Shown here: one piece after another, positions 1 through 32,388 of the stretch | Layout of the letters: every line of letters starts with the position of its first letter | How positions within the stretch are numbered: the first letter of the stretch is position 1 | IMG/VR virus record: IMGVR_UViG_3300026519_000539 | Location: 1-32,388 of that record | DNA length: 32,388 nucleotides | Direction: 5' to 3' (one strand) | From: a virus | The notes under the pieces: generated by a model | Seen by the model: only the letters and a program-made list of their open reading frames with translations | Told to the model about the DNA's origin: nothing | Databases searched by the model: none | Made by a program: the position numbers and the translations under genes

Positions 1-1205
1 GCATCTGTAGAGTAGGCGGTGCCTGACATTACCGACTTTGGTTTCAATCGACGAATCTCGCCATCATTTTCTAGGTAGTCTTTCTCGAATACATCGAACC
101 GACGATCGCGACCGACCGGCTTGGCCATTATCGCTGAAAGACGGGTTGCAGCTGTCGCCTTACCCCACCGCCAACAGCCGTCAGAACCATCAGATTTTCT
201 GGGCAATATCTCGATATGGTGGGATTGGGATCGTTCGAGGGAGACAGTCCCGTCGCTTGCATCTGCGTAGAATGGGTAGAACATCTTCGGCCTAAGTTCT
301 CGTGTATCGGCCCCGCCTCGTTTCCGCAAACCCAACAGCCTGTATGCCCCAATCGCATCCCTTTCAGAAAACTCTGCAATCCTCTCGTTTGGTAGTGCCA
401 GACCGGCCTCTTCGAATTCAGACGATTTGGTGTACATCAGCAGTCGCTCGTTCGCACGAGCTATGTAGCGTTTGTCATTTCGGCCTTTTAGATTATTAAC
501 TACACACAAATCGGCTATGAAGTTCTCTTCGCCATAGATGGCATTACAAAGCGATCTAAGATTAGCGAGTTCTGTGTCATCGATACTGACAAATAGCACA
601 CCATCCTCACGGAGCAAGTTGCGGGCAAGATAAAGCCGTGGATACATCATATTTAACCACTTTGAGTGGTAGCGGCCGTCCGTGTCCGTGTTCGTCCCGA
701 ACTTGCGGCCCTCGGCGTCCACCTGCCCGGTGTACTCCAGATATGTCTGGAGGTTTTCCGAGTAGTCATCGGGGTAGATGAAGTCATTGCCCGTGTTGTA
801 GGGCGGGTCGATGTAGATCATCTTGATCTTGCCGAGGTAGGACTTCTGGAGGAGTTTGAGGACTTCGAGGTTGTCGCCCTCGATGATCATGTTCTCTGTG
901 GTGTCCCAGTTGACGCTTTCTTCAGGAGCCGGGCGGAGTGTCGCCATGCTTGGCGATTGGATGGTCTTGAAGCAGTCGGCCTTGCCGGGCCAGGTGAGGC
1001 CGAAGCGTTCCTTGCCGACATCGACCGATTCGCCCAGCGCAAGGCGCAGGCGATCGAAATCGATCTTGCCGCCCTCGGTGCGTATTTCGGGGAAGAGTCG
1101 GAGGAGTTCTTCCATCTTGTCCGCCGCGATGTCGTGCGAACGCAGGTCGAGTCGCTCGGGTTGGTCAGCGGCTGTGGTTGGTTTGGTTTCTTGGTTTTGT
1201 GTCAT
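1..1205 (-). CDS. Type III Mod-like N6-adenine DNA methyltransferase (3' end outside window)
   Basis: This reading frame starts with ATG at 1205 and stays open to the left edge, giving about 401 residues without a stop; the C-terminus lies outside the window. Residues 133-137 are DPPYN, followed by TGNDF, the catalytic motif IV of beta-class adenine methyltransferases of the type III Mod family. Residues 107-119 (IIEGDNLEVLKLL) are the usual segment just before it. The enzyme should transfer a methyl group from S-adenosylmethionine to adenine N6 in a short asymmetric site. The start overlaps the stop of the SNF2 gene by ATGA, so both are probably made from one transcript. Mod proteins are usually 550-700 residues, so roughly a third is missing. 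A Res-type helicase-nuclease would be expected downstream, but that cannot be seen. Confidence 0.93.
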   Translation of the reverse strand, partial: MTQNQETKPTTAADQPERLDLRSHDIAADKMEELLRLFPEIRTEGGKIDFDRLRLALGESVDVGKERFGLTWPGKADCFKTIQSPSMATLRPAPEESVNWDTTENMIIEGDNLEVLKLLQKSYLGKIKMIYIDPPYNTGNDFIYPDDYSENLQTYLEYTGQVDAEGRKFGTNTDTDGRYHSKWLNMMYPRLYLARNLLREDGVLFVSIDDTELANLRSLCNAIYGEENFIADLCVVNNLKGRNDKRYIARANERLLMYTKSSEFEEAGLALPNERIAEFSERDAIGAYRLLGLRKRGGADTRELRPKMFYPFYADASDGTVSLERSQSHHIEILPRKSDGSDGCWRWGKATAATRLSAIMAKPVGRDRRFDVFEKDYLENDGEIRRLKPKSVMSGTAYSTD

Positions 1206-4096
1206 ATCAGTTGCCATCGTATGGTGAAGAGGTGGGTGTGTTCGGCGGTTTGCTCGAGCCGCTGGGCGATTTCGTCAAGGAGGGCGTCCTTCTGGTGGTC
1301 GATGTCCCGGCTGGCTTGGTCAAAGGTCCGCCACGCCTCGTCTCGCTTGGTTTCGAGTGTGCGGACGGCCCGCTGTCGTTCGAGTTTTTCGGGGAGCGTG
1401 CCAGCGAGACGGGCTGCCTTGCGGGCATCCTTGAGTTCGAGGTCGAGGCGGTCGAGTTCGGACTTGAGCGAGTTTCGTCGGTCCTCGGCCCAGCGATCGA
1501 GCTTGTCCATCTCTTCGTCGAACCAGTTGCCGCTGCGGGCTGTCTGTTCTTCGAGCAACTGCTGACGCTGGTTCGCAGCGGCAGTGGCGAGACGCTCGGT
1601 GATGACAGTTGGTGCCACGGTGTCCGCAATGATGCGTCCCGGCAGGTCGAAGAAGCGTCTGCACTGAGAGGAATCGAGCTCGGTGCCGTCATCGGTGATC
1701 CCCGTGAGCAGCAGGTGGTCCTCGGCTTCGAGCGCCTCCATCGTGAACCGCGAGCAGGTCAGCCAGCCGGATTGACCAACGAGGGATTTGAGAATGGCGA
1801 TGTTCTTCCCCGCACCGGTGTAGTCGAAGGCGATCTCTGCTGGCGGGGTTGAGAGTTCGCGGCCGAGCCCAAGCACACGCTGCGCCAGCGGATGCCCGAT
1901 GCGATAGGTGTTGGCATCCTCTACATTTTTGGCAAGGCGGTACGGACCGGAATGGATGGTTTCGCCGGGGAATGGATTGGTGTGCAGCGTGAAGGTGTAC
2001 TGCCCATTGTCCTCGAAGTGGGCATGGTCCTTGAGCACATGGCCAGTGAGATGCCAGAGACGCTCGTTGAATCGATCAAGGGCGTCACTGGCCTGGATGC
2101 GCACTTTCTCGATGACATCCTGATCGAAGTTATCGAGAAGCTTTTCGCGTGCGTCTCGCTGTTTGGTTTCGATCTGTTCTTCCAGGTCGTGTTGAAGCTG
2201 GTCAAACTCGAACTGAATCTGTTCGCCGGAGCGGCACTTCTGGTAGATGTCGGCGATGCGTTTTTCGAAGTCTACACCGGACTCGACAGCGCCAAGAACC
2301 TCGTCGCTGGCACCGAAGACGCCGTTGAAGAGCGTAAACTTCTCATCGAGCAGCTCATAGACACGCAGATCGGCGGCGTTCTTCTTGTTGAGAAAGTTGA
2401 CAACCACTACATCGTATTTCTGGCCGTAGCGGTGGCAGCGGCCGATGCGCTGCTCGATGCGCTGAGGATTCCAGGGCAGGTCGTAGTTGACGACTAGGTT
2501 ACAGAACTGGAGATTGATGCCCTCAGCGGCGGCCTCGGTGGCTATGAGGATCGAGGCGTGGTCGCGGAAATGTTCGACGAGTGCCTGGCGTACATTGGCA
2601 GCACGAGAGCCCGAGACCTTGTCCGTTCCTTCGTGGCGAGCAAGCCACTGTTGGTAGATATCCTTGGACATAGGATCTGAGTTGGTGCCATTGAAGAGCA
2701 TGACTTTGCCCTTGAACTCGGTCTGTTCCAAGAGATTGAACAGGTACTCCTGCGTGCGCCGAGATTCCGTAAAGATGATGGCTTTCTGATGGATCGCGGC
2801 GGCAGAGTCGCCTTCGCGGGCTTTGGAAGCCGCCTCAAACCCACGACGGAGCGCGGTGAGCAGTACTTCACCCTTCGAGTTCTTGAGAATGGACTGGGCA
2901 AGGGCGTGAAATTTTCTGAGTTCGGCGGCCTCCTGTTTGAGCCCTTCTAGTTCTTCTGGCGAAAGAATGTTGCCACTCTCTTGGTGGTTGTCGTCAGATT
3001 CGTCCTCTCCCCATTCGTCTGCCAGTTCATCGTACTCTTCCCAGTTCTCCCCAAGATCATCCGGTGGTGAAGCAATGGCTTGAGCATCCTTGGCTGCCTG
3101 CTCAAGACGCTGCGCCATGCCTTCAAGTGTGCCAGCAATGGCAAAGGTAGATGAAGCGAGTAACTTGCGGAGGATCAGGGTGATGAGATTGCGTTGACCT
3201 GCTGGGAGGGCATAGAGAGATGGTCGCTGGAGATAGTTGGAAACCAGGTCGTAGAGGTGCTGTTCGTCGGCAGATGGAATGAATTCCTGCACGAGTGCAT
3301 GTCTATTTGTGAACCTGACATATTCGAGCACATGCCTGCGAAGTGTGCGTTTGCAGATAGGTTTGAGACGATCCTTGAGCGCGTTGAAGTCGGCGTCATT
3401 GCCGAGTCGAGCAAAGCGTGCCTTGTAGCTGTCAAGGTCGCCGAATGCGTAATCGTCGATGATACTCACGAGGCCGTAAAGCTCGAGGAGCGAGTTCTGA
3501 AGCGGCGTGGCAGTCAGCAGTACCTTCGGGAACGGTGCTATTGCCTTCTTGATGGAATTAGCGATCTTGCTTGATGGTTTGTAGACATTGCGCAAACGAT
3601 GGGCCTCGTCGATGACGACGAGATCCCACGGTGTCTGTGCGACATAGGGTTCCTTCGAGCGAGCAAACTGGAATGAGCAAAGGATGATCGCGTCTTGCTC
3701 AAAAGGATTGAGATTGCCTTCACGAATCGATTTGTTGAAAGTTCGTGCCTCGAGGATGACCGAGGGCAGGTGGAACTTGTCGGCTAGTTCCTGGCTCCAT
3801 TGTTTGCGAAGATTCGCGGGAGCAATGATGAGCATCTTGCGTTTGCGCTCTGCCCAGCGTTGTGCGATGAGTAAGCCAGCTTCGATTGTTTTGCCAAGGC
3901 CGACTTCGTCGGCAAGAATTGCACCCTTGGAAAACGGGCTTTGAAATGCAAACAGAGCTGCTTCGACCTGATGAGGGTTGAGATCCACTTGGGCATCGGC
4001 AAGAACCGACACGAGTTTCTCGACGCTGTCCGAAGCGCAGCGTTTCTGGAGTTCGTGTGCGAAGAGACGAGCATGATGATCGGTCAGAATTGTCAT
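1202..4096 (-). CDS. SNF2/RapA-like DNA helicase of a defence operon
   Basis: A 964-residue superfamily 2 ATPase. Walker A DEVGLGKT is at residues 63-70, DEAH at 163-166 and TATPLQN at 195-201. The C-terminal helicase half carries EGINLQFCN and the arginine-finger motif QRIGRCHRYGQ. The last 250 residues include long charged helices. I chose ATG 4096 rather than the upstream possibility at 4126: it overlaps the stop of the HTH gene as ATGA and has GAGGAG a short distance upstream. SNF2 proteins of this layout are often found beside type III Mod-like methyltransferases, where they probably translocate along DNA for restriction; the immediately following gene here is such a Mod. It is not obviously DrmD of DISARM, because no drmA, drmB or drmC gene is visible. 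Confidence 0.93.
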   Translation of the reverse strand: MTILTDHHARLFAHELQKRCASDSVEKLVSVLADAQVDLNPHQVEAALFAFQSPFSKGAILADEVGLGKTIEAGLLIAQRWAERKRKMLIIAPANLRKQWSQELADKFHLPSVILEARTFNKSIREGNLNPFEQDAIILCSFQFARSKEPYVAQTPWDLVVIDEAHRLRNVYKPSSKIANSIKKAIAPFPKVLLTATPLQNSLLELYGLVSIIDDYAFGDLDSYKARFARLGNDADFNALKDRLKPICKRTLRRHVLEYVRFTNRHALVQEFIPSADEQHLYDLVSNYLQRPSLYALPAGQRNLITLILRKLLASSTFAIAGTLEGMAQRLEQAAKDAQAIASPPDDLGENWEEYDELADEWGEDESDDNHQESGNILSPEELEGLKQEAAELRKFHALAQSILKNSKGEVLLTALRRGFEAASKAREGDSAAAIHQKAIIFTESRRTQEYLFNLLEQTEFKGKVMLFNGTNSDPMSKDIYQQWLARHEGTDKVSGSRAANVRQALVEHFRDHASILIATEAAAEGINLQFCNLVVNYDLPWNPQRIEQRIGRCHRYGQKYDVVVVNFLNKKNAADLRVYELLDEKFTLFNGVFGASDEVLGAVESGVDFEKRIADIYQKCRSGEQIQFEFDQLQHDLEEQIETKQRDAREKLLDNFDQDVIEKVRIQASDALDRFNERLWHLTGHVLKDHAHFEDNGQYTFTLHTNPFPGETIHSGPYRLAKNVEDANTYRIGHPLAQRVLGLGRELSTPPAEIAFDYTGAGKNIAILKSLVGQSGWLTCSRFTMEALEAEDHLLLTGITDDGTELDSSQCRRFFDLPGRIIADTVAPTVITERLATAAANQRQQLLEEQTARSGNWFDEEMDKLDRWAEDRRNSLKSELDRLDLELKDARKAARLAGTLPEKLERQRAVRTLETKRDEAWRTFDQASRDIDHQKDALLDEIAQRLEQTAEHTHLFTIRWQLI

Positions 4097-4305
4097 CTCG
4101 CAAACTTCTCCTCGTGATCCAGCCAACGATCAATGGTCTCCTTCCGAAACCGCCAATGCCTCCCCACCTTCTGCCCCGGCACTCGACCCTCTTGGGCCAG
4201 TTTGTAGAGCGACGACTTCGAGACCTGCAGGTAGGCTGCGAGGTCGTCGATGGTCATCACCTCCGGCGTCGGAGATGGCGGGTTGCCCTGACGGTCACCA
4301 GACAT
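4093..4305 (-). CDS. Small excisionase/MerR-type helix-turn-helix protein
   Basis: A 70-residue protein with one HTH_17-type domain at about residues 15-65 (MTIDDLAAYLQVSKSSLYKL, then GRVPGQKVGRHWRF and a final WLDHEE helix). This is the fold of phage excisionases and small DNA-binding regulators. It is the first gene of the minus-strand operon and overlaps the SNF2 start by ATGA. The obvious guess is an autoregulator or DNA-targeting subunit of the SNF2/Mod system. An excisionase for a neighbouring element is an alternative, but coupling to the helicase makes that less likely. Confidence 0.85.
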   Translation of the reverse strand: MSGDRQGNPPSPTPEVMTIDDLAAYLQVSKSSLYKLAQEGRVPGQKVGRHWRFRKETIDRWLDHEEKFAR

Positions 4306-4582
4306 ACGGAGAGTATGATAGCCGTTGCTGGTGGTGGCTGTGTGTTGTTCGGGGTGTGAACTGACATGATGGTGTCAGCGGTGTCTGGTGGCTGAGTACA
4401 TGGCCTCATCCACTTCTTCGCCGGCTTCATGCGGCGAATAGGCCTAAGCCCTGTGCCTGCAACGGGATAGGTCGGCAGGCAGGTCCCGTTGTGATCGGCA
4501 GATCAATGGCACAACAGGGCAATCAACCACATCCGACGCATCGAGATGCAGATGTCCGACAAAAGGGCGATACGATTTGTTC
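4306..4582. promoter_or_regulatory. Divergent intergenic region between defence operon and GIY-YIG gene
   Basis: 277 bases between two divergent starts, so promoters for both directions must lie here. Two inverted repeats stand out. CTGACA/TGTCAG is at 4361-4366 and 4373-4378 with a six-base spacer, an operator-like layout. CAACGGGA/TCCCGTTG is at 4460-4467 and 4484-4491 with a 16-base loop, and GCCTGC/GCAGGC (4455-4460, 4475-4480) overlaps it as an alternative pairing. No convincing -35/-10 pair could be assigned by eye. Confidence 0.5.
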
Positions 4583-5491
4583 ATGAATGGCAGAACGATT
4601 CGGATTCATCTCGTCGACGGCTCTCCAACGGGCATGCTGGCTGCTGAGATCATCAACTGGACCGGCAAGGTACTCGTTTCACCGAGGTCGCATCTCGCAT
4701 CGCTCGCCAAACGCGACGAAGCGAAGCGCACCGGCGTTTACTGCCTTGTCGGGAGTGACCCAGACAACCGCAACTTGGAGCGTGTGTATATCGGCGAGAG
4801 CGATAAGGTTCTGTCACGGCTGGCCCAGCATGACAAGGACGATTCGAAGGACTTCTGGACTCGAACGATCATTGTCACCAGCAAGGATGAGAACCTGACG
4901 AAGTCTCATGTGCGATTCCTGGAATCTCGGCTCATCCAGATGGTCAGTGAGGCTGGGAGAGCGAAACTCGCCAACAACACCGCACCTCCTACACCCGTCT
5001 TGCCGGAGGCCGATGTGGCGGACATGGACTACTTCCTTGGTCAGATCCAGATGATCCTGCCTGTGCTCGGTTTCAGTTTCCTTCAGCCCAAGCCGTCATT
5101 TGCGGTAGAAGCTCAACCAGATACTGCAGCATCACCCATCTTCCAGTTCAAAGCGGTCGGTGCAACAGCTGAGGCGCGAGAAATCAATGGAGAGTTCGTC
5201 GTGATGAAGGGGTCGACCGCACGAAAACAAGGAACACCCTCTTGGGATACCTACAAAACCCTCCGCGATGATCTTGTTTCTGAAGGCAAGCTTGTTGATG
5301 CTGAGAATCCAGAATACTTGGTCTTCGCAGACGATGTTCCATTCAAAAGTCCAAGCGCTGCGGCAACTGTGGTGCGTGCAGGAAATACCAACGGGCGAAA
5401 AGAGTGGAAGGAAATCACAACCGGAAAGAGTTACGCGGAGTGGCAGGAACTCCAGCTCAGGCTGGCGGGCATCGATGACTCTGAAACCTAG
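4583..5491 (+). CDS. GIY-YIG nuclease family protein
   Basis: A 302-residue protein from ATG 4583; a TTG two codons upstream (4577) is possible but less attractive. The N-terminal third carries the GIY-YIG signature: GVY at residues 51-53, YIG at 69-71, and a conserved FLES segment whose Glu (about residue 114) would bind the catalytic metal. The C-terminal half ends with a DUF4357-like segment (FVVMKGSTARKQ, then KSPSAAATVV and a final WKEITTGKSY). This architecture is widespread in bacteria and often sits near restriction-modification genes; its substrate is not known to me. It is divergent from the HTH-SNF2-Mod operon and convergent with the last phage gene, with only 58 bases between the stops. 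Confidence 0.85.
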   Translation: MNGRTIRIHLVDGSPTGMLAAEIINWTGKVLVSPRSHLASLAKRDEAKRTGVYCLVGSDPDNRNLERVYIGESDKVLSRLAQHDKDDSKDFWTRTIIVTSKDENLTKSHVRFLESRLIQMVSEAGRAKLANNTAPPTPVLPEADVADMDYFLGQIQMILPVLGFSFLQPKPSFAVEAQPDTAASPIFQFKAVGATAEAREINGEFVVMKGSTARKQGTPSWDTYKTLRDDLVSEGKLVDAENPEYLVFADDVPFKSPSAAATVVRAGNTNGRKEWKEITTGKSYAEWQELQLRLAGIDDSET

Positions 5492-5549
5492 CCGCTTCGC
5501 TTCAGTACAGGCCCATAATCTACACTTCGTACACTGCCTTGCTGGTAGG

Positions 5550-6893
5550 CTATTTCTGGTTGTCGCTGCCCGAGCCGCTTATCGCACTGCTCGCTTGGGT
5601 CAGGTTTGAGCCGCCGGATGACGATGAGGAGCCGCTGCCGGATGAACTCCCGCTGAAGCTTGAGCCGCTGGATTTGCTGCCGGAGCCTGAACCACTGCCG
5701 CTACCACTTCCAGAACCAGATCCCGAGCCGCCGGAGGTGTTGCCGATGCCGCCGGAGAGGCCGGGCAGATCGTTGTGGACCCAGACGCCATCAGCCAAGT
5801 AGGTGTTGGTGCCGGGGACGGTGATCGAGGCGGTGCGGACGCGGCCGGGGATGCGTTCGATCGTGGTGATCGGTTCCTCATTGAGATCGGGCGTGACGAG
5901 CAGGTCGCCGATGCGGAGCAGGTCGGCGGAGCAGAATCCCCAGGCATCGCCGCGGCGGATGAGGAAGGGGTGCTCGAAGGTCGCTTTGATGCGGCTGTTG
6001 ATGACGAAGAAGCCGTCGTGCTCGCCGAGGGTGATTTGCGAGACGGTGGCCGGTTGGATGCGGGCGTCGTCGAGGCCTTCGGTGGATTGCCAGTCGTATT
6101 GGGCGCGGAAGGGGGCATCGACTTCGAGCCCGGGGACAGCCATCGAGAGGATCTGGTCGCCCGGCTGGAGCGATTCGATGGGAACGCGCCGGGTGGGTGT
6201 GACATGGACGAGCGTGCCGAAGAGTAAGCAGTTGGAGCCGGAACCGCCACTTGATCCGCCACTCGATCCACCAGATGAGCCGCCGGAACTGCCGCTGCTT
6301 GAGCCGCTCGATGAGCCACTGGAAGACCCGCTCGATGAACTCGAAACCGACGAGCTGGAAGCGTTGGATGACCCGCCGCTTGAGCCACCACCGGACGAGC
6401 CACCGCCGCTCGAACCTCCTCCCGAAGAACCACCGCCTGACGAACCCGGTCCCGATGATCCGGGGCCGGATGAGCCCGCGGACGAACCGGGGCCGGAATC
6501 CGACGAACTGACGGCCGAACTCATCTGCGAACTGCCAGTCGAATCACCGCTCGAACCACCAGTTGACCCGCCGCTGGGCGAACTCGACAGGCCGCTCGAT
6601 GAGACGGAGCCTTCCGTGCTCGATGCGACAGACGACATGCTTGATGATGGGCTGGACGAACTGCTCGATGCTGAACTCGATGGCGAGCTCCATTCCGTCG
6701 ATGTCCAGCTTGGGGTTGAACTGGTCCAGCTGTCGGTTTCGGTCGAGCTCGATGGCATCGTGCTTTCGGTGCTGCTGCTCATCGACGACACCGACTCGGT
6801 CGGCGTGGAGAGCTCGCTCGATCCGCCGCCGTCCGGGGCTCGGCCGGTCGCCCAGACGGGCAGGAAGAGGTAGTAGCGTGTCGGCTCGCTCAT
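5550..6893 (-). CDS. Ser/Gly-rich virion-associated protein with an intein-like Hint domain
   Basis: 447 residues in three parts. Residues 1-26 are a short unique head. Residues 27-220 are almost pure Ser/Gly/Thr with GGSS and GSSS repeats. Residues 222-374 are a Hint domain, and 375-447 are again Gly-Ser repeats. In the Hint domain Cys222 starts block A (CLLFGTLV), T305 and H308 form block B TxxH, and the domain ends TYLADGVWVHN with His373-Asn374. Those are the residues used for N-S acyl shift and asparagine cyclisation. The residue after Asn374 is Asp, not Cys/Ser/Thr, so normal protein splicing is not expected; cleavage at either end, as in bacterial intein-like domains, is more likely. 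The start overlaps the DUF115-like gene by ATGA, making this the last gene of the phage operon. A tail or surface fibre role is inferred from position only. Confidence 0.85.
   Translation of the reverse strand: MSEPTRYYLFLPVWATGRAPDGGGSSELSTPTESVSSMSSSTESTMPSSSTETDSWTSSTPSWTSTEWSSPSSSASSSSSSPSSSMSSVASSTEGSVSSSGLSSSPSGGSTGGSSGDSTGSSQMSSAVSSSDSGPGSSAGSSGPGSSGPGSSGGGSSGGGSSGGGSSGGGSSGGSSNASSSSVSSSSSGSSSGSSSGSSSGSSGGSSGGSSGGSSGGSGSNCLLFGTLVHVTPTRRVPIESLQPGDQILSMAVPGLEVDAPFRAQYDWQSTEGLDDARIQPATVSQITLGEHDGFFVINSRIKATFEHPFLIRRGDAWGFCSADLLRIGDLLVTPDLNEEPITTIERIPGRVRTASITVPGTNTYLADGVWVHNDLPGLSGGIGNTSGGSGSGSGSGSGSGSGSGSKSSGSSFSGSSSGSGSSSSSGGSNLTQASSAISGSGSDNQK
5589..5750 (-). repeat. Gly-Ser coding repeat tract after the Hint domain
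   Basis: Residues 382-435 of the Hint protein are mostly Gly-Ser dipeptide repeats, mirroring the tract before the domain. The Hint domain is therefore flanked on both sides by flexible linkers. Confidence 0.85.
6234..6815 (-). repeat. Ser/Gly coding repeat tract before the Hint domain
   Basis: Degenerate short tandem coding repeats (mainly Ser-Ser-Gly-Gly and Gly-Ser-Ser-Ser units) fill residues 27-220 of the Hint protein. At DNA level this gives recurring ccgccggat- and gagccg-like words and produces long spurious open frames on the plus strand. Confidence 0.85.
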
Positions 6894-7810
6894 GCCTTGG
6901 CCTCCGCGTGTTGCTTCGGTTTATTCGCGGGCTTGTTGGCGGGTGTGTACCAGCCCTGTGTGCGCACGGGCTTGGCGCACTCGGCCGAGGCGGCGGCGAT
7001 CGCGTCTTCATAACGCATCCGCTCGAACACGCTCAATGCGCTACCCGGCGAGCAGTTGACCACGCGGAACCTGTGCTTCTCGAAGTGCGGCAACAATGCC
7101 TCGAAGCGTCGGCTTAACGCGTCGTAGAGCGCGTTGTTGTGTCGGATGGCGGCTGCCTCGCGGGTCTCGTCGAAGGCGTACTTGCGATCGCTGGCCATCT
7201 TGAAGTCGCAGCCGAGCAGGTAGACCGTGCGGAAGCCAAGGTGGTGCAGCAGACGCAGGGCGGCGAGCATGACGCTGCGTTTTCCCTTGATGCCGAGCGA
7301 ATCCGCGTGCTTGCCTTCGTTGCCCCACGGCACCGTGTCGCCAGTGAGGAATCGCTGATGATCGAAGTAGTTGCCGCGACGGTAGAACAAGACGCTGGGC
7401 ATCTGGCTGACATGGAAGGCACTTGGCTTCAAGGAGCCGTCGGGGGTCTGGATGCGCAGTTTGCGCACGCGATGGCAGACCGGCACGAACTTCAAGATGC
7501 CCGGGTCCTTCCAACCCGTGTCGATGAATCGGCCCGGGTCATCGACGCAGGTCCAGAGTGTCGGGCGGTGGATCGTCCAGGCGTTGTTGACGCCCATCGT
7601 GACGATGCCGCGTTGGTTGAGCAGGGAGAGGTTGAGTTGGTTGAGCGACGGACCCGACAGCATCAGGAACGCGGACCGCCCGCGGTAGAAGTTCGCCATC
7701 GAGACGGAGTCGAAGTCGGCGGTGTAGAGACGCAGGCCATTGCGGGCGGGGGCCCGGTTCTTGAGGCCGTGCTGGAGGGCGATGATGTCGGACTGGTTGG
7801 GGCGGTTCAT
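6890..7810 (-). CDS. DUF115-like (glycosyltransferase-type) phage protein
   Basis: 306 residues from ATG 7810; the frame is open further upstream, but that part overlaps the methyltransferase gene and has no family resemblance. Residues include FLMLSGPSLNQL near the N-terminus, GVNNAW soon after, and later SVMLAALRLLHHLGFRTVYL followed by LGCDF. This pattern matches DUF115/MptE-like proteins, which in several bacteria glycosylate flagellin or surface proteins with nonulosonic sugars. The gene is ATGA-coupled to the SAM methyltransferase upstream and to the Ser-rich Hint protein downstream, so a virion or cell-surface target is plausible. The actual substrate is unknown. The last 25 residues are a Lys/Pro/Ala-rich tail. 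Confidence 0.7.
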   Translation of the reverse strand: MNRPNQSDIIALQHGLKNRAPARNGLRLYTADFDSVSMANFYRGRSAFLMLSGPSLNQLNLSLLNQRGIVTMGVNNAWTIHRPTLWTCVDDPGRFIDTGWKDPGILKFVPVCHRVRKLRIQTPDGSLKPSAFHVSQMPSVLFYRRGNYFDHQRFLTGDTVPWGNEGKHADSLGIKGKRSVMLAALRLLHHLGFRTVYLLGCDFKMASDRKYAFDETREAAAIRHNNALYDALSRRFEALLPHFEKHRFRVVNCSPGSALSVFERMRYEDAIAAASAECAKPVRTQGWYTPANKPANKPKQHAEAKA

Positions 7811-8370
7811 GGGCGACCCTCCGCCAGGAATCTCCCGGTGATGTAGCGGCCCTCGGCGCGTGCATTGTTGACGATGCCGACACGGGCGATGCGGTCGAGC
7901 CACCATCGCATCGGCTGCACGGTCGGATGGAGGTTCTCGCCTTGCACAGTGATCCGGCTCGGGCGTGTGCTGATCGAGAAGCAGAACCACGCCTTGGGGC
8001 GAGCCACGCGGCGCATCTCGTCGAGGACTGGGTTCACATCCTGCGGCAGCAGGTGCTCAAGCGCATCGAAGCTCGTCACCACATCGGCCACGCCATCGAG
8101 CAGCCCGGTGTCGTGCATGGGCCTGGCGATGTCGGCTTCGGGGAAGGCGAAGTCGATGCCGAGGCCGTCGAAGCCGAGTCGACGGAGGTGATGGATGAAG
8201 TCATTGCGGCCGCAGCCGAAGTCCACGACCAATCGAGGCTTCCAACGCTGCACGATTCGGACGGCGTACCTACCGTGGTTGGTCGAGCCGTACGACGAAC
8301 CGGGGCGTGACGCCAACTCGACATACTTGCTTCGTTCGTGTGCGCGTTGTTGGGCGAGGGCATTGGTCAT
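7807..8370 (-). CDS. Class I SAM-dependent methyltransferase
   Basis: 187 residues from ATG 8370. VVDFGCGRNDF is the glycine-rich SAM-binding loop (motif I), followed by GLGIDFAFPEADI with its acidic ribose-binding residue, and DVVTSFDALEHLLPQD as motif IV/post-I. The fold is Methyltransf_11-like, used for small molecules, sugars or proteins rather than DNA, as no NPPY or PC motif is present. Both ends overlap neighbours by ATGA. In context it may modify a sugar or the Ser-rich virion protein made two genes later; that is inference. Confidence 0.85.
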   Translation of the reverse strand: MTNALAQQRAHERSKYVELASRPGSSYGSTNHGRYAVRIVQRWKPRLVVDFGCGRNDFIHHLRRLGFDGLGIDFAFPEADIARPMHDTGLLDGVADVVTSFDALEHLLPQDVNPVLDEMRRVARPKAWFCFSISTRPSRITVQGENLHPTVQPMRWWLDRIARVGIVNNARAEGRYITGRFLAEGRP

Positions 8371-9410
8371 CCGCCACCTCCCGCCCCGCCGGGCACAATC
8401 AAGTTGAACTTGCGATCGCCGTCGGCCGGGTCGGCGATCTCGATGCAGCTCATCGCCTCGAAGACCCACACCGGGTTGCCCTTCGTGTCGCGCTCGCAGG
8501 TCAGTTGCACCGTGACACCGATCGGGATCGGTGCGAGGCGGGTTTCGAGCGACCGCGCAGGCGGGCAGTTGTGCAGCACGCCGGGCAGATCGCACACCGG
8601 GCCCACGCCGAGCAAGCCCTCGAAGCCGGTGCCGGGCACGGAGTCGTCGCAGTGGTGCGCTTCGAATCGGTTGATCGCCATGCGGGCCGGGTCTTCGCCA
8701 CCGCCGGGGGATTGGGACGAGAGGCCATCGGGCACGGGCACATAGCGCAGGTAGGTCTCGCTGCCCGGGTCGCCGTCGAGACGGGCTTCGACCCACGGAT
8801 ACCGCCAGCGGTTGGCTTCGGTCGGGATGAGTTGCCCCTCGCCGAGCACAGCCGTGATGCGCCCGAGCGACGGACGTCCGAGTTCGATCACCGCCCACTT
8901 CTCGCCGGTGCCGGGTTCTTTCCAGAGGATCGGCGCACCGCCCAGCGGCGAGGTCGTCAGCACAGTCTCGTCGGCCTTGAGTTCGCAGGTTGTGTCGCTC
9001 TCGTCGATGACCGTGATCTTGGCGGGCGTGGTGCCGGAGAGCACGCAGCGCCCGAGATCGCCCGGCTGGATCGCCTGCTGGGCCACCACGAACGACAACG
9101 GCGGCGAGTCCTCGGTCGCCAACTCACCGATCAACGGCGTTCGTCCCTGGAAGGTCCGCTCCTGATCGCTGTCGCCCGGCTCGATGAGCGGGCCCGCGAT
9201 CGCCAGTGCGTGGTAGGCGGGCAGTTCGTCGGGTGTGTCGTTGCGCACCAACACGATGCCGCGGTGTAATGCATCCGGGCGCGGGTTGCCCGTCGTGTTG
9301 CGCTCGCGCGATTGGTGATCCACCGCCGCATCGATGAAGGCGTTGTACGCCCGCGCCGGGATGACCAGCGGCTGCCCGGTTCGGACTTTGGTGAAGGCGT
9401 CGCCGTTCAT
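8367..9410 (-). CDS. Putative distal virion/tail protein
   Basis: 347 residues from ATG 9410, which overlaps the previous stop by ATGA. The sequence is a mix of beta-type segments (RGIVLVRNDTPDELPAYHAL, PLSFVVAQQAIQPGDLGRCV, WAVIELGRPSLG) of the sort seen in phage tail-fibre or baseplate-associated proteins, ending in a Gly-rich tail (GGAGGGG). Cysteines are concentrated in the C-terminal third. I do not recognise a named family. Position after the tape measure and before the modification cassette supports a tail-tip or fibre role. Confidence 0.6.
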   Translation of the reverse strand: MNGDAFTKVRTGQPLVIPARAYNAFIDAAVDHQSRERNTTGNPRPDALHRGIVLVRNDTPDELPAYHALAIAGPLIEPGDSDQERTFQGRTPLIGELATEDSPPLSFVVAQQAIQPGDLGRCVLSGTTPAKITVIDESDTTCELKADETVLTTSPLGGAPILWKEPGTGEKWAVIELGRPSLGRITAVLGEGQLIPTEANRWRYPWVEARLDGDPGSETYLRYVPVPDGLSSQSPGGGEDPARMAINRFEAHHCDDSVPGTGFEGLLGVGPVCDLPGVLHNCPPARSLETRLAPIPIGVTVQLTCERDTKGNPVWVFEAMSCIEIADPADGDRKFNLIVPGGAGGGG

Positions 9411-10216
9411 ATGCCCAGCCCTCCGAAGTTGCCATCGTCGTAGACCCGCTCGACATACGCCGCGATGGGTTGTTTGACGATCGTGCCCGAGCCGGTGTCC
9501 TCGGCGTCGGCGTAGCGCACCCAGAGGTACTCCCAGCCTTGTTTGTTGATACCGATGATCGGGCCGACTGACAAACCCGTCACATTGGGGCTGGCCGCAA
9601 AGCGGAAGGTGATCTCCCAATCGTCGTCGGCACCGGTGCCTCGCCGTGAGCCGGTCGCGCCGAGGAAGAGCAGTTCGCCCGCAGCGAAGCCACGGAACGA
9701 GCCGTTGTTTACCTTGCCGGTGAGGTTGAAGAGTGTGCCCTTGTACTGGTCGGTGACCTGCATTGCGGGCAGGTAGTGCGTCTCGCTGAACTGGTACACC
9801 GGCACGGTAATGTCCACGCCGTTGACGCTGTCTGCTGTGACGCCGATCGCGCCCTGGAAGTTTGGAGCCGTCGAACCCGAGGCGGCGTAGGTGCCGACGG
9901 TGGCTTTGCTCTGGGTGATGTGCTGCGTGCCGCCGCCGGTGTCGAAGTTGAACGAACTCTCGCCCGTCTGCGGCGGCGATGACAGCTGATTGGGCGCATA
10001 TCGCACCGTCGCGTCCCAGTGCTCCGGCCCGACGGGTTCGACCGCCACCGCCTGACGCGGCAGGTTGTCGTAGGTAGTCGGGCTAGCCGATTCGACCGCG
10101 GTACGGGCCGCGAGGTCGTCTTCGGTGCCGCGCACGGTGTAGCCGAGCTCGGCCGACGGATTGTCGCCCGTGGTCGATCGCCTGCTCTCAAACTTTTCGG
10201 TCACCGTGATGGGCAC
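9407..10216 (-). CDS. Putative virion structural protein downstream of the tape measure
   Basis: 269 residues. The start is GTG at 10216, preceded by an AAAGGAAA-type ribosome-binding site, and the stop overlaps the next gene by ATGA. The protein has no signal peptide or membrane segment and looks beta-rich with a central Gly/Asp/Asn-rich part (FNFDTGGGTQHITQSK, TADSVNGVDITVPVYQF, GWEYLWVRYADAEDTG). It probably forms part of the distal tail, judged by position after the tape measure gene. The fold could not be assigned. Confidence 0.65.
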   Translation of the reverse strand: MPITVTEKFESRRSTTGDNPSAELGYTVRGTEDDLAARTAVESASPTTYDNLPRQAVAVEPVGPEHWDATVRYAPNQLSSPPQTGESSFNFDTGGGTQHITQSKATVGTYAASGSTAPNFQGAIGVTADSVNGVDITVPVYQFSETHYLPAMQVTDQYKGTLFNLTGKVNNGSFRGFAAGELLFLGATGSRRGTGADDDWEITFRFAASPNVTGLSVGPIIGINKQGWEYLWVRYADAEDTGSGTIVKQPIAAYVERVYDDGNFGGLGI

Positions 10217-10240
10217 GCGGCGGGTTTCCTTTCGTGGGGG

Positions 10241-12583
10241 TTATGCGAAGGTCAGGCCACCGGTCTGGGCGGCGGTGACAAGTTGTTTGGTGTTCCTGGC
10301 GGTTTGCTCGCTCGCCTTGGCCGTGCGTTCGGCGACCGGATCGCTGGCCGCGAGACTCTGCACGGCCAGCGCGTTGAAGGTGCCTCGAACGGTCGTCTTT
10401 CCGGAGATGGTGTTTCCCAGCCCGGCAAGTTGTTTCTGGATGCGCGCGACCAGACTGTCAGCGGAATCGGATGCGTTGGGATCGGTGTTCTGCGCGTCCT
10501 TGCGTTCTTTGGCAGCCTTGGCGATCGCTTCGTCAAGCTTCTTGCGGGCCTCATCGAGCGCCTTCTGCGTTTCTTCGATCTTGGTGTTGGTGTGATCGTC
10601 GAGCTTCTTCTGTGCCTCGTCGAACTGCCGCCCGATCTCGGCGAGTGTGGCTTCGTTTTCTCTGGCGGATTGCTCCCGTTGACGCTGTCGTTTCTGATCG
10701 CGTTGAGCGAGTGCCTGCCGGGCCTGCGATTCGATTTCAGCCAGGCGTGAATCGAGCTGATCGTCCACCGCCTTCTTCGCGGCCTTGACATCGAGCGATG
10801 AATCGAAGAGGCCTTGGATTTCAAGCATCCGCTTGGCGACGAATGAGGTCGCGGTTTCCCAGATTTTCTTGAACCCTCTGGCGAAGTTCGTCCAGGTCTT
10901 GGAGAGGAACGAAGTCGTTTCGATCCACGCGATCTCGATGGCGTGGAAGCCGATCTGGGCGGCCGCCAACGCCCCGAACCACATCTGCTGGGCGGTGGAG
11001 ATAAAGAACCGTTTGGCCTCGAGCCATGCCGCGTTGATGGCCGCGATGCCCTTCTCCCAGACGAGTTTGAGCGAGAGCCAGAGGATCTGGGCAGCGAGTG
11101 CGACATCACCAGCGGCCAACGCATCAGCCATCCCGCCGACGACCTTCGTCACCGTCTCCCTGAGCTTGCCGAACTGCTCACCCAGCCATGACAGCGCCTC
11201 CGCCCCGGCACCGCTGGTGGTCAGGATGGCGGCACCGATACCGACAACAGCTGCGGCAACCAGTCCGATCGGCGAGAGCAGCGCGGCGAGCACCGTGCCC
11301 ATGATCCCGATCGCTGCGCCGACGCCGGTGATGATCGCGGCGAGCGAACCGAACACCACACCGATGGCGACGATCGCAACCCCGGCGATGACCAACGCGA
11401 TACCAATCCCGATCACGGCGACGGTCACCTTGAGGATGGTGACGACAAGTTGGCGGTTCTGATTGATGAGATTGGTGATCCAGCCCGCGATCTTCGTGAT
11501 CGCATCGGCTGCCCGGCGGACTGGTTTCTGGATCGCCTCGCCGATAGCAATGGCGATGCCTTCGACCGCCGAAAGCAATTTACGGAACGAGCCGCCGATG
11601 CCCGCGTCCATTTCCTCGGCTGTCTTGACCGCGAGCCCAGCGGAGTTGGTGATCTTGTCACGGAGTTCATCGAACGCCTCAGCCGACGATGCGAGCTTCA
11701 ATGCAGCGGCTTGCCCTCGACCAAACAGCGTCTCGAAGATGGACAGCCGTTGGGCTGAGCCGAGGCCTTTGGTCGCTTTCGCCAGATCGTTGATGATGTC
11801 GGCGAGCGGGCGAAGGTTGCCCTGTGCATCGACGGCTTCGATACCAATCTTCCGCAGATCGGCTTGCTTGGATTCATTGGAGAGGTTCTTGTAGGCCCGG
11901 GCCAGTGCGTTGCCCGCGAGCGATCCCTTGATGCCGTTGTTTGCCAGCACTGCGATCGCGGCGGCGGTTTCCTCGATGCTCGCGCCCGCCTCATTGGCGA
12001 TCGGGGCGACGGGTTTCATGGCCTCGAACAAATCTTCGAGCGTCTGGGCGCTGCCGTTGGCGGTGGCCGTGAGTACATCCGTCACGCGGGCCATCTGCGC
12101 GACGGGAAGATTGAACCCACGCAAGGCCGCCCCGGCGATCTCGGTCGCTCGGGGAAGTTCGGTGCTTGTCGCACGGGCCAAGGCCAGCACGGCTTCGGTG
12201 CTCGCCAGGATCGCCTCAGGCTTGAATCCTGCTCGACCGAGTTCGGTCATCGCTTCTGCGACCTGACCAGCCGTGAATGAGGTTGTCCGCCCGAGGCGTT
12301 TGGCTTCCTCGCGGAGTGACTGGAACTGTGCTTCAGTCGCCCCGGTGACCGCTCGTACCTGACGCATCCGATCATCGAATCCGGCAAACACACGGGTCGA
12401 TATGGCAAAGCCCGCGGCCAATCCGGTGCCGATTCCGGTCAGGCGTGCGCCGATCCGCTGAACCGATGAGCCGAACGCCTTGAGCCGTTTCTGGGCGCGG
12501 TTGAGCCCACGGACAAGTCTGTTGTCGTTGGCGTAGAGCTCGATGTAAGCCGCCCCTGCCCGGATGCCGCGTGCGGATGCCAT
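10241..12583 (-). CDS. Phage tail tape measure protein, TP901 family
   Basis: 780 residues. The N-terminal region matches the PhageMin_Tail/TP901 core: FAGFDDRMRQVRAVTGATEA, TTSFTAGQVAEAMTELGRAG and GFNLPVAQMARVTDVLTATA. Residues about 385-455 are strongly hydrophobic with several potential membrane-spanning helices (VTVAVIGIGIALVIAGVAIV). A long charged coiled coil (about 590-710, rich in Glu, Lys, Gln) follows. The protein sets tail length and is ejected during infection. At this length a fairly short tail tube (around 100 nm) would be expected. The stop is TAA and the next gene begins 25 bases later. Confidence 0.93.
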   Translation of the reverse strand: MASARGIRAGAAYIELYANDNRLVRGLNRAQKRLKAFGSSVQRIGARLTGIGTGLAAGFAISTRVFAGFDDRMRQVRAVTGATEAQFQSLREEAKRLGRTTSFTAGQVAEAMTELGRAGFKPEAILASTEAVLALARATSTELPRATEIAGAALRGFNLPVAQMARVTDVLTATANGSAQTLEDLFEAMKPVAPIANEAGASIEETAAAIAVLANNGIKGSLAGNALARAYKNLSNESKQADLRKIGIEAVDAQGNLRPLADIINDLAKATKGLGSAQRLSIFETLFGRGQAAALKLASSAEAFDELRDKITNSAGLAVKTAEEMDAGIGGSFRKLLSAVEGIAIAIGEAIQKPVRRAADAITKIAGWITNLINQNRQLVVTILKVTVAVIGIGIALVIAGVAIVAIGVVFGSLAAIITGVGAAIGIMGTVLAALLSPIGLVAAAVVGIGAAILTTSGAGAEALSWLGEQFGKLRETVTKVVGGMADALAAGDVALAAQILWLSLKLVWEKGIAAINAAWLEAKRFFISTAQQMWFGALAAAQIGFHAIEIAWIETTSFLSKTWTNFARGFKKIWETATSFVAKRMLEIQGLFDSSLDVKAAKKAVDDQLDSRLAEIESQARQALAQRDQKRQRQREQSARENEATLAEIGRQFDEAQKKLDDHTNTKIEETQKALDEARKKLDEAIAKAAKERKDAQNTDPNASDSADSLVARIQKQLAGLGNTISGKTTVRGTFNALAVQSLAASDPVAERTAKASEQTARNTKQLVTAAQTGGLTFA

Positions 12584-12595
12584 GCGATGCTCCGA

Positions 12596-13075
12596 TCAGG
12601 TGTTGAGGGTGCCGGACAACTGCGAAGGACCGGTCGGTGGAGCGACCCGCCCTTCCTTCATCCCCTTGTTGAACGAGGACTCCTTCTCCTTGCGGAGCCG
12701 ACCTGTGCCGAGGAAAAGTCCGACGAGCCCGGTCATTGCGGGAAGTGCGGGCCCAAGCATTGGGATTCCTGCGACGGTTGGGCCGAGCTGATCAAGGGCC
12801 GAAAGTGTTAGTTGACTGAAGATACCTCGGATTTCGCTGGCGCGTTCGATGTTGGACTTCCACTGTGATCCAGTGCGTTGGGTTTCTTCGAACCACGCGC
12901 GGTACTCGGCCTCGGCTTCGTTGAGCGAAGTCGTCGCTGCTAGTCCAGTTGACTGCTGGACGCGGTTGGGTGTCTTGACACGGACGATGTCGCCGAGATC
13001 AAATCCGGAGCATGCCCCGAGTGCGAGGGTGATCATGATGAGTGCGAAGCCGTAGGCGTAGTGTCGGTGTTGCAT
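12596..13075 (-). CDS. Small lipoprotein encoded between tail chaperone and tape measure
   Basis: 159 residues with a clear lipoprotein signal: a short basic start, a hydrophobic stretch GFALIMITLALG and lipobox LGAC with Cys22. The mature part is helical and charged (TTSLNEAEAEYRAWFEETQR), then a hydrophobic segment (PTVAGIPMLGPALPAMTGLVGLFLG, about residues 105-130) and a basic end. The first 43 bases overlap the chaperone frame. A lipoprotein inside a tail operon is unusual. It might block superinfection, act in lysis, or insert with the tail tip, but none of this can be decided from sequence. Confidence 0.75.
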   Translation of the reverse strand: MQHRHYAYGFALIMITLALGACSGFDLGDIVRVKTPNRVQQSTGLAATTSLNEAEAEYRAWFEETQRTGSQWKSNIERASEIRGIFSQLTLSALDQLGPTVAGIPMLGPALPAMTGLVGLFLGTGRLRKEKESSFNKGMKEGRVAPPTGPSQLSGTLNT

Positions 13076-13398
13076 GGGTGCGCCTCCTTGCGCTGATGGG
13101 TTTGCTTGTACTTGCCGTCGATGAAGATTTCCTTGAGGATGCTCACATCGACCTTCTGTTTAGGTTTGTGCGTCTGACTGAACGGGTCGAAGTCGGTGGG
13201 CCGGAACGCCCGGTGCTTCTTGGGATCGCGGTTGGCGTTGGCGATGAGTGCCATGAGCGAACTGGTGCGTGCCCATTCGTCGCGTTGGTTCGCCTCGGCC
13301 ATCGCGGCCAACTCACGCAGCGTCAGGGCGGCGGGATCGACGCCGACGATCCCGGCGAGTTGCCAGATGAACTGCCAGCATTCGGCACTGTTTGCATC
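13033..13398 (-). CDS. Tail assembly chaperone C-terminal frame (probable -1 frameshift extension)
   Basis: This frame, one base behind the upstream chaperone gene, encodes a conserved-looking segment ECWQFIWQLAGIVGVDPAAL followed by TLRELAAMAEA, typical of tail assembly chaperones, and ends HSS at 13033. The first possible conventional start inside it is TTG at 13311, in the middle of the LTLREL motif; no ATG, GTG or TTG exists between there and the open frame well upstream of 13398. Translation therefore most likely enters from the first gene by -1 frameshifting, as in lambda gpG/gpGT, giving a fusion of about 260 residues. A strong GGAGGAGG at 13403-13410 lies just before the crossover and could stimulate it. 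No canonical slippery heptamer was found. Confidence 0.6.
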   Translation of the reverse strand, partial: DANSAECWQFIWQLAGIVGVDPAALTLRELAAMAEANQRDEWARTSSLMALIANANRDPKKHRAFRPTDFDPFSQTHKPKQKVDVSILKEIFIDGKYKQTHQRKEAHPCNTDTTPTASHSS

Positions 13399-13820
13399 AG
13401 TGCCTCCTCCGCGATTCGATCCAGTTCGCCGCTCTCGATCCGCTGCTCGACCAGATCGCGTGCCTTGTCCATCACGCGGCGGGTTGTGTCCAGGACTCGT
13501 TTGAGATTCGCCCGGTCCCTCGGGCTCGGGGAAAAAGACACGAGTTCCTCGAGTAGTGCTGTGGTCGCGTGCTCGATCGCGTCGCCCGCCATCGCCCGGC
13601 CGAAGTCTTCATCGCTGACGCTTTGGGCGTCTGCCTCGGGCTTGCATACCGCGTAAACGATGTCGCACAGCAGCACCGGATCGGTGATGAGTCGGTCGAT
13701 CAGTTTGCCGCCGACGACTTCGAGCAGGTCCACATCGAGCAGACCCCGCGCACGCTTGATCGCGTCGATAGTGATGCTCACGGTCCAGGTGCGTCCTGCG
13801 TTGTCCTTGAATGTTCTCAT
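13323..13820 (-). CDS. Tail assembly chaperone (gpG-like first frame)
   Basis: 165 residues from ATG 13820, preceded by GGAGG at good spacing. The core is RTFKDNAGRTWTVSITIDAI followed by VDLLEVVGGKLIDRLITDPV, a mostly helical protein. Its last 24 residues (from MQTVPNAG to the end, Ser/Pro-rich) look like non-functional read-on past a frameshift point. It sits between the tail tube and tape measure genes, the classical place for the gpG-type chaperone that coats the tape measure during tail assembly. Confidence 0.75.
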   Translation of the reverse strand: MRTFKDNAGRTWTVSITIDAIKRARGLLDVDLLEVVGGKLIDRLITDPVLLCDIVYAVCKPEADAQSVSDEDFGRAMAGDAIEHATTALLEELVSFSPSPRDRANLKRVLDTTRRVMDKARDLVEQRIESGELDRIAEEALMQTVPNAGSSSGNSPGSSASIPPP

Positions 13821-13831
13821 GCTGCCTCCAA

Positions 13832-14254
13832 TCAGATCCATGCGGGCGCGGTACCGGCGTAGGTGACTTTGGCGGTCACCGACACAGTCAGCGCTTCTTC
13901 GAGTTGCTCGCTTCGGCTGAAGTTGGTGATCGAGAAGTCGGCCTCGAGCCCGGACCCGGCCGCCCCGTCGAGCACCTGCAGGCCGATCTCGGTGTTGTTG
14001 AAGAAGGCGTCCTTGATGGCGGTGAAGCCCGCGTCGGCGGTGTCCCACACCATCTCGAACTCGACGCTCGCTTCCTTGAGCGTGCCAACCGTCGCCCGCC
14101 AGCCCGCGTTGGCGCGTGTCGTGATGTCGGCCTCGCCGGTTTCGAGCGAGAGCGTCACATCCTTGACATTGGCGAGTTCGGTCCACGAGCCGCCGCCACC
14201 GACGCCTCCGGTCTTGTAGTTGAGCACGGCGTCCATGCCGAGTTTGATGGCCAT
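13832..14254 (-). CDS. Phage major tail tube protein
   Basis: 140 residues from ATG 14254, with AGGAG six bases upstream. The sequence has the tail-tube pattern: GMDAVLNYKTGG at the start, ELANVKDVTLSLETGEADIT then TRANAGWRATVGTLKEASVE, and a C-terminal beta segment EALTVSVTAKVTYAG. Beta-rich, no Cys. It should polymerise into the tail tube. Location directly before the chaperone and tape measure genes fits. The family resembles TP901-1/gpV-type major tail proteins. Confidence 0.9.
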   Translation of the reverse strand: MAIKLGMDAVLNYKTGGVGGGGSWTELANVKDVTLSLETGEADITTRANAGWRATVGTLKEASVEFEMVWDTADAGFTAIKDAFFNNTEIGLQVLDGAAGSGLEADFSITNFSRSEQLEEALTVSVTAKVTYAGTAPAWI

Positions 14255-14263
14255 GATGATCTC

Positions 14264-14665
14264 CTATCGAACGCTGCCTGCCCAATGCCGGGGCAGACGG
14301 CTTTGTGTCTTGGTCAGCGCCGGTCCCATGAACGGCCGCTTGGGGTATCGCTGCTTGCGGTAGCGTCCGCCGAACTCGTGCGCTCGCGCGGACTGCCCGA
14401 CGATGCGATGGTCCGGCCCGATGACGACGCGTTGCCTGTTCTTCTTGACGGCGAACCTGATCGCGCTGCGGAGTTGCCCACGCCGGGTCTTGGGCGGCTT
14501 GCCTGGCTCGGCCGGGTTGACGCTCTTGCGGATGCTGCGCTTGGCGGTCAGCCGGATCGACGCACCGGCGTGCCCGAGGCTCTCGATGTTCGCACGCCTC
14601 ACCTTGCGGAGCACCTTGGAGATATCCGCTCGCGTCTTGACTTGGAGTCCAATCGCTGCGTTCAT
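14264..14665 (-). CDS. HK97 gp10-like tail completion/minor tail protein
   Basis: 133 residues, very basic (many Arg/Lys). GLQVKTRADISKVLRKVRRA is followed by a central KPPKTRRGQLRSAIRFAVKK and a C-terminal RAHEFGGRYRKQRYPKRPFM with the characteristic E-x-G-x-x segment and PxRPFM of gp10-type proteins. These act at the head-tail joint or tail completion. Start overlaps the upstream gene by ATGA; the tail tube gene follows after nine bases. Confidence 0.85.
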   Translation of the reverse strand: MNAAIGLQVKTRADISKVLRKVRRANIESLGHAGASIRLTAKRSIRKSVNPAEPGKPPKTRRGQLRSAIRFAVKKNRQRVVIGPDHRIVGQSARAHEFGGRYRKQRYPKRPFMGPALTKTQSRLPRHWAGSVR

Positions 14666-15099
14666 CTGAGCACCCGGAAAGTGAGCGTGACGATACTGGT
14701 GAACAGACGCTTCTCGGTCAGGTGTTCGGGTGCGAAGATTGGTTCGGTGGCCACCTTGATCACCGGCACGCTGCCGACGCCATCGACCTGCACACGCCCG
14801 AGGCGGAAGTGATCGGCGATCTCCTCAGCCAGCGTCATGAGGCTGTCCGCTTCGGTGTCGTCGGCGACTTTCTGTTGCACGCCGATATCGATCGCGTAAT
14901 CGTGCTGGTTCTGATTCCGGCTCGACGCCAGGACCTCGACGCTCTTGGGCACGACCGACACATGCAGGTCGGCCATCTCCGGCAGATCGAACACGGGCTG
15001 GTAATGCCGCGCAGCCGTGAACGCCTGGCTGAACGATGCGCTGTTCAGTGATTCCACAACCGCGTCGGCGATGGCGATGAGTGTGCTGGGGGAGCTCAT
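14662..15099 (-). CDS. Putative tail terminator protein
   Basis: 145 residues. Helical N-terminus (LIAIADAVVESLNSASFSQA) then FDLPEMADLHVSVVPKSVEV and a beta-sheet core ending FTSIVTLTFRVLR, resembling the alpha/beta fold of gpU-like tail terminators. It lies before the gp10-like and tail tube genes, the usual place. ATGA overlaps at both ends. Confidence 0.7.
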   Translation of the reverse strand: MSSPSTLIAIADAVVESLNSASFSQAFTAARHYQPVFDLPEMADLHVSVVPKSVEVLASSRNQNQHDYAIDIGVQQKVADDTEADSLMTLAEEIADHFRLGRVQVDGVGSVPVIKVATEPIFAPEHLTEKRLFTSIVTLTFRVLR

Positions 15100-15377
15100 G
15101 GTTCACCTCCGCCCGCGATATGAGGCCGACCGTTGAATCGACCTTCGAGATACGACACACGCCGTTCGATCGAAATCAGATCGCCACGGAGACTGCGAAT
15201 CTCCACGGTGAGGCCGTCGAGCTGCCGGGCGACCTGATCGAGTTTCGTCGTGACCACGCCCCATTGAACGGTGAGCGCAAGGATGCCGATCAGGGCCGTC
15301 AAGCCGATCCCGGCCCAGCGGGCTTTGCCATTCGTGGGGGCGTTTACTGTTTGATGTTGCGTGTTCATCTGGCTCAT
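15096..15377 (-). CDS. Small single-pass membrane protein with coiled coil
   Basis: 93 residues. One strong transmembrane helix at about residues 20-44 (WAGIGLTALIGILALTVQWG), then an amphipathic helix with heptad-like spacing (VVTTKLDQVARQLDGLTVEI, then RSLRGDLISIERRVSYLEGR), ending in a Gly/Pro-rich tail. ATGA-coupled on both sides in the head-completion cluster. Short phage membrane proteins like this are often holins or spanin-like, but the location among head-tail genes leaves the role open. No signal peptide cleavage site is evident. Confidence 0.75.
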   Translation of the reverse strand: MSQMNTQHQTVNAPTNGKARWAGIGLTALIGILALTVQWGVVTTKLDQVARQLDGLTVEIRSLRGDLISIERRVSYLEGRFNGRPHIAGGGEP

Positions 15378-15760
15378 GGCGTCGGCTCTGTGGCGATGTG
15401 CTTGGTGTGGATGCGGAGGGCTTTGCGGTACGGGTCGGAATAGCGGAACACAGGTTCGTCGCCGGGCGAGAGGACTTCGTAGACGAAGGTGGTCTCGCCG
15501 TCGGTCTCACGGATCTGATCACCGCGTTTGGGTAGCGTCGCTTGTCCGTCAAGCACGAGGTCGGCTCTGCGGATCAGGTAGTCCCGGCTCTCGGTCTTGG
15601 TGACGATGCCGTACTCATCCGCCTGCTCGAAGACGGTCCGCCCGATCGTGGCTTGCACTTCGACCGTGCTCGCACCACGCGCATACGACACCGATCGCGT
15701 CATATGCTGGTGTCGCTGGGCATCGAGCCAGCTCGCGCCTTGTTCGAGCATGTCCGTCAT
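15374..15760 (-). CDS. Head completion/stopper-like protein
   Basis: 128 residues. Begins with a helix (MTDMLEQGASWLDAQRHQHM) then a beta-barrel-like part (VSYARGASTVEVQATIGRTV, SRDYLIRRADLVLDGQATLP, KRGDQIRETDGETTFVYEVL). This arrangement is typical of phage head-tail stopper/completion proteins. The gene follows the decoration protein gene by nine bases, and its stop overlaps the membrane-protein start by ATGA. Confidence 0.7.
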   Translation of the reverse strand: MTDMLEQGASWLDAQRHQHMTRSVSYARGASTVEVQATIGRTVFEQADEYGIVTKTESRDYLIRRADLVLDGQATLPKRGDQIRETDGETTFVYEVLSPGDEPVFRYSDPYRKALRIHTKHIATEPTP

Positions 15761-15769
15761 CGAATCCCC

Positions 15770-16108
15770 TTACTGGCTCATCCGCACGCGCACGGTGGTG
15801 TCGTTGTCGCCCGCCGCGGCGACGCTCCGGCCAATGCGTTTATTGGCACCCGACGCACTGTCCGTCGTCGCCTCACCGGCCGACTCATCCCAGTACACAT
15901 CGAGTCCCTCGGCGATCGCGGTGCTTGCGCCGGTGGCCTTGGGAAAGTCGAAGACACCGGTCACCGCCAACGCGCCCAGCGCGTTCGCTTTGATGTCGAG
16001 CTTGGCGACGCCGACGAGTTCGCCCTGGACGATCACCTCACCCGCGGACACATCAGCTGCGGGTGTGTAGTCGATCGAGTTGCCTTCATGGATGTATGTT
16101 GCTGTCAT
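15770..16108 (-). CDS. DUF2190-type capsid decoration protein
   Basis: 112 residues from ATG 16108 (MTATYIHEGNSIDYTPAADV), chosen because GAGGAG precedes it at good spacing; an in-frame ATG at 16177 would add 23 residues without clear ribosome site. The sequence AGEVIVQGELVGVAKLDIKA and the end KRIGRSVAAAGDNDTTVRVR are typical of DUF2190 proteins, small beta-barrel proteins that decorate or cement the capsid. In related phages this gene directly follows the major capsid gene; here 11 kb separates it from the phage capsid. Confidence 0.85.
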   Translation of the reverse strand: MTATYIHEGNSIDYTPAADVSAGEVIVQGELVGVAKLDIKANALGALAVTGVFDFPKATGASTAIAEGLDVYWDESAGEATTDSASGANKRIGRSVAAAGDNDTTVRVRMSQ

Positions 16109-16187
16109 TGCTGTGTTCTCCTCGTCGATGGGTTCCTTGCCATCGAGTTGTCCGTTGTTTGGAAACTGGGTCATCAATCACCCCGAC

Positions 16188-17984
16188 TTACGCTTCACCC
16201 TTCATGCGGACGCCACCACGGGGCTCCCCGTGCGCGCCCCGAGCGGAGATATCGCGTTCGAGGCAGGCCAGGGCATCGGTGGGCAAGTAGAGCGTGCCGC
16301 GCCTGGCGTGCGGGTCGACTTCGATGCGATCGACGAAGGCGCGGACGAGCCGCCTGGATTCGAGCGTGGCCGAACCTTCTGCAAGGATTGTGTCGATCCG
16401 GCGGAACCGGTCTTCGGCCCACGCGCGCAGGTCCGCCTCGGTGAACGGCACGGGCGACGCCACGCGCTTGCGGGCCAGGTGATCCCGCATGGCGTCGCGG
16501 CGCTTGGTCAGGTCGGCCAGCGTCGCCTTGAGTTCGTCCAGGTCGGTGAAGGCCGGGTCGGCGAGCATGGCGACCATCGCCTTGATGCGGCGACTCAGGG
16601 CGTCGATGTCGCGTTGCGTGGGGCCGGATTCGTCATCGCCGGTGTTTCGGTTCCCGGCCATTGCGGCCTTCACGAACGCGTCCACCGCCTCGGCGGCTCC
16701 GTCGTGGTCGCCCAGAACGATCTCACGGATCTTGCCGACGACGAACGCATCGAGGGCATCGGCCGGGATGTTGGTGCAGACGCAGACGGCCTTCCCGCCC
16801 CGGTTGTACCCGGCGTCGGTGTAGTAGCGATACTTGACACGATCGCCGCCGCTGGTCGAATTGATCTTTTTTTGAAGGAAGTGGTGCCCGCAGTTCGTGC
16901 AGAGGATCAGGCCCGACAGCAGCGATCGCTGAACGGGTTTGGCCAAGCCGCCGAGATCGCGCCGATCCGCGACGGCACGGCGGGCCTTCTCGAATGTCTC
17001 CGGCGACACAATCGGCTCGTGGACGCCCTCGACGACGAACCAGTCTTCCTGAGGATTATGCTTTTCGACCCGGCCGCGCTTGGGCCGGAGCGATCCGTCG
17101 CGGGCCACGCCGTTGATTTTGCCCATCGTCCGCCGGTTCCACGCGATCGCGCCGCGGAAGACGGGGTTGGCCAGGATGCGGCTGATCGTGCTGCTTTGCC
17201 AGTAATGACCGTCCAGCCTCGGCACGCCATCTTCGTTGAGGCGGCGGGCGATGTGGTGGTAGCCATAGCCCGCGATGCACTGCTCGTAGATGCGCCTGAC
17301 GACGGCCACGCGGTCGGGCGAGCTGGGCACGAAGCGCACGATGTCGCTCTTGGCCTTCTTGACGGTTTCGCCGGTGTTCAGGATGCGGATGAGCTTGCCG
17401 TCGGGCCCGAACTCCTGCTTGCGGCCGTCGGGCAGCCAGCGGAAGGTCCGCAGCACCTGGCCTGAGGCGGTGCAGTGCTGCTTGTCGTAGCCGTAGGGCG
17501 GCTTGCCGCCGGGCGCGCAGTGCTTGTCCATGATGTGCGAGATCGTGCCGCGGATGCAATCTCGCGACAGCTTCACGCTGTATTGGCGGGCCTGCCACGA
17601 CTTCACGCCCTGGAGCAGCTCGCCTTCCTCGCCATCGGGTATGCCCTCGGCGCAGAAGATCGCGTCCACCCCGGCGACATGCAGACGGTGCAGGTAGAAG
17701 CCCGTCTCGTTCGTGCCGCCGCGCGAGAAGCGGGAGATGTCGTAGCAGAGGACGGCAGCGAACCCGCCACCGCCCTCCGCATCCGCGATCATCCGCTCGA
17801 ACGCGACCCGGCCCTTGGCGCTGGTGCCGCTGATGGCGTCGTCGATATACCACCGCTCGATGCGGTAGCCGTTCTCCTTGGCCCAGCGCTTGACGAACGC
17901 CTGCTGGTCGGGGATCGACCGCTCCTGCATGTCCGTCGAACGCCGGGCGTAGCCGACGGCCCTGATGGTTCGCTTACGGCTCAT
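16188..17984 (-). CDS. Large serine recombinase (integrase)
   Basis: 598 residues from ATG 17984. The resolvase domain occupies residues 7-150 with catalytic Ser16 in [10 protein letters not shown] and further active-site arginines in SRFSRGG. The recombinase domain (about 160-345) contains [10 protein letters not shown] and the conserved [20 protein letters not shown], then [16 protein letters not shown] zinc ribbon follows (Cys362, Cys365, with Cys401/Cys403), then a coiled-coil region and a C-terminal tail. This is the complete domain set of large serine integrases, which integrate and excise phages and other elements at short att sites. The start overlaps the HARE-HTH gene by ATGA. Its end lies near the proposed element junction. 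Confidence 0.95.
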
Positions 17985-18394
17985 TTGCGGCCCGCCTTCG
18001 CTGCGGTGAACAGGCCGCGATCGACCTTCTTGAAGCGGGCGTCTTTGCCCTTGGCTGCGATCTCGCGGATGATGGCGGCGTAGAGCGTGGCCGATGGCGT
18101 CTTGCCGCTGGTCTGCCACAGGCCCTTGGCGATGGCCTGCTCGACGATCTCCTTGCAGGTCATCGGCTTCTTGGACTTGGCCAGCATTTCGGCAGCGATG
18201 TCGAGGATGCCCTTGCGTTTGGCGGCGGGCTTGGCCTTGGGCTTCGATCCGCCCTTGGCGGCGGGTTTGGCCCGTGTCGCGGCCTTGGCCGTCTTGGCCT
18301 TCGGGGTCGCCTTGGGCGTGCCCTTGGCCTTGGTCGCGGCCGTGGTGGCCCGGGTGGTCTTCTTCGCGGTCTTCTTGGTCGCCTTCGTGGTCAT
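17981..18394 (-). CDS. HARE-HTH protein with histone H1-like basic tail
   Basis: 137 residues from ATG 18394, with AAGGAG seven bases upstream. Residues 1-61 are Lys/Ala/Thr/Pro repeats ([20 protein letters not shown]) like bacterial histone H1-like proteins. Residues 62-131 form a winged helix of the HARE-HTH type ([20 protein letters not shown], then [20 protein letters not shown] and [10 protein letters not shown]). HARE-HTH domains are known next to nucleases and DNA-modifying enzymes and in RNA polymerase delta. Being ATGA-coupled to the serine recombinase it may bind DNA during recombination, possibly as a directionality factor, or shield DNA. This is inference. Confidence 0.85.
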
Positions 18395-18661
18395 GGTGTT
18401 CTCCTTGGAAAAGGCCTCGTTTCGCCCGGCGAACGCCGCCGGATCGAGGCACAGTGAGGCGGCAAGGACGGCCGAAGGCAAGGCATGTCCGCGAGGAATC
18501 TGCGAATGTGGGGAACTTCGCCGCAATGTGGGCAACCGGGCCGACCGGGGCCGAATCCGGTCGCCAAAAGCGGACCGGACAGGCGCACGAAAGTCTGTCT
18601 ATATTGGCTGCTGTTCCCGCACGCCTCACCGGCAAGCCGTCGCCGGGAAGGAACCATCGCC
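18395..18661. other. Non-coding stretch upstream of HARE-HTH/recombinase operon
   Basis: No gene could be supported here. It must contain the promoter for the HARE-HTH/recombinase pair; an AATATAG element on the minus strand around 18598-18606 is a possible -10, without a good -35. Two related words, GCGAATGTGGGGAAC (18502-18516) and GCAATGTGGGCAAC (18523-18536), resemble GCGAATGTCGCCAAG at 18662 and may belong to the repeat field to the right. Confidence 0.5.
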
Positions 18662-18790
18662 GCGAATGTCGCCAAGTTGGCCAACTTGCGCCCCTGCGCA
18701 ACATGCACAACTTTGAACAACTTTGCGCACCTTTGAATCCACGCCCTCGGGTAACTTGCGCATGTTGCGCAAAGTTGCGCTAAGTTGTTC
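18662..18790. repeat. Iteron-like field of direct and inverted repeats next to the RepA-like gene
   Basis: Several repeat types are packed in about 130 bases. A perfect 16-base palindrome CAAGTTGGCCAACTTG is at 18673-18688. CTTTG occurs at 18711, 18721 and 18731, exactly ten bases apart, in the context ACAACTTTG twice then CACCTTTG. On the other side TTGCGC recurs at 18756, 18765 and 18775 with TTGTTC at 18785, again about ten bases apart and in inverted orientation. TGCGCAACATGC (18695-18706) has an exact inverted copy at 18760-18771. Ten-base phasing puts the copies on one face of the helix. This looks like a replication origin, a partition site or an operator bound by the adjacent RepA-like or HARE-HTH protein. 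Confidence 0.75.
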
Positions 18791-20465
18791 AATCTGTTTC
18801 CGGGGCATCTTGCTGCGCATCTTTGAGTTTGCATCGCCACTTACCGCCCTTGCCTTTCTCCTTGTAGATGTCCACGACCGCTTCCTTGGCCCGCCGGAGC
18901 GTGCCCGTGCTGATGTCCCCCGCCTTGGCCGCTTCGGTGAGTTCTGTCGAGAGCATGTCCCCGCCGTGGGCCATCAGCAGGTCGATGACGAACTGGCTCG
19001 CGTCCTCGCGCACCACCGCCTTGCGCCCGCCGTTCATGGCTTCGTCGACCCGCATGTCCACCGGGTCGGGTTCCCAGATCACCCGCGCGGTGTTGCCCGC
19101 CGGTTCGAGCGCGTAGGCCAGGCCGGTCTCGTCTGAGCCGAGGTTGTTCTTGATGGGGACGAACAGACGCCTCCGGCCGGTCTCGTCCTGCTCGTCGCGC
19201 ACCGCGGCCCACACCGCGCGAGCGGCGGCCACGAAGGCCAGCGACCCCATCGCCCGGTAGATCGCCGGCAAAGTGCTGGCCTTGTTGAGATGGGTGACGG
19301 CCAGCAGGGCGACCCGGTGGCGTGAGGCCAACTCAAAGAGCCGCGCGAGCACCGCCCGCACCTCGGCGTTCTTGTGTGAATCGGTCTTGCCCAAGTAGGC
19401 GGTCAGCGGGTCGATCACGACGAGCCTGCAATCGGGCGTCTGCGTGATCGCCGCCTCGAGGGCGACGAGGTCTTCGGTCAGGTCGAAGTCCGTCTCCTGC
19501 GTCTGTCCGGTTGGGATGACGCGACGCACCGCCTGGATCGAGGCGATGCGCGATACATCGGCCTCGGCCGCGTCGAGGCGAGGCCGGATCGTGTCGGCCA
19601 GGTCGTCCTCGGCGTTGAGCAGCACGACCCCGCCCTTGCCGTTGGGCAGCAGCGGCAGGTCCGGCCAAGGCGACCCGCTGGAAACGCGGGCCGCGAGGTC
19701 GAGGGTGACGAAGGATTTGCCCAGCCCCGGATCACCACACAGCAGCGTCAACTTGCCCATGGCGATGCGCCCGGGCCAGAGCCAGCGGATCGACTCGGGC
19801 TGCACATCGCTGAGGCGCACGAGGACCGGGGCCGGTTGGCGGGGCGCTGCGGCTTGAGTTTGTGGTGGCGATGGTGGCTGTGGTCGTTCAGATGCTGGCG
19901 GAAGATCAAGCTCGCCGATACCGGGCAGGGGTGTGAACAAGGCCCACAAGCCGAACACATCAGACCACAGCGAACGGGGCACCTCGCGCCGGTTCAGCGC
20001 TCGTCCGTCCGGCTCCGGCGGGTCGGGCGGCTTGGCGCTACGCCAGTGCAGGTTGATCGGCGTCTCCTCGGCCCACTGCTGCATCACATCGAGCCAGCCG
20101 GGCAGCCCGGCCTTCACACCCGTCGCGCGGGCACGGATGACCTCGTAGGCCCCCTGCATGGCTCCGCGCAGCAGCGCAGCCCGGCGGTCGGTCCAGCGAT
20201 CGGCCCCGGTGCGCCGATGGCCGCCGTAGATGTCGTTGCGGCGGGTGTTCATCCGCTCGGCGAAGTCGGAAGCATCATCGAGGATGCACCTCGCGCACCG
20301 CCTTGCCCCGATGACAAAGCCGACGCGGAAGGCACGCTCGACCTCGGGCGGATTGGCCGGGTCCCAACCGGCGATCCGAACCCCCGGCGGGAGCGCCCGG
20401 ATCAACTCGCCGATGGGGACCGGCCCGTTGAAGCCGCTGTTGTTGGAAGTCGCAGCATCCGTCAT
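18789..20465 (-). CDS. RepA-like AAA ATPase (AAA_25)
   Basis: 558 residues from ATG 20465, which overlaps the previous stop as ATGA. Residues 230-450 form a RecA-like core: Walker A GDPGLGKS at 244-251, Walker B LVVIDPL at about 348-354, and sensor THLNK at 391-395. This is the hexameric helicase/ATPase family of plasmid RepA and phage or satellite replication proteins. The C-terminal 80 residues look like a winged helix (FVIDLLMAHGGDMLSTELTE). The N-terminal 180 residues, including the pair Cys57-x-x-Cys60 and a helical part, are not recognised. The repeat field begins at its stop codon, supporting a replication initiator or origin-loading role. Confidence 0.85.
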   Translation of the reverse strand: MTDAATSNNSGFNGPVPIGELIRALPPGVRIAGWDPANPPEVERAFRVGFVIGARRCARCILDDASDFAERMNTRRNDIYGGHRRTGADRWTDRRAALLRGAMQGAYEVIRARATGVKAGLPGWLDVMQQWAEETPINLHWRSAKPPDPPEPDGRALNRREVPRSLWSDVFGLWALFTPLPGIGELDLPPASERPQPPSPPQTQAAAPRQPAPVLVRLSDVQPESIRWLWPGRIAMGKLTLLCGDPGLGKSFVTLDLAARVSSGSPWPDLPLLPNGKGGVVLLNAEDDLADTIRPRLDAAEADVSRIASIQAVRRVIPTGQTQETDFDLTEDLVALEAAITQTPDCRLVVIDPLTAYLGKTDSHKNAEVRAVLARLFELASRHRVALLAVTHLNKASTLPAIYRAMGSLAFVAAARAVWAAVRDEQDETGRRRLFVPIKNNLGSDETGLAYALEPAGNTARVIWEPDPVDMRVDEAMNGGRKAVVREDASQFVIDLLMAHGGDMLSTELTEAAKAGDISTGTLRRAKEAVVDIYKEKGKGGKWRCKLKDAQQDAPETD

Positions 20466-20659
20466 GCCGCCTCTCCCCGCTCGCGTCGCCACTCGGCCAG
20501 CAGCCAGGCGGTCAGGGCCTCGACCCGCTGATTCCACCGATCTACCGCTTCCACCGTGTGCTCACTATCACGAAGTGAAAGTGAGAAGGGGCGGCCGAAC
20601 TGCACCCGCATCTCGAACTTGCCGACGCGCTCCGTCGCGTCCTTCTTGAGCGTCTCCAT
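20462..20659 (-). CDS. Small hypothetical protein upstream of RepA-like gene
   Basis: 65 residues starting with ATG 20659 (METLKKDATERVGKFEMRVQ), then FGRPFSLSLRDSEHTVEAVD and WLLAEWRRERGEAA. A mixed alpha/beta small protein without recognisable motif. It is ATGA-coupled to the RepA-like ATPase, so a helper or regulator of replication is possible. No family assigned. Confidence 0.65.
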   Translation of the reverse strand: METLKKDATERVGKFEMRVQFGRPFSLSLRDSEHTVEAVDRWNQRVEALTAWLLAEWRRERGEAA

Positions 20660-20805
20660 GCTCTTTCTCCACTGCGATCGCGCAGGCCGACCGGGCGGCC
20701 CTTGCCTTTGTCGTTCCTCTCTGGTGTCGGATGGTTCGTTTGCTGGGTTGCTGGGTTGGTCGGTCGATCAGTTGGCCATCGGAATCATCTGGAAAAGCAG
20801 GCGGC

Positions 20806-20835
20806 GGACCGGCACGCAGGAGAACACGCCGGTCC
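20806..20835 (-). terminator. Possible intrinsic terminator after the second capsid gene
   Basis: GGACCGGC and GCCGGTCC form an eight-base-pair GC hairpin with a 14-base loop, about 20 bases beyond the stop of the second capsid gene. Reading the minus strand, it is followed within ten bases by a short T run (CTTTTCC), so it is a weak candidate. Confidence 0.35.
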
Positions 20836-20853
20836 ACACGCCCGCAGGTCCCC

Positions 20854-22737
20854 TTACGCCTCGCCCTTGGATCGCACCGCCGCACGGGGATCGACCAATG
20901 CAGTGCCGAAGTCGTGATAGACACGCCACGACGCCGCCAGCCGGTTGACATCCTGATCGAGGCCGAAGAACTCGACCGTCGGTGACTGCCTGCCCTGCAA
21001 GAACGCCACGACCATCGCCGCGTTGCTCGGGGCGCTGAACAGATACCAGTGCTTGTCGCTGGCCGCCGACCCGTACTTGGTCGCGTTGTTCAGCCGAGGC
21101 TCGACCTCGATCGAGACCGCACGCCGAAGGCTGTTGCCCGTCGGCTGCTTCTCAGCGATCTGCTGGATGAACTCGCTTTCCAGGATCGCCTTGGCCGTCG
21201 TCTGCAACTCCGGCGGCACCAGCAGCGTCCTCGGGCGCAGATCGAGGTCGTTGCCCTCGGAATCTCTCTGCGTCAACATCGCGGTGATCGCCTGCGCCAA
21301 GGCGTCGATCCCCAGCGCGGTGTCCACCCCTTCGAGCAGGTTGCCGTTGCCCGCCGAGAAGAATCCGCCCGCGTTGGCCAGCAGGACCTCGTAAACCAGA
21401 TCGTTGAGCCGCCGCATCGCCGCCCGCCCGAAGGCCCGAGCGGTGTCATCGAAGACGCCGAGGTCGTCGTTGACCAGATCGCGGCGGTCGATGCTCAGCA
21501 CCTTGCCGAAGGTGTCGATCTTGTAGGTGGCCATCCACTCACTGACGCTGCCGTACTTGAGTTCGCCGCCGGGTGCGACCTGTTGCAAGCTGCCCGTGAA
21601 CGAGGGCCGGATGGCCGTCTGGTCCTTGAAGTCGCCCACGGAACGGACGACCGCGAAGGATCGCCAGGTCGAAGGTGACTCGTTGTAGGCGTCGAGCAGC
21701 ACCTTGTTGGCAACATTGCCCAGCGCCACCGGCAAGCTCGTGGTGCTCAGCGCCGCCTTCACCATCTCCTCTCGACCACGGGGTTCATCCACGCCGTCAA
21801 GACGCAGGGCAGCCCGGCACAGGTCCAGCGCATGCGTCGCCCGGAGACTTTCGCCATGCTCCATTGCCAACGCGCCCAGCGATTGCTCGCCGAGTTCGGC
21901 CAGCCCCATGCGATTGAGCAGCGCCGCCTCGAGCGTGGTCACGCCGCCGACCGACATCTGGTGCCGAACACCAGATACCATGGGTCGAGATTCACGCAGG
22001 ATGTTGAGCACCTGGGCCGTCAGGTCCTTGACCTCGATCTCCCCGGCGATGGCCGCCGCCTTGAGCTCGTCCACCTTCTGCTGGCTCACGCCCCAGGTGC
22101 CGCTCGGCGCGCGGCAGACATTCTCGATCTGTTGCAGCCGGTCGCGCTCATCGGCGCGGATCGCCTGCTCATCAACTTGAACTTCCGTGTTCATTGCAAT
22201 CCCTTCCTTCCGTGCAGCCGCGATGGCGACCGATGTGTTCGCGTCCGCCCCCAACGGCGTGATGCTCACTTCCCGGAGTGTGCCCTTGCGCACCAGCGTA
22301 AATCCGCCCGCCGCCGAGAGCGTCCTTCCATTGACTTCGATGGTTTCGCCGGGCGCGATGCGCTCGTGCTCGATCGGCACGACGCCGACGCTGGCCTGGA
22401 ACTGAAACCCACCCCGCGACATCTCGACGATCTGCCTGGCCGCATCGCCCGCACCCGACAGCACGCCCTCAACGACCAGCTTCCCATCGTTGATTGACGC
22501 CTGGCCGTGCCCGACGACCCCCGACACCCGCGCGTCGTGGTCGGCCAGCAGCGCGATCTGCCCCGACGCATCAAGACCATCGAGGTCGATGGCGACGGGT
22601 CCCCATGACCCGACCGCCATGATCCCCCCGGAGTAGGCAACGACGGAAATCGTCGGCCGCTTGCGATCGGCAGCCGCAGCCTCAATCTCCACGCCCGAGG
22701 CGGTGAAGAGCAGGTCATCCTTGACCAAGGTCGTCAT
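20854..22737 (-). CDS. Second fused prohead protease/major capsid protein
   Basis: 627 residues from ATG 22737, with GGGAGGGG just upstream. The N-terminal ~175 residues are an S78-type prohead protease: His67 in LLADHDARVSG and Ser116 in FQASVG match the catalytic His and Ser of the family. The C-terminal part (from about residue 290) is an HK97-fold capsid protein, with NKVLLDAY, RSVGDFK, VAPGGELKYG, IDRRDLVNDDL and GVDTALGIDALAQA. Nearly every one of these motifs is shared with the phage capsid at 27462-29528, so the two are paralogues, although clearly diverged. There is no portal, terminase or tail gene beside it; its neighbours are a sigma-like protein and a RepA-like ATPase. It could form a capsid of its own or redirect the phage capsid. 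Confidence 0.93.
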   Translation of the reverse strand: MTTLVKDDLLFTASGVEIEAAAADRKRPTISVVAYSGGIMAVGSWGPVAIDLDGLDASGQIALLADHDARVSGVVGHGQASINDGKLVVEGVLSGAGDAARQIVEMSRGGFQFQASVGVVPIEHERIAPGETIEVNGRTLSAAGGFTLVRKGTLREVSITPLGADANTSVAIAAARKEGIAMNTEVQVDEQAIRADERDRLQQIENVCRAPSGTWGVSQQKVDELKAAAIAGEIEVKDLTAQVLNILRESRPMVSGVRHQMSVGGVTTLEAALLNRMGLAELGEQSLGALAMEHGESLRATHALDLCRAALRLDGVDEPRGREEMVKAALSTTSLPVALGNVANKVLLDAYNESPSTWRSFAVVRSVGDFKDQTAIRPSFTGSLQQVAPGGELKYGSVSEWMATYKIDTFGKVLSIDRRDLVNDDLGVFDDTARAFGRAAMRRLNDLVYEVLLANAGGFFSAGNGNLLEGVDTALGIDALAQAITAMLTQRDSEGNDLDLRPRTLLVPPELQTTAKAILESEFIQQIAEKQPTGNSLRRAVSIEVEPRLNNATKYGSAASDKHWYLFSAPSNAAMVVAFLQGRQSPTVEFFGLDQDVNRLAASWRVYHDFGTALVDPRAAVRSKGEA

Positions 22738-23323
22738 AGTCCCCTCCCATCTTGTGCGGATTGAAACCGGCAGCCAGCATCTTCGGCCCCAGCAATCTGA
22801 GCCTGTAGCGAATGGTGCCCTCCCGCACCTTCAACCGTCGGGCCGCCTCGCTGACATTGCCGCCACATTCGATGACCAACCGGCACAGAGCACGGCTTTC
22901 CTCGCTGTCGATGAACTTGAGGATGTCGTCGGTGGTCCAGCCCGACCCCCGCAGGTCGCCAGGCCTGCGAATCCTGATGTAGGTGCGCGGCTTGTTCCCA
23001 TCGTCATCATCGCCGCCATCCGAAACACGGGTCTCCAACTCGTCCAGCTGAACGAAACGGTCGGCGTGTTTCCTGTTCTCGCGTTTGATGTAGTCGATCA
23101 TCGCCCGGTCGATGACCGTGTAGATCAGCGTCGTCTCCTTGGCCCCACGCGAGGAGTCATACCGGGGCGGATTGCTGACCAGTTTCAGCAGCGCTTCCTG
23201 CACCGCGTCGTCATGGTCGATGTGCTTCGGACACCGCTTCTTGGCCAGCTTGTACGCGAACTTCTTCGCGCTCTTGATCAGGTCCGGCGTCAGTTCGAGT
23301 TCGGGTTTCAGGGGGTCCATCAT
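22715..23323 (-). CDS. Sigma-70-like (ECF-type) protein
   Basis: 202 residues from ATG 23323, favoured because GAGGAGG lies nine bases upstream. Residues about 12-85 resemble sigma region 2 (HIDHDDAVQEALLKLV, then TTLIYTVIDRAMIDYIKREN). A Fis-like or region-4-like helix-turn-helix follows at about 150-180 (CGGNVSEAARRLKVREGTIR). Between them is an acidic Asp-rich linker (GGDDDDGNK). It overlaps the second capsid gene by 23 bases and should be cotranscribed with it. It may switch on element or phage late promoters; whether it can replace a sigma factor is unknown. Confidence 0.75.
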   Translation of the reverse strand: MMDPLKPELELTPDLIKSAKKFAYKLAKKRCPKHIDHDDAVQEALLKLVSNPPRYDSSRGAKETTLIYTVIDRAMIDYIKRENRKHADRFVQLDELETRVSDGGDDDDGNKPRTYIRIRRPGDLRGSGWTTDDILKFIDSEESRALCRLVIECGGNVSEAARRLKVREGTIRYRLRLLGPKMLAAGFNPHKMGGDYDDLGQG

Positions 23324-23327
23324 GCAA

Positions 23328-23873
23328 TCAGACCTCCTCGCCGCGCTCGAGCCGCTCCTTGATGTCATCGCACAGCGTGAAGCAGATTTTCGCAGGCTCG
23401 ATGCCGATCAGGTTGCCATCGTCATCGGTCACGCCGCGAGACGGAACCCGGTGCATGACGAAGTACTGGTCGTCCTCGGGCACATGCCGTCCGTACTCCT
23501 TGGACGCACGCTCGGCGGCCTCGCGCAGCGGGCGGAGGAAGTCCGCATACCGGCACCCGAAGGCCTGGCACATCGCGGCGTACGGCACGAAGATCTGAGC
23601 ATCCTCGAAGTGCTCGGCAGCGGCATCCACATCGGCCTGCGTCCACGCATCCCGGTCGGTGGGTTTCACGACACCGTTCTCGATGAGCATCTCGAGCATC
23701 ATCGGCTTGCAGTCGTAGCCGCGCGACCGCAGGTGGTTGGCCGCCGACGCCAGGTTCATCGGGAACATCTGCTCCCGCTCCTGCTCAGCCGCCGCCCGGA
23801 ACGCCGGGTCGCTGCCCGCCGGTGGATTCAGCCGAAGCTCGACATACTCGTCAAAGGACATTCCGATCCGCAT
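23328..23873 (-). CDS. Hypothetical protein, first gene of the capsid-2 operon
   Basis: 181 residues from ATG 23873, with AAGGAG eight bases upstream. Contents: SFDEYVELRLNPPAGSDPAF, then FPMNLASAANHLRSRGYDCK followed by a segment resembling a helix-turn-helix (MLEMLIENGVVKPTDRDAWT, then ADVDAAAEHF), and a C-terminal half with HRVPSRGVTDDDGNLIGIEP. It may bind DNA, for example as a regulator or small terminase-like subunit, but I do not recognise a family. The sigma-like gene follows after four bases. Confidence 0.6.
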   Translation of the reverse strand: MRIGMSFDEYVELRLNPPAGSDPAFRAAAEQEREQMFPMNLASAANHLRSRGYDCKPMMLEMLIENGVVKPTDRDAWTQADVDAAAEHFEDAQIFVPYAAMCQAFGCRYADFLRPLREAAERASKEYGRHVPEDDQYFVMHRVPSRGVTDDDGNLIGIEPAKICFTLCDDIKERLERGEEV

Positions 23874-24279
23874 ACGATGGTCTCCTTGGCAGGGGTTTGT
23901 GACGGGGCAGGCCGAGTGGCCTCCCTATCTCGTTATTCCTCGCCGAGGAGGCGATTCGTAAAGCGGGGAGTAGATTTTTTTCGAGATGCGGCTGTCAGCT
24001 GACCGGGAAGAGGGTTTGAGCAATGCCCTCGATCCATCATCCGTCTGGTGTAAGTCACTACTGCTACCAATTTTGCGGCGAGGTTGCTAGGGCAATGCTG
24101 TCTAGTCGTTCGAAGCATCAGGATCAACTGGCATCTGTTCGCCTCCCGGGACCACCCTGGCCATCCATCTCCCATATCCAGTCGCGATGGGAAACTCCGA
24201 CAATATCCTCTCCAAAAATCAAAGCTTAGCAGACTGGCATCGGTTGGCCTGCGTGACGGCCGTCTGATACACTATCGAC
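23874..24279. other. Divergent intergenic region between capsid-2 operon and PLD nuclease
   Basis: 406 bases without a supportable gene. It should hold promoters for the minus-strand operon and the plus-strand nuclease. Near 23965-23974 there is a run of seven T. A short inverted repeat CCTCG/CGAGG is near 23938-23950. GC content is lower than in the adjacent genes. A possible element boundary could also lie here. Confidence 0.5.
24244..24273 (+). promoter_or_regulatory. Possible promoter of the PLD nuclease gene
   Basis: TTGGCC at 24244-24249 and TACACT at 24268-24273 are separated by 18 bases and lie just before ATG 24280, so the transcript would be leaderless or nearly so. Both hexamers match only about four of six consensus bases. 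Confidence 0.3.
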
Positions 24280-25479
24280 ATGCTTCGCTACCGTGATAGT
24301 GGCACCGGCGGCAATGAAGTCTGTCCTGGTGCGTGGTTCGATGATCATGTCATTGGTGGCATCCGTGCATTTCGCGGGCAGTTCGGATTCTTCCGGTACG
24401 GAGCCATCTCGAAGTATGAGACGATCCTGAAGAAACTCGCCGAGGCGGGCAGCCCAGTGAATCTCGTTCTCGGCTCAAATGTCACGGACCCGTTGACGAT
24501 CGATGATGTTGAGTCGGTCCTCAAGATTACGACGGCCGGGGAGGCGAGCCACCTCACCGTAATTGCATTGCATGGTGCGCTGTTCCACCCGAAGGTGGCC
24601 CATATCGTGCAGGCCGACGACTCTGAGGCCGCAATAATCGGATCAGCCAACTTGACCGTCGCAGCGTTCGGCGCGAATGTCGAAGCGTGGATCGAGGTCG
24701 CATCGGGAACGCCCGAGTCGGATCGAGCCTTGCGGGATATCGTGCGGGCCACAGATTGGTGGCTCACATCTACCGACCCAGGCGTGTTTCAGATCACCAA
24801 CACCGAAGATGCGCGGAAGCTTCTGGCCGATGGAATCGTCGTTGATCGTGCGACCCGGCAACGTCGGGGGGCGACAACGCGCAGAGCTGCCGGGGCAGCG
24901 ACAGGACGCGGCGGCAGACGACGTCGCTGGACAGCCCCGCCCGGCGCTGCTGGCGAAACTATGGAGCGGGAGGGGGAAGTCGCGGAGCCCCCCGTTCCCG
25001 CAGGAACCCCCAGCGCCATCGTCTTGCGCTGGTGCAAGAAGCTGTCAGCATCCGATGCCCTGCAGACTGGTGCCGGAACCAATCCGACAGGGAAGCTGCG
25101 CTTGGGACAGGCCGGCCACAACATTGACCAGAACACATGGTTCCGTCAGCAGCTCTTCGGCGGGCAAAATTGGACGACCGTCGCGCGGGGCGCGAAAAAC
25201 TATGAAGAAGCACATGTGGCGTTCAATGTCCGATTCCCAAGACGGAACTTCGATCGGCAAAACCTGCTTGTTGACCACGCTGCGCACCGCGAAGCTGGCC
25301 AGCACAACATCGTGACGGTGCTCTCTTGGGGCCCGACGCTGGGGAGGTGGCTGCGCGATCACAGTCAGACCGGCAAGTGGGTCATCATCGAACTCGATGA
25401 CCGGGGCGAGTACTGGCTACGCATCCAAAGCGCTGCTCCTACATGGGCTCCGGCTGGGGCGCGAAGACGTCGTCGGTAA
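24280..25479 (+). CDS. PLD-fold restriction endonuclease, NgoFVII/BfiI type
   Basis: 399 residues. The N-terminal half is a single-HKD phospholipase-D nuclease: His103 and Lys105 in LFHPKV, then GSANLT at 121-126 with Asn124. Such enzymes dimerise to form one active site and cut DNA without metal ions. Residues about 185-240 are a basic, Gly/Arg/Pro-rich linker. The C-terminal part (from LRWCKKLSASDALQTGAGTN to the end) matches the B3-like DNA-recognition domain of NgoFVII-type enzymes: TWFRQQLF, QHNIVTVLSWGPTLGRWL and GKWVIIELDDRGEYWL. It is the only plus-strand gene in the region and ends ten bases from the adenine methyltransferase that would protect host DNA. Confidence 0.85.
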   Translation: MLRYRDSGTGGNEVCPGAWFDDHVIGGIRAFRGQFGFFRYGAISKYETILKKLAEAGSPVNLVLGSNVTDPLTIDDVESVLKITTAGEASHLTVIALHGALFHPKVAHIVQADDSEAAIIGSANLTVAAFGANVEAWIEVASGTPESDRALRDIVRATDWWLTSTDPGVFQITNTEDARKLLADGIVVDRATRQRRGATTRRAAGAATGRGGRRRRWTAPPGAAGETMEREGEVAEPPVPAGTPSAIVLRWCKKLSASDALQTGAGTNPTGKLRLGQAGHNIDQNTWFRQQLFGGQNWTTVARGAKNYEEAHVAFNVRFPRRNFDRQNLLVDHAAHREAGQHNIVTVLSWGPTLGRWLRDHSQTGKWVIIELDDRGEYWLRIQSAAPTWAPAGARRRRR

Positions 25480-25489
25480 CGCACACGAC

Positions 25490-27121
25490 TCAATGAGCAT
25501 CCATTCGGCGGTTGATAAGGCGGGCCCTCGCCCTGCACAGAACTGGCAGCAGATCCGAATAGCCTTCTACCTGTTCGCAAAGCGCAGCATCGGTCGTTGA
25601 TACCACGGCCTCTGTCCCGTCGCGCTGCCCGTCACGGGACCGACTCAAGGTGTCCAGTTTTCCCAACAGGGGCGCGGTCGAGACAAGCGGAACGGACAAT
25701 CGAGCAATCTCCGAGGGCACCAATTCGAGTACGCCGCCCCCGTATGTACGCCCCTCGATCTCGGACGACAGCAGCGTAAGCGTATTCTGGAATCCGGAGA
25801 CCAAATCCTTCTCGCGATGAGCAAACATGCTGAGCATCTCCCCTCTATACACCGTGTCAGTTGTAAAGACGCCCGCTTGGTTTAGGAGCAGGCGGTGATA
25901 CTGGTGCGCTCGCTTCGTCATCATGAGACGGCCAGATTTGATCTGCGGCACGCGATACCACGGAGAACGAATCCGGCACTTATACCGCTCGTTCAGTCCG
26001 TCATCCTCGCCCCGAGCCAAGTATTCTCGAACACGTCCTTGACCATTTGGTTTAGGACGATCCGCAGAGAAATCGAGAATCCATGCGCGGCTTCCACGTC
26101 GCCGTGCCTGAGTGTGGTCACTGCGTTTGAAAACGATCCCAGGCGCATCGGATGTGCGTGCGAGTAGTGGACGGGCCCATGGTTCGAGTCCGAACTCAGC
26201 TAGTGTCGAGTCATCGACCGTAAAAAACGGATTCGCCCCGGTGACGATCGAGACTTCTATTCGCGCAATGCTGCCCAGCCGATGCATGCCCTGGAGTCGG
26301 CACGCTTCATTGAACGCGTTGACCTCTTCTGCAGTCAGCAGATATCGTTGCCAGGATTCCGGCGACGCTTGCACCGCGTGCTTCCACTCTACATTGCCAG
26401 ACCGTCGATGCTCGCAGAACATGACGGGTCGCTTGCTTACCTCGCGCTTCGCGCGTACACCGCTTACCACAACGACATCTTGAAGGATGTTTGGAAAGGT
26501 ATTGCGTGGAAACATGTCAACGCGCAATGATGCGAAATCGCGGACCACCGTTGAGCGGAACTGCCCGCCAGAAACAGTGCAGAAGAGTTCTGTCGGCAGC
26601 ACAAGCGCGAATGCACCTCCGGGTCGCAAGAGCGACATGCTGATGAGTGCGAATGAAATCCAGAGGTTTGAGACACCGCGCAGCTCAACGCCGAGTCGTT
26701 GCATCAGTTCCTCGGCTAGCAAGCGATCCTCAGCGTCGACGAATTGGTAACGCACATACGGAGGATTGCCTACAAGCGCATCGAAGCACGGCTGCTGATG
26801 CCGCGCCCACTCAAAGAAGCTGTCATTGACGACTTTTCCACATAGCCCACTTGCTCGCAGCGCACATCTACACTTTGCGGCTTCTGTATCGACCAATTCG
26901 ATCGCGTCCACATGCGCGTCCTGCAGGCTACTACACGACGATCGCAGACGCTCAAGGCCGCGCATGAATGCACCGTCGCCAGCAGACGGCTCCAGCCAAC
27001 GCGACGGCACGGCTGGCTTGGTCAATCGAACCACGCGGTTGAGACACCAATCGACAAGCGGAGCAGCGGTGTAGTACCCCCCGCGGAGTTTGTCGGCATC
27101 GACCTCGTGGATGAGTTTCAT
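25490..27121 (-). CDS. Gamma-class N6-adenine DNA methyltransferase
   Basis: 543 residues. KLRGGYYT at residues 11-18 (motif X), LEPSAGDGAF at 43-52 (motif I, SAM binding) and NPPY at 119-122 (motif IV, catalysis) are in the order of gamma-class enzymes such as M.TaqI and M.PstI. The C-terminal half would hold the target recognition region (PWYRVPQIKSGRLMMTKRAH). It is convergent with the PLD nuclease; together they make a compact restriction-modification pair. The start is ATG 27121 at the edge of a non-coding gap. The gene is somewhat less GC-rich than the phage genes, compatible with separate acquisition. Confidence 0.93.
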   Translation of the reverse strand: MKLIHEVDADKLRGGYYTAAPLVDWCLNRVVRLTKPAVPSRWLEPSAGDGAFMRGLERLRSSCSSLQDAHVDAIELVDTEAAKCRCALRASGLCGKVVNDSFFEWARHQQPCFDALVGNPPYVRYQFVDAEDRLLAEELMQRLGVELRGVSNLWISFALISMSLLRPGGAFALVLPTELFCTVSGGQFRSTVVRDFASLRVDMFPRNTFPNILQDVVVVSGVRAKREVSKRPVMFCEHRRSGNVEWKHAVQASPESWQRYLLTAEEVNAFNEACRLQGMHRLGSIARIEVSIVTGANPFFTVDDSTLAEFGLEPWARPLLARTSDAPGIVFKRSDHTQARRRGSRAWILDFSADRPKPNGQGRVREYLARGEDDGLNERYKCRIRSPWYRVPQIKSGRLMMTKRAHQYHRLLLNQAGVFTTDTVYRGEMLSMFAHREKDLVSGFQNTLTLLSSEIEGRTYGGGVLELVPSEIARLSVPLVSTAPLLGKLDTLSRSRDGQRDGTEAVVSTTDAALCEQVEGYSDLLPVLCRARARLINRRMDAH

Positions 27122-27461
27122 GCGAGTACCCTAATATAATCCAAATCGCTGTTAGGAGGCTTCCTTAATGTCCATCATCTTGTGGACAGCTCGATGGATG
27201 GGGCCAGATGTTGTCAAATGTGAGCGTGCCTCATTGTACGCTTGATCTCCTCGGAAGCCAAGGCGTTGTTGTGCTGCCCCGTAGCTCAGGGCCTACGCCT
27301 CGTCCGCAACGCCCGCCATCCCCCACCGGAACGGGAACTGCCCGGCCTGCCTGTCGCGGACAGACGGCCTCTTGGGCCGCCTCGAGGCCACTGTCGCAGC
27401 TCGGAATCACGCTTTGCGATAGTGCCAACGCGGTCGGGTAGATGCCAACGAGTGCCCACGC
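27122..27461. other. Non-coding gap between methyltransferase and phage capsid; likely element edge
   Basis: 340 bases without a convincing gene. The methyltransferase-proximal third is AT-rich and promoter-like; the rest is GC-rich with a hairpin GGCCTC/GAGGCC (27366-27371, 27384-27389). A word GTAGCTCAG near 27287 recalls a tRNA D-arm but no tRNA can be folded. Because the phage capsid gene ends at 27462, one junction of the inserted element is probably here. Confidence 0.45.
27133..27138 (-). promoter_or_regulatory. Candidate -10 element of the adenine methyltransferase
   Basis: TATATT on the minus strand lies 11 bases before the ATG; five of six bases match TATAAT. No good -35 is seen at 16-18 bases further upstream. 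Confidence 0.35.
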
Positions 27462-29528
27462 TCACGCCCCTGCCACGACTTCCCCCCGGTGCCAGGCGAA
27501 CGGCACAATCTCCACTCGGGTAGCGCACGGCTCTTGAAGAGCACATCCAAAATCGTGGTAGCCGCGCATCTGGATGCCGAGGTTGTTGAAGTCGGCGTCG
27601 GCGCTCTCGACGGTGGGCTGCTGCTGACCGTTGAGGAACGCCACCTCGATCACCGGCATGTCATTGGGATCAGCGAGCAGATACCACGCCTTGGTCGAGT
27701 TGCCGGCGTAGTTGGTGTTGCTCAGGTAGCTCGAACGCACCGGGCGGAACTTGCCCGCATGCGGATTGGCGACCGGGGTCTTCTTCGTCGATGCCGGATC
27801 GCGCAACTCGGTCGAGTTCATGACTTGCGTCGCGGGGACATAGAGCGCGTTGGGCACCAGCAAGATCACCGGCGCGACGGCCAGCGGATGCCCATCAGGA
27901 TCGGTCTGGTCAAGGAACATCGTCTCGGCCTGCGTCAGGGCGTCGATGCCCAAGGCCGTGTCCACACCCTCGGCGTAGTTGTTGTTGCTTGCTTTGAAGA
28001 AAGCCGCGTTGTTGAGGAAGGTGGACCAGAAGACCTCGTTGAGTTTGAGCGCACCGCCACGACCGAGCCGGCGGGGGACAGCGGTGAGTGCATCGAGATC
28101 GTCGTTGATCAGATCGCGCCGATCGATGCCGAACATCCGCCCGTAGGTCTTGGCCTGGTTCGTGTACGCCGTCTCGCCGACGGTCGCGTGCTTGAGTTCG
28201 CCACCGGGTGCGATCTCCTCGTAGACGAATCCGCCGGTGAGTGAATAGCTCGACACCTGCTTGAAGTCCCGCACGGACCGGATCGCCGCGATGTCACGCC
28301 AGGTCGATTCGACCGCATCGAACCCAGCCCGCAGGAACTTGTTGGCGACATTGGAGAGAATCCCCGGCAAGCTCATGGTACTCAAACCAGCCGCCTGCAC
28401 ATCGGCAAAGGCGAACTGGAGCAGCCCTTTGAGGTCACTGCGTCCGTAGCCACGGTAGCCATTGGCCTGGGCGAAGATCAGCAGCGTCTCGCACAGTCCC
28501 AGCCCGTGGCGGTACTGGCGGTTGGCAGCGTCGAGTGTGCGTTCGCTGAACTGGGCTTCGAGTGTTTCGGTTTCCAGCCCGCCTGCCATGCACATCGCGG
28601 CTTCGACGACCGACCCATCGAGACGGTCGTCCTGTCGGCGGGGTCCGCCGATCCCGTTGTAGGAGCGCCCGAGCCGCATGACTTCGAGCTGGTACTTGTC
28701 CGGCTTCCAGCCCGCTTCGAGGGCAGCGTGTGCCAGCTTGCCCAGTTCGTCGGCGAGTTCAGGACGCGACGCGAGCACCTCGGCCGTCATCTCTTGGATG
28801 CGCTGACGGCGTTGTGACTCATTGCGTGCCCGCGTCGTGATCTGGTCAATCTCGGCCGCCGGGTCGCTGGCGGTGATATTGACCGACTTATTCATCGGCG
28901 GGGTTGGTCCGGGCTGGTTCGCTTCGATCGAAGTGGCGCTCTGTGAAGTCGTGGTGTTCTGATCGTTGGGTGTGTCTGGCATCGGTGTGTTCTCCTGCTG
29001 GTGCTGCGCTGCGATGCGGGCACTGGTCTGTTGATCTGCGCCGAGATCGACAAAGCTGATCTCGTTGAGTGTGGTTTTGTGGGCGACATAGATCGGCCCG
29101 GTGAACTTGCGGCTGTTGATCCTCACGGCGACATCGCGCTTGATAAACTCGAGCTCGTCGACCGAAGCCCCGATCGAGGCCTGCCAAGGAAACCCCTTCT
29201 TCCCGCTGGCGACGATTTCTTGAGCCGCGGGCGTATCGCGCGAGACGACACCCTCGGCAAGGAGCTTGCCGTCCTCGATGACGATGCGCTGCGTATGTCC
29301 GACGCCTTCGAGCGCCGAGTGCTGGAAACGCACGGGTCGTTGCTGGGTCGGGATGGTCATGCCGTCGAGATTCACGACGACGGGATAGGCGAAGCCGAGT
29401 GTGCGGATCGGCCCGCCGGTGTAGGCGACCATGCTGAAGCGCGGCAACGCGCCATCGCCCTGCTCGGGCGCAGCCGCTTCGATCGCCACTTCGCAGTTGA
29501 TCGCCAGGATGTCAGGCGTTGTTGTCAT
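27462..29528 (-). CDS. Fused prohead protease/major capsid protein of the phage
   Basis: 688 residues from ATG 29528, preceded by GAGGA; the frame is open upstream into the portal gene, but that part is not protein-like. The N-terminal ~190 residues are an S78-type protease with His70 (VRFQHSALEGVG) and Ser118 (FPWQASIG). A low-complexity linker follows (TPMPDTPNDQNTTTSQ), then an HK97-type capsid domain: NKFLRAGFDAVESTWRDIAA, RSVRDFK, IAPGGELKHA, IDRRDLINDDL, GVDTALGIDALTQA and C-terminal VAFLNGQQQPTVES, YHDFG. It assembles the head shell and matures it by proteolysis. It overlaps the portal gene by 17 bases, as expected for the head operon. Confidence 0.95.
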   Translation of the reverse strand: MTTTPDILAINCEVAIEAAAPEQGDGALPRFSMVAYTGGPIRTLGFAYPVVVNLDGMTIPTQQRPVRFQHSALEGVGHTQRIVIEDGKLLAEGVVSRDTPAAQEIVASGKKGFPWQASIGASVDELEFIKRDVAVRINSRKFTGPIYVAHKTTLNEISFVDLGADQQTSARIAAQHQQENTPMPDTPNDQNTTTSQSATSIEANQPGPTPPMNKSVNITASDPAAEIDQITTRARNESQRRQRIQEMTAEVLASRPELADELGKLAHAALEAGWKPDKYQLEVMRLGRSYNGIGGPRRQDDRLDGSVVEAAMCMAGGLETETLEAQFSERTLDAANRQYRHGLGLCETLLIFAQANGYRGYGRSDLKGLLQFAFADVQAAGLSTMSLPGILSNVANKFLRAGFDAVESTWRDIAAIRSVRDFKQVSSYSLTGGFVYEEIAPGGELKHATVGETAYTNQAKTYGRMFGIDRRDLINDDLDALTAVPRRLGRGGALKLNEVFWSTFLNNAAFFKASNNNYAEGVDTALGIDALTQAETMFLDQTDPDGHPLAVAPVILLVPNALYVPATQVMNSTELRDPASTKKTPVANPHAGKFRPVRSSYLSNTNYAGNSTKAWYLLADPNDMPVIEVAFLNGQQQPTVESADADFNNLGIQMRGYHDFGCALQEPCATRVEIVPFAWHRGEVVAGA

Positions 29529-31035
29529 GATCTGATTCCTCGTCCTCGTTGTTCGTGCCGACTGGAACAGCCGCACCCTGCTGATCCGCAGCATCCGCCG
29601 GCGTGATGCCCAGCGATTCCATCAGCTCGCGTTCCTTGGCGATCTGCCGAAGTTCCGCCTCCCAGTCGAGACCCTGCTTGGCGTATTCACGCGCCAGCGA
29701 TGTCGTGCGGCTGCTCAGTCGCGTGGCCTGCGCGTTGGCTTCCTTGGCCGGGTCCACATGCTCAGTCCCGTCCCAGAACCACTGATGCCCCCCACGAGTG
29801 CGCGACGCATCTCGCATCCGCATCGACTGGGGAAGCAAGCCCTCGACCAGCACCGCTTCATCGAGCCAGGCATCGAAGATGCGATCGAGCACGATGCGCT
29901 CGATGTGTGCCTGCTCGATCCGGATGGATTTGAAGTAGGTTTGGTGGTCAAGTCGACCCGAAGCGTAGTTGTAGCCGCTCGAGTTTCCGGCTGCGACATT
30001 GAACGGCATGTTCAGACACCGGGCGATCTCGTTGAGGATCTCTCGTTTGAAATCGCCATAGGTCGTCGCCGGTTGCTCGGCCTTGAGCTGCGCCATCTTC
30101 CACCCGCCGGGAAGTGTCAGGAGCATCCGCTGTTCGAGCTCGACGGTGTCCATCGGCTCGATCGGGTCGGCCTCGCCGTCGGGTGGAGCGTCGGTCTGCA
30201 GCACACCGGCAAAGTCGGCGGCCGTCTCGGCTGCGCTGATCACGGCGAGCGTGAAACGACGAAGTTGGGCGAACAATGGCAGCGCCGGAGTGATGTCCGG
30301 AATGCCACGCGATTGCCCGGGCCGATCGACACGGAAGTAATGGATGATGACCGACGCATCGATGCGGTCGTAATCGAGGTTGGCCAGCCATCGTTGGTTG
30401 CCCGGGTGCTGCTTGAGGATGTGGTACTCGACCGGATTGCCGAAGTCGTCGAAGACAATGCCGTCGATGGTGTGGGGGGCGCGGGGTTGATTGGTGCGAA
30501 GGTCGGGCGTCGCGACCTGATCGGCTTCAATCAATCGAAGATCGAGCTGCACGCGCGAGGACAGCCGAGGATTCCGGGCCAGGAGCACAAAGCACTCGCC
30601 CGATTCAGCCCGTGCCATTCGCAGCGTCCGGAGCTTGGCAGGCAGATCCGTCGCCCGAGCCCACTGCATGAACGCAGCTTCGATCCGCCGGTCGGCATCA
30701 GCATCACCTGTCAACATCTGCAACCGCGGCCCGGTGCCGATGACATCGTTGGCCAGCGTCAGCACGATCCCGCGTGCGTAGGAGTTGTTGGCGACCTCAT
30801 AGCGGGCGCGATTCCGCAGCACCCGCCGGACCTCCGGGCTCGCAGCCGCGTCGGCGCTGAGCCCATCGGCATTGGCCCAGTGGCGGCGGTTCCCATCCGT
30901 GGTCACCGCCGCGTCGTACCGGGCGCGAAGAGGCTGCAGACTGATCGCCCGTGTGCGTACACCGATTCCACGATCGGCATGTTTGCCTTCACGATGACGC
31001 GGCGTGCGCAGGTTGTGCATCAGTCGCATGAGCAT
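29512..31035 (-). CDS. Phage portal protein, lambda gpB type
   Basis: 507 residues. The N-terminal part has ASPEVRRVLRNRARYEVANN followed by YARGIVLTLANDVIGTGPRL, and the core has MARAESGECFVLLAR and IDASVIIHYFRVDRPGQSRG. Further on come FTLAVISAAETAADFAGVLQ, INPF-like MPFNVAAGNSSGYNYASGRL and the conserved HQTYFKSIRIEQAHIERIVL. These are hallmarks of the lambda-type portal family (PF05136). It forms the dodecameric DNA gate between head and tail. A long C-terminal acidic tail ends ESDHDNNA. It lies between the small gpW-position gene and the protease/capsid gene. Confidence 0.95.
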   Translation of the reverse strand: MLMRLMHNLRTPRHREGKHADRGIGVRTRAISLQPLRARYDAAVTTDGNRRHWANADGLSADAAASPEVRRVLRNRARYEVANNSYARGIVLTLANDVIGTGPRLQMLTGDADADRRIEAAFMQWARATDLPAKLRTLRMARAESGECFVLLARNPRLSSRVQLDLRLIEADQVATPDLRTNQPRAPHTIDGIVFDDFGNPVEYHILKQHPGNQRWLANLDYDRIDASVIIHYFRVDRPGQSRGIPDITPALPLFAQLRRFTLAVISAAETAADFAGVLQTDAPPDGEADPIEPMDTVELEQRMLLTLPGGWKMAQLKAEQPATTYGDFKREILNEIARCLNMPFNVAAGNSSGYNYASGRLDHQTYFKSIRIEQAHIERIVLDRIFDAWLDEAVLVEGLLPQSMRMRDASRTRGGHQWFWDGTEHVDPAKEANAQATRLSSRTTSLAREYAKQGLDWEAELRQIAKERELMESLGITPADAADQQGAAVPVGTNNEDEESDHDNNA

Positions 31036-31063
31036 CCGTGCTCGTTCCTCATCAGTTCTTCAA

Positions 31064-31261
31064 TCAGGCCGTCCCCGGCGGCACCGCCTTGGCCATCCTG
31101 ATCCCCAGCCCCTTCTTCATCGCAGCCGCCTTCGAGTTCAGGTAGCGGTCGGCTTCGATCTGGTCCTTCAGATCGTGCTGCTCAACCTCGCCGCTGTCGC
31201 CCTTGGCCCGCCTGGGTCCGGCAGCGTTGTCCTTGATGGCTTGTTCGAGTTCGTCGGGCAT
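31064..31261 (-). CDS. Small head-tail connector candidate in the gpW position
   Basis: 65 residues from ATG 31261: DELEQAIKDNAAGPRRAKGD, then EQHDLKDQIEADRYLNSKAA and KKGLGIRMAKAVPPGTA. It lies between terminase and portal, where lambda has gpW, and its size is similar. I infer a head-tail joining or scaffold-type function from position; sequence similarity to gpW is not obvious. Weak ribosome site. Confidence 0.6.
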   Translation of the reverse strand: MPDELEQAIKDNAAGPRRAKGDSGEVEQHDLKDQIEADRYLNSKAAAMKKGLGIRMAKAVPPGTA

Positions 31262-31448
31262 GTCGTGTCACCGGGCCGCTCAACACGCGGCCACTCCCTA
31301 TTACTTACGACAACGCACCGACATGTGTACGAGCAACGACACACTTCACGCGCACTTCATTCGATCTATCGAATTTCACTCGATTTTCTTATGTTGTGCG
31401 AGCAACGCATGCAATGCGTCGCAAGAAATGCATTCTTGCTTCTGCGCT
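31262..31448. promoter_or_regulatory. Palindrome-rich regulatory gap upstream of the portal operon
   Basis: 187 bases, visibly more AT-rich than the flanking genes. ATTCGAT/ATCGAAT (31359-31374) is a perfect inverted repeat with a two-base spacer. Three further repeats follow: GTTG/CAAC (31393-31406), ACGCAT/ATGCGT (31405-31419) and GCAAGAA/TTCTTGC (31421-31439). CGAGCAACG occurs twice (31330 and 31400 areas). The layout suggests an operator and promoter controlling the gpW-position/portal/capsid genes, or a terminator after the zinc-ribbon gene, though no T tract follows the hairpins. Confidence 0.5.
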
Positions 31449-31634
31449 TCACGAAGCCCGTTCGCGCGTCGTGAAGCGTCTACCACAATGACGGCACTCG
31501 CGCCGACGCAGCAGCACACCGCCCGCGAGCCGCTTAAGGTAGAGCACGCGGTGGTGCCCACAGCCGCAGTGCCTGCAGACGATGCCGACGGGTTGCCCGT
31601 CCTTGTTCTGGATGGTCTGCTTCACGCGAGGCAT
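31449..31634 (-). CDS. NrdR-like zinc-ribbon mini-protein
   Basis: 61 residues from ATG 31634, which shares its A with the terminase stop (TGATG). Two CxxC knuckles are visible: CRHCG near residues 20-24 and CRHCG near 47-51, with a basic linker RRRE and ending RRFTTRERAS. This is strikingly like the N-terminal zinc ribbon of NrdR (RRRECxxCxxRFTTxER), without the ATP-cone domain. Such stand-alone ribbons may bind DNA, like Ogr/Delta late activators, or nucleic acid in the terminase complex. Function is inferred. Confidence 0.75.
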   Translation of the reverse strand: MPRVKQTIQNKDGQPVGIVCRHCGCGHHRVLYLKRLAGGVLLRRRECRHCGRRFTTRERAS

Positions 31635-32388
31635 CAGCGTTTCTCCCTCTGCAAGGCCGACAGCTTGATCCGCTTGCGCGTCGGCGTCGGCTTCGCGCCC
31701 GTGCCGAAGAGCGTGGCTCCCTGGATCGACGCCGCCACCGCCGCTCCGACGAGACAATCCAGCCAATGGTTGTCGAGGCCGGGCTGGCGGAGTTTCCATT
31801 CATCAACGGTTCGCCCTCGCCCCTCGGTCTTGATGCGGTACTCGGCCGTCAGATGCTCGGCGAGGAGGCGATGAGATTCAGGCTTGCGGCCGAACAACGC
31901 CAGGCACCCGGGGTCGCCCATCGGGACTGCGAGCCGCGCGTGGATGAACGACTTCCAGTAGTTCGTGTCGAAGACCACATGCCGTACAGCCCGCTTGCCC
32001 GCGACATTGGGGATGCGCCAGTTGTGCCCGACACGATCGCCTCGCTTGCGCTTGTACTCGCTGAAGGGGATGCTCGACGCGCCGACATACCGTCCGTGAC
32101 TCGGCAGAAGCACATTGGCGAACTTGCTCTGTCGGCAAAACTGGTAGACGACATCCGTCGAAGCCCCCCAGTTGGCATCGATCAAACACCGGTCAATGCG
32201 AACCATCGCCCCATCGTCGCGTCGCCATTCTTTGCCGAGCTGTGTTTCGGTGAGTCGTTCAAGCCCGGCGTAGATCGCCCCTTCCTGACCGGCTCGCGGG
32301 GCAGCGGTCAAGAGCGTCCGCCGCATCTCGCGGAGGGTGAAGTATGCCTGCTTCTGGTCGGGCTCGGTGCCGTAGTCGATGATGTGCC
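31634..32388 (-). CDS. Terminase large subunit, gpA-like, C-terminal part (5' end outside window)
   Basis: About 251 residues in frame to the right edge, without start codon in the window (HIIDYGTEPDQKQAYFTLRE is the first visible part). ATG 32326 is internal. RIDRCLIDANWGASTDVVYQ contains the conserved acidic residue of the RNase-H-like nuclease, and further down come DTNYWKSFIHARLAVPMG and QPGLDNHWLDCLVGAAVAAS with the final metal-binding Asp (D-N-H-W-L-D-C). This is the GpA_nuclease domain that cuts concatemeric phage DNA during packaging. The ATPase half lies to the right, outside. Confidence 0.88.
   Translation of the reverse strand, partial: HIIDYGTEPDQKQAYFTLREMRRTLLTAAPRAGQEGAIYAGLERLTETQLGKEWRRDDGAMVRIDRCLIDANWGASTDVVYQFCRQSKFANVLLPSHGRYVGASSIPFSEYKRKRGDRVGHNWRIPNVAGKRAVRHVVFDTNYWKSFIHARLAVPMGDPGCLALFGRKPESHRLLAEHLTAEYRIKTEGRGRTVDEWKLRQPGLDNHWLDCLVGAAVAASIQGATLFGTGAKPTPTRKRIKLSALQREKR

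Follow-up and report, generated by a model that had tools for sequence, protein, structure and literature searches.

To our knowledge, little is understood of what bacterial intein-like (BIL) domains do in nature. Cleavage is the main reaction of type A BILs, but in those without a nucleophile at the +1 position the flanks can still be ligated through attack of an amine on the Cys1 thioester (PMC4031507), and cleavage products dominate in the known BILs (PMC4031507; PMC7664689). BIL2 reportedly joins its upstream part, as an isopeptide, to a lysine of a downstream partner (PMC8616854). The BILs described in bacteria sit in variable, non-conserved proteins (PMC7765530), whereas in the family presented here both the host proteins and the position are fixed. 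We found no description of Hint or BIL domains in phage tails in the open-licence literature.

We have examined a 32,388-bp virus record (IMGVR_UViG_3300026519_000539), hereafter the window, that is, the whole stretch of DNA analysed. It comes from a phage of planctomycete bacteria whose tail operon is closed by a gene for a Ser/Gly-rich protein with an internal Hint domain. Our main reading, to which we give a probability of about three in four, is that the tail protein carries a BIL-like domain that is active in self-processing.

A Hint gene closing the tail operon

The Hint-containing ORF lies on the minus strand (6893-5550), starts with ATG, has a ribosome-binding site (GGAGG) upstream and encodes 447 aa. 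Its start overlaps the stop of the glycosyltransferase-like gene in an ATGA. Reading along the operon, the tape-measure gene is followed by two conserved genes, the methyltransferase gene, the glycosyltransferase-like gene and, at the distal end, the Hint gene:

13832-14254, minus strand: major tail protein
10241-12583, minus strand: tail tape-measure protein
9407-10216, minus strand: conserved gene between the tape-measure and FKKVR genes (locus comparison)
8367-9410, minus strand: 'FKKVR' protein (MNGDAFTKVRTG...), a relative of which in other phages bears the same Hint-plus-Lys cassette C-terminally
7807-8278, minus strand: SAM methyltransferase, in the same operon as the Hint gene
6890-7801, minus strand: glycosyltransferase-like gene (PHROG 4603, sialyltransferase), directly upstream of the Hint gene
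5553-6893, minus strand: the 447-aa Ser/Gly-rich protein with the Hint domain; the stop codon is 5550-5552

A preliminary description of this DNA had placed the domain at the distal end of a phage operon, and the comparison of loci bears this out. Among the 101 loci with enough upstream DNA, a homologue of the same tape-measure gene was found upstream of the Hint gene in 95 and the glycosyltransferase in 86. The host protein is probably a structural component of the tail, either a tip or a fibre appendage. The structure model of the FKKVR protein had a pLDDT of 52, too low for a structure search.

Other parts of the window carry further genes. Amid the structural genes, an integrase with a DNA-invertase-type match (16188-18710, minus strand) is likely a large serine recombinase. 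Two separate genes (20854-22737 and 27462-29594, both on the minus strand) each match the major head and protease protein family PHROG 4523, and a DNA methyltransferase-like gene lies between them. Positions 3-4126 (minus strand) hold a Type III-like DNA methyltransferase, truncated where the contig stops, and an SNF2 helicase with DrmD as best match; the genes of this region may be defence cargo carried by the end of the prophage. SNF2 genes similar to that of the window are also present near the Hint gene in loci L036, L034, L004, L063, L067 and L129. Convergent with the Hint gene, positions 4577-5491 (plus strand) encode a DUF4357 protein with a strong match to the PADLOC candidate PDC-S14 (E 3e-118).

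Identity and conservation of the domain

Inside the Hint-containing protein, we delimited the following parts and residues:

6819-6893, minus strand: conserved N-terminal module MSEPTRYYLFLPVWATGRAP, with which the gene following the glycosyltransferase opens in almost every homologue
6231-6818, minus strand: Ser/Gly-rich N spacer, residues 26-221, ending in the conserved Asn221 (-1)
5772-6230, minus strand: Hint domain, residues 222-374 (153 aa), without homing endonuclease
6228-6230, minus strand: Cys222, block A nucleophile (Cys1), invariant
5970-5981, minus strand: T305-F-E-H308, block B TxxH, T and H invariant
5772-5777, minus strand: His373-Asn374, block G C-terminal HN, invariant
5769-5771, minus strand: Asp375, +1 position, a non-nucleophile (D, T, A, Q, Y or S across the family)
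5553-5771, minus strand: Ser/Gly-rich C tail, residues 375-447
5655-5675, minus strand: K407-S-S-G-S-S-F, conserved K-x-S-G-S-S motif with an invariant Lys

Cys222, T305-H308, His373-Asn374 and Asp375 are exactly where the preliminary description, which gave no strand, had put them. The Ser/Gly spacers that it reported on both sides of the domain are equally clear, with 103 Ser and 46 Gly in the N-terminal 220 aa and a C tail made mostly of Ser and Gly.

When the protein was searched as a single sequence, the Pfam models Intein_splicing, PT-HINT and Hint_2 gave weak matches below the cut-off (E 0.01-0.06), and TIGR01443 intein_Cterm scored 16.0 bits against a cut-off of 15.6. A profile built from an alignment of 15 homologues (A1) and searched against the PDB returned the C. 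thermocellum BIL domain (2lwy) as the best solved relative, with an E-value of 1e-6. The AlphaFold model of the Hint domain (pLDDT 86) matched 2lwy in Foldseek at E 1.4e-8, along with Tetrahymena BIL2 and many inteins, and VIA-align scored BIL and intein structures at Z 17-18, with 130-137 residues aligned; the leading matches of the predicted structure in both programs were inteins, BILs and Hedgehog. Thus, despite the weak single-sequence scores, the identity of the domain is secure because of the family alignment and the predicted structure. These results confirmed the presence of a Hint fold whose closest solved structures are BIL domains (2lwy; Tetrahymena BIL2, 6y75), in agreement with the BIL-like layout noted earlier.

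Searches of viral contigs and bacterial genomes yielded 124 usable distinct homologues. Their named source genomes are mostly Phycisphaerales or other Planctomycetota, as prophages and viral contigs, with a few other labels that are possibly binning errors. All 124 have Cys1, both fixed residues of the block B TxxH and the closing His-Asn, so that the catalytic Cys/His/Asn, whose loss in homologues had been named as evidence against the domain, are kept throughout; the invariance of TxxH and HN is somewhat biased, since the search patterns included one or the other, while Cys1 was no part of the patterns used in two of the searches. The -1 residue is Asn in 122 of the 124. A comparison of the +1 residue, also proposed at the outset, gave D in 114 homologues, T in 4, A in 2, Q in 2, Y in 1 and S in 1 (n = 124), and this variability means that +1 is not a required nucleophile. 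With a pattern-free profile, the domain turned up in 51 of the 301 genomes from this order, with as many as 7 copies in one genome. Values of dN/dS, computed without three GS-variant loci, were 0.08-0.18 against relatives at 91-95% identity; on these ratios, the Hint domain is under purifying selection and, taken with the invariant residues, it is no chance match. In block F, aligned by eye, Asn (N363, 124/124) appears to stand where His is usual, a replacement that might slow Asn cyclisation. One further homologue (L105:7434-8695) has its frame broken into two overlapping ORFs and is probably a pseudogene or a sequencing error.

The domain has the traits of the Hint superfamily (the fold, and the block A nucleophile with block B TxxH in 124/124) and two traits of type A BILs (a C-terminal His-Asn in 124/124 and no required Cys, Ser or Thr at +1). 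With type A BILs such as 2lwy it shares the fold, Cys1, TxxH, the C-terminal HN, a variable non-nucleophilic +1 and a size of ~150 aa; unlike them, it resides in a phage tail protein, between Ser/Gly spacers and upstream of an invariant Lys motif. BIL2 of Tetrahymena BUBL1 (6y75, 6tmm) is a top structural match, tied with others (VIA Z 18.2). The flanks of BIL2 in the ciliate are ubiquitin-like domains, to which no relation of the flanks of the window Hint was seen. The C flank of the window Hint holds an invariant Lys within a conserved motif, which is a candidate for an acceptor of the BUBL type. PT-HINT pretoxin domains belong to the same superfamily and release a C-terminal toxin, none of which was seen here.

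The lysine motif, the cassette and Hint-less homologues

The invariant Lys motif of the tail is a new observation, absent from the preliminary description. After the HN, the C tails of the homologues are Ser/Gly-rich, vary in length between 16 and 145 aa and contain Lys in every case (124/124). The strict K-x-S-G-S-S motif occurs in 120 of the 124 tails and near-variants in the remaining four; Arg never takes the Lys position. In tails with a single Lys, that Lys is the motif one in 65 of 66, and the motif is present in 10/10 clusters at 60% clustering. The N spacer is devoid of Lys in all 99 homologues of the PVWAT type. No K-x-S-G-S-S was found among the six complete Hint-less proteins of this type. 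We rejected chance due to Ser/Gly composition as the origin of the motif, because shuffled tails contained it in only 4.5 of 124 on average (maximum 10), compared with 120 of 124. We also rejected a general trait of the Ser/Gly proteins of these phages: there were 16 non-Hint ORFs with the motif, and the distinct ones listed are not Ser/Gly-rich tails, most of them looking like wrong-frame readings of the tape-measure region. The link between Hint and lysine draws on few evolutionary events, given that the independent losses of Hint are few, perhaps one.

Most homologues start with a conserved 'YYLYIPVWATG' segment. In others, the spacer, Hint, spacer and Lys motif form a cassette at the C-end of a relative of the FKKVR product (window 9410-8367), and the Lys motif is retained on this different host protein. 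In loci L268 and L269, the FKKVR-type protein is divided over two adjacent ORFs, both of which close with a cassette. On the tree of Hint domains, the host protein must have changed three times, and well-supported branches force at least two of these changes.

Hint-less homologues were sought with the upstream glycosyltransferase as bait, and six complete ones were recovered (L157, L158, L162, L163, L164 and L264), in which a short repeat-like module replaces Hint and Lys motif. A C-terminal module, 'FIEGGxEGVPPAxW', common to 32 Hint-bearing homologues, is kept in five of the six; the window protein's own tail is without it. In these five, the shared N- and C-terminal modules therefore belong to a single continuous chain, from which we infer that in the Hint-bearing form, too, the flanks should end up joined. 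The controlled release of flanking parts put forward in the preliminary description is not supported by this result, and neither flank showed a toxin or enzyme domain.

The same Hint family extends to PHROG 38766 ('virion structural protein') of Erwinia, Dickeya and Yersinia jumbo phages. Its members likewise carry a homologous Hint (about 30-35% identity) on a tail or virion protein, with a Lys (AEK) conserved after the HN; in contrast to the window protein, they have no Ser/Gly spacers and a tail of 8-10 aa, and the Hint lies, in the members read, at the extreme C-end after collagen-like repeats. On another phage contig, a related Hint is N-terminal on a large tail-tip-like protein (L023:7911-12929), and the 'large intein domain protein' of phage NCTB (L278:569-4483) has a C-terminal Hint and a short tail with Lys, and adjoins a tail fibre gene. 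Rhs-type Hint proteins occur in the same bacterial order (L270, L271, L275).

Proposed processing and its alternatives

In favour of an active BIL-like domain in a tail protein are the BIL structures as closest solved relatives, the invariant Cys1, TxxH and HN, the purifying selection, the variable +1, the constant position of the gene in the tail operon and the Hint-bearing virion proteins of the jumbo phages. The order of steps proposed here is taken from known Hint chemistry. Cys222, assisted by His308, would attack the Asn221-Cys222 bond and form a thioester, and Asn374 would cyclise, cutting the chain before residue 375, which would have no chemical part of its own. Water could then resolve the thioester, giving cleavage, or an amine could do so, giving ligation. 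We favour ligation, which would keep the N- and C-terminal parts covalently joined, with Lys407 as the likeliest acceptor through an isopeptide like that reported for Tetrahymena BIL2. This choice is made because BILs can ligate by amine attack and because BIL2 offers the isopeptide precedent; the lysine is further favoured by the frequency of its motif compared with shuffled tails, by the absence of Arg at its position, by the single-Lys tails, by the lack of the motif in the six Hint-less homologues and by its retention on a different host protein. Transfer of the Cys222 thioester to Lys407 is a tentative proposal, less likely than not. Similarly speculative is the wider model in which Phycisphaerales phages would possess an ATP-free autocatalytic cross-linking cassette (spacer, Hint, spacer and Lys motif), moved between different tail proteins. 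Its BIL would hand the Cys thioester to the lysine in K-x-S-G-S-S, on either the same chain or an adjacent one, so that Ser/Gly tail fibres become linked or branched.

Simple self-cleavage is a credible competitor, although at less than even odds. Hydrolysis and Asn cyclisation at one or both ends would leave a bare Ser/Gly stalk on the virion and free the tail; the Lys motif, which could be a docking or modification site instead of an acceptor, would then serve separately. The predominance of cleavage products in known BILs (PMC4031507; PMC7664689) and the non-nucleophilic +1 residue fit this outcome, which nevertheless leaves unexplained both the coming and going of the Lys motif with the Hint and the union of N and C modules in one chain in the Hint-less homologues.

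That same union would also be produced by traceless splicing without a +1 nucleophile, in which, after Asn374 cyclisation, the alpha-amine of Asp375 attacks the thioester and the spacers are joined into one fibre. The expectation that canonical splicing should fail at this site is sound for the transesterification route, but too strong overall, because type A BILs without a +1 nucleophile can ligate (PMC4031507) and BIL2 forms its isopeptide (PMC8616854). Traceless splicing is known for type A BILs, usually as a minor product (PMC4031507). It does not account for the Lys motif, and we consider it rather unlikely.

Some Hint domains degrade, and the apparent loss of the block F His would suit an inactive, purely structural remnant; we rejected this improbable reading on the basis of the invariant catalytic residues (124/124) and the purifying selection. 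An ordinary selfish intein that had invaded a host gene, suggested by the Hint fold and termini, was rejected as highly improbable, since there is no endonuclease, most members have no +1 nucleophile (Asp375 in the window, D in 114/124) and no empty-site homologue with a conserved extein was found, the Hint-less homologues holding a different internal module instead. The weak PT-HINT match and the Rhs-type Hint proteins of the order would point to a pretoxin release module of a polymorphic toxin, which we rejected as scarcely credible, because the C tail is low-complexity Ser/Gly of 16-145 aa with no toxin domain seen and the gene is in a tail operon.

Ligation, if true, would add a new route by which viruses cross-link their particles and would provide a compact new protein-ligation tool. 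With a BIL fixed in a tail protein of the virion, 124 relatives aligned, natural counterparts that lack the Hint and a lysine to mutate, the role of BIL domains becomes directly testable. Since the PHROG 38766 family also occurs in unrelated jumbo phages, virion proteins may undergo Hint processing more often than has been noted, and the phages described here may rely on intein chemistry for cutting or covalently joining a part of their tail.

Follow-up and report, generated by a model that had tools for sequence, protein, structure and literature searches.

The repeat cluster at the 3' end of the RepA-like gene in the window (the whole stretch of DNA analysed here, an IMG/VR virus record of 32,388 bases) is probably a phage replication origin, composed of sites that would be bound by the winged helix of the AAA_25 ATPase encoded by the same gene. 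Origin activity of the array is proposed by analogy: the protein is helicase-like and phased, opposed repeats lie at the 3' end of its own gene, and for this reason the RepA-like ATPase is regarded as a candidate initiator accompanied by its origin. The minus-strand gene order is sigma factor, capsid/protease, RepA-like ATPase, repeats, HARE-HTH-like protein, serine recombinase, cement, head-tail joining and tail genes.

All of the repeats named in the initial annotation were present when the window sequence was checked. Three CTTTG units lie on the plus strand at 18711, 18721 and 18731 in exact 10 bp steps, while TTGCGC units at 18756, 18765 and 18775 follow steps of 9 and 10 bp and are succeeded, in phase, by the variant GTTGTTC. 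TGCGCAACATGC forms an exact 12-bp inverted repeat (arms 18695-18706 and 18760-18771, 53 bp apart), a second exact 12-bp inverted pair, CAACTTTGCGCA, connects 18718-18729 with 18766-18777, and a perfect 16-bp palindrome, CAAGTTGGCCAACTTG, occupies 18673-18688. When 10-mers with at most one mismatch were counted in direct and inverted orientation, 59 repeat pairs were found at 18656-18835, compared with a mean of 3.65 (sd 3.08, maximum 21) in 1000 dinucleotide shuffles, which bears out the earlier judgement that the repeats are too ordered for chance; the cluster also ranks first among 180-bp windows gridded across the contig. CTTTG and TTGCGC, which had been described as separate units, belong to a single 12-bp site found in either orientation (TGCGCACCTTTG / CAAAGGTGCGCA) rather than to two different iterons. 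Likewise, although the listed repeats are in place, the cluster is longer than the 130 bases first assigned to it, extending from about 18672 to 18825 and reaching the last repA codons, with two further sites at 18802-18825. It is likely to comprise approximately 10-12 candidate binding sites, 12-mers resembling TGCGCAACTTTG, in two opposed and helically phased arrays (Table 1). Cumulative GC skew, a measure confounded here by gene orientation and thus uninformative, peaks near 20 kb with no minimum, and no mark of a bidirectional origin, at the cluster.

Table 1. Coordinates of the repeat region and its neighbouring genes in the window (site scores are from a PWM built without the window clade).
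Feature	Position	Strand	Remarks
Large serine recombinase	16188..17984	-	Pfam Resolvase/Recombinase
HARE-HTH-like small basic protein	18000..18394	-	Neighbour, dispensable for repeats
Two overlapping head-to-head candidate sites, TGGCCAACTTG(C/G)	18672..18689	.	PWM 8.5 and 12.8; form the 16-bp palindrome
Candidate site TGCACAACTTTG	18704..18715	+	PWM 7.4; 10 bp step; L043 TGGCCAACATTG
Candidate site TGAACAACTTTG	18714..18725	+	PWM 11.1; 10 bp step; L043 TGGACAAGTTTG
Candidate site TGCGCACCTTTG	18724..18735	+	PWM 13.2; opposite-orientation array; L043 TGGACAACTTGG
Spacer between opposed arrays	18736..18759	.	Equivalent in L172/L173 holds AT-rich stretch GAACAAATAATGAT
Degenerate candidate site TGCGCAACATGC	18760..18771	-	Next 10-bp step; from phase and alignment with L043 AGGCCAACATGG
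Candidate site AGCGCAACTTTG	18770..18781	-	PWM 7.0; 10 bp step from 18780..18791 site; L043 TGGACAACTTAG
Candidate site TGAACAACTTAG	18780..18791	-	PWM 8.6; overlaps repA stop codon; L043 TGATCAAGTTTG
Candidate site GGGGCATCTTGC	18802..18813	+	PWM 6.1; inside last repA codons; L043 form GGGCCATCTTGC
Candidate site TGCGCATCTTTG	18814..18825	+	PWM 14.2; inside last repA codons; L043 equivalent TGGCCATCTTTC
RepA-like protein, putative initiator/helicase	18792..20465	-	Stop codon 18789-18791

The RepA-like protein matches Pfam AAA_25 (E 1.3e-42) and contains a RecA-fold ATPase at residues ~210-397 and a C-terminal winged helix at ~481-547, the recognition helix of which (520-530) starts next to G521. 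An AlphaFold model built from a four-row alignment, of good quality in the ATPase core and winged helix and poor elsewhere, gives the winged-helix elements in the order H481-499, E503-505, H506-515, H520-530, E531-535 and E543-547 with pLDDT values of 72-85 there, and the best Foldseek matches to this weak model are RadA/RecA/DnaB folds. The analysis revealed no primase domain in this protein.

The closest genome relative of the window, L043 (a Phycisphaerales MAG), shares its gene order and encodes a RepA of 83% identity. Its array aligns to that of the window almost without gaps, with CAAC/CAAG cores at the same 10-base steps, and the bases preceding these cores change together, from GCG in the window to GGA/GGC in L043. 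The palindrome as such, which the initial annotation had listed as a separate element, is not conserved in L043. Two further prophages, L172 and L173, are approximately 73% identical over the ATPase and the C-terminal part, and their TGGCCAYCTTGG arrays are likewise arranged in two arms. In all three relatives host-type genes (aldehyde dehydrogenase, Aldedh; alcohol dehydrogenase, ADH; and URO-D) start beyond the recombinase, where the window has phage cement and tail genes, which suggests that the window is an unintegrated phage whose attachment site lies beyond the recombinase and away from the array. The array does lie between repA and the recombinase gene, and inverted repeats near integrase genes are often att sites. 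Nevertheless, it is very improbable that the array is recombinase DNA (attP, integrase arm-type or excision sites), since it is intact in these three integrated prophages, rather than split at the prophage ends as a serine-integrase attP would be, and the host genes start about 2 kb or more away. Moreover, the recombinase has been swapped (36% identity in L043, no tblastn match in L172/L173, tyrosine type elsewhere), whereas the motif follows RepA.

To place the array in a wider context, homologues were searched for in 400 genomes from the order to which the L043 host belongs, 392 from its phylum and 301 from the phylum of the L045 host, and were found in 66, 28 and 7 genomes, respectively. 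Homologues in Planctomycetes prophages and integrative elements have similar sites at the same place, between -150 and +150 of the repA stop. Among the 107 loci analysed, a fixed repeat caller detected strong repeats at the repA 3' end in 63, compared with 6-10 at three control offsets, and motif-like repeat sets in 46, compared with 0-1, so that the same repeats do occur beside homologous RepA-like genes, a comparison that the initial annotation had called for. The 44 of the 107 homologues without strong repeats could be decayed elements, lie at contig ends or use other origins. In a set of 67 repA loci, the only peak of repeat density falls at -150..+150 around the repA stop, and in 22 of them no other stretch of the locus is as rich in repeats. 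The common 12-mer is about TG[A/G/C][G/C]C[A/G/C][C/T]CT[T/A]NG, and scanning the window clade with the PWM from which it had been left out yields 70 hits/kb at 0..+150, the background being ~5/kb. Spacings of 9/10 bp (30) and 19/20 bp (30) between sites of the same orientation, and of 23/24 and 42/43 for minus-then-plus pairs, are as expected for a protein that would sit on one face of the helix. Because many elements have the sites in the variable coding tail that follows the winged helix and others have them downstream, it appears to be their position, and not the coding content, that is kept. The genes downstream also vary (serine recombinase, tyrosine integrase or unrelated), with the array staying with repA.

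Beyond these loci, IMG/VR scans for RepA relatives, recombinase relatives and iteron or flanking patterns returned nothing, or 41 near-chance hits (to a 16-base pattern) that were left out of the analysis. The same caller made no significant iteron calls (scores of 4-7) in distant AAA_25 relatives from gut, Brevundimonas and Microbacterium phages and from plasmids. In relatives from a gut phage and a gut Clostridia plasmid (L212 and L216), there seem by eye to be 9-base-phased repeats, for example GGCAAGCGTGGCAAAGACGGCAAAGG, 3' of the AAA_25 gene, below the caller threshold.

Two other explanations of the array are also improbable. The initial annotation had suggested a binding assay with the HARE-HTH protein, and the array does lie in the intergenic region before that gene; however, the gene was found in only 3 of the 107 loci (the window, L043 and L178), and L172 and L173 have the same arrays without it, so that repeats and gene do not generally co-occur. 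As the covariation described below is with RepA, an operator of the HARE-HTH-like protein is the least credible of the alternatives, and binding by this protein is unlikely. It is also highly improbable that the inverted arrays form an RNA hairpin or transcription terminator. The single strand does fold better than shuffles (z -3.9), but this is inherent in inverted arrays, in neither the window nor L043 are the best-matching arms nested, no Rfam match was found, there is no U-tract at the stem end, and the homologous sites lie within coding sequence in phase with the DNA helix.

The strongest link between repeats and protein comes from covariation. Position 3 of the repeat can be predicted from the residue that begins the recognition helix (G521 in the window), with Arg or Lys accompanying G, and Ala, Gly, Ser, Thr or Ile accompanying A or C. 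This rule was first noticed by eye in a discovery set (13/0 vs 0/17 at a score of 8 or more, p 8e-9), and the residue column, the orientation core excluding positions 3-4 and the thresholds were then frozen before a hold-out set was scored (10/0 vs 1/5 among 40 new loci, some of them related to discovery loci; p 0.0014). The mutual information of the residue-521 column is 0.72, the next best of 370 alignment columns reaching 0.17. Misfits amount to 3 of the 52 called loci (L103, L104 and L176), where the repeats are apparently miscalled. In addition, the two palindrome sites of the window are of the G type, unlike its other sites, although residue 521 is Gly. Judging from the tree of the ATPase part, relatedness does not explain the covariation, because the residue class at 521 changes 15 times and the repeat follows in independent pairs; of six such pairs on supported branches, an average of 5.7 show the repeat shifting in the same direction and none in the opposite one (p 0.03, weak alone). 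One of these pairs is formed by the window (Gly with TGCGC) and L043 (Arg with TGGAC/TGGCC), in which G521 is replaced by Arg and position 3 changes from C/A to G at 5 of 6 aligned sites. From this covariation, the proposal that the C-terminal winged helix of RepA reads the repeats is well supported. The assignment of the iteron cluster to the RepA-like gene in the initial annotation agrees both with the covariation and with the repeats at the repA 3' end of homologues.

These observations are consistent with a mechanism in which the sites at the 3' end of repA would be bound by the winged-helix domain of its product. Several protomers would be placed on one face of the DNA in 10-bp steps along each arm, with the spacer separating the two opposed sets. 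Once bound, the ATPase may assemble as a ring helicase, which would open the DNA at the spacer for priming. The best reading is of a putative initiator-helicase that is built on a RecA-fold AAA_25 ATPase and would act in the way of SaPI rep-ori or P4 alpha. The C-terminal domain of SaPI Rep binds iterons that lie immediately downstream of rep (PMC7581432, PMC6092414), and in SaPI/PICI Rep-ori and SCCmec Cch2, as proposed here, an initiator helicase recognises iterons 3' of its own gene through that domain (PMC7581432, PMC6092414). Element-specific iteron sets flank a putative melting site in SaPI/PICI (PMC7581432, PMC6092414). Here, short repeats are likewise found at the 3' end of the helicase gene, covariation points to the C-terminal domain as their reader, and two opposed sets are present, with an AT-rich spacer in L172/L173 and none in the window, whose array lacks the clear AT-rich centre of SaPI origins. 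The system described here also differs in its RecA-fold AAA_25 core with a winged helix, as assigned by Pfam, where the SaPI/PICI Rep family has an AAA+ (MCM-like) core; in its iterons of ~12 bp with 10 or 20 bp phasing, often in the coding tail; and in being phage-borne rather than carried by a satellite. It would seem to work in the manner of SaPI rep-ori, but does not belong to that protein family.

Other systems share some of these features. P4 alpha binds origin repeats (ori/crr) with a winged helix and combines helicase and binding in one protein (PMC4234260), but it has an SF3 helicase and a Toprim primase, whereas the window protein has no detected primase domain. The AAA_25 core is that of the RSF1010 RepA-type helicases, and the RSF1010 RepA/RepB'/RepC system with oriV likewise has a RecA-fold helicase and an iteron origin, but there a separate protein, RepC, reads the iterons (PMC4234260), whereas here the reader is fused to the helicase. 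Replication proteins of the pRN1 ORF904 and Bordetella phage BIP-1 type have a C-terminal winged helix, which in ORF904 acts at the origin, and an origin 3' of the replication gene (PMC4234260). Their origin is, in contrast, a long stem-loop without iterons, and their helicase belongs to SF3. In phage lambda the iterons also overlap the initiator gene, but O is not an ATPase and its sites are 18 bp long and mid-gene. The location of the lambda iterons has been noted elsewhere as well (PMC7157519). A literature search on the AAA_25 family with iterons found nothing to the point, which does not disprove the existence of such work.

The main alternative is that the RepA-bound repeats serve control, as an operator, handcuffing or partition-like site for repA or for the HARE-HTH/recombinase operon, with the origin elsewhere. 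The HARE-HTH/recombinase genes do have the array on their upstream side, 51 of the 107 loci have a tyrosine integrase downstream in the same orientation, so that binding could couple replication to integrase expression, and 25-bp bins of the window array are 40-56% AT, with no clear AT-rich melting region. We nevertheless consider this explanation unlikely, since many homologues have the sites in the repA coding tail, away from promoters, the downstream genes differ while the array stays with repA, and known helicase-type initiators of this layout use the array as an origin (PMC7581432, PMC6092414).

If the array is an origin, its place becomes predictable from the gene, within ~150 bases on either side of the repA stop and with the recognition-helix residue as a guide; for environmental phages, sequence seldom reveals the origin. 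Of these results, the residue-base code is the one most likely to surprise, and the rule offers a directly testable specificity code for initiator-origin pairs. The window and L043 provide a natural close pair in which one residue and the whole repeat set changed together, showing how replicons may diverge in compatibility. There is about an even chance that phages and integrative elements of Planctomycetes, and of some Chloroflexota, share a widespread replicon type that has so far gone unrecognised, where a RecA-fold AAA_25 helicase fused to a winged helix reads its own 3' origin through a code of one residue and one base (Arg/Lys to G, a small residue to A/C at position 3), and where concerted change of all the repeats allows escape from mutual incompatibility. 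Planctomycetes have few genetic tools, and repA with its array would be a candidate minimal replicon for them.

Several observations concern the neighbouring genes. The HARE-HTH-like protein has no Pfam match even at E<=1, which leaves its label unconfirmed, and it carries a long Lys/Ala/Thr-rich, histone-like N-terminal tail. Upstream of its gene, a 20-base direct repeat (AATGTGGGGAACTTCGCCG / AATGTGGGCAACCGGGCCG, 18502-18543) lies in the best-conserved noncoding stretch between the window and L043, and is perhaps an operator or promoter. The serine recombinase is only 36-43% identical to that of L043, far more diverged than its neighbours, and L172 and L173, in which it has no tblastn match, have other serine recombinases at the same place; such differing recombinases at one fixed position point to integrase swapping. 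The contig encodes two Phage_capsid_4 protease-capsid proteins (20857-22737 and 27465-29594), of which the first is 93% and the second 34% identical to the L043 capsid protein, suggesting that the contig holds either an additional, diverged capsid gene or two phages arranged in tandem. Between them lie an Eco57I-like methyltransferase (25493-27121) and, on the opposite strand to it, a PLD-domain protein (24280-25479) with a weak match to NgoFVII restriction endonuclease, a pair (24280-27121) that may form a restriction-modification cassette. Finally, the Sigma-70 region 2 protein at 22718-23368, which adjoins the capsid gene, is approximately 41% identical to its L043 counterpart where its neighbours are approximately 90% identical, as would be expected of a fast-changing or swapped phage sigma factor.
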